This document shows positions 1-64,000 of a stretch of 64,000 bases of DNA, piece by piece. The notes under the pieces were generated by a model. It was not told where the DNA came from, searched no databases, and was given only the letters and a program-made list of their open reading frames with translations. The stretch's first letter is position 1. Every line of letters begins with the position of its first letter. Source of the DNA: Porphyra umbilicalis (lineage: Eukaryota > Rhodophyta > Bangiophyceae > Bangiales > Bangiaceae); contig KV918807.1 in the NCBI GenBank assembly GCA_002049455.2, positions 124,001 through 188,000 of the forward strand. The letters are read 5' to 3'. The translations under genes and the position numbers were made by a program.

Positions 1-112
1 CTGGCTGCCTGGCATTGCCCGCAGCGCGCCCCCCCCCAGCGAAACGGCTGCCTGGCATTGCCTGCAGCTCCCCCCCCCCCCGCGAAACGGCTGCCTGGCA
101 TTGCCCGCAGCG
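1..112. repeat. short tandem repeat with C-runs
   Basis: Three copies of a unit containing GGCTGCCTGGCATTGC begin near 3, 47 and 89. They are separated by C-runs of variable length, so the period is about 42-44 bp. The array is cut by the window edge. No coding role is seen. Confidence 0.7.
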
Positions 113-178
113 CCACGGTAAGCTGGCGCCATTGCCGGTGACAAGATAGATCGCCAGGCGAAACGGTCGGAATAACTT

Positions 179-1560
179 TTGATATATATTGAAACGTGGA
201 ACGCAGAAACCAGGTCACATCTTCGGCGGATGCTGGGCGGGAAGCGCATCACAGACGTGACGCTTTCCAAGCTTGAGGTCTTGCTAGACCTCGTGGAGCA
301 GTTTGCGGCAGCCACGCCTACCATTAACTTCCACCTGCACCTCTTGGGCTACGACATGGAGGGCAAGATGTTTTGGGCGCAGGTGGTGCTGGACAGCCCC
401 GCGAGGCGGGTCCTGTACCTTGTGTATCGCTACATCGAGAGCGCAGACAGCATGCTCAGCGGCTCGACGACGCTGCTGACGACGCCTGGCCCCGCAACGA
501 CGGCGCCTAGCTGCAGGCCGGCCGGACCCGGTGCCACCGCGGGTACGACGCCGCCAGCGCTGCCGCGCCCGTGTCCACCCCCGTCAGCGAATAGTTCCAC
601 TCTGACGGCCTCGACTCCGGCGAGGGCGGCAACCCCAAGAATTGCTACAACGTCGGCCGGGGCTCCACTTATGGCCGGTGCTGCTCCTCGCGCGGATGGT
701 GCGCGTCCTGGCCTCCCGCCTTCAAGCTCGCCGGCGGCCGCTTCCGGCTCGGGTGGTGGTGCCAACTGGGGCGCAGGTGCCGAATCGGGCGCTCGTGCCG
801 GCTCTGGCGCTGCCATGCCTCGTGATCTCGCTGCGGCTTCCAGGTCGCCACCGCCGCCGGGCTCAATTGGAGCGGGCAACGGTGATAACCCGGCCGCAGG
901 AGCGAGCGATGCTGACGGCGACGACTACGCGGGCTCCGACACGGACGGCGACACCCAGACGGCGGCGCCGTCGAGTGGCCGCCACCGCAAGTCGGTGAAG
1001 AGCTGCCCCAATACGGAGCACCAGCCTCTTCCAGTCATCCCGAGCGTCGGACTCAAGGAAGTGGTGATGGAATTCATGCGAGCGTCCACGAGGCCGCTCA
1101 CAGACATGCGGGAGGCGGTTATGGCCATTTGCAACGATGTACGCAAGGGAGACTCCGTCGCAACGATACGCGTTGCGCATCCCTGGTGACCCGCGCACCC
1201 GAATGGCAAAACGCTCTCGCCTCTTTTGGTTGAGGTGGAGCATGTCACTCTCAACGCGGCGGACAAGACCCATGTCGTCAAAACCGGTGAGACGCTGGTA
1301 CCTGTGCGGCGTATGATGGCCTCGCGCAATTTTGGGGTCCAAGGAGAGCATGGAGGACATGCTCCTGATGGTCAAGAGGGAGCCCCTAGCAAAGGCCTCC
1401 CTCATTAAGTTCAACTTGCAACTACGGCCGTCCTCTCTGCGCCGCACGGTTTTGATTGATCCTATTCCTGTCGAGACCCTCTTTGACGAGCAACCTCCCC
1501 CTCATGCTCGCGCATTGCTGGCACTGGGACAGGCAGCTGCGCTTACGCCCCCAACTGCTC
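179..1560 (+). pseudogene. decayed gene of unknown function
   Basis: A plus-strand frame is open from about 179 to the TGA at 1187-1189. It continues in the same frame to about 1325, then must shift frame to continue to about 1560. The first 100 residues (for example KLEVLLDLVEQFAAA and KMFWAQVVLDSPARR) and the segment after about 1040 (GLKEVVMEFMRAS) look like ordinary globular protein with G/C-ending codons. The part in between is Ala/Pro/Ser-rich and overlaps a Cys-rich relic in another frame, so unrelated sequence may have been inserted. No ATG is obvious at the left end and upstream exons may be missing. I do not recognise the family. The internal stop plus a frameshift argue for a pseudogene. 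Confidence 0.45.
514..825 (+). pseudogene. hevein-like Cys-rich relic
   Basis: In a frame different from the surrounding ORF, translation gives a G/C3-biased stretch with a motif of the type YGRCCSSRGWC. This resembles the CCSxxGxC core of hevein/CBM18 chitin-binding domains. It is followed by a Trp/Cys/Arg-rich tail ending in TGA at 823-825. In-frame TAG codons interrupt it near 508 and 589. Only a fragment remains, with no signal peptide. The chitin-binding assignment rests on this one motif. Confidence 0.35.
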
Positions 1561-1649
1561 TTCCCTCGGTCACAGCTGCTGCGGCTTGCGGTGGTACAGC
1601 GGCCGGGCAGGCCGTCCGCCCTGGAGGCAGTCATCTCTCTGAAAACGCG

Positions 1650-3106
1650 TCGATTGTTGCGCAATCTGCGGCAACGGCAGCGGCAGCCGCCTTCAACCGA
1701 GACGCGATGCGGCAGGCGCTCGAGGCCGCCGACGCCGTCATCAAGGAGGTGGCAAAGACGTCGGGTGGAAGAGCCGCGACCGCATTTGCGTCCACAAGGG
1801 TGGCGTCAGCGGGGATGCGGTTTCGCAATTCAGCCCCTGCTGCGACAGCACGGCGCCCAAGAGCTGTGGTAGCGACGACTGCCGGACAGCAAAGGACTTC
1901 GACCACAACGGTGGAAAGGACCACTACACATTCTGGACCAAGACGCGGGGCGTCATCCGTGCCTGCTACAGTGCCGGCTGCGGACTCAAGACCGGGGGCG
2001 GCGTCAGCGCCTGCCACAACGCCAGATTTCGACCCAAGACGGGGGGAAGCGTCAGCGCCTGACGCCGCCGTGCTGGCTGCCGAACCAAAACGAGGGGCGG
2101 CATCAACACCAGCGGCCACACCGGTTTCCGCGCCGGCCGCATAGATGCAGACAGCAGCACCTCTGTCTTTGGCACAACCACCACATCTCGTGCCTGCTGC
2201 AGCAAGCGCGCAACGGCCGTCGGAGACACCGTCGAGGCCACCGCCAGCGGCATCCGCGGTGTTGACGCCAGCTGGTGCTTCTCCTTCCTCTTCCACTATT
2301 TGCCTTATCACCGGTCTTCCGCGGGCACCCACACTGAGATTGGCGCCGGATCGATCAAGGCCTGTACCTACAGTGCTGATGAATTGTACGCAGTTGGCCC
2401 CGGCGATAAAGAATACCACGGTGTATAAGCCAGAACTACTGGAAAACTGTACTAAAGAGGCGGGGCCAGCCGCTGACGCCAAGACGCTTGCATCAGAAAC
2501 GGTGCCGGGGAGCACAACCGCGGCAGCAAATGCGTGGACACCGACGCGGTCTGCAAGATCCGTGCCATTCAATAGGACGACCGCGGGGGCAAAGGCGGCA
2601 AGAGCGGTGGCGCCTATCGTAACTGGTGTCAGTGCCTCGCTTCTCGTCGTACCCGCTGCACTATTTCTATCCGCCGCAGGCGCGGCGCCGGCCGCTCTCG
2701 CATGCAAGTCTAGCACGCCCCCCATTGAGCCTCGAAAGTCGCCGCCGCTGAGCGCGACGCCGCTTGAGACGACGCCTCCCGAGATGCAGTCGCTCGAGAC
2801 GACGGGTCCCGAGGAGCAGCCGCTCCAGACGACGCCTCCCGTGGAGCCGCCAACGACGGCGCCACCGCTCCTTAGCAGCCCGTGGCCGTCAACCGGGCCG
2901 TCTACGTTGGCTCTGCTCACTCCAGCCGCGTCGATGGCCAACTTCAAACGTGCGTCGAGTCCTGCCCCAAAGGAAGCGCCACCGCCACCCTCGGCCGACA
3001 CGCCACCGCCACCCTCGGCAGACACGCCACCGCCACTCTCGGCAGACACAGCACCGCTCCGGAACTCGCCGCCCGCGACGCCGCAACCGAATGCGCTGCC
3101 ATCTGA
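1650..3106 (+). pseudogene. secreted-type Cys-rich protein relic
   Basis: One plus-strand frame (codons starting at positions equal to 2 modulo 3) reads as Gly/Lys/Asp/Cys-rich protein with strongly G/C-ending codons. Examples are SPCCDSTAPKSCGSDDC near 1835-1885, RACYSAGCGLKTGG near 1955, and SKCVDTDAVCKIRA near 2540. It is broken by many stops of all three types (near 2060, 2425, 2449, 2473, 2571, 2711 and 2722). The last open piece (2882-3106) contains three copies of a TATLGRHA unit. The composition recalls the Cys-rich genes near 15 and 48 kb. Longer but compositionally poorer ORFs cross the same region on both strands; I judge those to be shadows. Retrotransposon copy A begins 22 bp downstream. 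Confidence 0.45.
2979..3050. repeat. 24-bp minisatellite, three units
   Basis: Three tandem 24-bp units of the form CCACCGCCACCCTCGGCAGA plus four bases lie inside the Cys-rich relic. They encode an eight-residue repeat in its frame. The units differ at only a few positions. Confidence 0.8.
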
Positions 3107-3127
3107 GGAGAGCAACGAAGAGTGTGG

Positions 3128-3522
3128 TGTGGTATTAATATCGTTGGTGAAATTACCAGTGTATCAGGACCGACTGTATCCAAGCAATAAAGCGAGTTCT
3201 ATCGCCGTCGCGGCGAGGAAGAAAGTCCTTTTGTTGAAGGGCATCCGATGGGGAGCCGGGTGGTGCCCACGACGGCGACCCCGGACCCATGGTGATTTAA
3301 TATAAGCGAGGGCACTGGTCGATCGACCGTCCGATCACAAGCGATCGTAATGAGTGTCGGCAGACAGATATGACAGGCAAGCAAACAAACAATAAAAATG
3401 AACAATGCGGAAGTAACCCCCCAAAGGGCATGCCACAGGCCAATTCCCACAATACATGGGCTTTGGCCCGTCAAGGGGGCGACTTGTGGCAATTTGCCAA
3501 TTGCGAGCAGAGATATGCTACA
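3128..3522 (-). repeat. 3' LTR of copy A
   Basis: The LTR is 395 bp. In element orientation it starts TGTAGCATATCTCTGC and ends AATACCACA, so it is bounded by TG...CA. It matches three other LTRs in the window (11391-11786, 23925-24309, 33146-33539). Just inside it lies a short purine-rich stretch (TTGGAGGTA in element orientation) that copy B shares and that could be the plus-strand primer. Confidence 0.95.
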
Positions 3523-4480
3523 TACCTCCAACGCGAGATTCAAACCGTTCCGGTGAGATCCGAGGATGGTGAAACCCCGATTGGGCGATCACGGACTCTT
3601 ACGGGCCCGCGCGGGCGTAACCGCCCAGGCGGCGGGAGTCGAGGAGGGGCGCCGCCCCGTCCCAATCGGGGGGAGGTGGCGGTTCGCCGTCGCCGGTCGC
3701 GACCGTTCGGCCACGCACGCGCGTGCGTGTGTGGCGAGCAGCTTGCGCTGCGGGTCCGATCGACGCTTACGCGTAAGCACGCCCGCGCGGGCGGGTCTGC
3801 GCCTGAGTGCGGGCCAGGCGGCCGGGTGCCGGTCGACGATTGTCTGGGTTAAGACCCATCGGTGTGCGAGTGTGTCGTGCAGCACGTGCTGGGGTTACCG
3901 TCGTCGGTACCGGGTGGGGCCTGCTTCGTCGGGGTTAGACTACCCCGGCGACAAGGCGAAAGCCGGGACGCGGGTCCGTGTTACCGAGGGGGGGGTGCGT
4001 ACCCTGCGGCTGGTTACCACCGTGTCTTGTGCGGATCTGCATTTGTCGGCACGGGGCCATTCCGTGTTATCGTGCTCTCGCACAGGTTGAGGCCCAACGG
4101 CATTGCTTGAGTTGAGGTGCTCCACCGCGAGGTGGGCAACCGCGAGGTTGAGGACCCGGTGAGCGTGGGCGAGGGGCACTGGGGGGGGGGCGGCGTGCCC
4201 GGCGGCGGAGCGCAAGGGCGGCAAGTCGGCTAGGGCGGCAAGCCAGGCGGCGGCGCGCGAGGGCGGCAAGTCGGCAAGGGCGGCAAGCCCGGCGGCGGCG
4301 CGCAAGGGCGGCAAGGGCGGCAAGGCCGGCGGCGAGGGCGGCAACAGCCGGCGGCGCGGGCGGTAAGGCCGGCGGCGCGGGCGGCAACGGCCGGCGGCGC
4401 GGGTGATTTGCCTTGCGGCGCGGTCGGTTTGCCTTGCGGCTACGTACGGGGGCGGGAAGGGGTAGCACCCAGGTACCAGC
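3523..4480. other. leader/spacer of antisense ORF, copy A
   Basis: No gene is recognised here. This GC-rich stretch lies between the 3' LTR and the antisense ORF and corresponds to 32124-33145 of copy B. From about 4150 to 4440 it consists of degenerate GGCGGCAAG-type repeats. An in-frame TAG six codons before the ATG at 4481 supports that ATG as the start of the antisense ORF in this copy. Confidence 0.6.
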
Positions 4481-6478
4481 ATGGTGGACCACGCAGCGAT
4501 GGCGGTGGACGGCGGCAACGTCAACGGCGAGGCGCACGTGGCTCACGCCGTGGAGGGTGACGGACCCGACGTCAAACGGTCCATCGACCCGGAGATGCTG
4601 CGCCAGTGTAGGCCTAGCGGCATGTTCTATGCGCACGTTGGCCCAACCGAGGTGGCTGACGGGGTCCCGGTAATCGCTGACCAAGGTCTGTATGACATTT
4701 GCATTCGCAACCGCGCTCGCGCGCACACTCGGCGTCTTCCCGCGCGGTATGAGGCCCTGCCGGGCTTCGTCGACGTGTTGGCCGAACCCGGCGAACCCAG
4801 CCATGCTGGTGACCGTGTGTCCGAGGTCCATGGGGACCCGTTCTTTGGGAACCAGGGGCCACAGCGCCGTAAATACGAAGTCATGTCGTTTTGCAACGAA
4901 GTCATTCGGTACCAAGTGCTCTTGCACCCATTCCACCGTTTGGTGCACACCAACGCTTTGTTGTCTCCCGTGAGGGGGACAGAGACCTTCGAGGCGGCGG
5001 CCAACTCGTTTTGCCGCTTGTTTCGGAACTGGCCGAAGGTAGTTTTCCTCAGGCGCTCGGTGGCCACGGACCTCGCGGTTCCGATCGGCCACGATGCAGG
5101 TTTGGCGTAGTACCTGAATCAGCTTACGCTGGTGAAGGCGAAGGAGAACGACGCGGTCGATGAAGATCGAAGCCCTCGCATGAGCGAGCTACCGAACCCC
5201 TTTCGGCTGCCGCTCGTCGCGACCGACCATCTCCGCGCGGCGGTCACGCGGTTCTTCCGCGGGCGCGGGTTACTGCCGACGGAGTGTTCAGCCGGGCTTC
5301 TCTGGGCGCCGAAGTCATTTGACTTGTCTCGTTGGCTTCCGCCAGTCCCCCACTGGGAGCGCAAGACCGATATTTGGGTGGCGACCCCGGTTGTGGTGTC
5401 GCACCTGGCGGGCTCGTTGCGAAACGAGTATAGTTCTGCTTGGCAGATTGTGTACTCGGAGTACTGATGCAATCTGATTGCTGCTTGGGTTCGCACCCTT
5501 CAAGAGGACAAGGTATTTGTCCGTCTGGAAGAGAAGACACTTCGTCACTTTGACGTCCTGGACACGTCCAAACTGCGCGAGGCGCCTGATGGCGAGGCGG
5601 CACATGCCTTGTATGACAAGATGCGCCGAGCAATGGACGTGTTTCCTTGGGGGGTCATCCTTAAGGACGTGGTCCGTCGGGACCAAGACACCGGCGAGGC
5701 GCAACACGTGCGCGTGACGGTCGATGCGACCAAGGAGTTCGGCTCTTGCCTTCGGCACGCGTGTGTTGACTTCGACTGGGCACCTGACCCGAACGCTCCT
5801 GCCCATGTAGTACCGGTTCCTCTGAGCCACCTCGGGGTGTGGCGTCGCGGTCGAAAGACCCATCCGGAAGGGTCTTGTGCCATCGGTGGCGATCGTGGTG
5901 GTTACCACCGTCCGCGTTCGCCGCGTCGCGATCGCTCGCGGTCGCCGCGTCGCGATCGCTCGTGGTCTATATCGCCACCACGTGCCATTGAGGCCACTTG
6001 GCCGACGCGTGCCTCTTCCTCGCCGGCGGTTGCCCTGTTTGGGTCGGCCCTCGTGCGCGACGTGCGCCTTTGCGCGCCCCGTGGGGCTGCTGTGTCAGCG
6101 GTGGCACATGCCTGGGTGGATTAAGTGACCGGCTTGCGCCGCGCTGTGGAGCGGGTGGACGGGCACGGGGTTGAGTCGGACTTGGCCATCATTGGGCAGG
6201 CCGTGGCTCGCGCCGTTGATGGCGATGCCAACTACGAGCGCTTTGCTCAGCACCTCGAGGCTGTTCAGCCAGAGGAGGCGGTAGCGCCGACGCGCTTCAA
6301 CGCTCAGAGCGTCGTGGGGCGTCACGCCCATGTGGACGGGGGGCCGTCGGGCGGGGCCTCGCCGTCACCACGCAACACGTGCGCGCGTAGCGTCTCCCAG
6401 GAGTCGAGTGCCAGCGTTGGCTCTCGCCACCTTTGCCGTCGCGACTCGCGTCATAGCGATGAGGAGGAGGAGGAGTAG
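4481..6478 (+). pseudogene. antisense ORF protein of chromovirus, copy A (three stops)
   Basis: This ORF runs opposite to gag-pol and converges on it. It is the homologue of the intact ORF of copy B. All pieces lie in one frame with no frameshift over about 2 kb; only three nonsense codons break it (TAG 5108-5110, TGA 5465-5467, TAA 6122-6124). Copy B has Gln, Tyr and Gln there. Conserved blocks include RNRARAHTRR, VHGDPFFGNQGPQRR, NSFCRLFRNWPK, LPNPFRLP, WVATPVVVS and an Arg-Ser segment (RSPRRDRSRSPRRDRS). The C-terminus is acidic (DEEEEE). Identity to copy B is about 70 % by eye, with length differences only in multiples of three. I recognise no family. The 70-bp gap to the end of pol gives a tail-to-tail arrangement. 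Confidence 0.8.
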
Positions 6479-6548
6479 GGTTCACTGCTAAGTTACTTGC
6501 TCGGCTGACCCTGGCGGGAGGGTGTGTTAATGTCTGGGGCATACGCCT

Positions 6549-9500
6549 TTAAGGTGTTGATTTTTCTTCGTCTTGTGATTGTTTGTCGTTTGACATGTTT
6601 GTATCCACTTCACAATTTTTCTGATTGTCATCACAGCGATGGAGGAAGTGGCAGGCCAGCATGGCCCATGGTGTGGGAATCGTATCCCTTGCGTCTGTTG
6701 ATAAAATTACTTCGTACTCGAAACATGCGCGTATGGCGGTTGCGTACCAACTGGTGTTTGTCCATTTTGGGATGACCACGGTCGCTTCCTCGGTGGAGGC
6801 CACCAGGCGACGAAGGATTGAATCCAAGTGCTGTACTAGTGGTACGAGGAACCCGTTGGGGAGCACTGATACCGAGGGATCGGCTTCGATCAGTGTCGCT
6901 CGCGTAGATTTTGGCCACACGTCCGTGTACGGACCGTAAGCACGGTTTAGCCGAGAGAAATGCCGCAAGGCAAGTTGCGGGTCACACGCAAAGTTGCGCG
7001 TCATGGCGGGTAGAGTCAACTTAAGCCACGCGACAGGAATTCTTTCTATAATTGCGGCAGCGGTAGTTAAATCTGTCCACGAGACATTGGCATGGATAAC
7101 TCCGTCACCGGTAACATGGACATGTTGGATAGTGGGTATCCACGTGGAGTCCATGACGATGTTGGCCACGGTTGTGAGCCCGGCTTGTCGGCGACTTCGC
7201 CGTGTTGGCGTTTGCCATTTGTACCCCGGTACATGCTTCTTCTTCTGTCGAAGAAAGCGCACCACCAGGTTGCGTGGGAGGTTCTCCAGGGGTTCCCAGG
7301 TGTCGTTCTTCGACCCGTAGTCGAACCAGCGCACCTTAGCGCTATAGCTGTCGCCCGTCTGGCGTAAGCCTAGGAGTTTGTCAATCACATACTGGTCGGA
7401 AGTTGCCGGGGGTGGCTTGCGTTGGTCTAGACCATCTAGCAGGTGGTGTGGCACCGTGTCCGTCGTCGCTGGACGAGGAGCTGGGGTGACATGGTCACTG
7501 CTGACAAGGTTTTCCTCCCCATCAATGTCAATTACAAACGTGGAGGCATCCGCATCCACGTCAACGACTACGAAGGGTCCAATGGCCTTGCTTTGCAGCT
7601 TGTTTTGCCGATCGTGGCTGGTCGTGTATACGTAGTCGCCGATGTTGACGTCCGCAGTGCAGGTTGCGACCCGATGGTCGAAGTTACGTTTGTAACGTTG
7701 TTGCGTCTTACGCAAGGCCTCGACTACGATGGGGATCTGCTCGCGAAGGCGGGCCATGAACTAGCGTTTGCGAGCTAGGGGCGACCCATCCTTGAGCGTT
7801 CCCTTATTGGCCATCGGAGTGCCCGAGGAAGAGTTGCAAACCGTGAGGTTGGGGATCCGTCTTGGGATAACAAGCTCAAATGGAGCGATACCCGTAAGAA
7901 GGTGCGGTTGGCTATTATACGCCATGGTGATGACCGGGAGTAGCTCGTCCCATCGTGATGGGTCATCAGCGACGTAGTGTCGCAGCTGAGTAGCCATGGT
8001 GCGGTTGTACCGATCGACTTGCCCATTGGTTTGGGGGTGATACGCCGTGTTGCGAACCGTTTCAATGCCAAGCGTCTTCATCACAGCGATGAAGAAGTTC
8101 GACATGAACTGAGGCCCTTGGTCCGATAGGATCCGGTCCGGTGGCCCGTAGGCGGCCACCCACGCGTCGATGATAGCTGACGCCACGGACATGGCCGTAA
8201 TTCGTCGTAAGCGACACACTTGGTGAGCTTGGCGAAGCGGTCGGTGATAACCAAGATGAAGCGATTGCCCTTCTTGGAGGCCGGGATGGGCCCAAAGATG
8301 TCAACGGACAGCTCCATGAGAGGCTCAGTAGCCGGGAACAGCGTCAAGGGCGTGGTGTGTCGCCGCAAGGCGAGGCGGTTTTGGGCACAAGTTATGCACT
8401 TGGTGATGGTGGTGTGGATGTCCGTTACAATTGAAGGCCAGTAATATGCCTTTCGCATGGTGTAATACATCCGGTTCATACCAAGATGGGCTGCCACTGT
8501 GGCGTGGTGCTCGAGCGTCAAGACGCGTTCGCGTAATGATTTTGGGATGCACAATTGGTTGCCGTAAGGCGTCCGGCGATACAGAGCGTGATGCTCGTTG
8601 CGGAAGAAGGCCTTGGCCGTTCCGCACTCCACGAGAGTGGACATCTCGACACAGTAGTCGTCTGTTTGTTGTGCTTCGACAACATCGTCGAGCTCCACCG
8701 GTTCCGGTGTGTCGGTACCTGTGTACCTCCCCGTCCTGAAGCCGTTGGCCGTCTCAGCCAATGCCAGGCAAGGTAAATTATCATGGATATCTTCTGGCGG
8801 CGCCACCGTAGAGGCGCGCGACAGGAAGTCGGGCAAGTGGTGCGATGCACCTGTTTTATAAACCATATCGAATGTGTATTCAAAGAGGCGGAGTCGCCAT
8901 CGTATCAAGCGTCCGCATGAGTCGGTCGTGCTGTAGATCCAGCTTAGTGCTTGGTGATCCGTTCGGATGAGGAACCGTTGCCCGTCGAGGAAGTGCCTCA
9001 ACTTGAGGACAGTCTACACGACGCCGAGGCATTCGCGCTCCGTGGTGGAGTAGCTTTGCTCTACAGCAGTGAGTCCTCGGATCCAATATCCAACAGGATG
9101 AAGCAATTCGCCCGGTTCCTCTTGGAGGAGGGTACAACCGACTTGGTCGGCGCATGCGTCAACGTCGACGACGAGCGTCCGATGGGCCTTTGGCAAGACA
9201 AGTACCGGTGGGCACAATAGTGAGTTGCGAAAGTCTTCGAATGCGGCGATGGCCACGTCCGTCGGCGGTGGCAGATCCGGTGGGATCTCGGCCCCAGTCA
9301 GGGCGTTCAGGGGTTTCGCTCGTTTGGCAAAGTCCTTGACGAAACGTCGATAGACGTTGCACATGCCCAAGAAGCGTTTCAGCTGGGTCTTTGTCGTTGG
9401 GAACTTGGCGTGCTTCAGAGCATCAACGTTCTTCTTATGCACATGCAGTTGCCCGGCGCGGACAATGTGTCCGAGGTACTCGACTTCGTCGGAGAACCAT

Positions 9501-11310
9501 GTGCACTTTGCCAAGTTCAGGGTAACCCCGGCTTCGCGCAGACGGTGCAGAACCGTTTCAACGTCTTTCACGTGTTGTTCCGCGTTCGCGGAGAAGATGA
9601 CATGGTCTAAGTACACAAGGCATATCTGCCACTTCAAGCCCGAGAGGATAATATCCAACGCGCGCTGAAAGGTAGCGGGCGCGTTCGTCAAGCCGAAAGG
9701 CATTGATAACCAGTGGTATATACCACAATGCGTTGTGAACGCCGTCTTCTCCTGGTCTTCCTTTCGTAAGGGCACTTTCCAGTACCCCGCGGTGCAGTCG
9801 AGAGACGTGAACACCTGGGCATCTCCCAAGGAGTCGAGGCAGTCCTCCATCCGAGGCAAGGGATAAGCATCCTTCTTGGTGATGTTGTTTAACCGACGAT
9901 AGTCGACAAATAATCGGGCTTTGCCGTTCTTCATTTGGTACAATTACCACGGGGCTTGCCCAAGCACTATGGCTAGGGGCAATGACGTTGAGCTTCAACA
10001 TCTTGTTGATCTGATCAGCGATGATCTGCCGTTTGAACGGCCCGGTCCGGTAGGGTTGAGCCCGTATGGGCAGAGCGTCTGGAGGAGTGACGATGGCGTG
10101 CTGCGTAGCACGAATGACGCCAAGGGTTCCATCCCACATCGACGAATGCGTCTTGAGCATGTCTCGAATCTGCTTGTGCAGATACTCGGGAGCCTCACTG
10201 AGGTCGAGATCCTCGAGTGGGTCACGACTCGCGTTGTCCGTTGAAGTATTGGTCCCCTATTTTGGATTGTTGTCATCCAAGACGGCGGACAACATTGGCC
10301 CTTCGTAGGGTTCTGTTAACACCAAGGTTGAGTTCTTGCGAGCAATGACTTGGTCCTTGCCAAAGTTGCATAACTTGACTAAGAAGGGTTCGTCGGGCTT
10401 GACGATGGCAAGGCCGCGGGCGACCGCCATTGACTTATGTCGGCATAACCGAGCGTTCGGTGTGATGGTAACCATACCAGGGGTGTCACATGTGGCCATG
10501 ATCCACTCTTCTTGTTGTCCGTCGACACGGACCTGTTTACAGGCTCGCACCCTTGCGGGTTTGTCTTGCCAGTGGCGGTCCCTGGCACTGTCATTTAGAC
10601 ACGCCAAGATCGGCGTTGGCCGAGGCAGTTCTTCCGTGCAGCGCACGTGTTCCTGCCAGACGATCTTACGCAAACGCGGCAGAATTGCCTCATTGTTTTG
10701 TTCAATGAACTCGGTGCCAAGGATGCACGGGACTGACGAGTTGTCGGAAACGAGGAATCGGTCAAATAGACGTACACCTCCGGTGTCTACATACAGATGT
10801 ATGGCATACTTCGTCACGAGACGATTGTTGTTTGCATCTCGGATGCGCGGAAGCGTGGTCAACTCCTCGGCGTAAGCCATCAAGTTCGCAGGGAGAACAC
10901 TAGTTCGCACTATTTTCACCCCGGCGCCCGTGTCAAGTACAGGGCGGCAGCTCCGCAACACACGCATTCACGGGCCAAGTGTGGCGGCGATCTCGTAGTG
11001 CCGTAAGGCACCGCGCAACAATCTTGTTACCGTACGCTTTTGCGTTCCGCCGGGCAACCCCAAGTCGGGCACCCGGCCTAGGGCGTTTTTCGAGTCGTCC
11101 ACGGCGTCGGCCGGATGTTCGATCTCGTCTTCTTCGACGTTACCGTCGGCAATGGCATGAACGCCGATAGGCGGTTGGCGACGTTCGCGAGGGCGATATG
11201 GTTCGGCACAATGTGCGGCGAAGTGCCCCGGCTTGTGACAATTGTAACAGATGTCCGATCGATTGGCTTGAGGGACGGCGGCCCGCGGGGGCGGCGGGGT
11301 GCGAACCGGT
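6549..11310 (-). pseudogene. gag-pol remnant of copy A
   Basis: Minus-strand Gag-Pol. A gag zinc knuckle is at 11208-11249 (CYNCHKPGHFAAHC, the CX2CX4HX4C pattern). Protease DTGAG follows soon after a TGA at 10968-10970. Reverse transcriptase has the active-site motif changed to YLDH (9602-9613) with one following codon lost. RNase H, integrase, a chromodomain and a long C-terminal extension ending EEKSTP follow. Damage includes stops at 10968, 10257, 9014 and about 7758-7761, frameshifts near 9945 and 8215, and the D-to-H change at the polymerase site. The integrase catalytic Glu is Asp (GQVDRYN). Pol is over 90 % identical to copy B over the reverse transcriptase. It cannot encode active enzymes. 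Confidence 0.92.
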
Positions 11311-11369
11311 GTGAACGGTCGTTCCGTCGTCGTCCGCTGGTTCTGTGTCGCGTAAGCGACTTTGAGGGT

Positions 11370-11388
11370 ATCCCCTGCTGCTCCACCA
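11370..11388 (-). other. primer-binding site, copy A
   Basis: Two bases inside the 5' LTR, the element-sense strand reads TGGTGGAGCAGCAGGGGAT. It starts with TGG, complementary to a tRNA 3' CCA end, and is identical in copy B. The tRNA species is not assigned. Confidence 0.7.
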
Positions 11389-11390
11389 AA

Positions 11391-11786
11391 TGTGGTATTA
11401 ATAACGTTGGTTCAATTACCAGTGTATTGGGACCGACCGTAGCCAAGCAATAAAGCGAGTTCTATCGCCGTCGCGGCGAGGAAGAAAGACCTTTTGTTGA
11501 AGGGCATCCGATGGGGAGCCGGGTGGTGCCCACGACGGCGACCCCGGACCCATGGTGATTTAATATAAACGAGGGCACTGGTCGATCGACCGTCCGATCA
11601 CAAGCGATCGTAATGAGTGTCGGCAGACAGATATGACAGGCAAGCAAACAAACAATAAAAAATGAACAATGCCGAAGTAACCCCCCAAAGGGCATGCCAC
11701 AGGCCAATTCTCACAGTACATGGGCTTTGGCCAGTCAAGGGGGCGACTTGAGGCAAATTGCCAATTGCCAGCAGAGATATGCTACA
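11391..11786 (-). repeat. 5' LTR of copy A
   Basis: The LTR is 396 bp, bounded by TGTAGCATATC and ATACCACA in element orientation. It differs from the 3' LTR by about 16 substitutions and a one-base indel in an A-run. In the minus orientation it precedes the primer-binding site and so carries the element promoter. Confidence 0.95.
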
Positions 11787-12194
11787 CTGGACATTGGTGC
11801 GCAGCTTGCCGGGCGTCGAATTGCTCGCCGTCCGCATGTCCTCCTGTAGCTATCGCGTGAGCACGTCCACATTACGCCAATGAGCGACCTGCTCCTCCTC
11901 CACAGAGTCGTACTCGCCGTGCTCGGCGCGGCACACCTTGGCCGCCTCCTTGTGGTTGCCGTCCACGAGCAACTTCAGCTTCTCGCTGGTGTAGTTGTCT
12001 CGGATCTGTTAGTGGAGATGAGGACGAATGGTGGCACAAATCTCGCTGTAGGCCTTGGCCTGCGCCTCGCCACGCAGGAGCCACCCAGTCGCCTCCTCAC
12101 ACGCTTCCTCGTACTGGACCAGGACGGCGTAGACAGCCATTCTCTCTTTGTTGTTCAGCCGGACACGTACGGTTGGCGCCTGCTTGGGAGCCAA
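11787..12194 (-). pseudogene. truncated ORF of unknown function next to LTR
   Basis: A minus-strand frame starts at an ATG at 12192-12194 and encodes a charged helical protein (RVRLNNKERMAVYAVLVQYEE near the start). It is interrupted by TAA at 12009-12011. The same frame then resumes with well-biased codons (NYTSEKLKLLVDGNHKEAAK) up to a TAG near 11850 and on to the LTR boundary at 11787. The retrotransposon truncates it, and no continuation is seen on the other side of the element. The family is not recognised. Confidence 0.45.
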
Positions 12195-13335
12195 GTCCGC
12201 GTCGTAACAGCGCGGTTGGAGTAGAGAGCGGGGCTTTTAGGCGGGGGGTGGGGGGGGGGGCGAGAGAGAGAGGGGACGGCGCATCACGGCCACAACAAAC
12301 AGCAACACGAGGCTCGCGCGCTGGGGCGAGGCGCCCAAGCGCTGCTAAATCCAGCGTGGCAAGCAATTGAAACCGCAACCAAAGAAATAAAAAAAACCAA
12401 AGCAAGTACAAACATTTCTCTCTCTCAAGTGCACTTTTGCATACGTGCCAAGGATTACGATATGCGTAACAGGACCCCGAACTTATGCCAGCGGGATAAC
12501 AGCTCATATACGAGATGATGAGGTTAACAGCCCTAATATATTTATTATATTATTTTTACATCGCAGGGCGGATGATTATAATCACATGGCCATGCAGGGG
12601 GATTTATAGTTCGGCTTACACTAGGGGGGCTATTAGAAGACAGAGACAGTTAACTGGTCTGCCCACTGCCAGATTCAATTGTTTCACTGGCTGTTTGGCA
12701 AGGCCCTGACTGTGGTCAGTGTCAGCATTGCTAAGGACATGCCCTGCTGCACTCACACGGTACTTTCCCTCAGATGGCAAATCTGGCAACAAGCATGGCA
12801 GTCTGATGCGTCTGCGCGCAGGGAAGAGTGAAGAAAGAGTCTGAGCCAAGCGACAGAGCGTCGAAGAGCACCACATGCATATGAAGACAGGCATCTGCAA
12901 AAAAACGCCAAGATTACCATGGCATCAGTAGACATTGGCCACGTACAATCGTACTTAGTACATTTGAGCGAGGATACCAGATGCGGTCGTTCACGTTGGC
13001 GTCCTCTGCGTTTTTCATGGCCTGTGAAGCGACTGTAGCGCAGGTAGACGCTTAGTTCAAGCCGCGGCGTCGTCACGAGCAACTGCTCAGGCCAGACCTG
13101 AGTCTCACTATCCAGAATAACATGTCGCTTCAGCTCCACGATCGTTTCTCACCATCAGTTGCTTCTCAGCGGCGGCGTAGTCGGCACTGTCTTCTTTCGG
13201 CAGGGACACAGCCTGCAACCCTGCCGAAGTCACTCTCGTACCTTCGCGCAGGATGTTTGGGAAGTTGGCTTATCACGTCTAATGTTGACTTGATTGGACT
13301 TTTGTCATACTCATGCGTACTTCTGCTCTATCGTA
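12195..13335. other. no recognised gene
   Basis: This stretch holds a G-run near 12246-12260, a lower-GC section at 12400-12900 and no ORF that looks protein-like in composition. I see no repeat shared with the rest of the window. Confidence 0.5.
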
Positions 13336-13963
13336 TGGTGCGTGTCCCAAAAATGAGACATGGCGGTTTTTTCTTTTTTTCTCGGCCCACTGGCCTTCTG
13401 CAACGGTCCGATAATGTAATGTGACCCACTCGGTCCCACTGTGCTTCCAGAACAGCCCCTGACAGTGTTAGCAGAGACGGCAGATCCTGACATGTCATGG
13501 GGGAAAGTGTCATTCCTTGTAACTTCGACAGGTGACAATCACGCGGCCCAATCAAATGCACAGATACTAGAGCAGGCATGTGCTGACAATTTGTGCACGA
13601 AGGAAAGGGCACCACCTTACCAATAAAAAAGTGAAAAAGACCCCCATGTAGCCCCCTGTGAGGAAAACACGATTTGGGACACCCCTCATCGAAGCTCCAG
13701 TTAGCACATGAGCTTTGGTGTTGCAAACCTTTAACCCCAAGAACCTGAAAAAGACTGGCTCCAAGATCGGGGCTATCTGAGAGGTCCACAGAACAGGGCC
13801 CACAGGCGGGTATTGAGGAGTTGTCAGCCAAGCACGCGTCGGGAGAGGCTCTTTCCATGGAGGCCAGTCGAGAATTTTCTCGTACCCCACGCCGCCTGCG
13901 CCCGTGCAGTGATGTGTCAGTCCTTCAGAAAACGCGCATGTCTCATTTTTGGGACACGCACCA
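13336..13963 (+). mobile_element. 628-bp TIR element (MITE), copy 1
   Basis: The element is bounded by TA on both sides, starts TGGTGCGTGTCCCAAAAATG and ends with its reverse complement. The terminal inverted repeats match for about 27 bp. Two further copies (56672-57299 and 57475-58102) have the same length of 628 bp by my count, the same ends and TA flanks. TA flanks and short TIRs suggest a non-autonomous Tc1/mariner-type element. ORFs of 110-180 codons recur inside the copies but differ in length and stop position, so I do not call a gene. Confidence 0.9.
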
Positions 13964-13974
13964 TAAAGGCGCGC

Positions 13975-14092
13975 AATGATGATAATCATAGCCAATGACT
14001 ATGTAAAATCAATAATAGTCACCCCATACATTTTAAGATCAAGGGGTCGATTATAATCATTTTGCCCGAGCCCAGGAATGATTATCATCACA
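13975..14092. mobile_element. possible tiny inverted-repeat element
   Basis: An AT-richer stretch is bounded by TGATGATAATCAT on the left and ATGATTATCATCA on the right, an inverted pair about 118 bp across. It sits between MITE copy 1 and the dispersed repeat. There is no second copy in the window to confirm that it is mobile. Confidence 0.35.
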
Positions 14093-14121
14093 CCACTGAA
14101 GAGCACCCTGTCCCAAAGGCC

Positions 14122-14817
14122 AATTCCAGGCACGTGTGTGCAATACCCTGGCCTTCAGGGCGGTGGCGCGCTCGGCAACGCATCGACACCGGGCACGCCG
14201 GCCGGCTCCATAGCCACGAGCGCGCACGGGGGCACGTACAGCCATGTTGCCGTGGCGGGGGGAGCGTGGGGCAGAGAAAGGGGTGCCGCCGCCGCCACCG
14301 CAGCGGCGGCGGCCCGCCGGGGTCGCGCGACGCCTCCGCCGCGGAGCGCACCTGCGCACAGCGGGCGGGGCGGCCGACATGGCACACGGGCGGTCGGGTG
14401 GAACCGACCGCCGCGCGACGGGGCGCCTCTAACCGCGCCGCTAGATGGCGTAAAAACCCGCCGAGCCGCCGCAACCGCAGCGGGCGCGCAGGCACGATCA
14501 CCCGCGGGTCATCGTGGGCGCGTCGAACCCCGGATATCGCTGCGTGCGGTCGCCGCGCGCAACACGGGGCGGTGGGAGGGGGTAGGGGGGCAGGCGCCGT
14601 CTGGGCCCTGTGACCCTTGTGGCAGGACAGTCCTGCTCAGCCGCGTAACTCTATTCGCTTTTAGCGCCATCGCGACCCTTCCAACGCCGGCACGCCCTCA
14701 GATCTCTGAGGACACGAATGCAGACTGCCACCTCTGAAACGGAGAGCAAGTCCCGTGGTTTAAGTATATGTGTGCATCACTACACTTTGAGAGCACCCTG
14801 TCCTAAAGGCCAGGGAA
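14122..14817 (+). repeat. dispersed repeat DR-A, copy 1
   Basis: About 700 bp is shared with 44189-44823 in the same orientation, from AATTCCAGGCACGTG to CCTAAAGGCCAGGGA. Near its ends CCCTGGCCTTCAGG and the reverse complement of CCTAAAGGCCAGGG form an imperfect inverted repeat, so a non-autonomous DNA transposon is likely. A second GAGCACCCTGTCCCAAAGGC just before the left end (14101) duplicates the right end, as if another copy abuts it. The very GC-rich middle explains the ORFs seen in all frames, which I do not call. Confidence 0.8.
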
Positions 14818-15020
14818 TGAATGGAGTGGAGAAAACCTGTATTGTCAACCTCAGTACTTCCAATACTTCCAAGTGGGCAAAGTTATATCGAACTGTACAA
14901 GCCCCTGATCATACGACAGTCAAGCCATCGACCCGCATAAAAGACGCGCGTGGACGCGACGCGAGACGTACGGTTGCAAACCCCTGCTTCTCATTCGCGC
15001 CCCGCTTGCGCTGCGGCTAC

Positions 15021-15980
15021 TCACGTGCGCTGCGCGGTCCGCTTGCCGGTCGGCTCCTTGGCCGCCCGCCGGCGGCGGCCCGGCCGCGTGCCCGGGAAGC
15101 AGCAGCCCATGGAGCTCGGGCGGCGCCCCGGCACGCGGCACTTGCGGCAGCACTGGTTGCGGCGCCACCACTCCTTGTGCTCCATGCAACACTGCGCGGG
15201 GGTGCCCCACAGCTGACACGCGGTGAGGCGCACCTTGCCCCGCCCCGCCCGCCCGCGCGTCGGGCACTCGAGCACCTCGCACTTGGTGTACGTCGCGCCG
15301 TCCCAGCTGCCGCACCGGCCCGCCACCTCCACCCCCACCCGCGCGGGCCTCGTTGCGGGCAGCGACGCCGCCGGCGGTGCGGCCGCGGCGGCGGCCGCCC
15401 GGGCGGGGGCGCACGACTTGAAAACGCGCCGACACACGACGGTTAGGCGCGGGGGAGGGCGGGTCCCCCCAAAGACGCCCCCCGGCAGGGGGCCCTCGGC
15501 GCGCCCGTCGGCGGCGCGGAAGCAGCACTGAAAGCCTCCGTCGAGCGCGCGCCAATTGTACGTGCACACCTCCCCCCAGCGCGTGTGTTCGACGCCGACG
15601 GGTGCGCAAAAGCCGAGCGACGGGTCGACGCAGCAGAGGTAGGTGACCGCGTCACCGCTCTTGCGGTAGGCGGCGGCGCAGGCGCGGACGTCAATGGTGG
15701 CGGCCGCGGGCCGGAGGGGGGGGGGGGGACGACCCGCCCGCGGCGTCGGTGGACGGGGGGGGTGGGGGTGGTGAAGCCGGGGGCGTTGGCCCCCGGGGGG
15801 GGGCGGCCGAAGGGAGCGGGGCTGCGCGTCGGCCGGGCGGGCGCAAGGCGACGCCGGCGGCTGGCGGTTGGGGGCCCGCAGCGGCCGACGCCAGCGGGGA
15901 GGTGGCCACGAGGGCAACGAGGAGGGTGGCGAGGAACGCCCACAAGCCCCGACGGAGGGGGGGGGAAAGACGCGTGCCAT
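15021..15980 (-). CDS. secreted Cys-rich protein with frame breaks at homopolymers
   Basis: ATG at 15978-15980. The first residues (MARVFPPP) lead into a C-run on the coding strand (G-run 15957-15965). A one-base shift there gives an excellent signal peptide (LRRGLWAFLATLLVALVA, then an ASAAA cleavage region). A second shift at the 13-G run 15716-15728 restores the ATG frame. That frame encodes a Pro-rich linker and a Cys-rich domain with many paired cysteines (TYLCCVDPSLGFC, QCCFRAADG, AQCCMEHKEWWRRNQCC, MGCCFPG), ending in a basic tail and TGA at 15021-15023. The protein is probably extracellular with multiple disulfides. The family is not recognised. The two compensating shifts at homopolymers look like sequence or slippage error rather than decay. 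Confidence 0.7.
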   Translation of the reverse strand: MARVFPPPSVGACGRSSPPSSLPSWPPPRWRRPLRAPNRQPPASPCARPADAQPRSLRPPPPGGQRPRLHHPHPPRPPTPRAGRPPPPLRPAAATIDVRACAAAYRKSGDAVTYLCCVDPSLGFCAPVGVEHTRWGEVCTYNWRALDGGFQCCFRAADGRAEGPLPGGVFGGTRPPPRLTVVCRRVFKSCAPARAAAAAAAPPAASLPATRPARVGVEVAGRCGSWDGATYTKCEVLECPTRGRAGRGKVRLTACQLWGTPAQCCMEHKEWWRRNQCCRKCRVPGRRPSSMGCCFPGTRPGRRRRAAKEPTGKRTAQRT

Positions 15981-18831
15981 GGCGAGCGGCGGCGGGCAGA
16001 GGGCGTCGGCGGTAGCGGATGGGGGACAGTTCTCTGCAACGGTGCCTGGGGGCTGCGGACGCAGGCGGGGAGGCGGATGTCGATGAGGAGCTGCCGCCGT
16101 CTGATGCCTCCCGCCGACGCCCGACCGCCTCTTGTAGCCGCTGCCGCGGCGGGGTGCCGCCCGGCAGGCCCACCAACGACCACCGATGGCACCCCAGCCA
16201 GCGCACACCGCGCGCGTCGGGGGCGGGTGCCCCACCACGCGGGCACCCGCGCGCGACGCCCCCCGCGACGTCCGCTGCTGCGCATCCCCCCCCGCGCCGC
16301 CGTCCCCCGCACGTGACCGTCAGCCGCCATGCGCTGCTGGCGCGCCCACGTATCCCCCCCCCCCCCCCCGGCGATGACCTTCACCCTTCCCCGCCCCCCC
16401 TCACCCCCCCCCCAACAGGTGTGCCACGGATCCCCCAACGGCGCCACCACCGTTTGGCCATTAACACGCGCCGTCGACAGTGGCGGACTGCCAGCGCGGG
16501 CACGTCACGACGCCACACGGAGAGCGCCCCGTCCCCCCCCCTTCCCCCCCTCTGTGGCGCGGACGGCGCGGCGCGTCGCGTCACCGCCCACGAAGCGCCC
16601 CGTGGCGCGCCGCGCGCCGCCGGGAGCAGCCGCACGCCGCCCGCCGTGCGCACGGCGGGGCGGGGCGGCGGCGACGCGCGCGCGGCCGCGGCGGCCGATC
16701 CCTCTGGCGGCGGCGCCGCCGCTGCCAGTACGGGCTTTCACGTAACCTAGGAGGGCCAGAGGTCCTGGCAGCGCGGCGCGCCACGGCGCCGACACCGTCA
16801 GGGCGCCCCCCCCCCCCCCTTGCACGTGCGTGGCGGCGCGCAGGGGGTGCGCGGCCAGCCCGCCGTGTGCGGCTGCCGTCCCCACCATGGTGGGTGACGG
16901 TCGCCGACGGACGGTCGTGACCGCCCGCCCCCACGCGTGACCGTCAGAAATATCGACACGCCGAACGGGAGTCGCTCCCGTTCACCGTCCAGTTCGGGAG
17001 TTTATCCCGTTCTAGACGAGTTCGGGGTAGCCGAGGTCCCGGTCACGAGGGTCTACAGTATCAATTTACATTTTTGCGTAGGAAGAGTGTCAAATCTACC
17101 TGTTCTGGACCAGAAGTATCGATGGATCTCCAAGTACACTTCGAGCGCTGAGGTGCGACGTCTCCTTCGACCCTCTATTATCTGACGTGGCTGCGCGGCG
17201 GTTCCTACCCGTGGAGCGCCGGCGTGGACATGAGAAGAGTGCATCGTGAGGCACATACTGCTGCTTACAGATGTATTGACTACAGATTGAACGGTTTTTT
17301 GCGATGCTCGTGGCCCTGAACCCTTCCGCAGGGAAGGTACGGCTTTTGGTGTGGTGATGGGCTGTCGCGCCTGCTGAGACCAAGTCCGTGACCGACGCAA
17401 TCGGATCGCACGAAGAAGATGAGTCGCACCTGTGGTCGCGACGACGGCGAGTCGGAGAAACTGCAATGTCAACCGAGCTGTAAGTGTACTGATCTAGATG
17501 AAACTCCAAGCCCCAGGTGATAAGATCCAGTTGTATTTAGACCTCGCAGAAGCATAGCGATGTTAATCCTTCACGACCAAGCCATCCTATTGGTCTGTAT
17601 TAGCCGAGATCTTTCAAAATACCATCGGGACCGTCTCACGACTGCAAGCGTTATGGTCAGAGCCTGGCATCGACTGTCAAGAACCGGAGTTTCTCCCGTT
17701 CTTCCTTCCGTTCGCGAACAGGAGGGAGAACTCGAGTCGCTCCCGTTCGGGCGGCCTCCGAACGGGACCCCCGTTCGGCCTCCCGTTCTAGATGCAGTCT
17801 TTGTGACGACGCAGAGGGTTGGTGCCGGCGGCGGCGCAGGGGCCGGCGCCACACGGGCGGCCGACCGTGGCGGCGCCGCCAATGGGCCACCGCCAACGAG
17901 GTGGGTGCTTTGGGCGGGCCACGGGGGCACCGCCGCAGACCTCGAGGGCCCGCGAGCATCGGTGCCGCCGGCGCGCCCGTGGCCGCGGCGCTGCCCCCAC
18001 AGCACGTTGTCAAATTGGGTCACGGAGAACTTAAAATATATGCGAACCGTGAGAGGTCGTGAGAGAAATGTTTTTCCATGCAGCAAACCTCGTGACACCA
18101 TCCTCGCAAATGTCGCTGTGTCGATCTCTAAAAGGCTCTGTCTGAGAAGGCTTTCTGACACCCCCAGAGACCTTCTTACCCCACCCACCTGGTCACCCCT
18201 ACCCATGTGCGTACTCGTCTACTCCCAATAGCTGCGGGCACCGCCCAACCACGGACACTTGTGCTTGCCTCCTTTCCTGTCCTCTCCCACTCCTTTCTCC
18301 TGCTGGCAGGGGGGGGGGGGCGAGGGGGGCTGCACATACATGCCGAGGGGGTCGGGGAGGATGGGGGCGCAAACGGTGTCGCTAGAGTGGGACGGCTGCT
18401 GGCATTGCCGTGCAGAGCTCTGGCAGGGTCATGGGGCAGGTCCTCCTTGCGCGATCAAACGGCACCCTTCACACCCAGTTCAAGGCAGACTTGGCGTACA
18501 CAGTATGCATTCTTGCGGGCACATGGAGACCTCTGCTCGGACGCCTCACCGTCGTAGCTTGTGTCAGCCAGACTTTGTTCAGTACCTGTTGGCATGATAG
18601 TCTGCTACCAATGGGGACCCAGGATGCGCCCCCGGTCAACCGGGCAGCCAACCAGCGGGCTGGAAAACGTCAAGCCTTGTGCTTGGGGATAGCGGGGCGA
18701 TTAATAATAATTCGAAGTGCTGGGCGGCGCCAATGCGCGCCCTCGGCATGTGTGCAGGTGACTGCCATGCTGCCCCCAGCCCCGCTCCTGGCTGCCGCCC
18801 AAGTGCACAAGTGCTGCCAACATCCCCGCTC
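15981..18831. other. GC-rich tract, no recognised gene
   Basis: From 15981 to about 16930 the DNA is extremely GC-rich with long C- and G-runs (near 16357-16370, 16388-16412 and 16805-16820). ORFs are open on both strands but are only Ala/Arg/Pro-rich. Between 16960 and 17800 there are repeated motifs such as GGGAGTCGCTCCCGTTC and TCCCGTTCTAGA at about 16970-17015 and 17680-17795, which may mark the ends of an old element. No gene is supported. Confidence 0.45.
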
Positions 18832-18985
18832 GCTCTCCTGGCCGACCGCTCGGCCCACCCTCCTGGCGGACCGCCCCGCCCACCCTCTGGTCGACCGCCC
18901 CACCCACCCTCCTGGCCGGAAGCCCCGGCCACCCTCTGTTCGATCGCCCCGCCCACCCTCCTGCCGACCGCCCTCGTTCCTGTCG
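18832..18985. repeat. about 25-bp minisatellite
   Basis: Roughly six degenerate units of 24-25 bp containing GACCGCCCCGCCCACCCTC repeat in tandem. Surrounding ORFs owe their Pro/His-rich composition to it. Confidence 0.75.
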
Positions 18986-19884
18986 TATTCTTATCTGCAT
19001 CCCCTCCATCCCACGCATTCTCTCCAGCTCGCACGGGGGCGGGGGGGAGTCACTCTACGACGGGCCGGACGACGTTTGCAGTCGCTGGACTAGTGGTGGT
19101 GGCGATTGGGTGGGGATCCACACTGGCGCAGTGTGGATAGTGTGACGCGCGCGGTGGGTGGGTGGTGGATGGGTTGGATGAACTGACCACGTACTTCTTT
19201 TTCGTGTTCGCTCGCCCGTCCCCCATGTATCCTTACCATGCATATGTGCGATGGCTTCCTCTTTCTTGGCTTCTGTTTCTTTGCAAACCAATGGGTGTTG
19301 CTGACATCGAAGTCGAGTAACTTGTGTCATACGCACATGCATGCGTGGTGTCCGCGAGTCGCTGACATGGTGAGCTTGCTGTTGTCCGGTGGCCTGTAGC
19401 TCTGTCAGAGTTTGCGGCTGTGTGCAGTTAGCTACATGTCTGCGTGACTCTGTAGCACACCGTGGCTTTCTTATCGATTTCGTGTCTGCTCTGCCACCCG
19501 TGCCCGCGCCGAGCAACAATAAAGCGACCGTGTCTTTCAATGCATCTTTGGCATGTATCCTCAATGCTGGCCGGTGTCACATCCTTTCCTCCGTCAGGGT
19601 CTTGCTCCACTTCTTCCCCGAGACCTCCGAGGGATCATTGCGGCGAGTCTCGCAACATATGTCTCGAAGGATGTGAACTTCTCCTTAAAGATTGGGCAAA
19701 GAGGAGTTATGTACTCATTTTCGATCTCTCTCTGAACGCAAAGGGGTCGAGCAGCAATACGGTTCGGCCTTGTTGCAGATACCTTGGAACCTGACACGAG
19801 ATTTCATCAACGCGCTGTGCCCACCGACGGTCGCCGCCGCGCGGCCGACCGGCCGCGCGCCCGCGCACCGTCGGCGCCCTGAGA
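18986..19884. other. no recognised gene
   Basis: Mixed-composition DNA with small ORFs on both strands. None has convincing codon bias, motifs or a repeat partner in the window. Confidence 0.45.
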
Positions 19885-22800
19885 GCATCTCCACCAATGG
19901 AGTCAACCGTCCAACCCAACGGCCACGTGTGCACAACGTGTGGTGCTGTCACTGGCTCTCCAAACACAGAGCCAAAACTCAGAAGATCACGTCTCAAACT
20001 TGGGCTCTCCTGGACGTCTCTGGTGGTGGGCCTCTTTTATGGCACGCCAGTATTCTCACAGACGTACTGCACACAATCTCCATGACTGCCAGATCGTCGC
20101 CCAACTGTCTGCAAGCCACGGGTCACGCTTTTTATTGGCTTTCGTGGTCCGAACAGGGAACCAGCGCAGTGCACCTCGTTGCTGGATCCACCATGAGCCC
20201 GTTTTTCCCTCGCATTCCTCGTAAACGCTCGTTCAAAATGGGTGTTTCCTCGCACGTTAAGAGTGTTTGCTCGTATCCCGTCCAAAAAACTCGTTCAGGC
20301 GTGTTGGCGACATGATTAGGACGTCATTACGAGCGTTATGAAGTCCGTTCAAATGCTTACAAGTGCGACTTGACGCGCTAAACGGGTGCCTTGTTCAATA
20401 CGACAGCAGAGCCGATTACAACAAGGAATACGCAAAAGGACACCCTGCTCCCCCAACCCGTCGCACCAATGCTTCTATCTGTTCTCGTGGAAGCAGCCAC
20501 TGCAAGAGCTGGCGGTTACCGTGCGCGGCGGGCTGATGGCGGGGGTAGCCCCGCGGTGTTTGTAGAAAGGATACAGCAAGGGAGCCCTGCGGTGGTGGCG
20601 GCGGGCAGGGAAACGGCGGGGTCATCCCCGTGGTGGTGCTAGTAGGCCGTACAGGGCGGGGGGAGCCCGGAGGTGGTGGCGGTGGGCAGGGTGACGGCAG
20701 GGGCAACCCCGCGGTGGTGCTGGGCAGGGTTTCGACGGTAGTTAGGTAGGGCCCTTGGGCGTTGAGGTGACGAGTCCCACCCGCGTATCTCGCCGCTTTC
20801 CGACGACGCCAAGTGGGGCGGACTGTCACGGCGACGTTGGCGGTGGTAGCAGAGGGCGAAGGGGGTGGTGGAGCATACAAGGGGGGCGAAGGGCGGGGGA
20901 CAAGCGTCAAGGGCGGAAGCGGGGCGGCGGCGGGGGTACTGTGGCCGCGTGAGAGGTGGCCAGTGTCGAGGGCGGCCGCGGAGGAGGCGGCGATGCGGCG
21001 GGCAGGCGCAGCAGCGGGCAACCACCGCTAAGTCGACGGACCCGCTGAGTGATTCGGATCGTGGCGCATCCCCCCGGGATGGGGCGCGTCCGTGAGCCGC
21101 ACGGGATGCACAGTTCTTTGGCACTCTTCGAAGAACTTGGTGAAATGGGCAATCGCAATACCGCAACCATTCTCCATCGCTGTTCACTGAAGGTGAGATG
21201 TCGATGAGGTGGATGGCAATAACTATCGTCAACTCGCACGCACGAAGAAGCTAAGTTCAAAAACCGGCACTTGCGCAGCACCTCGATGCCCCGTACGCGA
21301 CTTGATACGCACGCCTCGAGAACGGTCTCCTAATGCAGCGTGCAGAATTCTCGTAACCACCTCGTTGGGAAGGAGGGGGAGCTCGTACGCACTTCTTGAG
21401 CATATGCATACGTTAGCATCCGGGCATTCACACCATGGTGCTCTACACCACAGGAGGCATTCTCAGAGACGCTTCTGATGCTTCCAAAAAGTCGGTGCAA
21501 AATGCCCGGATGTGAATGCATACATGTTTTAACGAGTTTTTGACAAGAAAAACGCTCCACAGAGGTCATTACGAGGGGTCGTGCAAGAATCGTGCGAGCA
21601 ATTCGAGTGAAAAACGAGCTCGTGGTGGATCCAGCAACGAGGTGCACTGCGCAGGGTTGGCCAAACGACTCGGGGTGTCTCCAAACAGGCCTGTTTGGAG
21701 AGGCGCTGCCGTTCAAGCTCCAAAAGAAGGGCGATCCCGCGAGGCCACCACGAGATGCATTAACGGATTAGAAAATGTGAACCAGTCTATTTACGGGCCG
21801 TCACAGCCCCGACACACCCTAATTTTAGAGTGGATCCCAGCCACCAGTGCTCCAACCGTCCAAACGGCCAAACGGTGCCACGTTTGCCTGTTTGGACGGT
21901 TGGAGCCCACGCCCAGTTAAGAAACCCCTGAAGCGGACATTAGGATTGCCGGCCATTCATTGGCCAGATTGGTAGGTGTCAGACACTTTTCACTTGTCCA
22001 GCGGTTGGAACCAGCTTTCTGAAGACGTGTCCCAACCGTAGCTGGCAACAGGCGCATCAGGGCGTCTCGGGGCATTCACAGCACACGTGTTTCTTCCGAT
22101 ATGCGACAAATCGAAAGTCTACCTGCTGAACCATGCGAATCGCGTCGATCTGGAGCAAGCCGGATCGCCATCACGCTCCTTGCAGACCGGGCCATGTTGA
22201 GCACTATGATGACTCTGGATGGTCTTCTTTTGTGTATGAGCCTATGATCGAAGGACGGGGCGGGTAGTAGCTTGGGTTCTATGATACGGATGGGAAACGA
22301 GGTGACATCAATGCGTCAAGGCGGGACAATATTTTCATCAAAGGTAGCGTGAGAAGAGCAGCAGCTACAAGAAAACGAGGACGTCAAAAGTGGGTTGCAA
22401 ACCACGTAGCATTGTTCACCACGAGCTTCTCTATCATTGTACGTCACGATCAGTAACAGAAGTATCTGCTTTTTACCTGCTTTTTTGCGCTTCATATGTG
22501 TACGCCTCCTGGTACCGTGGAGACGGTACGAGTTTCACGTGTACGCTGTAATCATGCAACGTGTCCGCATCCTAATGTCCGCCCTTAACTGGGCGTGAGC
22601 CATTGGTGGAGACGCTCTGAGAGCGTCTCCACCAATGGATCCAAAGACCCAGACGCCTAAACGTGGCACAATTTTGCCAAACGGGCATTGGTGGCTGGGA
22701 TGCGATCCAAAACTATTAGGGTGTGACGGTCCAAAAATAGACCATCCTCACATATTCTAGTCGCCTAATCGACCTCGTGTCCATGACACGCGATTGCTCT

Positions 22801-22990
22801 AGTTTTGGATACTCAACGGCAGGGCCCGTCCAAACGGGCCCGTTTGGAGGCGCGCCACTCCGAACAAACCTGTTTGGATGCGCCCCCAACCGTTTGGCCA
22901 TCCCCTGGTTCCATTTTGAACCAACCTACGCCAATGGAAAGCGTGACCCGTGGCATGCAAACAGTGGTATGGCGATCGGCCATCCACACT
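19885..22990. mobile_element. cluster of inverted-repeat (foldback-like) elements
   Basis: Several blocks recur in opposite orientations. 20160-20230 matches the reverse complement of about 21600-21660 (shared GCAGTGCACCTCGTTGCTGG). 21660-21860 matches the reverse complement of about 22690-22910, with imperfect homology over more than 200 bp including ATCCCAGCCACC, CACACCCTAA and the paired CCAAACAGG/CCTGTTTGG blocks. The block containing GCATCTCCACCAATGG near 19890 resembles one arm of the palindrome at 22600-22638. Many short CCAAACGGGC-type palindromes occur. No transposase-like ORF is seen, so these are probably non-autonomous and nested. Confidence 0.65.
22600..22638. repeat. 39-bp perfect palindrome
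   Basis: Two 19-bp arms (CCATTGGTGGAGACGCTCT and its exact complement) flank a single G. It lies between the inverted-repeat arms described for 21660-22910. It can form a hairpin or cruciform and may mark the end of a nested element. Confidence 0.9.
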
Positions 22991-23390
22991 GCGGGTCGGT
23001 ATTTCATCGCCAGGATAGTTCTAAATTTTCCGCCATAAAAATCTATAGCGAGTACAATGCGTCTCCATTCATATCCCACCCTCCTGAGAGACAGCTGTCG
23101 TTTCCATCCTGCACAGGCAACATTAAATTGGCACGATTGACCCACATTATTGACGTTGACCCAACGATCAAGTCCGACAATCGGCCGACAGACTCTTGCA
23201 TGATCGACTACCGCAACCCGAGCGTTGCCTTCCGTCCGCGTCCGCCGAGTCCACCGACCCGCCTTCTCCCCATCCGCCCCCTTCTCAGCGGCAGCACCGC
23301 GCCGCTGCCGACGTGCCTGATCGGCTGCCGCACATGCGCGTGGGGGTTGGGTTGGGCGGCCGAGGAGGGGGGAGAGCTCCCACCGGCATC

Positions 23391-23540
23391 CCCCCCCCCC
23401 CCCCCCCCCCTCCCCCCCCCCCGCCCCGACGCCCCCCCTCCCCCCCCCCCGCCCCGACGCCCCCCCTCCCCCCCCCCCGCCCCGACGCCCGCCATCCCCC
23501 CCCCCCATCGCCAACGCCCCCCCACCTCCCCCCCCCGCTA
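23391..23540. repeat. C-run array
   Basis: Runs of up to about 20 C are interrupted by CGCCCCGACGCC at roughly 37-bp spacing, in three or more units. Such sequence is hard to assemble, so run lengths here are doubtful. Overlapping ORFs (Pro-rich or Gly-rich) are artefacts of it. Confidence 0.8.
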
Positions 23541-23620
23541 TCCTTCCTGTGCACCGTCTCTACCCTGGCATGCGGATCGCTTCCTCCCTTCTCCTCCACA
23601 CATCCCCCCCAGCCACACCC

Positions 23621-23806
23621 ATGAACCGCGCGACGGTGGCCGTCGCTTTTCCCCGCTTTTGGTGCGTCGCTTGGCACCCCTCCCCACTGCTGTGTGCTCA
23701 CCAGGAGGACGTCTCGGAGGCGCTGCCGGCCAACGGTGGCATCCGCGAGCGCTTCCTGTCAGTGAAGATTGCTGCAACAAAGGCACAAGGGGCGGTGCTG
23801 CTCTGA
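23621..23806 (+). CDS. small ORF of unknown function
   Basis: ATG at 23621 (context CCACACCC before ATG) opens 61 codons ending in TGA at 23804-23806. The second half (EDVSEALPANGGIRERFLSV) has G/C-ending codons and protein-like composition. A possible 43-nt intron (GTGCGT...CACCAG) lies at about 23661-23703, but splicing there would change the frame. It may be the last exon of a larger gene whose upstream part is hidden by the C-run array. Retrotransposon copy B starts 118 bp downstream. Confidence 0.35.
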   Translation: MNRATVAVAFPRFWCVAWHPSPLLCAHQEDVSEALPANGGIRERFLSVKIAATKAQGAVLL

Positions 23807-23924
23807 GGGCGGGGGAGGTGAGGGTAGGCAAGCGGACAAGGGTGCACGCGGCAAGGACGTGCAGCGGTGGGCCAGGATGGCGACTACTACGGAGCGCGCC
23901 GCTATCATGTGGGGCACTACAAAG

Positions 23925-24309
23925 TGTAGCATATCTCTGCTCCCAATTGGCAATTAGCCACGAGTAGCCCCCTTGACTGGCTGAATCCACGGATTTGTGT
24001 GACTCGGCTTGTGGCACGCCCTTTGGGGGGTTACTTCCGCATTGTTTATTTTTTACTGCTTGCCCGTCTTATCTGTCTGCCGGCACTCATTACGATCGCT
24101 TGATCGGATGGTCTATCGACCAGTGCCGTTGTTTGTATTAAACCACCGTGGGTCCGGGGTCGCCGTCGTGGGCACCACCCGGCTCCCCATCGGATGCCCT
24201 TCAACAAAAGGTCTTCTTCCTCGCCGCGACGGCGATAGAACTCGCTTTATTGCTTGGCTACGGTCGGTCTCAGTACACTGGTAATTGAACTAACGTTATT
24301 AATACCACA
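23925..24309 (+). repeat. 5' LTR of copy B
   Basis: 385 bp, TGTAGCATATC...AATACCACA. It matches the LTRs of copy A and the 3' LTR of this copy with scattered substitutions and small indels. Confidence 0.95.
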
Positions 24310-24311
24310 TT

Positions 24312-24330
24312 TGGTGGAGCAGCAGGGGAT
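24312..24330 (+). other. primer-binding site, copy B
   Basis: TGGTGGAGCAGCAGGGGAT starts two bases after the LTR, identical to copy A. It begins with TGG as expected for pairing with a tRNA 3' end. Further on, at 24419 and 24491, the leader holds a directly repeated GGGCGTAAGCCA block. Confidence 0.7.
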
Positions 24331-24539
24331 ACCCTCGCCTTCGTCGTGCCTCGCGGCACGGTGTCCCCGAGAACTTTCTCGCTGCCTCGTGGCATTGTGA
24401 CGGTGTCGATGCGGTCGCTTGGCGCGCGGGGCGTAAGCCATCGACTTGTGGGCGTGGTGCCGGGGGCATCACGGTTGAGATCTCCGACGTTGGCGCGCAG
24501 GGCGTAAGCCAAGTCGGAACACTTTGTTCAGGTCCCAGT

Positions 24540-25493
24540 ATGTCTACTGGTGGTACCGGCGGCACTCGGCGAGCCAGAGACGGCAAGTTGCCATCTGGCT
24601 ACCGGCCGCCGGGCGGGGGACAAGGCACTCCTGCCGCCTCCGACGCCCCAACGGACGGCGCTCCAACTCCTCCCATCCCTGCGGATCAAGCCGCCTCTGG
24701 GCAGATGCAGGTGGTGGAGAGCCTGAAGGCGGCCGTTGAAGCACTTCAGCGACGCCTAACGGCCCAAGAACAGACTAACGAGTCTCTGGCGCGAGCCAAT
24801 GACAAGTTGGTCGACGACGTCGAGGCCCTGCGCAAGGTCGACTCCCATGAGGAGGAACGCCGTGTGGCTAAGTCTCGCCGCCGGTCGGGCGACAAGACCA
24901 AGGATGTGAAGAAGACGAGCAAGGTGATCAAGGACAAGTCCGTCCGCAAGGACGCTCCGGCTAACGCCGCGCTTTCCTCATCTTCCGACGATTCCGCCTC
25001 TGGGTCAAGCCCGACGTCGTCAGACGACGACAACCCCAACGCGACGGACACGTCCTCTTCGAACGATGGCCACGGGCCCCCACACCCGCCGTCGCCCCCA
25101 AGTGGGTCCTCGCCGAGCGACAGCTCGAGCGAGTCGGACGCGGCCGCGCGCAAGCGCCCCGCGCCCCCGACCAAACGGAAGGAGCGACTTGAAAAAGCCG
25201 ATAGGATCAAGGTGATCCGCCCGGCTAATAGCCGCTTCAAGACACTCCTGGACTACAGGACGTACTTCCTGATCCGCCGTCAACTGACGTATACGCCTAA
25301 AGAGGCACAGCGGTCGCACCGTCTCAACAAACGTTTGGACGGAGCGTTCCATGGGCAACAGCCATTCACGGGAGCCCTGCCCTTGGGCATCTTCACGTTC
25401 ATGACGACCTTTCGCCGCAAAGTGTGCCGAGCCTTATCGCCCCCGCGAGCGTCGACAACCGCCTATCGGCGTTCATGCCCTTTCCGACGGTAA
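24540..25493 (+). pseudogene. gag, internally deleted
   Basis: ATG at 24540. Residues 1-60 are Gly/Pro-rich. A predicted coiled coil (MQVVESLKAAVEALQRRLTA) follows at about 58-100, then a Lys/Arg patch and a long Ser/Asp-rich linker. From about residue 220 a helical region starts (KTLLDYRTYFLIRRQLTYTP) that resembles the start of a capsid domain. At 25411-25419 (TTCGCCGCA) the sequence jumps to the end of the zinc knuckle, as shown by copy A, where the same nine bases lie inside the knuckle codons. Most of capsid and nucleocapsid is therefore missing. A one-base loss near 25548 puts the remaining gag tail (25420-25493 and on) out of frame with pol. Confidence 0.8.
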
Positions 25494-25559
25494 CGTCGAG
25501 GAAGACGAGGTCGAGCATCCGGCCGACGCCGTGGACGACTCGAAAAACGTCTAGGCCGG

Positions 25560-28500
25560 GTGCCCGACTTGGGGTTGCCCGGCGGAACGCGAAAGCGTAC
25601 GGTGACAAGACTCTTACGTCGTGCCCTTCGGCACTATGAGATCGCAGCCACTTTAGGCCCATGCCTGCGCGTAATGCGAAGTTGCCGCCCTGTCTTAGAC
25701 ACGGGCGCCGGGGTGAACATAGTGCGAACTAGTGTTCTCCCTTCGAACTGGATGGCTTACGCCGAAGAGTTGACTACGCTTCCGCGCATCCGAGATGCAA
25801 ACAACAATCGTCTTGTGACGAAGTATGCCATACATCTGTATGTAGACACCGGAGGTGTGCGTCTATTTGACCGATTCCTGGTTGCCAACAACTTGTCAGT
25901 CCCGTGCATTCTTGGCACCGAGTTCATTGAACAAAACATCGAGGGCATTCTGCCGCGCTTGCGCAAAATCGTCTGGAAAGAGCACGTGCGATGCACGGAA
26001 GAGCAACCTCGGCCAACGCCGATCTTAGCTTGTCTCAACGACAGCGCGTGGGACCGCCACTGGCAAGATAAACCCGCTCGGGTTCGAGCCTGCAAACAGG
26101 TGCGTGTCAACGGACACAAGGAGGAGTGGATCATGGCCACGTGCGACACGCCTGGTATGGTTACCATCACACCGAACATTCGGTTGTGCCGACACAAGTC
26201 CATGGCAGTCGCCCGCGGCATCGCCATCGTCAAGCCCGACAAACCATTCCTGGTCAAGTTATGCAACTTCGGCAAGGACCAAGTCATTGTTCGCAAGAAC
26301 TCTACCTTGGGGTTTTCAGAACCCTATCAAGGGCCGATGCTTTCCGCCGTCTTGGATGACAACACCCCAAAGGGTGGAACCGATAACTCATCGGACGACG
26401 CAAGTCGTGACCCACTCGAAGACCTCGACCTTAGTGAGGCACCCGAGTACCTGCACAAGCAGATTCGAGACATGCTTAAGACGCATTCGTCTATGTGGGA
26501 TGGAACCCTTGGCGTCATCCGTGCTACGGAGCACGCCATCGTCACTCCTCCCGACGCTCTGCCCATACGGGCCCAACCCTACCGGACCGGGCCGTTCAAA
26601 CGGCAGATCATCGCTGATCAGATCAACAAGATGTTGAAGCTCAACGTCATTGCCCCTAGCCATAGTGCTTGGGCAAGCCCCGTGGTAATTGTACCAAAGA
26701 AGAACGGCAAAGCCCGATTATTTGTCGACTATCGTCGGTTAAACAACATCACCAAGAAGGATGCTTATCCCTTGCCTCGGATGGAGGACTGCCTCAACTC
26801 CTTGGAAGATGCCCAGGTGTTCACGTCTCTCGACTGCACCGCGGGGTACTGGCAAGTACCCTTCCGCAAGGAAGACCAAGAGAAGATGGCGTTCACAACG
26901 CATTGTGGTATATACCACTGGTTATCCATGCCTTTCGGCTTGACGAACGCGCCCGCTACCTTTCAGCGCGCGTTGGATATTATCCTCTCGGGCTTGAAGT
27001 GGCAGATATGCCTTGTCTACTTAGACGATGTCATCATCTTCTCCGCCAACGCGGAACAACACGTCAAAGACGTTGACACGGTTCTTCACCGTCTCCGAGA
27101 AGCCGGGGTCACCCTCAACTTGGAAAAGTGCACGTGGTTCTCCGATGAGGTCGAGTACCTAGGACACATTGTCCGCCCCGGGCAACTGCACGTGCACAAC
27201 AAGAACGTGGATGCTCTGAAGCATGCCAAGTTCCCAACGACAAAGACCAAGCTGAAAAGCTTCTTGGGCATGTGCAACGTCTATCGACGGTTTGTCAAAG
27301 ACTTTGCCAAACGAGAAAAGCCCCTGAACGCCCTGACTAGGGCCGAGATCCCACCGGAATTACCACAACCGACGGACGTGGCTTTCGCCGCCTTCGAGGA
27401 CCTTCGCAACGCATTGTTGTGCCCACCGGTACTTGCCTTGCCGAAGGCCAATCGGAAACTCGTCGTCGACGTGGACGCATGCGCCGACCAAGTTGGTTGT
27501 ATCCTCCTCCAAGAGGAGCCGGGCGAACTGCTTCACCCTGTCGGGTATTGGAGCCGAGGACTCACTGCTGCAGAGCAAAAATACTCCACCACGGAGCGAG
27601 AATGCCTCGGCGTCGTGTGGGCTGTCCTCAAGTTGAGGCACTTCCTCGACGGGCAACGGTTCCTCATCCGAACAAATCACCAAGCACTTAGCTGGATCTA
27701 CAGCACGACCGACTCAAGCGGACGCTTAATGCGATGGCGACTTCGCCTCTCCGAATACACATTCGATATGGTTTATAAACCAGGTGCATCTCACCACTTG
27801 CCCGACTTCCTGTCGCGCGCCTCTACGGTGGCGCCGCCAGAAGATATCCATGACGATGTACCTTGTCTGGCATTGGCCGAGACGGCCAACGGCTTAAGAA
27901 CGGGGAGGTACACGGGTACCGACACACCGGAACCGGTGGAGTTCGACGATGTTGTCGAAGCACAACAAACAGACGCCTTCTGCGTCGAGATGTCCACTCG
28001 CGTGGAGCGCGGAACGGCCAAGGCCTTCTTCCGCGATGAGCATCACGCTCTGTACCGCCGTGCGCCATACGGCAATCAACTGGTTATTCCAAAGTCTCTA
28101 CGCGAACGCGTGTTGACCCTCGAGCACCACGCAACCGTGGCCGCCCATCCTGGTACGAACCGGATGTATTACACAATGCGTAAGGCATACTTTTGGCCTT
28201 CAATGGTGACGGATATTCATTCGACCATCACCAAATGCACAACGTGTGCGCAAAATCGCCTCGCCTTGCGGCGACACACCACGCCCTTGACGCTGTTCCA
28301 GGCTACCGAGCCTCTCACGGAGCTGTCCGTTGACATCTTTGGGCCCATCCCGGCCTCCAAGAAGGGCAATCGCTTCATCTTGGTTATCACCGACCGCTTC
28401 GCCAAGCTCACCAAGTGCGTCGCCTTGCGGCGAATCACGGCCATGTCAGTGGCGTCAGCCATCATCGACGCGTGGGTGTCAGGCTACGGGCCACCGGACC

Positions 28501-30086
28501 GGATCCTATCGGACCAAGGGCCCCAGTTCATGTCGAACTTCTTCATCGCTGTGATGAAAATGCTTGGCATTGAAACGGTTCGCACCACGGCGTATCGTCC
28601 CCAAACCAATGGGCAAGTCGAACGGTAGAATTGTACCATGGCTACTCAGCTGCGACAGTACGTCGCCGACGACCCACCACGATGGGATGAGCTACTCCCG
28701 GTAATCACCATGGCGTATAATAGCCAACCACATCGGTCGACGGGCATCGCCGCATTTGAGCACGTTATCCCAAGGCGGATCCCCAACGTCACGGTCTGCA
28801 ACTTGCCCCCGGGCACTCCGCTTACCAATAAGGGAACGCTCAAGGATGGGTCGCCCCTAGCTCGCAAACGCGAGTTCATGGCCCGCCTGCGCAAGCAGAT
28901 CCCTATCGTGGTCGAGGCCTTGCGTAAGACGCAACAACGTTACAAACGTAACTTCGACCATCGGGTCGCCACCCGCAATGCGGACGTCAAGATCGGCGAC
29001 TACGTATACACGACCAACCACGACCGGCAAAACAAGCTGCAAAGCAAAGCCATCGGACCCTTCGTGGTCATTGACGCAGACGCGGACGCCTCCACGTTTG
29101 TCATTGACATTGATGGCGAGGAGAAACGCGTCAGCAGTGACCATGTCACCCCAGCTCCTCGTCCAACGACGACGGACACGATTCCACACCCCCTGCTAGA
29201 TGGTCTAGACCAACGCAAGTCACCCTCGGCCACTGCCGATGAGTATGTGATCGACAAACTCCTAGGCTTACGCCAGACGGGTGACAGCTATAGCGCTAAG
29301 GTGCGCTGGTTCGACTACGGGTCGAAGGACGACACTTGGGAACCCCTGGAGAACCTCCCCCGCAACCTGGTGGTGCGTTTCCTTCGACAGAAGAAGAAGC
29401 ATGTACCGGGGTACGAGTGGCAAACGCCAACGCGACGAAGTCGCCGACAGGCCGGGCTCACAACCGTGGCCAACATCGTCGAGGACTCCACGTGGATACC
29501 CACTATCCAACATGTCCATGTGACCGGTGACGGAGTTATCCATGCCGACGTCGCGTGGACAGAGTCAAGTACAGACGTTGCAATTAATGAAGTAATTCCT
29601 GTGGTGTGGCTCAAGTCCACTCTGCCGTCCATGACGAGCAACTTTGCGTATGATCCCCAACTTGCCTTGCGGCATTTCTCTCGGCTGAACCGTGTTTACG
29701 GCCCGTACACATACGTGTGGCCGAAATCCGCACAGGCGACACTGATCGGGAGCGATCCCCCTGTACCAGTGCTCCCCAACGGGTTTCTGGTACCTCCGGT
29801 GCAACACTTGGACTCAGTCCTTCGACGCTTGGTAACAACCACAGAGGAAGCCACCGTGGTAATACCCCAATGGACCAACACCAGTTGGTACGCTACTGCC
29901 ATACGTGCATGTTTCGAGTACGAAGTGCTTTTGTCAGCAGACTCAAGGGATACAAATCCCACAACATGGACCATGATGGCCTGCCACTTCCTTCATAGCT
30001 ATGACGATAAACAGAAAAACTGAGAAGTGGATATAAACATGTCAAACGACAAACAACAACAAGACGAAGAAACATCAACACCCTAA
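25560..30086 (+). pseudogene. pol polyprotein: PR-RT-RNaseH-IN-chromodomain, two stops
   Basis: One frame from 25560. Protease DTGAG is at 25698-25712. Reverse transcriptase has YLDD at 27018-27029. RNase H follows (VVDVDACADQ, TERECLG), but the usual TDHQAL is TNHQAL, changing a catalytic Asp. Integrase has an HHCC region (TLEHHATVAAH, CTTCAQNR) and a DDE core (SVDIFGP, LSDQGPQF, GQVER). TAG at 28626-28628 comes directly after the catalytic Glu; copy A has TAC. The frame resumes through a GPF motif and a chromodomain (about 29238-29394, YVIDKLLGLRQTG ... DDTWEPLENL). A roughly 200-residue extension follows, with TGA at 30021-30023 (TGT in copy A) shortly before the natural TAA at 30084-30086. 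Gag and pol were probably one ORF originally. Confidence 0.95.
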
Positions 30087-30165
30087 AAAGGCGGAAGACC
30101 CCGACATTGTCAACCCGACCCCCCCACCGGGGTCAACCGAGCAAGTCACTGAACAGTGAACCTCG

Positions 30166-32123
30166 CTACTCCTCGTCGTCACGAAGACGCGAGTCCCGGC
30201 GGGAATCGCGGCTCGCGCCAACGCTGGCCGCCGACTCCTGCGAGACACTACGCGCACGCGTGTTGCGCGCCGAGAGCGGAACCCCCGTCGACGGGCCTCC
30301 GCCCTCGTGGGTCCGACGACCAAGGATGCTCTGCGCGTTGAAGCGCGCCGGCGTGGCCTCCTCCTCTGGCTGGATAGCCTCGAGGTGCTGGGCGAAGCGC
30401 CCGTATTTGGCCTCGCCGTCAACGGCGCGAGCCACGGCCTGTCCAATAATTGACAAAGCCAACTCGACACCCCGTCCGTCCGCGCGCTCAACAGCGGTAC
30501 GCAAGCCTGCGATCTGCTCGACCCAGGCGCTAGCCATCGCCGACAAGGCTGCCCTGCGGGGCGCGCGAGCGCGTACATCGCGCGCGCGCGCCGACCCAAA
30601 CAAGGCAACCGCCGCGGTGGAAGATGCGCGGGTCGGCCAAGTGGCATCCACCGCCCGGGGCGGAGATGGCGAGCGATCGCGCCGCGGTGAACGCGGGCGG
30701 TAGCGGCCCTCTCGGGCGTCGCCAACGGCGTGAGCCCAGGTCCGACGACCACGACGCCACACCCCGGGATGGTTCGAAGTGATTCGAGCCATCGGGAGTG
30801 GCGCGTTCGGGTCCAACGCCCAGTCGAAATCGACACAAGGGTGGCGAAGGCAAAAGCCGTACTCCTTGGTCGGGTCGACCGTGACCCGCACCTGACGGGC
30901 TTCCCCGGAGTCGCGGTCGCGCCAGACGACGTCCTTAAGGACCTCCCGCCAGGGAAACGCCGTCACGGCTTGACGCATCTTGCCGAACAAGACGTACTTG
31001 GCTTCGCCGTCGGGCGCGTCCTTCAACTTGGACGTATCCAACGCGTCGAAATGACGAAGCGTCTTCGTGTCCAAGTGGACGAAGAGCTTGTCCTCCTGCA
31101 GGGTGTGAACCCACGCAGCAACTAAGTTGCAATAGTACTCGGAGTACACCTCCTGCCAGACGGAGCTGTAGGCGTTGCGCAACGCATCCGCCAGGTACGA
31201 CACCACCACGGGGGTCGCCACCCACAACCCCGTGTGGGGCTCCCACTCCGGGATAGGCGGAAGCCAACGGGACAAGTCGAACTCCCGTGGCGCACGGAGA
31301 AATCCCGCCGCCCACGCGGTGGGCATCAACTCGCGACCGCGAAAGAAGCGCGTGTCAGCGGCCCGACGGTGGTGGGATGGGAACATCGGCAGCCGAAAAG
31401 GGTTCGGCAACCCGGTGACCCGCGGACTGCGGTCATCCTCGACGTTGTCGCTCTCCTCGTGCTTCACCAGCGCGAGCTGCTCGAGGTACTGCTCCAGACC
31501 GGAGTCGTGCCCGAACGGGACCGAAAGGTCCTCGGCGAGAGCCCGCTTGAGGAAGACGGCCTTCGGCCAGTTGCGCAGCAAGCGGCAAAACGAGTTGGCC
31601 GCCGCCTCGATCGTCTCTGTACCATTCACAGGGAACATAAGCGCATTGGCGTACACCAAACGGTGGAACGGGTGCAAGGGCAATTGGTAACGCACGATCT
31701 CGTTGCAAAACGACATCACCTCGTATACACGACGCTGAGGACCCTGGTTCCCAAAGTACGGGTCCCCATGGACCTCGGCCACGCGGTCGCCCGCGTGGTC
31801 CGGCAATCCGGCTTGCGCCATCACGTCGATGAGGTCGGGCAACGCCTCGTAGTGCGCGTAGACACGGCGCGTGTGCGCACGAGCGCGGTTGCGTACGCAC
31901 ATCTCGTACAGACGGTTGTCGGTGACTCGCGGGACCCCATCGACCACCTCCACAGGGTTCGCGTGTACGTAGTACCAGCCGCGAGGCCGAAACTGGCGCA
32001 AGACCTCCGGATCCGCGGAGCAATCCACTTCCAGATGGCCCCCCGCGGCGGCATGCGCCCCGTCGATGGCCTCATCGCCACCGGCAACGCCGACGTCCAC
32101 CGCCATCGCGGCTGAATTCGCCA
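30166..32123 (-). CDS. antisense ORF of chromovirus, unknown protein (copy B, intact)
   Basis: An uninterrupted minus-strand ORF of about 650 codons, convergent with pol and 80 bp from its natural end. I take the ATG at 32121-32123, which aligns with the start supported in copy A. The frame stays open upstream to 32796 through Gly/Lys repeats, so a longer form is possible. Order: variable N-terminus, a conserved core of about 450 residues (blocks RNRARAHTRR, NQGPQRRVYEVMSFCNE, ANSFCRLLRNWPKAVF, LPNPFRLPMF, WVATPVVVSYLADAL, WREVLKDVVWRD, LRHPCVDFDWALDPN), an Arg-Ser segment (RSPRRDRSPSPPR) and an acidic C-terminus (RDDEE). No signal peptide, membrane helix or known catalytic motif is seen. The basic RS stretch suggests nucleic-acid binding. 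Antisense ORFs are known in some plant Tat/Grande Ty3-Gypsy elements, but I see no sequence similarity that I can name. Confidence 0.85.
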
Positions 32124-32160
32124 TCGCGTTGGCCGTTCGGGGGGTGTTTACCCTGGCTGT

Positions 32161-32370
32161 CGCCGCCGGGTTGCCGCGCTTGCCGCCCTTGCCGCAGCGC
32201 TTGCCGCCCTTGCCGCCGTCGCCGCCGGGCTTGCCGCGCTTGCCGCCCTTGCCGCAGCGCTTGCCGCCCTCGCCGCCGTCGACGCCGGGCTTGCCGCGCC
32301 TGCCGCCCTTGCCGCAGCGCTTGCCGCCCTTGCCGCCGTCGCCGCCGGGCTTGCCGCCCTTGCCGCCGTG
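32161..32370. repeat. 60-bp tandem repeat in antisense leader
   Basis: Three and a half units of exactly 60 bp (starting at 32161, 32221, 32281 and 32341) with only a few substitutions. On the minus strand each would encode a 20-residue Gly/Lys/Arg-rich unit (GGDGGKGGKRCGKGGKRGKP). Copy A has a degenerate equivalent at 4150-4440. Confidence 0.9.
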
Positions 32371-33145
32371 CGCGCCGCCCCCCCCACCCCGCGCAAACCC
32401 ACACTCACCGGGCCCACCATCTCGCGGTGTGCCACCTTGCGGCGGCGCACCCCTACTCAACCTTGCCGTTAGGCAGCGACCTGTGAGTGAGCACGAAGAC
32501 ACGGGATGGCCCTGTGCCGACACAACGCGACCCGCACCCCGGCTTCGCCGTGTCGTCGGGGGAGTCAACACCCCGACGAGGGCGGCGCCTGCCGTCACGA
32601 CGAGAACCCCAGCTGGTGCTGCCCCGCGCGCACGCCTCGGTGCTAACCGGCCTGGAGGTGTGAACCCCACCCCCACGCTCGGCACCACGGACCCGCGTCC
32701 TGGCTTTCGCCGTGTCGTCGGGGTAGTCAAACCCCCGACGAAGGAGCGCCACTCGGCGCCGACGACGGTTGCCCCAACACGTGTTGCACGACGCACCCGC
32801 CACCAACGGGTCTTAACCCCGACGCTCGTTGCCTGTCAACCGGCCGTCTGGCCACCACGCCGACCCGACGCCGACTCGCCTGCGAGGGCGCGCGTACGCG
32901 CAAGCGCCGGTCGGACCCGCAGCGTCAGCTGCCCGCACCCACGCCCACGCGTGTGTGGCGGGACGGTCGCGACCGACGACGGCGAACCGCCACCTCCCCC
33001 CAATGGGACTGGGCGGCGCGCCCCCCACGGCTCCCGCCGCCTGGGCGGTTGCGCTTGCGCGGGCCCGTAAGAGGCCGCGATCGCCCAATCGGGGTTCACC
33101 ATCCTCGGATCTCACCGGGACGGTTCGAATCTCGCGTTGGAGGTA
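32371..33145. other. spacer between antisense ORF and 3' LTR, copy B
   Basis: No gene is recognised. The stretch matches 3523-4150 of copy A in inverse orientation. It contains a direct duplication of a GGCTTTCGCCGTGTCGTCGG-type block near 32545 and 32702. The last bases before the LTR (TTGGAGGTA) are the putative polypurine primer, identical to copy A. Any promoter for the antisense ORF should lie here or in the LTR. Confidence 0.5.
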
Positions 33146-33539
33146 TGTAGCATATCTCTGCTACCAATTAGCAATTAGCCACGAATAGCCCCCTTGACTG
33201 GCCGAATCCACGGATGTGTGTGACTCGGCTTGTGGCACGCCCTTTGGGGGGTTACTTCCGCATTGTTGATTTTTTATTTGCTGGTTTGCTTGCCTGTCTT
33301 ATCTGTCTGCCGGCACTCATTACGATCGCTTGATCGGATGGTCGATCGACCAGTGCCGTTGTTTGTATTAAACCACCGTTGGTCCGGGGTCGCCGTCGTG
33401 GGCACCACCCGGCTCCCATCGGATGCCCTTCAACAAAAGGTCTTTCTTCCTCGCCGCGTCGGCGATAGAACTCGCTTTATTGCTTGGCTACGGTCGGTCT
33501 CAGTATACTGGTAATTGAATCAACGTTATCAATACCACA
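33146..33539 (+). repeat. 3' LTR of copy B
   Basis: 394 bp, TGTAGCATATC...AATACCACA, matching the 5' LTR of this copy with scattered substitutions and small indels. It ends one base before ACTACTGCTG, which is flanking DNA. Confidence 0.95.
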
Positions 33540-35115
33540 ACTACTGCTGAGTCAGAAGTGTGACTAGGAGACCGTCATCTATTGAGGGACGAGGCTCGAC
33601 CGCCAGAAAGAAAGAGACCGTGCCATCGAGCAAGGGCAACGGAGCTCCGTCTGACGTCTGTGCGCGTACCTCTGAGTGATGCTACGAATGGTAAGCAGCC
33701 ATCCGCATGTTGCTAAAGAGACGAGTGGCCACGAAAGGAAGGAGTGGAGTGGCCCGCAGCCTGTGACATTGTGTTCCCAGCCCTTCTGACGAGGAAACCG
33801 CCGGGACTGAATCAGCCAATCACACCATTCTTGCCTCGCACGAGGCACCGCTGGCAGCTTTTCTACGCCGAATTCAGCCGCTGGAATGGCCTTGTGTACA
33901 CCAATGAAAAGAAGCATTGCTCCTGACCGTGTGCTGCCTGTGCGCCCCGCATCGTTGGTCCCAGATTATGGCGCTGCCTACACCACACACCCTCAACAGG
34001 CGGTGACGCGGCCACGCTCTCGCTTACTGGGGCCTAGAATTGGCACCATGTGGTGGACTCTCAGTTTGACAGGCGGACGTGAGGATGCGACGACGGGATG
34101 GAGGTGAGGCAGCCGCCTCGTCTTGGTCGCACTCGTGAGGTGGCCCGCAGGCTATACAGCCACAACTGCTGCGCGGATCCTCGCGGCCTCTCTCTCCCCC
34201 TATTTCGGGTGGAGGGCCCGCCCCGATCAGAGGCTGGTCATTGGCTTCTGCCTCTAGCGGGGGCATCGCCACCATTTTCACTTGTGCGCCCTCGTGCGGG
34301 ACAGATTGTCAGCACCTGCATGCGCAGGACCCCACAGGAAGAGGGCCCTGACGGAGCCCTGTGGCCGGTGAACGGCCTCTGGGAGCAATGTGCTCATGTG
34401 AGCCTGTGGTGGCAGGGGCCTCGCCACTCTGCCCTCGCCTGATTCCCACAAAGATCCCACCGTCGCCTGCACCCACCCTCACCGCCAGCGCCCACCGTCG
34501 CTTGCGCCCCCACCGTCGCCCGTGGCCGCCATCGCCCATCATCGCCTGCGCCGCCGTCGCGTGCACCGCCGTCTTTCGCGCGCGCACTTTCCGCGCGCGA
34601 CTTTATTACCACTCATTGGTGCCTGCTTCGTTGGTCGGTTCTGCCGGGGCTCCCCCTGCAGCTGCCAGCGGGTGGCGCTCGTGCGCCCTGGACAGCGCGC
34701 GCTTTTCTTGCCCGCGTCTTGGGTCCACTTTTGGCCGCGGTGGCAGCGGGCTTGCCCCTGCTCCCCCGACCTCCTTTTGCTCCCCTCTAGCTCCCAGTTT
34801 TTGTGACAGCGGCTGGCCGCGGCCGTGTTAGTGGCTGCCGCCGGCGGGTTTGCGGCTGCCGCCGGCGGGTTTGCGGCTGCTGCCGGCGGGTTTGTGGCGC
34901 CCGCGCTTTTTTCTTACGCCTCGGAGCCCTTCGCGGACGCCGCCTGGCCACCCCGCGGCGGCCGCTCGGGCTCCCGACGCCGGCGGATCGCGTGGTGGCG
35001 GGCAGCGGCTGCCGCCGGCAGGCGCGGCCAGCTGCCGCTGCCGGCTGCGACCGGGATCCTCGGGCAGCCAGTTGCCCCTACAAAAGGGCGGCTGCCGCTG
35101 CCTCCTGCGACCGCC
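33540..35115. other. no recognised gene
   Basis: Between copy B and the next gene there are only short ORFs. From about 34440 the DNA becomes CACCGTCGC-rich, and around 34830-34890 it contains tandem CGGCTGCCGCCGGCGGGTTTG units (about 21 bp). No gene is supported. Confidence 0.45.
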
Positions 35116-38062
35116 ATGCCCCGCATGAAGCGATTTGACAACACCACGCGGCGGAGGGAGCAGCAGAGACGGGAGCGCCAACGCGTCGCGCAGTGGGTGG
35201 CGGCAGTTGCCCCCCACTTCGACCACTGCCAGTGGCAGTGCTGCTGCCCACCGCCGCGACCAAGACCGGTGCAGCAAGGGGCGAGAGGCGAGCAGCCGCT
35301 TCCTGGAGGTAGGCGGCCAAGCCCAACAAGGAGGACGGGAGGACGACCGCCCGAACGCCAGCCGCCGAGCCCACCGCGGTGGACCGGCGGGCGACCGACA
35401 AGCCCGCCAAGGTCGGGGGGCGGCCTACCGCCCGACCGCCGACCGTCGAGCCCTCCGAGGTAGGGCGGCGGGCTGGCTCCCGACCGCTGACCGTCAAGCC
35501 CGCCGCGGTGGGAGGGCGCTCCGCCGAACGACCGCCAACCACCAAGCCCACCGCGGTGGACGGGCGGACGACCGTCAAGCCCGCCAAGGTGGGGGGGCGG
35601 TCCGCCACACGACTGCCGACTGCAAAGCCCACAACGGTAGACAAGCGGGCGACCACCAAGCCCTCCGAGGTGGAGCGGCGGCCCGCAACCCGACCGCCGA
35701 CCGTCGAGCCCACAACGGTGGACGAGCGAGCGACCACCAAGCCCGCCTAGGTGGAGCCGCGGCCCGCAACCCGACCGCCGACCATCGAGCCCGCCAAAGT
35801 GGAGCGGCGGCCCGCCGACCGATTTCTATCCACCAAACCCACCCCGGTGGACGGGCGGACGACCGTCGAGCCCGCAAAGGTGGGGGGGCGGGCCGCCACG
35901 CGACCAAAGACCGGCAAGCCCGCGGAGGTGGGAGAGCGGGCCGCCGCCCAACAACCTACCGCCGAGCCCGCGGAGGTGGGGGAGCGGACCGCCGCCGAAC
36001 GGCTAACCTTCACGACTGCCGCATCTGCGGCGGCATCCACATCGGGCGCATCCTCTTTCTCACTCTTTGGCTTTTGGCCTCCCCGCGAGCAGTGGGCCCA
36101 GCGGGCCCAGCGGAAGCGGCGGACCGTGCGGCCGCGCAGTCCCGAGCGACTGGTGGCGAATCGCCGTTTCGCAGTCGCCGACGCAACAGCAGCTGCCGTT
36201 GCCGCGGCGGCCAGGGCGGCCGCTGCGGCGGCCAGGGCGGCCGCTGCGGCCGCCGCGGCCGCGGCCGAGTCGGAGTCCGCGCGAGCCTCCTACCGAGCGT
36301 CGGTGGCGGTCACCGCTGCGGCCAAGCGCGCGGCCAGGAACGCCGAGGCTACTGCAGCTACGCTGGCGGTGGCCTCGAGCAAGGCCGCGGTCGCTGTGTC
36401 CTAACTCACGGGCGGATACGTGCAGCAACCAGTGGTGGCGGCGACCGCCGCTGGCACGGGAGCGGTTGCCGCTGCCGTCAATCGGCCCACGCCTAAACGG
36501 CTGGGCTGCGGCGGCGGCCGACCCCCTCTTCCACCGGCGTCATGTCGCCGTGGTGGTGACGCCGCCAGGTCGGTCGGCTGAAGGACAAAGACCGGTTTAA
36601 GTCGGAGGCCGCCGACTTTGCTGCCCTGCAGAAGCGGACCGCTGCCACGCAGGTACGTGCAGCGGCAAGGGAGGCGGCCGCCGCTGAGGCGGGCGGCGAT
36701 GGGCCGGCCGCTGAGCAAGCGGCTGCCGAGGGGGACCCGGCGCCGGCGGCCGCCGCGAATGCGGAGGCGGCCGCCGGCAATTCTGACAATGGTGCGGCAC
36801 CTGTCGATCTGGTTGAGAGCGGCAAAGACGAGGAGCAGAGCCCATGGGCGGGCCGCCCCATCGGAACCAAGGCGGCCAAGCGCGCACGAGCTGAAGGCAT
36901 TGCCGACGACCGCACAATCGGCCGTGTCGCGAGCGCGGCGGAGAAATTGGGGGAAGCAACGACGCAGCAGACGAACATGATGGCATTCAGTCTTCCATTC
37001 ATGCGCGAGACGCCTATGGAGGCGGCCTTTTGGGCGCACCAAGCCAAAAGGATGCTGGCGGCGGAAGGCATCTAGGTGCCACCGTCCAAGGCGGCGGCAG
37101 ACGCGTCCGTTGCTGCCGAGGGTGCGGCCAACGGCACCAACACCAGCACCGTGAGCGCACCACCCACCTTGGGCGAGGCTGCCGACGTCTCTGCTACTGG
37201 GGGCGTGGCGGCGCAGGACGACGTCATGATTGTGGGTGACACGCCGTCGAATGTGACGCCGCCGGCCGCCGCGCCAACGTCGGCGGCTGAGGCGGCGGCG
37301 GCCGTATCGACGCGAAGGCGGGCAGCAACCGCGGAGGATACTCGTACGGCGGCCGCCACTGCCTCGTTGGCGGCTCCGGGCTTGAACGTGGGGGCGGCCG
37401 CGGCCGCGTTGACGCGGGGGCGGGGAGCAAACTCCTCCGCGACGCACTCGGCGGCCGCCGCTGCCTCGTTGGCGGCTCCAGGCTCGGCGGCGGTGGCGGC
37501 GGCGGCCGCGTCGACGCCGACGTCGGCGGTCACCGCGGCGGCAACGCCTTCGGCGGTTGCTGCTGGCTGTTCGGAAGCGCCAGGCCCGTCAAGTAACGTC
37601 GTCATGGGGGCGCCGACGCCAACGGTGCGGGCGGCCGCCAAGGCTGCCCATAAGCAGCGCGGCCGCCGCGCGCAGGCGACTAAGCGAAAGCAGGCGGCCG
37701 CCTCTATTGACGCGCCGCTCCAGACAACCGTGGACCTGACGTTGCCACCAGCCGCTGCGCCTCCTGCGCGGCCTTCATCGCCTGTGACGGCGGCGGCGGA
37801 CGCGGCAGCGGCGGTGGCATCTGCAGACGCGGGCGGCGCGTCCCAGGCCTCTGGTCTTTAGCGGCGGCAGCCGCCGTCGGTGGCGTCATCAGACAGCTCA
37901 GTGTCCGAAGGCGGCGGCTTCGACGGCTTTGACTCTGACCTCATCGAGGCGTTTGCGCGCAACGGTGCGAGCTGCTCAAGTGGGTCGGGAGAGGAGGAGT
38001 ATACGGACCTGGTCATGCCCATTGCTTGTCTTTTCTGTTTTTGTTGTTGCCGAGCCTGCTGA
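35116..38062 (+). CDS. large low-complexity, probably nuclear protein with repeats and in-frame TAGs
   Basis: Exon model by codon bias. Exon 1 starts at ATG 35116 with a basic segment (MPRMKRFDNTTRRREQQRRE). After a likely intron ending in AG at about 35312, the frame encodes 11- and 16-residue repeats of the form T-x-K/E-P-x-x-V-x-x-R (35313-36000). An Ala-rich helical stretch follows to the TAA at 36402-36404. A new exon opens after CCGCCAG at about 36568 and encodes Ala/Glu-rich sequence, then WAGRPIGTKAAKRARAEG, which resembles the RPxGxKxAK core of NAM-associated/Myb-like transposon partner proteins. Ser/Ala-rich and acidic segments follow. In-frame TAG codons at 35748, 37073 and 37859 interrupt otherwise coherent coding. 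It could be a pseudogene, or contain unrecognised splice sites. Confidence 0.5.
35313..36000 (+). repeat. 48/33-bp compound tandem repeat, coding
   Basis: Units of 48 bp and 33 bp, both multiples of three, alternate as an 81-bp higher-order unit. Each encodes a variant of TVKPAKVGGR or TTKPTTVDER. Substitutions preserve the Pro, Val and Arg positions, which supports this frame as the coding one. One unit carries TAG (35748-35750) where sister units have AAG or GAG. Confidence 0.75.
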
Positions 38063-38329
38063 CGTTCTCTCATATCGCGATGCTGCTTTGTAGGGCATTG
38101 CCTCGTATCTCTTTTGCTTGTGTCTGGGTGCGTGTGGTGCCACGGTCTGCCTTAGTTGGTATAGTCATAGCAATAGACGGTTTTTTTTTCCCCTTCGGAC
38201 AGGGTCTTTTTTTTTCCTACGTATTTTGCTTGTCCACTGGCACTTCGCGGTGGCACGAGGAAGGGAGCTGCATTAGCCCGAAATGCCAGTGGCACCATCA
38301 CGCTCGACGACACCTGCTGCACCAGACAG

Positions 38330-39860
38330 CGGCCGCCGCGCCGGGGGCCGACTCGCCCGCGCCCCCGCCCCCCCCCCCATGCCCACGCGATGGCGGGCGC
38401 CACGCCGTGGTCACCGCTGCGACGGCGCACACACGGGCGGTGGTGCCTCGGCGGCGCCCGCACTAGAGGAGAAGGGGAACCCGCAGCGACGCCACGCGGC
38501 AGGCCACTCATGCCGGCGGCCGGCGACAGCGCATGCGACGCACCACCCGCAGGACCAAACGGCGGCTGCCGCGCCGCGCGCCGACTCGGCCACGCCCCCC
38601 CCCCCCCTCTGCCCGCGTGATGGCGGGCGCCACGCCGTGGTCATCGCTGTGGTTGCGCACACATAGGCGGCGGTGCCTCGGCGGCGCTCGCACAGGCCGC
38701 GGCGCGGCGCGCGCGTCGCTGCCGCGCAGGGCGCAGCACGCGCGGGCCGTTTGAGGCCTCACATGTAACCGCATTTTCGGCTCCGGACGGCGCCTGCCGC
38801 ACGCTGACCCGGGCCGCCCCCCCCACCATTCCCAGCGGGGCACGTGACAGCGAACCCCGCCCACGACTACTGGTTCACTGCGGTTGGCTCGGCGGGCGCC
38901 GCCCAGTGTGGCTCAGCGGCGGCCGCCGCGACAGCTTACCGCTGTCTCGCATACAGTGCACTCAACATTTGGTGGCCTCTCACTTGGAGGGCCGGGAGGC
39001 CGCCGCGACCATCCATTTCAACCCACCCGCGCGCACAGTGCTTGGCACAAGTTGGCCGCGGATCTCAGAATTTCTGGCCGGGGTGCAAACGCGGCAGCCG
39101 CCCAATAGAGAGCGAGGACAGCCGCAGCTGTCCAAGTATCGCTGTTGGCCTCTCTGCGTGCGTGCAAGGCTATGCGCGCTGTGTCCAGCCGGCCGCGTGC
39201 TTGGCCCGCCGCGCAGCGGCGCCTCGGGCGCCGCGCCCCGACCCGTGCGGGCGCGCAGCCGCCTGTGTGTGCGCCGCCGGAGCGGCGACCACGGCTTGGC
39301 GCCCGCCATCGCGCGGGCAGGGGGAGGGTGCGGGGGCGCGGGAGAGTTGGCACGCGGCACGGCGGCCGCCGTCACCTGCTGCAGGTGCTGTCGCGCGTGC
39401 GGCCGCCGACGGCGTGCATGTGCAACCTGCCGCATGGCGCGGTGCTGTGAGCGCCGCACACCCACCGCATCCCCGCCAGAGCGCGGGCCGCCGAGGCAGC
39501 GCCGCCTGAGTATGCGGCGCCGCCACGGCGACAGCGGTGCGGCACCCGTCGTCGTGAGGGCCAGTGAAAGAGGGTTGAGTCGGGGGTGATTCAGCGCGTG
39601 GCGCGGCCGCCGCCGTCAAGTGCCACGGGTGGTGTTGCGCGCGCGCTCGCAGGTCGGCGCCGTGTGTGACCTAGTGCGTGGCGGCGCGGCAGGCGCCACG
39701 CCCCGCCCAGTGCAGGCGCCGCCGAGGCACCGTTGCCTGTGTGTGTGCCGCCGCAGCGGTGACCACGGCGTGGCGCCATCCATCTCGCGGGCATGGGGGG
39801 GGGGGCGGGGGCGCGGGCGAGTCGGTGCGCGTCGCGGCGGCCTCTGTCTGTTGCAGCAGG
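38330..39860. repeat. GC-rich dispersed and inverted repeat units
   Basis: A block of about 130 bp containing GATGGCGGGCGCCACGCCGTGG recurs near 38390 and 38620, and in the opposite orientation near 39280 and 39760. Neighbouring C-runs, G-runs and ACACACRGGCGG motifs recur with it. ORFs on both strands across this block are Ala/Arg-rich and read the repeats, so no gene is called. Confidence 0.65.
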
Positions 39861-40089
39861 TGCCGTCAAGCGGGCGACCTTCAACCGCCCGCGTGTGTGG
39901 CGTGCTTTCCCCCAGCCCGTGCCGGCGCTTCTGGAGCGGCACCCCTTGTTTGTGCGCCGCCGCCGTCGCTACCAAGGCGCAGCAACCACCATTGCGCGGA
40001 GAGGGGTCGGATGGGTTCGGCGGGAGTCAGTCGGTGCGTGGCGCGACGGCCGTCGTCAGCTGCCGCTGCTGGCGTTGCGCGCTGGCGGC

Positions 40090-40860
40090 ACGGCGACCGC
40101 CTCCGGACGCGTACAAGTGCGGCGGCCGCCAATGATGGCGTCGTCATTGCGTGCTCGGCGCACAAAGAAAAGGACGGCGGCCGCCAGACGACGTTTACAA
40201 GTGTGGCGGCGGCCGCAGCGCTCGTGCGAGATCAGCGGTGGCCGCCGCAAGACACACAAGAGAGCGGCGGCGGCCGCCGTTTGTGCCGTTCCTCGGCGGC
40301 AGGCGCACGAGCAAGTGCGCCCGCCGCCACCGCGCGGGGCTGGCGTCAGCGGCGGCCGCCGCCGGACGCGTACAAGTTTGGCGGCCACCGACGATGGCGT
40401 CGTCAATGCGTGCTCGGCGCACAATGAAAAGGACGGCGGCCGCCAGCCGACGTGTACAAGTGTGGCGGCGGCCGCCGCGCACGCCTGTATGCGGCGGCGC
40501 GCGCTCCAGACACCAAGACAAGGACGACGGCCGCCCGCCGACATGCCCAAGTGTGGCGGCGGCCGCCGCGCACGCCTCTGGTCGGCGGTGACCGCGGTGG
40601 CCGCCGCTGCATGTTGCACAAGCCGGCGGCGGCGGCCGCCGCCGCATGACGCACAAACGGGCGGCGGCGGCTGCCGGGCCTGCATATCGTCGGCGGCAGG
40701 CACACGTAAGAATGCGCCAGCTGACATCGGGCCGGGCTGGCGTCGGCGGCGGCCGCCGCCGGACGTGGACAAGGGCGGCGGCCGCCGACGATGTCGTCAT
40801 CTATGCGTGCTCGGCGCACAATGACAAGGACGGAGGCCGGCTGCCGACTTGCACTAGTGT
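40090..40860. repeat. CGGCGGCCGCC-rich satellite-like array
   Basis: The units contain GCGTGCTCGGCGCACAA and ACAAGTGTGGCGGCGGCC and recur near 40150, 40405 and 40808, with shorter subunits between. Dozens of self-complementary CGGCGGCCGCCG motifs are scattered through it. Open frames run through both strands because the repeat lacks stops. I see no protein-like segment. Confidence 0.7.
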
Positions 40861-41034
40861 GCACTATTATGTTGCTAACAATGGAGGGGTATAGAAGGAT
40901 AACACCTGGTCGGGTCGAAACAATGATAGAGGACGCCCGCAGAGAAAAAGAGATGAAATGATCACACATAGCCGCTCATACGACACGCCCGCGGGGTAGA
41001 AAAGAAAGGCAAGCAAGCGACACCCAAACTTGAA

Positions 41035-42151
41035 TCAATCAACGTAGGGCTCCAAGAACTCTCCGCGCTGCGCAAACACGTGAGCGCACAGATCCTCGCG
41101 CAAGGCTCGGTGCTCTTCCCGGGACTTGGCCTCGCCCGTGGCAACCAAAACGCGCATGAACTCGCTCATAGGAGCCACAGCAGCGGCCGCCACAGCAGGC
41201 GGTGGATCACCGGCAGTACCGTGAAGGTGCCCCAGGTCACCCCCCACAGGGGCGCTTCCCGCCCCAGCGCCCCCCTGCCTGGCGCCTCCTGTCCCGGCAC
41301 CGCCCTCCGCGGCGCCGCCGGCCCCGGCACATCCCTCCCCGGCGCCGTCCGCCCCAGCGCCCCCCTTCCCGGCGCCTCCCGTCCCGGCACCGCCCTCCGC
41401 GGCGCCGCCGACCCCGGCAACTCCCTCCCCGGCGCCGCCCGCCCCGACATCCCCAGCCCCGGCGCCACCCTCCCAGGCACCCTGAGCCCCAGCGCCTCCC
41501 GCCCCGGTGCGCCCCACCCCGGCGCCTGAGCCGCTGCCCGCGCCGTTGGCGGCACCAGTGCCCGCCCCGGGCAAGAATGCCCTCAATTTCAGACCGCGTC
41601 GGCGGCCGCAAGTAGTCCGGAGTAAATTCGTCGACGACGAACTCGGTGAAGAGGTTGACCGCGCGCGCGATCGTCAATTTAGACAGCCGCACGTACTCGT
41701 CAGCGCGATCGTAGAATTCGCCGTAAGCGAGGACGCGGAACACGGCCACCAGCTGTTGGAGAGGATGGGCCTGCGGCTGCCCCGTCGCATTCACGCGCTG
41801 TGCCCAAAACGGGCGGCTCTTGATCGCCCGGTAGATCCGACAGAAGACCGGCATGGGAACGCGAAAACGCCGCTCAAACTGCACCCGACCGAACACCGGG
41901 GGAAGACCGTCGAGGCCAAAATAATCCTGTAGAATGCATTGAAGACCTAGTTCAAAGTTGCGAGGCCGGTTGGCTAGCAGACCGGGCACGGAGCCCCGGT
42001 ACCGCGGCCGATGGACTCGTGCCGCAGCGAGAGCCCGCCGTCGCGACTCGAGTAGAGATGCAACGTGCGCGGCCACTACTACGGAGGTGGTCACATCATC
42101 GTTGGCCCCCTCGTCTTCCTCCCACCCGCTCACGGTCATCAGACGGTCCAT
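41035..42151 (-). pseudogene. PIF/Harbinger transposase remnant with catalytic core replaced
   Basis: ATG at 42149-42151. About 180 residues match the N-terminal half of HARBI1-like transposases: FERRFRVPMPVFCRIYRAI, then WAQRVNATGQPQAHPLQQL, LAYGEFYDRADEYVRLSKLT and a DYLRPPTRSEIEGIL block. Where the DDE nuclease domain should begin (about 41600), the sequence passes into a Gly/Ala-rich tandem repeat in shifted frames (41240-41590). The ORF in that region ends at 41035 with REEHRALREDLCAHVFAQRG, which resembles the LxxDLxEHxW C-terminus of the same family. The core carrying the acidic triad is therefore absent. PIF/Harbinger elements normally work with a separate Myb-like protein. No TIRs were identified. 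Confidence 0.75.
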
Positions 42152-42219
42152 CGAAAGCGCTGGCGCTAGCGGTCGCAAGCACAGAGATCGTGCGAACGGC
42201 GGTCACGAGCGTCGCGGTG

Positions 42220-42390
42220 ACTAGCGTGGCGGTAGCGAGCGCGGCGGCGGCGAGAGTGGCGGTGGCGAGTGCGGCGGTGGCGAGCGCGGCGGTGGCGAGC
42301 GCGGCGGTGGCGAGAGCGGCGGTGGCGAGCGCGGCGGCGGCGAGCGTGGCGGTGGCGAGCGCGGTGGTGGCGAGCGCGGCGGTGTTCGAT
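42220..42390. repeat. GCGGTGGCGAGC tandem repeat
   Basis: Degenerate 6-, 12- and 15-bp units of GGCGGTGGCGAGC type. They are upstream of the Harbinger remnant on its strand. All frames are open and Ala/Val/Ser- or Arg/Trp-rich, which is uninformative. Confidence 0.75.
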
Positions 42391-43262
42391 GTGGGCCACG
42401 GATGCCGATACAATGGCGGATGTAACCCCTACAGCACCTGCTCTGCCCGCCGTTCCCACCTTTTCTTCGCCGAGCGCCGGCATAGGAAGCATCTGACCGA
42501 GCCTCTGAATCGCGGTGCTTAGCCTGACCAGTAATCTCGCGTTACCAATCATATTTGTCCATACAAGGGGCGCAGAGATACGTATGTGAGGCTGCCATAT
42601 TTGACCAACAGTTGCTTTCTGCAAGGTTCAGACAAGAGGCTGTCAAACTTTAACGACAGGTTTGAACCGTCATGTACGTATCGGGGCGTGCTGGATGCTC
42701 GCCCATGATTGGCTCTTGACTGATGGGGATTCTACTGATCGAAGGACAGCCGAACAAGACAGACGCTGACAGTGACGCTGTGTCTACGTTTCTGCCCTGC
42801 GAGTCCTCCACACCTCGCAGCTCTTATTTCTGCAGGGCCGGGCCGTCACTGCCGGGGCCCGAGGAGATGACTGCTGCTGTCAACCTCATTCGTTCTGGAG
42901 CGCGGGCGCAATGCGTGTGCTCACGGCAGTACGCCTTGAGTCGCTGTCGCCGTGATACGTCACGGCCTCTGGCACCGATCGCGTCTGTTCCCGTGGAGGC
43001 CGGAAGCTATTATCCTCCGGTCACTTGTCGTGGCCTGCGCTGTGTATTGGGCAGCGATCGTGTCGCGATCGTTGTGTTGCCAGGTGGGTGGTCATCGGAC
43101 ACGTATTATATTAAAACAGGTTCGCGTCCAGCCAATGAGAGGGCCTGTAGAATACTCCAAGGTCTTTGAATAGGTTGCGCGTGCCGTATTCTGGCTCCGA
43201 ATAGGACATGCACGCTCTATTTTGACACCAGGACTATCGAATCCAGATGGACTTACCTAAGT
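42391..43262. other. no recognised gene
   Basis: Lower-GC DNA with short ORFs on both strands. I see no repeat partner and no coherent protein. Confidence 0.45.
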
Positions 43263-44107
43263 TCACCGAAGAGGGTTGACGTGCCTTAGGCCACGGTCAC
43301 ATTGACACGCACCTACCTGTGGCCTAGTATGCGAATTTAGACACGTTTCACCAATAATATAGACACGTTGTGATAGCCCAACATTGGTGTCCTTGCTCTC
43401 AACCACCCGGCCAGTGACGCTGAAGTCATGCGCCGCGGCACATGCGCGCGAAACCGCTGTATGAACCATGTACTTGTCGTGATCGGGAAGGTGAGCCTGA
43501 GAGGCCCGCACTTGTGCCTTGCCGAAGAAATCGACTTGTAGGCATCGCGTGGCCGACGTCCGCTCCGATTGGACCACATTAAGTCTATCTGGAAGGCCTT
43601 GCCAGCAATGAAGTCCGGCGTACCAGCAGCGGGAAGGGCCACGACGAACGTCTCGTCAGCATACCGGGTAGAGTTGTTCGAGGAGAAGGCTCGCCAGACG
43701 ACACTGTTGGGTTTCGTCATAGTACCCGACTTAATGACCACCGGCGTGAGCGTCACCGTCGTGGAAGTCAACATACTGGTCACCAGCGCCATGTCCAACC
43801 CGTCCAAGTACTTCGTTTAGTCGTGCGGCCAACCCTTGTTTAAACCCAGGAGCATGATGAGTTGATGATACTTGACACCTAATTGAAGTACTAGCTTGCT
43901 TGCGACGATTGTAATTTCAGAGCTCTCGGGAGCAGGCCACACCATGTGGCCCCCGTCGGAAAGGACCTGTCGGGCCCACTCGCGACCGGCCTGGGTGCCC
44001 GTCTGGCTTGATGCCGCCAGAGCCGCGCGGAGAGGCCGCTGATTGGCAGATCCGCCCATGCCGGGCATCACGTTGCCCAGCGGCGGCGGCGACGGATACT
44101 GTATCAA
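43263..44107 (-). pseudogene. degraded gene of unknown function
   Basis: A minus-strand frame from 44107 encodes coherent protein (REWARQVLSDGGHMVWPAPE, SKLVLQLGVKYHQLIMLLGL) up to a TAA near 43817. The same frame continues (DMALVTSMLTSTTVTLTPVV, STRYADETFVVALPAAGTPD) to about 43570, then a frame change leads into CLQVDFFGKAQVRASQAHLP and a segment ending at 43263. The alternating Thr/Val-rich stretches suggest beta structure. I do not recognise it. The stop and frame change could be decay or an unrecognised intron. Confidence 0.45.
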
Positions 44108-44188
44108 GGGTGTCGGATGTTCGGAACACTTCCTCCATTTTTTTTTTCCACATCAACCGCCATGAGTCACTGTGAGCAAGACACATAA

Positions 44189-44823
44189 CAATTCCAGGCA
44201 CGTGCGTGCAATACCCTGGCCTTCAGGGCGGTGGCGCGCTTGGCGACGCATCGACACCGGGCACGCCGGCCGACTCCATAGCCGCGAGCGAGCATGGGGG
44301 CACGCACAGCCACGTTGCCGTGGCGGGGGAAACGTGGGGCGGGGAAAAGGGTGCCGCCGCCGGCACCGTAACGGCGGCGGCTCGCCGGCGTCGCGCGACG
44401 CCGACGGGAGGGGCCTTCACTCCGCCGCGCAGCGCACCTCTAAACGCGCCGCTAGATGGCAGGCCGACGGGCCGCCGCAACAGAAGCCGGTGCGCAGGCA
44501 CGATCACCCGCGGGTCATCGCGGGCGCGTTCAACCCCCGTAGTCGCTGCGCGCGGTCGCCGCGCCCAACTCAGGGCGGTGGGGGGTGATAGGGGGGCAGG
44601 CACCGTCCGGGCCCTGTGACCCTTGTGGCAGGACAGTCCTTCTCAGCCACGTAACTCTATTCGCTTTTAGCGTCATCGCGACCCTTCCAACGTCGACACG
44701 CCCTCAGATCCCTGAGGACACGAATGCAGACTGCCACCTCTGAAACGGAGAGCAAGTCCCGTGATCTAAGTATATGTGTGCATCACTACACTTTGAGAGC
44801 ACCCTGTCCTAAATGCCAGGGAA
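44189..44823 (+). repeat. dispersed repeat DR-A, copy 2
   Basis: Same orientation as copy 1 (14122-14817), from AATTCCAGGCACGTG to AAATGCCAGGGA. It is about 60 bp shorter through deletions in the GC-rich middle. The AT-richer end (TATATGTGTGCATCACTACA) is nearly identical in both. Confidence 0.8.
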
Positions 44824-44990
44824 AAAACCCCATGAGGAGCTCTTCAAGTGCCTCGCAGGTACCGTATGCTCTGTTGTACTTCTTCACGTGTGCTTTATAG
44901 CGCAAGGATGTCGACCCGCCAAGTCCTGCCGGTGCCGAATCGTCGATACTCTGGAACGACAAGTGCACACGTGATCCACAGTCGATTGGA

Positions 44991-46552
44991 TTGTTCTGTG
45001 GAGGAGAACAGAGCCCCTCACCGGTGGACGGCAGCGGGTCGCCCGGGGATCTCGCTGCGGTCTTGCCGCCCCGGCGTCGACGGTGCACGCGGCGACCTTC
45101 TTTCTCCGCCCGTTTGCGTCGTGGGCGGCCAACGCGCCACCCGCCCGGCCACCAGTGGGTGCCGCTGATTGTGGATGCAGCAGCCGCCGCCGGCTGCGAG
45201 TACCTGTGGCCGGTCGGACTGTCGGGGGGTGAGCTCATTGGCACCGCCTGCTATGGCAGGCGGTCGGCGCCGCGGGTCACTCCGCGTCCGCCGCTGCAGC
45301 CGGTGCCGCTCGGCGCGCCGGTCATTGACGCGACAGCCAGCCGGGCGACGGAGCGCCTCTTCCGCTCGCGCCTCACCGCCGGCGACGCGGTCTCCGCGCA
45401 CTCGGCGGCGGTGGCGACCGCCGACGTCGGCGCGAGCGCCGGGGAGCCCCCCCTCGAGGAAGACGAGGGGGCGGTCGAGGCGGCGGAGAAGGCGCTTGCC
45501 GACTCCAACGTAGCCGTCGATAAGTGCCTCCTCAACTTCGCCGAGGAGGCGGCGGTAGTGGGCAAGGGCGCTCGCGCGTTGGATCACGCCTCCCGCCTGT
45601 CGCTGCACAAGAGCCACGAGTTTGTGTTCGTGGTCGCCAATCACTACGAGCTACCGGCGCTGACTGGCGGTCGAGGACTTTGGGAAGGACACGGGGCTGA
45701 CCGTGGGCGCGGCGCGCCGCCGCGCAGTCGTGAGACCGGTCGTCATGGCGGCGGCGTCGTCCCCGTATCCAGGGGCGTCGGCGGCGGCGGCGGCGGCGGC
45801 ACCGCCACCACCCCCGCGGGTGGGGGTCGTCGACGACGAGGACGAGGACGCGCCGGTCGGGGTGTGCCGCATCCTCCCACGCGCCCCCACCGCTGCGGCG
45901 CCCGCGCCCGCGGCCGGCGACGCTGGAGCGAATGGCGATGGCGCCGGGTCAACGAGCGACGTGACCGCGCCCGGGGAGGGGGACGGTGCCAAGGCCGCCG
46001 CCGCAGACGACATACAGTCGGACGACGAGGATAACGCGGCCGTCGACGATGACGCGGAGATGGATTCGCTCATGCCCCAAGTTCCGCAAACGCCCCGCGC
46101 CGCCGACGGTGCTCGCGATGCTCTGCGCCGCGCCGGCGGGGTCCAAGGCCGCGGCGGCCAAGCGCAAGGCCCGACCGGCGGCGACCGCCGCCGGCGACAC
46201 GGACGGGGAGGGCGGCGACGGCGGTGGCGGCGGCGGTGCGGCGGCAGACGCTGACGCCGACGGTGCCGCAGCGGCGAGCGACGATGAAATCACGCCCGTC
46301 GCGGCGCCCAAGAAAAAGGCCCGCACGGCGGCCGGTGCCAAGCCCCGCCGCGGGTCGGTGGCAGCCAAAAAGGCCAGTGCCGCTGCTGCCGGCGGCACTT
46401 CGACCCGCGCGCCCGCCCGCAATCCGTTTGCTGTCAAGCCCGGGGGCGGCAAGAAGAGGGGCGGCGGCGCCAAGGCTGGCGGCGCCAAGGCGTCAGGCTC
46501 CACAAGTGCCTCGCTCTTTGCAGTGTTGGCTCAGGGCAAGGCGAGCACGTAG
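44991..46552 (+). CDS. unknown protein with acidic and Lys/Ala-rich regions, frame breaks
   Basis: No ATG was found for the first part, so an upstream exon may supply it. From about 45150 the frame encodes helical protein (VAVDKCLLNFAEEAAVVGKG, SLHKSHEFVFVVANHYELPA). Continuation needs a one-base shift near 45665 into VEDFGKDTGLTVGAARRRAV. An acidic stretch (DDIQSDDEDNAAVDDDAEMD) follows, then a second shift near 46090-46110 into an Ala/Lys/Gly-rich tail (SDDEITPVAAPKKKARTAAG) ending ...LFAVLAQGKAST and TAG at 46550-46552. Alternating acidic and basic low-complexity segments suggest a chromatin or nuclear protein. It could be several exons of one gene or a pseudogene. Confidence 0.5.
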
Positions 46553-47054
46553 TCGTGGGTAGACGCGGGGACGGGCGAGTTGGCCGGCTGGGGAGCGCTT
46601 GCCAGCATCCGTGTTTTTGTGTTTGTTTTTGTGTTGTTTTCGAGTGCCTGCGGGTACTTGCGTAGAAACAGGGGGGATGCCTGTCTCACCATCAGCCTGG
46701 GCTCGTAGGCGAAACCAGAACGAGCGCTGCACGATACGCATTGCTCACCCCGGATGCAGCCGAGGGCTGCGCTGTCCCAGGCTGCCTGCGGCGAGGCCGC
46801 AGCGCGGGAGTCTTGGGCTTCCAAAGAGATGACAAGCAGGTCCTTTGTCCGCCTTTCAACGACGCCAAGCGGCCAGCGTGAAACGGGGGGCACGGGCGGA
46901 GAGGCAGCAAGACAATCCCAAAAGGTTGGCCACAGCCAGCTCACTACGCGGCGAGCAATACACTATATTACCCAAGACGAACTAATGGTTGCAATGGGGG
47001 TGTGGCAGCTGCCACGCGCTGCGCAGAGGCAACGGCGGCGGCGGCACTCCCCGT

Positions 47055-48692
47055 CTAGTAGGTACGGCGGCAAACGTTGTACTGGCACTCGCTGCCCTTG
47101 ACGCAGACGGTCCGCGTGTAGCCACCGCACGGCCCGCCCACCGGCGACTCCTTGGCACACTTGCCCGACTCACAGCGGGTGCCATCCGCGCAGAAGGCGT
47201 TGGTAGACCCGCCGCACGGCCCGCCCGCCGCCGACTCCTCCTGGCACAAGTTGTTCTTGCACTCAGTACCAGCGCTGCACGTGTACCCGCTGTCGCCGCC
47301 GCACTCACCGCCGAGCGGCGACTCCATGGTGCATCGGCCGTCGGTGCACGTGGCACCTTCGTCCTTGCAATAAGCGTCGGTCGAGCCGCCGCACGGCCCA
47401 CCGACGGGCGACCCCTTCTGGCACATACCGTCCTGGCAATCCGTCCCGTCCACACAAGTGTACCCGCTGTCGACGCCGCACTCACCACCGAGCGGCGACT
47501 CCTTGGTGCACCGGCCGTCCGTGCACGTCGCACCTTCGTCCGTGCAATAAGCGTTGGTCGAGCCGCCGCACGGCCCGCCAACGGGCGACCCCGTCTGGCA
47601 CATACCATCCTGGCAATCCGTCCCCTTCACACACGTGTACCCGCTGTCGCCACCGCACTTACCGCCGAGCGGCGACTCCTTGGTGCACCGGCCGTCGGTG
47701 CACGTCGCACCTTCGTCCGTGCAATAAGCGTTGGTCGAGCCGCCGCACGGCCCGCCGACGGGCGACCCCTTCTGGCACATACCGTCCTGGCAATCCGTCC
47801 CGTCCACGCACATGAACCCGCTGTCGTCGCCGCACTTACCGCCGAGCGGCGACTCCATGGTGCACTGGCCGTCGGTGCACTTGGCCTCGTCGTCCTTGCA
47901 ATAAGCGTTGGTCGAGCCGCCGCACGGCCCGCCGACGGGCGACCCCGTCTGGCACATACCGTCCTGGCAATCCGTCCCATCTACGCACGTGTACCCGCTG
48001 TCGCCGCCGCACTCACCGCCGAGCGGCGACTCCTTGGAGCACCGGCCGTCGGTGCACGTCGCACCTTCGTCCGTGCAATAAGCGTTGGTCGAGCCGCCGC
48101 ACGGCCCGCCGACGGGCGACCCCGTCTGGCACATACCATCCTGGCAATCCGTCCCGTCCACGCACGTGTACCCGCTGTCGCCGCCGCACTTACCGCCGAG
48201 CGGCGACTCCTTGGTGCACCGGCCGTCGGTACACTTGGCCTCGTCGTCCTTGCAATAAGCGTTGGTCGAGCCGCCGCACGGCCCGCCGACGGGCGACCCC
48301 GTCTGGCACATACCATCCTGGCAATCCGTCCCGTCCACGCACGTGTACCCGCTGTCGCCGCCGCACTTACCGCCGAGCGGCGACTCCATGGTGCACCGGC
48401 CGTCGGTACACTTGGCCTCGTCGTCCTTGCAATAAGCGTTGGTCGAGCCGCCGCACGGCCCGCCGACTGGCGATTCCGTCTTGCACGTCCCGTGCTCACA
48501 TTTGCCTGGGGAGCGGCACGTCTGCCCATACTCGCCGCACTTGCCACCCAGGGGGACTCCATAGTACGTGGAGCGCGCGGTCGTCGATAGCGCGACACCG
48601 CCCCCGGCAGGGACGGCCGTGACGGTCACAAACGACGACACGGTCAGCACCGTCGCGACGGTGGCGACCACGGCGACACGGGCACCCACCAT
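47055..48692 (-). CDS. secreted protein with seven 59-residue Cys-rich repeats
   Basis: I choose the ATG at 48690-48692 because it opens directly into a signal peptide (MVGARVAVVATVATVLTVSS); an ATG 23 codons upstream would put hydrophilic sequence first. The mature protein has a short divergent Cys-rich lead, seven tandem units of 59 residues (177 bp) and a partial eighth, ending in TAG at 47055-47057. Each unit holds eight cysteines in two half-units of the pattern C-x(6,7)-C-x(5,6)-C-x4-C, for example GGPCGGSTNAYC...CTDGRC and GGKCGGDSGYTC...CQDGMC. DNA identity between units is high, so the array expands by unequal exchange or conversion. The pattern recalls small disulfide-rich extracellular modules, but I cannot assign a family. 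The long ORF on the opposite strand is a shadow. Confidence 0.9.
   Translation of the reverse strand: MVGARVAVVATVATVLTVSSFVTVTAVPAGGGVALSTTARSTYYGVPLGGKCGEYGQTCRSPGKCEHGTCKTESPVGGPCGGSTNAYCKDDEAKCTDGRCTMESPLGGKCGGDSGYTCVDGTDCQDGMCQTGSPVGGPCGGSTNAYCKDDEAKCTDGRCTKESPLGGKCGGDSGYTCVDGTDCQDGMCQTGSPVGGPCGGSTNAYCTDEGATCTDGRCSKESPLGGECGGDSGYTCVDGTDCQDGMCQTGSPVGGPCGGSTNAYCKDDEAKCTDGQCTMESPLGGKCGDDSGFMCVDGTDCQDGMCQKGSPVGGPCGGSTNAYCTDEGATCTDGRCTKESPLGGKCGGDSGYTCVKGTDCQDGMCQTGSPVGGPCGGSTNAYCTDEGATCTDGRCTKESPLGGECGVDSGYTCVDGTDCQDGMCQKGSPVGGPCGGSTDAYCKDEGATCTDGRCTMESPLGGECGGDSGYTCSAGTECKNNLCQEESAAGGPCGGSTNAFCADGTRCESGKCAKESPVGGPCGGYTRTVCVKGSECQYNVCRRTY
47196..48470. repeat. 177-bp coding tandem array
   Basis: The block GTCGAGCCGCCGCACGGCCC recurs every 177 bp at about 47378, 47555, 47732, 47909, 48086, 48263 and 48440. 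Two sequence subtypes (KDDEAKC and TDEGATC in translation) are interspersed, and the outermost units are the most divergent. Confidence 0.92.
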
Positions 48693-51294
48693 GATGAACG
48701 GGTGCGGAGGGGCCGAAGACAGGAGCGCGGGCGGGCAGGGGCAACGGGAGGCGTTGGTCACAGAACCGGTCGTGGGGTGTGGTTGGTGGCCGATGAAGAG
48801 TGCGCTACTGATGGGATGAGGACAAGACGCCCCCCCAACTGCAGGCCAGCCAAGCTCTTATAGGCCGCCGCAACAGCCGCTGACGCCGCGCTACGGCAGA
48901 GAAACCAGCGCCAACCGTCCTTGCAGGTGGGCACCGACCGCCGCCACTGCGTAGAGCGCTGCTAGCCCACGCATTCCCCTTCCTGCACCACGTCCGCTCG
49001 CTCCGTCCGCCTGCCAGCCCGAATGACTCCCACCCGTTCGATGTCCGCCGCGACAAGACCCAGCAGCCGCTTCCACCCGCCGCGTGAGCCGCCCGCCCCC
49101 GCCCCGGAGCGACTCGAGGCGGCGCCAGACAAGCCAGCCATCTGGTCAGAACCACCACCCCATCAAACCCGGGACGGCCCGCTGCGGAGGCCACCGCCAA
49201 ACCACCGCGGGTGGGGTGGGCGACCACGATTCGGGCGGGTCGGCGGGAGAACTTGGTTCCGGGCGGTCTGCGGACGCCAGCAGCCACACGAGCAGGCGGT
49301 GCGCACTCCCCGCGGCAGCCACGTATCAGGTGAACCGAAGAGACAGGGACCGATCAAAGAACAAGGTGGGGCGCCCCCCCCCTCCTTCCCAGCACGCGCC
49401 GGACTGCCGCGGACGCTGCGGTGCGTCCCGCGTCGCTGCGCACCAGGCAGTGCCCCCAAGGTCACAGCGTCCGTCGGCCCGCGGTGGCGGTGAGACGCCC
49501 CCGTGGCCAACGAGGCCGGAAAAACCCTAGACGCCCGCGCCGCACGTCGCGGTCTAGCAGGGTGCGCCATTGGAGGCGTAGGACGAAGCGGGAAGGGGGG
49601 AGGTCTCACGTACACACACGCTCGCACACCCAGCCGTAGAAGATGCGGCCGATGGAGGCGCAATGGGCATCCCCGCTCCGGACATCACAGCGGTGGTGGG
49701 GGGTGCAGCCCCGAGATCCTGGGGATCCGCGACGGCCAGCAAGGCGTGCAAGCCGGCACGTGGCCGAGAGCATGACGACGGGGTGCCCCACGAAAGCCGC
49801 CGGCCAGTAGCGGGCTGGGGATTATCCGGCATGGTGCCGGGGGCGAGTAGGCGACCAAGTGAACGGAGGGAGTTGAGCGCAGGCCGCCGCTGTGCCGACC
49901 AGCGGGAAACACGGCGGAAGCAGCGGTGGCAACCGTGCGTGCGGCACCCATCGTCGGAAACCCGGTGCCCCCTGACGAAACCCAAACGGCACAGGACGAA
50001 CCCGAACGACACGAAGTTATTCGGCTTTTTTTCGAGTGTTCGTCCGGCAAACGAACGCCGGATGTTCCCCGGTTTTCGTCCGACAGAGTGACAATCCGAC
50101 CACAGCGACCTGTCAGAGAGGTGCTTGTCCAGGCTTCTGTGAGACGCATACAGTACACACAGCCAGCCCGGCTCGAAGCCGATTTCCACGACAGTCCCAG
50201 ATCTTGACCAAAAAAAGCATGGCCCATCAGAGTTCCTCTGGCGGCAAGATCACCAAGTCTATGAGACAAGTCAAGCCTCGAGTGCTGGAGCAACCCCAAG
50301 CCCGAATGAGAAGGCGCTCCTGGAGCATCATGAGAGCGTCCAGCAATCGACCGCAGACAAACTATTGTATTGATGAAGACGTTAGGTGTTTGATTTTTCA
50401 AACATGGGCACCCAACCGTGCCTGTCGTACGGTCTTGCTGGGGCAAGGAGAGGTGTGCCGATCCTTGCGTTGGCTGACTCTTCCATGTCCGTCATCCTCC
50501 CCTGGTCGACACTCACGCGCTCTGGTTGCCATGCTGCCGAAAGAGCCTTCCTGCATCTGGGTCGGCAGCAGCGGACAAGACATGGAGAATACTGTGGAGG
50601 CGCAAGTTTTACGACGGGGGGAGCGGCAATAGCTGTGGATATCGACAGCGGTGGACGTGGAGGAGGACAGCGGCGTCGGTGGGGGGGGGGCAGCGGTGGG
50701 CGGGGGGCGGGAGGTCGGAAGGGACGAGGTTTGGACGTGAGCAAGAAGGGGCAGGTGGAGGGAGATGTGGAGAGTTGAGGCGAGGGGAGGGAGGGGCAAT
50801 GTGGGGTGGAGGACGGCGGGGAGGGGGACGACGGGGAGGGGGAAGGTGGAGAGGCAAGAGGACCGGTGTTGTGAGCTTAGCAGTCTTAGTCGTCATCAAC
50901 AGTAGAGAAATTGTGGCAGCGGAAGAAGTACTGTCAGGAGGGTGCCGAGCTGTGTTTTTGGCGCCAACGTTTGTCCGGACGAAAGCCCTTTCGTTCGGTC
51001 GCTCGTCTCACCTGACGACTGCTCAACGCTGGGTCTGACGAATGTTGATTCGTCTGGTGGATGCAATCCGAACGAGAAGCGGACAAAAAAGAGCGTTCGT
51101 TCGAGGGCACCCGATGTGCGACGATGCACGGCGACGGGTACGGGCGGACTGCTGACAAAAGTGTTCGATCGATCGTTTGTGATGACTAGCAGCAGATGAC
51201 GTGGGCTCCCGCCTGAGCGCTGACACTCTGTCTGCTTGTCCATACAGTGCGTTCGAGGAACGCTCACAGGTGACTAAAGATTAGCAGTCGACGT
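48693..51294. other. intergenic, no recognised gene
   Basis: Upstream of the Cys-rich gene the ORFs on both strands are Arg/Pro/Ala-rich noise. Near 49990-50110 and 50960-51110 there are scattered TTCGTCCGGCAAACG- and TTTGTCCGGACGAAAG-type blocks that may be remnants of one repeat family. 50650-50870 is a purine-rich (G/A) tract. Confidence 0.45.
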
Positions 51295-51302
51295 TTCAGA
51301 AG

Positions 51303-51685
51303 TAGGGTTGCTCAGAACGCCCGGGGCGCGTCGTTAAGGCCGTCGTTAAGGGCGTCACCAGGGCGTCATTTGGGCGTCGTGCGCCCCTAACGCCCCAACT
51401 CAAAAGGGCGTCAACAAGGCGTCGCGAAGAGGAAGTTTTCAGGGGGGTCCACATGATTCAGCAGGTGGCGGCTGTGCACCTTGGTTGGGGACAGGCACCC
51501 AGTCTGGACACAAAATGAGATATGAGAACGCGATATGGGTGCTACTTGAACGATATACAGAATATTGAGGGTGCTACTTGGGGCGTCGTGAGGGCGTTTT
51601 GGCTGCCTAATGGGGCGTCAGTAAGGCGTCATATCCGTCGCGCGCCCCTGACGCCCCCGAAATAGGGGCGTCGTGTGCAACCCTA
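51303..51685. mobile_element. hAT-like MITE 1 (383 bp) with 8-bp TSD
   Basis: The element starts TAGGGTTGC and ends GCAACCCTA, flanked on both sides by TTCAGAAG (51295-51302 and 51686-51693). An 8-bp target-site duplication with a short TIR of this form is typical of hAT transposons. The inside is built from GGGCGTC/GACGCCC motifs in both orientations, so it can fold extensively. It is too short to encode a transposase. Confidence 0.88.
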
Positions 51686-51953
51686 TTCAGAAGTACTGAT
51701 ACGAACAAAATACGCACACACCTGAAAGAACTCACATCACGTTGGTGTCTCTTTGGGGGACTACCTGGTCGATCATCGACTCTCAGCACCCACGACGAAG
51801 GCCCATGGGTCTCCTTCGATAGTGCCTCGCAGCTCGGTCTCCGATTCTCAAGCCATGGTGCTTCTACCGTCGTGACCACCACCCCCCGCCACGAGTCCGG
51901 GACAGGTTGGCGGGTGTGCGTCTCAGCCCTGGCGGCGCCTTGGCCAAAACGTT

Positions 51954-54205
51954 ATGGCGTCCCTAATGGGACGTAGTGACTCCATCGCGGAGCGGGTGCT
52001 TTTTGGCCTGGCCTTTGTCACCCGCTTTTTTCATCTGGCCGACCCGGCGCAGATTGTACGTGGTCACCGCTTGTCTTGGATTGGGGGCGTGGTTGCAAGG
52101 AACTCCTCGGTGTTGTGTGGAGAAGCCTCTGTATTGGCGGCTGGTTGAGCATGGTGTTGTGCGTTGCATGCTGCCTTCTACTGTCACTATATTGTCTTGA
52201 TGTGCTTTATTTAGCGTCGCAACCTGCCGCCCGTTGTCCCCGTCACCGTGCTTGACATCTAACTCTCCTGTACTAGTCCTCACGTCGCGCTTTACCGTGC
52301 TTTTCTCACTTGCGGGACTGCTCTGCTTGTTTGTTTGCTAGGTCTTCGACGAAATCCACTTTGCAGGCTTCACCAACAGCATCTTGAAGCGTACGTGGTG
52401 TTGCTCGACCAGTGTTCTACATGGTGACCCTACGAGATGTGGGCATGCCTGCCTACAGAGTGGTTTGCGGACAGTGCACGTGCGGCTTGTGGAGCTGTTG
52501 TTTCTGCCATGCGCCAGAGCACTGGCGCAGTCGTTGTCGGAATGCGTCGTCGACTGATGGCCGGCTTGGTTGCCCTTCATCCGGTTCTATGCGGGCAGCT
52601 CGTGGCGTATCGGCTTTTTGTAGTATTCTCCCTCAAAGAGTCGTCCTTTGCGCGTACGCCGAGGAGCCGGCTTGACTCATCCTTTTTACTGCATCTGTTG
52701 TCTACTTGGCATTTCGGGTGTTCGGGACCTGTGTGCTGTGCTGTCATGGTTGTGATACCCGCGTCGCTGCTTGGCTCATTGATTCTGGACATCGCGCAGG
52801 TGAATTCTTTTGGGACATCCATCCGGTGCTAGGCAAGCTCACTCTGGCGTTTGGGGGTTGGCTGCTCGGCTACCAGCCGTCGGACTTTGACTTTTCCGGC
52901 ATTGGCAAGGATTATGGCACCCTGCGGTACGTGCCCCTACGGGAGGTGTCTGCCTTCTTTGGCGTGTTGACCGTACCGCTCCTCTACCGCACTGCCCGCG
53001 TTTTGGGATTGAGCGTTCCCGGCGCGCTGCTGGCGGCGTTGTTCCTATGCTGGGACACTATGCACGTGACCGAGGCCCGGCTCATCCTGATGGACTCGCA
53101 GGTGCTTTTCACCGGCGTGTTGGCCCTGTACACGGCGCTGTGCTTGTGGCGTACTCGGCCTCGGACGCCGTCCCGGTTCTTGTGGCTGGTGCTGGCAGGC
53201 CTGGGCTCGGGCGCGAGCATCTCAGTCAAGTGGACGGGCCTGGCCACGCCTGGCCTCATTGCCATTGTGTCCTTTTTTGGGCTCCACTTCCTCAAGGAGC
53301 CGCTGGCGCTGGTGGAGTGCGCTGTCGCGGGCGCGAGCGGGCTGGGCCTGTACACCGCCCTGTTTTGGGTGCACCTCCAGGTGTTGACCCACTCGGGCCC
53401 TGGCGATGCCTTCATGCCGCTAGAGTTTCAGCGTACGCTCATTGGCAGTGAGCATTTCGATCCGGCGGCGCCGGGGCTCGGCTTTTGGCGGACGTTTGGC
53501 GAGATCAACCGCGTGATGTATACTTCCAACCGGGATATCGTCGACGACCACAACTGGGCGTCCAAGTGGTGGCAGTGGGTGGTTAACGCGCGGGGCATCC
53601 TGTTCTACACCCAAGAGTCTCCGCCTGGCTCGGGGTTGTGGGCTCAGATTTACCTCATTGGCAACCCCTTCATTGTGGTGGTGGTGCTGGCGGCCAACAC
53701 CCTTTTTATCGCCTGGCTCATCTTCAAGGTCCGATACAAACTCCCGCGCGGCGACGCGGCGGCGGTCGTCGGCAAGGCCTTGCCTGCGGGCGACTCCGTG
53801 GCGCCCGTCGACGGCAAGGCGGCGCTTACGAGGAGCACGGGCGGCCGGCCGGCCGTGCACACCCCAGTTGCGTCGACAGCACTGGACAGCCAGCTGCCGC
53901 CAGCGCAAAGAAGCGTCGTGGCAACCGGCGTTTTCCTGCTTTTTGGTTGGTTGACATCCCTGCTCCCGTTTGTGCTCGTGGACCGCACGAGCTTTCTCTA
54001 CCACTACCTGCCGGCGCTGATGTACGGGGAGCTGCTCGCGGCGCTGCTGGTGGACCAGCTCCCACGCCGGCTTCGCGTTGTGGCGTGCGTGGCGCTGTCG
54101 ACAGCAGCCATGGTGGCGTTCCTGTACTGGGCGCCTTGGGTGTACGCGCTACCAAGATCTTCGGATTGGCACCAGACGCGGAGGTGGATGGCTCGGTGGG
54201 ACTAG
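51954..54205 (+). CDS. protein O-mannosyltransferase (PMT family, GT39), MIR-less, three exons
   Basis: Dolichyl-phosphate-mannose-protein mannosyltransferase, which moves mannose from dolichyl-phosphate-mannose to Ser/Thr of secretory proteins in the ER membrane. Gene model: exon 1 51954-52055, exon 2 52342-52390, exon 3 52800-54205 (stop TAG), giving 518 codons with matching phases. Both introns start GTACGTGG and end in AG. Splicing joins VTRFFHLADPAQI to VFDEIHFAGF, the family's catalytic Asp-Glu loop, then to LKREFFWDIHPVLGK. Later motifs are RYVPLREVSAFFGV, EARLILMDSQV, SVKWTGL, GPGDAFMPLEFQ and a C-terminal multi-helix region with IGNPF and YHYLPAL. About ten membrane helices are expected. 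Eukaryotic PMTs usually have about 750-900 residues with a luminal MIR domain; none is present here, so it resembles the short bacterial form. Intact apart from that. Confidence 0.93.
52056..52341 (+). other. intron 1 of the PMT gene
   Basis: Starts GTACGTGG, ends TTTGCTAG, phase 0. Removing it joins exon 1 to the conserved VFDEIHF motif. A pyrimidine-rich stretch precedes the acceptor. Confidence 0.9.
52391..52799 (+). other. intron 2 of the PMT gene
   Basis: Starts GTACGTGG and ends ATCGCGCAG, phase 1. A split Arg codon (C plus GT) gives the family-typical KREF junction. Part of the intron is read through by an ORF that happens to be open into exon 3. Confidence 0.9.
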
Positions 54206-55047
54206 TACATCGTGTCCACCTAGCGGAAAAAGTTTCGTGCTTCGGCCTGCACTTTTCTTCATGTCGACGCGCACGGGCGCCTCGGGCACCGGGAGCTGGC
54301 CTCCACTCGTTTCCTTGCACTGTTGCTTGCTTCGTCCCCTTTTCCCTTCTGAGACCGTACCATCTGGGTGGGCGTGTGTCGGTTGTTCAGCGTACACCCT
54401 CGATTGTCCCTCTTGGACAAACGCAGCCATTGCAGCGACAACAGCTCGTGCGCACCATGCGCCAGGCTGGGCCTGCTGGCAGCGACTGTACCCTCCGATC
54501 GCCGCGCCTGTCGCGACATTTGTCATGTGTTCGACCCCTGCTGGCGTGCATTTTGCTCGCCACTGCTGGGTGATGCCCCTGTGCTCGCGACCCACCTCGG
54601 AATTTGCCTGTTGACAGTACCGCGGATGGTGCAGGAAGGAAAGGACGCCAATCTTGTCGAGCGCCGTCCGTACCAGAAAAAGCGACCACTGGTTTCCACC
54701 AAGGGATGGTGGCTTGGCAGCTCTATGAAGGTCAGCGCCATCAATGTGATGATCGCAGCCCATGCCTGTGCGCGGTTGTCGCTGCGGGGGTTGTGCGCGG
54801 GGGACGGCGCGGTTTTTCGTCGCAGACACCCCCGTCGGCCGTGCGCCACTGGCATGTAACACGTCGGCCACGCGCACGGTACGAGAGACCAATAGCGGTG
54901 AGATGGATGCCGCGACTCTTTTCGGATGGACCAGGACAGAAGACAAGGACAGCCTCCGTCCCGACGCAGCGCTGCGCGATGCCGCGTCGGCTCGGCGGGC
55001 ACCCGCGAGGGTGCCCGCTGTGAATATCCAGCCGAGGATCTCGGCTG
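54206..55047. other. no recognised gene
   Basis: Downstream of the PMT gene there are only overlapping short ORFs without coherent composition. A poly(A) signal is not obvious. Confidence 0.45.
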
Positions 55048-56620
55048 TATCCGTCTGACACCAGATAAGAACCCATGGCATCAGATAAGAACCAACTGCA
55101 AGGGTCGATTCTTCACAGTGTTTACATACTAAGTGAGTTTCTGGATAATCAAACAGATGCCAACACTCAAACAGGACGGCCCGTCTTCCCCCAAAGAAAA
55201 AATGGATTCTGTACTGAGACACATGAATGAAAAGAGCAGGTCTTCAGCTCGCCAACCATGTGATCAGCTTTTCCATACGCCATCGTCGTCGGCAGAGACG
55301 GGTTGCCGAGTGTTTTTGATGGGGTCTCTGTCCAGACGTTCCAACGGTCAATTTTTGGCTCAAATCGCCCTCTGCGACCCTGCCAAGCGTCCATTGCGCG
55401 CGCGGGCCAAAAATCTGACCAGGCAGAAAAGAACGATTCCCAGTCCTGAGCTCGTGTGTTGCACGTGGCGCGGCCCGAGCTACGGTAGTTCCACATGTCC
55501 ATGTGAAGCGCACTTCCGGTGCAATGAGTACGCCAGATACAGCGGGGCATTCTTCATCACGTCGAGACGCTTCGGAGGCCATAAAGCAGTACATCCTCGT
55601 CGTCCCGGAAAGGCAATCCACATGGCTTCAAAGAAAAAACCTGCTCATACGACCCCGCTCAGGCCGATTTCAGAACCCAATGTGGGTCCACATGGCCAGA
55701 AATGGCTTTTGTGTCCCACCCCCAGTTAAGCTCCACTGCGCCGCGGGGGAGCTGTCAAAAGGAGCAGACCGAGTGGTGTCGGACGTTAACCTGGAGCTGT
55801 TGGTGTCACGCCTCACCCCGGTGGTCCGCAAGAACCTGTCGTGCCCGACAATCGTGCAGGGAACGCTTTCGACAGCGGGACGAGCAACTGTTTTGACGGC
55901 GCCGGAGGTGCTCGCGGCTGTTCAGCAGCTTGACGCCGACAAGCTCAAGAATCAGCAGGACCTCGAGTTGGGTCGTCGGCAGAGGGAGGCGACGGTGGCA
56001 GCCAACAAGCCCAAAAAGGCCGAGCTGGCTGCAGCGCAGGAGCGCACGAAGTGGGCCAAGGTTTGGTGTCTGGTCAGTGAGGAGGCGGCCGAGGAGGGCC
56101 AGCACCGGCTGCACCGACTGTACCCGTCTGCCCGCAAGCTGGTCCTGCGGGAACGTGCCAACAAGCAGCGCGAGCTGTTTCATGTGCCCAACGCGGGTGA
56201 TTGTCGCCAGCGTGGACTGCTGTGATCACGCCCTTGGTTCCTTTGTTCTTTTTTCTGTTCAAGCTGTGGTTGGATAGAATATTGCCAGGGTTTTCCAGGT
56301 TCTTGATTGGTGCAATAGGATTTACCCCCATAGACAGCTGACTCAATTCAGACGGTCACACATCAACACTGTGGTACAATTATCCGTCAACACTGCAGAA
56401 CGCCTAGGTTTTCCCAGGATGTTTGATGGGTTGTTAACTGGTGTATACCCCGATACCGACCCACCTACCAACAAAAAGAGTCAAGCGTCCATTTTTTGTG
56501 GAAAAAAGATGATGGAGGAGGGGAGGGTGAGCTGAGCCAAACGGTGTGCATCTCGAAGGAAGTGAACCTGTGGTTAATAAACGGGGACAGGATGGGTTCT
56601 TATCTGGTGTCAGACGGATA
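55048..56620. mobile_element. candidate DNA transposon with 29-bp inverted ends
   Basis: The 29 bp at 55048-55076 (TATCCGTCTGACACCAGATA and nine more) recur as an exact reverse complement at 56592-56620. The homology extends a little outward (GGCTG next to each). The 1.57 kb between them contains an ORF (55731-56225). An imperfect palindrome (CAGCCGAGGATCTCGGCTG) abuts the left end and a perfect 40-bp palindrome lies just beyond the right end. No target-site duplication is clear. Confidence 0.6.
55731..56225 (+). CDS. C-terminal exon-like ORF inside TIR element
   Basis: From about 55731 the frame has coding-like G/C-ending codons and encodes a charged helical protein: NLELLVSRLTPVVRKNLSC, then LTAPEVLAAVQQLDADKLKN, a Gln/Arg/Lys-rich coiled stretch and a basic end. 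It stops with TGA at 56223-56225. The Pro-Glu-x-Leu then Lys/Arg-rich coil recalls the C-termini of pogo/Tigger-type DDE transposases, but no catalytic core is present. It may be the last exon of a truncated transposase or a host gene fragment. The start is unknown; the frame is open further upstream but loses codon bias. Confidence 0.4.
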   Translation, partial: LHCAAGELSKGADRVVSDVNLELLVSRLTPVVRKNLSCPTIVQGTLSTAGRATVLTAPEVLAAVQQLDADKLKNQQDLELGRRQREATVAANKPKKAELAAAQERTKWAKVWCLVSEEAAEEGQHRLHRLYPSARKLVLRERANKQRELFHVPNAGDCRQRGLL

Positions 56621-56630
56621 TATACAGCCC

Positions 56631-56670
56631 AGTATCCCGTGGGGAGGATATATCCTCCCCACGGGATACT
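56631..56670. repeat. perfect 40-bp palindrome
   Basis: Two exact 20-bp arms (AGTATCCCGTGGGGAGGATA and its complement) with no spacer. It lies 10 bp from the right inverted end of the 55048-56620 element, and the TA flanking MITE copy 2 overlaps its last base. It can extrude as a cruciform. Confidence 0.95.
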
Positions 56671-56671
56671 A

Positions 56672-57299
56672 TGGTGCGTGTCCCAAAAATGAGACATGCG
56701 CGTTTTCTGAAGGACTGACACATCACTGCGCGGGGGCAGGTGGGGTGGGGTACGAGAAAATTCTCCACTGGCCTCCATGGAAAGAGCCTCTCCCGACGCG
56801 TTATTGGCTGACAACTCCTTAGTACCCGCCTGTGGGCCCTGTTCTGTGGACCTCTCAGATAGCCCCGGTCTTGGAGCCAGTCTTTTTCAGGTTCTTGGGG
56901 TTCAAGGTTTGCAACGCCAAAGCTCATGTGCTAACTGGAGCTTCGATGAGGGGTGTCCCAAATTGTGTTTTCCTCACAGGGGGCTACATGGAGGTCTTTT
57001 TCACGTTTTTATTGGTAAGGTGGTGCCCTTTTCTTCGTGCACAAATTGTCAGCACATGCCTGCTCTAGTATCTGTGCATTTGATTGGGCCGCGTGATCGT
57101 CACCTGTCGAAGTTGCAATGAATGACACTTTCCCCCATGACACGTCAGGATGTGCCGCCTCTGCTAACACTGTCAGGGGCTGTTCTGGAACCACAGTGGG
57201 ACCGAGTGGGTCACATTACATTATCGGACCGTTGCAGAAGGCCAGTGGGCCGAGAAAAAAAGAAAAAACCGCCATGTCTCATTTTTGGGACACGCACCA
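56672..57299 (-). mobile_element. 628-bp TIR element (MITE), copy 2
   Basis: Same element as 13336-13963 in reverse orientation, with TA on both sides (56670-56671 and 57300-57301). ORFs inside match those of the other copies for over 100 codons but terminate differently (stop after HLSKLQ here, read-through in copy 1). This argues against a functional protein. Confidence 0.92.
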
Positions 57300-57474
57300 T
57301 AAAGTCTATCCCATTCTATTAGACCCCTTAGAGCATTGTTATCAATGAGATGCTATCCCCATATTCAAGCCACGTTGCAAAACGTGTCCCATTAAGCACC
57401 TGAAGTCTGACGTAACACCACTTTTTAGACGAAGAAGCCCTTTTTTTTTCGGGCCATGGAAATCGAACTACCTA

Positions 57475-58102
57475 TGGTGCGTGTCCCAAAAATGAGACAT
57501 CGCGGTGTTTTCTTTTTTTCTCGGCCCACAGGCCTTCTGCAACGGTCCGATAATGTAGTGTGACCCTCTCGGTCCCTTTATGCTTCCAGAACAGCCCCTG
57601 ACAGTGTTAGCAGAGGCAGCACATCCTGACGTGTCATGGGGGGAAGTGTCATTCAATGCAACTTCGACAGGTGACGATCACGCGGCCCAATCAAATGCAC
57701 AGATACTAGAGCAGGCATGTGCTGGCAATTTGTGTACGAAGAAAAGGGCACCACCTTACCAATAAAAACGTGAAAAAGACCCCCATGTAGCCCCCTGTGA
57801 GGAAAACACAATTTGGGACACCCCTCATCGAAGCTCCAGTTAGCACATGAGCTTTGGCGTGGCAAACCTTTAACCCCAAGAACCTGAAAAAGACTGGCTC
57901 CAAGATCGGGGCTATCTGAGAGGTCCACAGAACAGGGCCCACAGGCGGGTATTAAGGAGTTGTCAGCCAATAACGCGTCGGGAGAGGCTCTTTCCATGGA
58001 GGCCAGTCGAGAATTTTCTCGTACCCCACGCCGCCTGCCCCCGTGCAGTGATGTGTCAGTCCTTCAGAAAACGCGCATGTCTCATTTTTGGGACACGCAC
58101 CA
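57475..58102 (+). mobile_element. 628-bp TIR element (MITE), copy 3
   Basis: Same orientation as copy 1, TA flanks at 57473-57474 and 58103-58104. Together with copy 2, 175 bp away in the opposite direction, it forms a long inverted repeat able to give a 628-bp hairpin transcript. Confidence 0.92.
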
Positions 58103-58104
58103 TA

Positions 58105-60152
58105 CTTGATTCTGGCTTCCGCTGACCAAGAATAGCTGTGCGGCTATCGCTTTTCTATTTCGAGTCGGCATAGCTTTTAGGATAGCCGAGGCTATCTCAC
58201 GGGGGCCTCTGATTGGCCCATGTGATGGATCAACGACCCGTTTCACAGCAAATAGTAGCACGTGGCTGCAACGTGTGCGCCACGTCTGCAAGATTGACTG
58301 CCAGTTTCTTCTGGGCAGAGGTGGTGGGAACGTCCGCAAGAGCTGTCGTGCATGGCAATGGTCCTACAGTGACGTCCTTCTAGGCGTGGTCGTCATCAAG
58401 CGCTGCACATTTTGACCTGTTTCTTTGTCCGTCTGCCGACGAGCGTTCTCTGCGCCTTCGTTATGGTTGATACGGCTGCTCACCACAGTTGTCATCTGCC
58501 GCCGCAGTGAATTAAGTTCTGGCAGAAATTATCGTCTTGATCGGGCCCAGACAAAGCCTGGTGTAAGGAAGCCTGCACGTACTCAGGCTCATGACAGCAC
58601 AGCAGCCAACCGCTGACGTACATGTGGCTGTCTAAGGACGCGGACTTGGTTCTAGAATGGAATAGCCGATAGCGATAGCCCGAGTTAATGGCAATGCTCT
58701 TAGACCCCTGAGAACAGGATTTGTTGCCTGGCTATAGCTCGGCCGCATCAACAGCTTTTTGCAAGAGGATTTCTCGTGCGCAATAGAGACCCACTCGACA
58801 TCCTTGTTCCAGAAAATGAGACACATAGGCATTCGAGAAGCGGCTCATCGTCGTGCCTGAACACAGCACTAAACTGTCTCTGGGGGCTTTTTGCCGTCCC
58901 TACCCGACAAGAAAAGACACCAACAAGGAATTTGGCCTCCAGGCGATGTCTCCATATCCTGTTGAGTCATACTGGCCTGTGGTCGCGGTATTCCAGCTGA
59001 CATGAAGGTCTGTAGAGGCCTGCCAAGACGGTCGTAGCAAAGAAGCGCAAGAATCTTGCAACGATTGAAAATCATCCATCCGAACTGTGGGGCTACTTTG
59101 AAGATTTCTTGATCCGCCGAGTGCGCGTTTTTGATCCGAGGTCGGCGAGCGTGGGCAATCAGGCGCTTCGCGCGCGCGCGCTTTTTTTGCCCCAGCCTTG
59201 CACACTGCGGGCTGCTGTGGCCGACTGAGCCCGTGCGCTGCGCCTCGCGCCACGGCCGCCCCCAACTGCGTCGTGCCCTTCTGGTGCTCCAGTGAGGAGG
59301 ATGGGGAGGATGAGGGGGACGAGGATGAGGACGTGGAGTAAATGCGACTTTGTCGGCGTGGGCATGCTTTGATTTGGGCGTTGACAGAGAAATGTTTTGA
59401 GGGAGTCACAGATTTTAGCATGCCAAGACGGCTTGCTTGGCGCCAGCGCTTCAATTTATGATGCGCGGCGCTTCCGGCATCGAAGATCCTTGGATGTGGT
59501 CGCACGAGCATCGCGTGCTGATCGCTTGTCTCTGTTGAATCTGAGTAAAGTAGCCCCTCAAGTTGGGATCAAGCTCGAATTGGATTCGACCGCGTCTGAG
59601 AAGGTCCGGAACGGACGGTATCGGTGTGACCAGATCGATGCTGCCGGAGGTGTACACACCACAGCGGCCGATGAACTGCGCTTCTCGACGTGATTTTTGG
59701 TGTGCTCACGCGGAACCCGTCATCAAAGGATACTACAAAGTTGGAAACCGTTTGGAGCAAGCACGCGAACGATAGGCTCCAAAACACCAGGTGTCTCATA
59801 GAATGGGATAGACTTTAGTCAGCATGGCCTAAAACCGCCTATTGCTCACCCTCACCTGTCTCGAGAGATTCAACAATTGACGTTGCTCTTTTCAAATGTG
59901 AGATCAAGTGCTATTAAACTGCGTAGGTATCATGTGATACTTACAGTCATTGCGATGTTCTTCGACACCAGAGGTGTGATTCAAATAATTCGTGGCGCCG
60001 GGTGAAGGTGATGTAAATAATCCCGTAATATCTTCGTATGACGTGATTTTTATTAATTTAAATCATCGGGCATGATTTAAATCATTTCCGCTCGTTATGC
60101 ATGATCAGAAGTACATACACCCCGTGATAAGGCCTGATAAGGACCACTGACG
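58105..60152. other. no recognised gene
   Basis: Mixed DNA with short ORFs on both strands and an AT-rich stretch at 59880-60110 containing an ATTTAAATCAT motif twice in inverted arrangement (near 60058 and 60074). A GAGGAGGATGGGGAGGATGA purine repeat lies at 59294-59340. Confidence 0.45.
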
Positions 60153-60465
60153 ATGGCGTTTTTCTTTCTGTCGCGTGCGGTGGGCGCCACAGACTGGGCG
60201 GCCGTCGACAAGTTGGAGGGGGGGGTGAGCGGCAGGGGATGGAGTCGGCGACGGGGTGCCGGGGGGGGGTTCGCCGCCGCCCTACGCGGCGGTCACCGCC
60301 GTGGCGGAGGTGTCCGCAGCCACCGCCGCCGCCGCCGCCGCCGCAGCGAACCTGTATGGGCCGCCTATGATGGCGGTGTGGGTTGCCCTCGGCACCACGA
60401 TGATGAGAGAGCGCGCGGGAATCTCCGACCCTACGGGAAATCCGCTGGATATCGACTACATCTGA
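60153..60465 (+). CDS. small Ala-rich protein, frame break at 9-G run
   Basis: ATG at 60153 opens MAFFFLSRAVGATDWAAVDK and an Arg/Gly segment. At the nine-G run about 60262-60270 the coherent reading moves to another frame (one G too many), giving SPPPYAAVTAVAEVSAAT, an Ala run and NLYGPPMMAVWVALGTTMMR. It ends with TGA at 60463-60465. With that correction the protein has about 103 residues. The family is not recognised. A hydrophobic segment near the C-terminus could be a membrane helix. Confidence 0.5.
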
Positions 60466-61106
60466 CTAGCGATCCAGTCATATGCATGCACGGGCACGGC
60501 GTTTCGGGCTGTTTGTGATCTGTGCAGCCCAGCTCAAGGGCCAAGAAACAGGTCCTCGTTATCAGCACACTTGAGTCCAGCATTTTTCTCATGGCTGACA
60601 GTTGCGGCTGATTCTTAAATTCCACGGGGGACCGTTCGGCGGCTGCTGTGGGGGTGCTACCACAGTGTCCTGTGCGTGAGCACATCCAAAGGGTACCCCC
60701 ACAGCGACTCCATAAGCGATGCTGCCTCCTCCCTTACCGGCGCGCGTCGTCGTCTTGGACGCCGGCTCTTGTCGATTTCTGTCTCCCGTCTCACCCTACC
60801 TTCACCCCCTCCCCCCTTCCCCGCGCATCTCACACAACCCTCACCCCCCCCCCCCCACCTGGAACCCACGCTGCCGGACCACGGAGTACGTCACCTTTTC
60901 TTTCGTTCGGGTGTTCACCTTCTCTGCTGTCTTGCCCGACGCCCTTCCCACCCCCCAATATTTGCGGACCCCTTACCTCCTTAGTCATACAGTGCACGGA
61001 TCGGACAAGATAATTGACATCGGGTGCTGCTAGTGGTCGAGTTTTTGTGCTACTGTCGTTCTTTTCTCCTTTTGTTCTTTCATTTTTTTCTCTCCTAGAC
61101 GCAGGT
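60466..61106. other. intergenic; likely upstream intron of next gene
   Basis: Contains C-runs near 60845-60858. A strong pyrimidine tract runs from 61050 to the AG at 61102-61104, immediately before the ATG at 61107. This looks like the 3' end of an intron in the 5' leader of the next gene. No separate gene is seen. Confidence 0.45.
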
Positions 61107-61855
61107 ATGGCGGGGGGGTCGTCCACCCCGTCATCATCCTCCGGCGGGCGTCTCTTGCTTATTGGGGGGGTCTTTGTCAACCCCTTCCGAGACGTGGCCT
61201 TCCTCCGCCTGCTTCTCGCGCCGCAGCCGCGGCTGCTGCTCATGCCTCGCCCGCAGCTGCTCTGGCTCCGTCCCGGTCGCCTGCCGATGGGAACCGCCCC
61301 ATCAGCCCGGCCGCACGCACCGCCCGTCACGTGGCGGGCGAGGCCGCCGCAGCTGCCGGCCCCGCAGCGGTGGCGGTCGCCGCCGCCCCCGCAGCCGGTT
61401 GCACGGACGAGCGGTCCATCGGCCACCAGACGCTCGAGCTAGAGGGCGAAAAGCCTTACGACTGCCCGATGCTAGGGCTGACCGAGGAGGACGTTCGATT
61501 TCTTAAGGCTTTAGTACCGTCAATTGTGAAAAGCTATTTTGTGCCACACTTCACGTTTATGCAGCAGGACCCGGTCGTCCGCGCCAGGGCAGTCGTCTAC
61601 CTCGAGCGCAAGGTGCCGTCGTTGCGCCGGGCGGAGAACAGCTGGGCTGCCATGAGCCTCCTCGACAAGGCATCCGACATCCTCCGAGCCACCAAGAAGC
61701 GGCGGGAGCGACGGCGCGCTCTAGCCCAGGTGGCGGCTGACAAGGCCCGCAAGGAGCGTCTAAGTAACATTAACGCAAAGACCCGAGACCCCACCCCCAC
61801 GGCCGAGACCGGCAACTTGGTGTTTTTCATGGTGCACGGGCGCGCCAGCACTTAG
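61107..61855 (+). CDS. unknown protein with conserved-looking C-terminal domain, frame break at 7-G run
   Basis: ATG at 61107 starts MAGGSSTPSSSSGGRLLLIG. One base appears to be missing at the seven-G run 61112-61118 or 61164-61170. After it the frame encodes an Ala/Pro-rich linker and then a globular region: EGEKPYDCPMLGLTEEDVRF, FTFMQQDPVVRARAVVYLER, SWAAMSLLDKASDILRATKK and a basic coil. It ends NLVFFMVHGRAST with TAG at 61853-61855. The C-terminus resembles that of the gene at 44991-46552 (GKAST). The function is unknown; the basic coiled segment suggests nucleic-acid or protein binding. Confidence 0.6.
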
Positions 61856-62203
61856 TCGTAGCGGCGGGGAGTGGGGGGGGATGAGTCTCATTTCCATGTG
61901 TGTGAATATGTAGCAGAGCGAAGTACTAGGATTTAAAACTTGAGAGTTAAAACATTGAAAGAGAAATACGTAGAATCTGGGTGCGTCCTGCTCGCGGTTG
62001 GAGCGATCCTGTGAGCCAATCATATGTCTGTCCAGTCCCCCAAAAGAGGTAAGTTCTTGCTGGATGCCGAGTCGGGGTGACTGGATCGCCAGTCCAACGA
62101 GCTGGATTCCAAGGCGCACGGACTGGCTATTCGGGTCATGGCAGCCCACTATCCAGTCATAATTTTACCGTAGAGCGAGGCTATCGCCGTCAGCGGCGGC
62201 ACC
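61856..62203. other. short intergenic region
   Basis: Lower-GC spacer between two plus-strand genes with no feature recognised. Confidence 0.5.
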
Positions 62204-62862
62204 ATGGCCGCATTGCTCTCTGCTCTCGTGGCCGCCGTGGCAGGCGGCGCGTCGACGAAGGTGGTCGACGCCGGCGACCGCCTCGCTACTCTCACCGCTG
62301 TCGCGCCTGCAATTGGCGCGCATGCCGCTGTCAACCTGTGGGTGAGGGTCGCCCAGGGGGGGTGCTAGCACTCACTGCCGTTCTCGAAGCCCTGCCCCTG
62401 CCGCCGCCCGCCGACGGCGTGGCGTCGCGCCCGCCGCCGCACCCGCCTCCGTCGCCGCCGGTTCTCGCTGCACCGGCAGCGGTGGCGGCCACCCTTCGCG
62501 CCGCCACCTGTAGTAGTGAAGCCGCCAAAGCCGCCTTCGACGCGCCCCTACCCGCCGACGGTGGAGGGCGGTCCAGGTTGGACTTGGCCCGGAATACGCC
62601 GGCGGCGGCCGCCGTGGCCGCGGCGGCGGCGGGCGACGCTGTGGCCGACGCCCGACCCGCCACGCTCGCCACGACCGCGATGATGTGGTCCCTCCTGAAA
62701 GCCGACAACGTGTCGACGGCCGTGGCGGCGCTGTGCTCATTAAGTCGGGTAGAACCACAATGGCTGTTTTGGGTGGTCGTCGAAGACGGCAGTGGCGTGA
62801 CAACGGCGGCCACAGGTGCGGCGACAACGGCGACTGAGAAAGGGCGTCGCCAACGCGACTGA
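62204..62862 (+). CDS. Ala-rich protein of unknown function, frame break at 7-G run
   Basis: ATG at 62204 (context CGGCACC before ATG) starts MAALLSALVAAVAGGASTKV. The frame hits TAG just after the seven-G run 62355-62361. If one G is missing there, it continues into VLALTAVLEALPLPPPADGV, a Pro/Ala linker, Ala-rich helical segments, MMWSLLKADNVSTAVAALCS and a basic end, with TGA at 62860-62862. The corrected protein has about 219 residues. The hydrophobic N-terminus could be a signal anchor. The family is not recognised. Confidence 0.55.
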
Positions 62863-63080
62863 ATTTAGAAACGCCACGGACGGTCATCGGCGTCGCCGTC
62901 CTCTTCCCCCGATGCGAGATCGGGCAGACGGAACCGGCACCGCCGGCACGCATGCCGAAGAGCGGACGCTTTGGGGCGGACGCTGAGTGGCTGACAGCGC
63001 ACGGCCCCCGAGGCGGCCGGACGGCTCAATGCGATGCGTGCTTGGAGCGGCGGTTCCTTGACGGTCGGCTCCGTTGAGAC

Positions 63081-63832
63081 CAGGGGTTGTCAGGATATGG
63101 ATTTTGGGCCAAAATGGGATACGGATACACGCCAATCCTTCGTATCTGATTATGGATGACTCCCTCAGCTGAGATCCGGATCAGGATATATGTCTCCGGA
63201 ACCGGATATTTGAACGGACTATAATGGTATCCGGATACGATTATTGGATCCGAATAAAATCCCCCAAGTCCGACGGACAGCTCAATTAGAGCCCAAGAAG
63301 AACGTCATCTGGCCGTTGTTCGAGTGCTAAATGGACGTCAGTACGATTTGAAATCCACACTTGATTTCAACACCCCAACGGGCGCCGTCGAGGCGGATCC
63401 CCGCCGTTTGTGTAAACGGACGTCAGAAAGACCGTTCTGAATCTCGCTTTACACTTTGACGACAACCCCATCGGGTCGAGTCGTGTGATTGAACGGTTCC
63501 ACCCGGGTCGGGCTGCATCGCGGCTTGTCGCTGCAAAATGTTCGGACATTAATCCTTCGATTGTCGGCACGCGTAAAGAGAGGTCGACTGTGTTTTACCA
63601 GAATTATGCAGGCGCAGAAAGCCTCATAACGGTATATATCCCTGTATCCTGACTCTCATATCTGGGATACGGATCCGATATAATCTTGGAATTTCTGTCG
63701 GACAGGATTGATATATCCTCACCTCCTTTTCTCATAATACATTTTGGATACGCGTCCCCGGCTCGTATCCGAAGTGGATACGGATATAATGCACGGATAT
63801 AATCCTCGGGGATGTATCCATGACAGCCCCTG
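63081..63832. mobile_element. hAT-like MITE 2 (752 bp) with 8-bp TSD
   Basis: The left end is CAGGGGTTGTCA and the right end TGACAGCCCCTG, with GTTGAGAC duplicated outside (63073-63080 and 63833-63840). CAGGG-type ends and 8-bp duplications are typical of hAT elements. Both subterminal regions are dense in GGATAC, ATCCGGATA and TATATCC motifs, as expected of transposase-binding repeats. No transposase ORF is present. Confidence 0.9.
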
Positions 63833-64000
63833 GTTGAGACGGGGACGGGGGGCGACGCCCATGACGGTCATCGACACACTCGACCAGTCTGCCCTGCGCC
63901 GCGCGACGAATATTGAGTCGGGGCGGCGTCGACGCGGCCCAAGTGTGTGGTACCATGGTCGATCATCGTCGTCGCCGCCAGTATTCTACCTGACATGGAA

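Follow-up and report, generated by a model that had tools for sequence, protein, structure and literature searches.

A chromodomain Ty3/gypsy retrotransposon of the red alga Porphyra umbilicalis with a conserved antisense gene between pol and the 3' LTR

The long antisense frame between pol and the 3' LTR of a Ty3/gypsy element of Porphyra umbilicalis is a protein-coding gene, the third gene of the element, and its protein is kept by selection in the replicating lineages about as strictly as the pol end. The window, by which we mean the whole stretch of 64 kb that was analysed, contains two copies, A and B, of one chromodomain element in opposite orientations, copy A running in the reverse direction relative to copy B at roughly 3.1-11.8 kb. 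In copy B the gene occupies part of the interval that separates the end of pol at 30023 from the LTR beginning at 33146, and the two genes converge tail to tail. The features referred to below are as follows.

23925..24309, plus strand: 5' LTR of copy B; the LTR pair is 96.1% identical over 384 positions
24540..25493, plus strand: a shortened gag in copy B; in other genome copies, where the frames are longer, it is matched to residue ~298
25560..28628, plus strand: pol of copy B (protease-like, reverse transcriptase, RNase H, integrase), from the ORF list and Pfam
28638..30023, plus strand: pol end of copy B with the chromodomain (PF00385, E 9.4e-07)
30024..30165, no strand: convergent gap of 142 bp between the pol end and the end of the antisense gene
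30166..32124, minus strand: antisense gene of copy B, 652 codons, with a conserved core, a short Arg/Ser/Pro linker, a conserved C-terminal segment and an acidic end
32125..33145, minus strand: leader of copy B from the 3' LTR to the antisense start, a putative promoter region whose part closest to the start has GC-rich repeats
32554..32578, no strand: palindrome copy 2 in the leader, near-identical to copy 1
32716..32740, no strand: palindrome copy 1 in the leader, CGTCGGGG...CCCCGACG, with a TTGACT-type centre
33146..33539, plus strand: 3' LTR of copy B, the other member of the same pair (96.1% over 384 positions)
4481..6478, plus strand: antisense gene of copy A in the same frame, with nonsense codons 210, 329 and 548

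Reverse transcriptase, RNase H and integrase follow one another in order and a chromodomain comes after the integrase, the arrangement that defines a chromovirus; the Pfam matches (PF00385, E 9.4e-07, above the cut-off; PF00078, E 3.6e-38; PF00665, E 1.3e-09) bear out the chromodomain Ty3/gypsy context that had been predicted. The pol of copy B carries one in-frame TAG at 28626-28628. Gag open frames in other genome copies most often have 568 or 627 codons, and among the genome-wide gag matches these two length clusters are found alike in copies with an intact and in copies with a deleted antisense gene. No obvious target-site duplication flanks copy B (CAAAG before and ACTAC after; 23913-23925 and 33540-33551), which may be a recombinant.

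The window holds further repeats. Seven copies in register, 75-87% alike at 177-nt spacing, make up a tandem array at 47185-48546 that gives ORFs over 500 aa on both strands, and repeat arrays of 48/81/129-nt and 259/397-nt spacing lie at 35263-35996 and 39976-40861. A 632-nt stretch, possibly another repeat or mobile element, is present in three copies that are 96% alike (13334-13965, 56670-57301 and 57473-58104), two of them mutually inverted and 171 nt apart, and direct repeats 91% alike lie 30 kb apart at 14121-14757 and 44189-44763.

The minus-strand frame of copy B, with its stop end at 30166, is open up to 32796. We prefer the start codon at 32124 (MANSAAM, conserved as M-A-(D/N)-S-A-A-M), which gives 652 codons, because the repeats upstream change frame between copies and are therefore probably outside the protein; an N-terminal extension through them, read in a Gly-Lys-rich frame in B and an Ala-Ser-rich one in most other B copies, was rejected. 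The original prediction of an antisense ORF of about 650 codons between pol and the 3' LTR thus needs no more than a start moved one base beyond the end it had given. Among 500 dinucleotide shuffles of 30024-33146, none had a stop-free frame of at least 652 codons (mean 302, maximum 624), the frame observed in that test being 889 codons with the upstream repeats included. Length alone is nevertheless the weaker evidence, because the window has 31 ORFs of 250 aa or more.

Comparison of the two copies in the window speaks more directly to the protein. In a frame-blind nucleotide alignment the only gaps between A and B are of 9, 6, 9, 30 and 6 bases, and the differences are distributed 138/109/268 over the three codon positions, in agreement with the earlier claim that copy A keeps the frame without a frameshift, with three nonsense codons and with indels in multiples of three. 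The antisense frame has a dS of 0.81, a dN of 0.21 and a dN/dS of 0.264, compared with dN/dS of 1.24 and 1.65 in the shifted frames of the same strand and of 1.28, 0.35 and 1.64 on the opposite strand; the value of 0.35 belongs to the frame that mirrors the wobble position, which is interrupted by 13 stops in either copy. Two details of the prediction need adjustment. The identity of A and B, put at ~70% by eye, is 433 of 648 residues (66.8%) when measured. The core, the Arg-Ser segment and the acidic tail are all present, but the Arg-Ser segment is short, and RS plus SR dipeptides in the whole B protein number 8, against 8.2 expected from composition.

To extend the comparison to the genome, variants were split into those private to one copy, which are mostly post-insertion, and those common to at least two copies, which are mostly transmitted by replicating elements. 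For the antisense gene at 21 B loci, the shared variants comprise 64 synonymous, 13 nonsynonymous and 1 nonsense (w 0.08), and the private ones 75 synonymous, 119 nonsynonymous and 2 nonsense (w 0.63; neutral N/S 2.52); with all 30 B loci the synonymous-to-nonsynonymous counts are 72:21 shared and 89:140 private. At the 20 of 21 A loci used, 227 synonymous, 150 nonsynonymous and 7 nonsense variants are shared (w 0.26), and 301 synonymous, 635 nonsynonymous and 24 nonsense are private (w 0.84; neutral N/S 2.50). The pol end, counted at those 33 of 51 loci that have long ungapped pol ends (18 were dropped), gives 26:13 shared (w 0.20) and 68:85 private (w 0.49) at 21 B loci, and 84:46 shared (w 0.21) and 128:283 private (w 0.86) at 12 A loci. 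An earlier pol-end count (shared 55:60) was set aside, its alignment being judged misaligned in places. Departure of the shared counts from neutrality ranges from p 7.5e-7 (pol end, B) to p 2.6e-37 (antisense gene, A), in tests that assume independent variants and involve no tree.

Because the shared variants of the antisense gene have a w like that of the pol end, we conclude that its protein is maintained by selection in the replicating lineages. Since the choice of loci followed the antisense protein score, the private variants are skewed toward fewer amino-acid changes and the indels are skewed as well; for this reason no weight was given to the finding that the antisense ORF is almost free of indels in the 30 best B copies, with a single gap run of 2 nt. 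The contrast between shared and private variants and the comparison of A with B have a basis beyond the score ranking. Selection on the protein had been proposed from the two window copies, with dN/dS across many copies suggested as a check, and the proposal is upheld by the A/B dN/dS of 0.26, by shared-variant values across many copies (0.08 in B and 0.26 in A) that are not near 1 and by the shuffles.

The gene is also a fixed part of the element. In the host assembly (83.8 Mb), the B protein search gave 468 candidates, of which the best 68 were scored; no internal stop is present in 46 of these 68 and at least one in the other 22. The A-like subfamily, 67 scored of 552 candidates, overlaps the B-search list. 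Genome-wide matches number 179 for a motif of the antisense gene and 270 for one of the pol end, the reversed patterns giving 0. Among the matches listed, 38 of 100 have a pol motif 2405-2483 bp from the antisense motif on the same strand, with control offsets giving 0, 3, 0, 0 and 0, and 33 of 42 pairs of gag start and antisense ORF are 6249-6267 bp apart. It is this constant spacing to both gag and pol that identifies the antisense gene as belonging to the element.

Alongside the intact copies there is a family in which most of the gene is missing. Among the matches listed, 27 of 54 gag-plus-pol copies are without an antisense match. In one of these 27 (C49, L062, read for 1001 bases) the pol end jumps to ~codon 84 and the sequence then runs through the gene start into the repeats, so that the antisense gene is lost from ~codon 84 on. 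With up to 3 mismatches allowed, this junction has 67 genomic matches (36+31), against 0 for the reversed control; C49 is the copy read base by base, and the others were recognised from the junction sequence only. The gene's intact 3' end gives 103 matches (48+55; 100 listed). Of the 27 copies initially without an antisense match, 18 have the junction, 1 the intact end and 8 neither. When copies are chosen by gag (n=125), the 3' end of the gene is intact in 55, deleted in 28 and neither in 42; when chosen by the pol end (n=40), the corresponding numbers are 28, 9 and 3. The recurrent junction is best read as one deletion multiplied by transposition. The 67 copies with this common junction then imply that the gene is not needed in cis and that the element multiplies without an antisense core of its own. 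Taken together with selection in the intact lineages, this points to a protein supplied in trans, or dispensable under some conditions, and either would reconcile the deletion family with the selection.

A first protein search returned 35 relatives and a later one 116, which include those 35; nearly all of them are metagenome proteins, 56-93% identical. The one named relative, MMPV_005735 of Pyropia vietnamensis, is 38% identical over 84% of the query and belongs to a cluster of 74 members. Within the P. umbilicalis genome, a third lineage is represented by one locus (C91:116436-118058, L061), 36-41% identical to the other genome copies. It carries a single in-frame TAA close to the start, and none of the 80 matches that were scored is a sister copy; it could be a relic, or else a host gene that descends from the element. 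The B, A-type, C91 and P. vietnamensis proteins align along nearly their whole length, including those that are ~40% identical to the others. That the protein matches no known family, as was first remarked, fits the Pfam, NCBIfam and PDB sequence searches, none of which gave a significant relative at the cut-offs used; a PDB profile search gave 0 matches, and among viral contigs none of 30 stretches with the pattern was a relative. A search with pol returned 4237 proteins, nearly all of them without names among the 120 matches listed.

An antisense ORF placed after pol and before the 3' LTR is already well known from Grande, RIRE2, Retand, PvRetro13 and the fungal element Boty (PMC7264820; PMC11963269; PMC8365987), and a review of plant elements, which lists accessory ORFs of this orientation from several families of plants and from one fungal element, gives their functions as unknown (PMC7264820). 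Grande of maize, with gene23, and RIRE2 of rice are Tat-type Ty3/gypsy elements that likewise have the ORF in this position, and there it is kept in most copies (PMC7264820); ours differs in carrying a chromodomain and in being hosted by a red alga. Retand resembles our element in having tandem repeats and an antisense ORF (in its case TRP28, PF04195) in the stretch from pol to the 3' LTR, and is reported to have some non-autonomous relatives (PMC11963269). It is placed, however, in a non-chromovirus lineage of flowering plants (PMC11963269), unlike an element with PF00385 at its pol end, and Pfam scans of the B protein (E up to 1) and of P0034, P0002 and L061 (E up to 5) do not return its hallmark, PF04195. 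This absence and the red-algal host fit the suggestion, made at the outset, of a case independent of or distant from Grande and Retand. Boty of Botrytis cinerea, a Ty3/gypsy element outside plants, likewise carries an antisense extra gene, brtn (PMC7264820, PMC8365987), in a fungal host. With the HTLV antisense gene near the 3' LTR we draw an analogy of layout and claim no homology; its promoter is described as lying inside the 3' LTR (PMC7264820), while that of our element would lie in the leader, outside the LTR. None of the open-licence papers listed in the literature searches was seen to report such an ORF from a red-algal element. What appears to be new here is a probably unrelated protein family, the red-algal host group, and the presence of multiplied gene-less copies beside intact ones.

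We propose, with somewhat more confidence than doubt, that this third gene has its own promoter and encodes a nuclear accessory factor that raises the success of the element and is usable by other copies. The antisense gene would be transcribed from the 1-kb leader adjoining the 3' LTR, and translated as a separate protein of ~650 residues. The leader is likely to be the promoter region of the gene: of its 42 blocks of 24 nt, 30 are matched in 29 of 29 other B copies (up to 3 mismatches) and 5 in none, and one block ~400 bp upstream of the antisense start is present in 19 of 21 A copies. The twin palindromes with their TTGACT-type centres are candidate regulator sites. A nuclear role of the predicted protein is most likely by analogy with Grande gene23, described as a nuclear protein whose gene is transcribed from its own upstream region (PMC7264820); as an accessory factor the protein might, for example, aid the expression, export or protection of element RNA or DNA. 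It would probably serve other copies as well, as the deletion family suggests, and copies without the gene could for that reason still multiply. The lack of a transmembrane-like stretch and the conservation of the leader also speak for this reading. Against it we count the nonsense variants, some of them shared (1 in the B loci, 7 in the A loci), the internal stops in 22 of the 68 best-scoring copies, the deletion family and the RS count.

The two window copies differ along their length in a manner that any model has to accommodate. By 300-column bins, A and B are 83-97% identical in pol, 72-77% in the antisense gene and 76-88% beyond it, with 64% in the repeats adjoining the antisense start. 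Mean synonymous divergence from A to B is 0.90 in the antisense gene (100 comparisons; values near 0.9 are close to saturation) and 0.27 in the pol end (55 comparisons), a difference of ~3.3 times, while within A the means are 0.29 and 0.21, respectively. The raised synonymous divergence of the gene relative to the pol end suggests that the antisense cassette may have been exchanged between lineages, or that pol may have been homogenised; a local difference in mutation rate is a less likely cause of the step. Let us assume exchange. Lineages alike in pol would then differ in their version of a trans-acting regulator, the versions having diverged long ago, and the gene-deleted family would be a cheater supplied by intact copies. 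We regard this extended picture as a tentative possibility; if true, it would place helper, variant and parasite together in one genome. The same step might instead reflect a host arms race, which would leave the A and B versions far more diverged than pol, were the gene real and its protein directed against the host, as a silencing suppressor, or concerned with steering integration. The synonymous divergence, the identity step along the element and a trans effect consistent with the deletion family favour such a role. Nevertheless, amino-acid change from A to B is constrained and not accelerated (w 0.26), none of the Pfam, NCBIfam and PDB searches gave a relative with such a function, and exchange or homogenisation of pol accounts for the step without an arms race, so that we hold this explanation to be rather unlikely.

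Other origins and roles seem to us considerably harder to sustain. The size of the gene, its place between pol and the 3' LTR, and selection as strict as that on pol would suit a structural or envelope-like protein translated from an antisense RNA of subgenomic length, yet env-like genes of elements are sense, the protein has no transmembrane-like stretch (maximum 19-residue Kyte-Doolittle mean 1.08) and the deletion family has multiplied; we consider this improbable. Little probability, too, attaches to a host gene or foreign mobile gene captured in antisense and carried as a passenger. The divergent C91 homologue, solitary among the scored matches, could be the host or ancestral gene such a scenario needs, whereas the long-term selection within the element, the lack of inverted repeats around the module, and the P. 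vietnamensis homologue, whose cluster of 74 members is to be expected of a repeat but not of a lone host gene, argue against it. A nested DNA transposon was also considered and rejected, the two module ends sharing only chance matches of 7-8 nt. Finally, GC-rich DNA gives long chance frames, as the number of long ORFs in the window illustrates, and regulatory antisense RNA has been discussed for other elements (PMC7264820), so the frame might be a by-product of composition or of selection on an antisense RNA, with no protein made. The codon-position pattern, the dN/dS values, the gaps in threes, the shared variants, the ~40% identity of the proteins along nearly their whole length and the failure of all 500 shuffles to reach the length make this very improbable indeed.

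The protein described here, an antisense product without recognised relatives, in a distant host, and with codon-level purifying selection on the variants that are transmitted, is accompanied by a natural experiment: intact copies stand beside at least 67 copies with a common deletion junction, by which a role in cis can be tested against one in trans. The purpose of an antisense retrotransposon gene thereby becomes directly testable in the genome copies of Porphyra umbilicalis.
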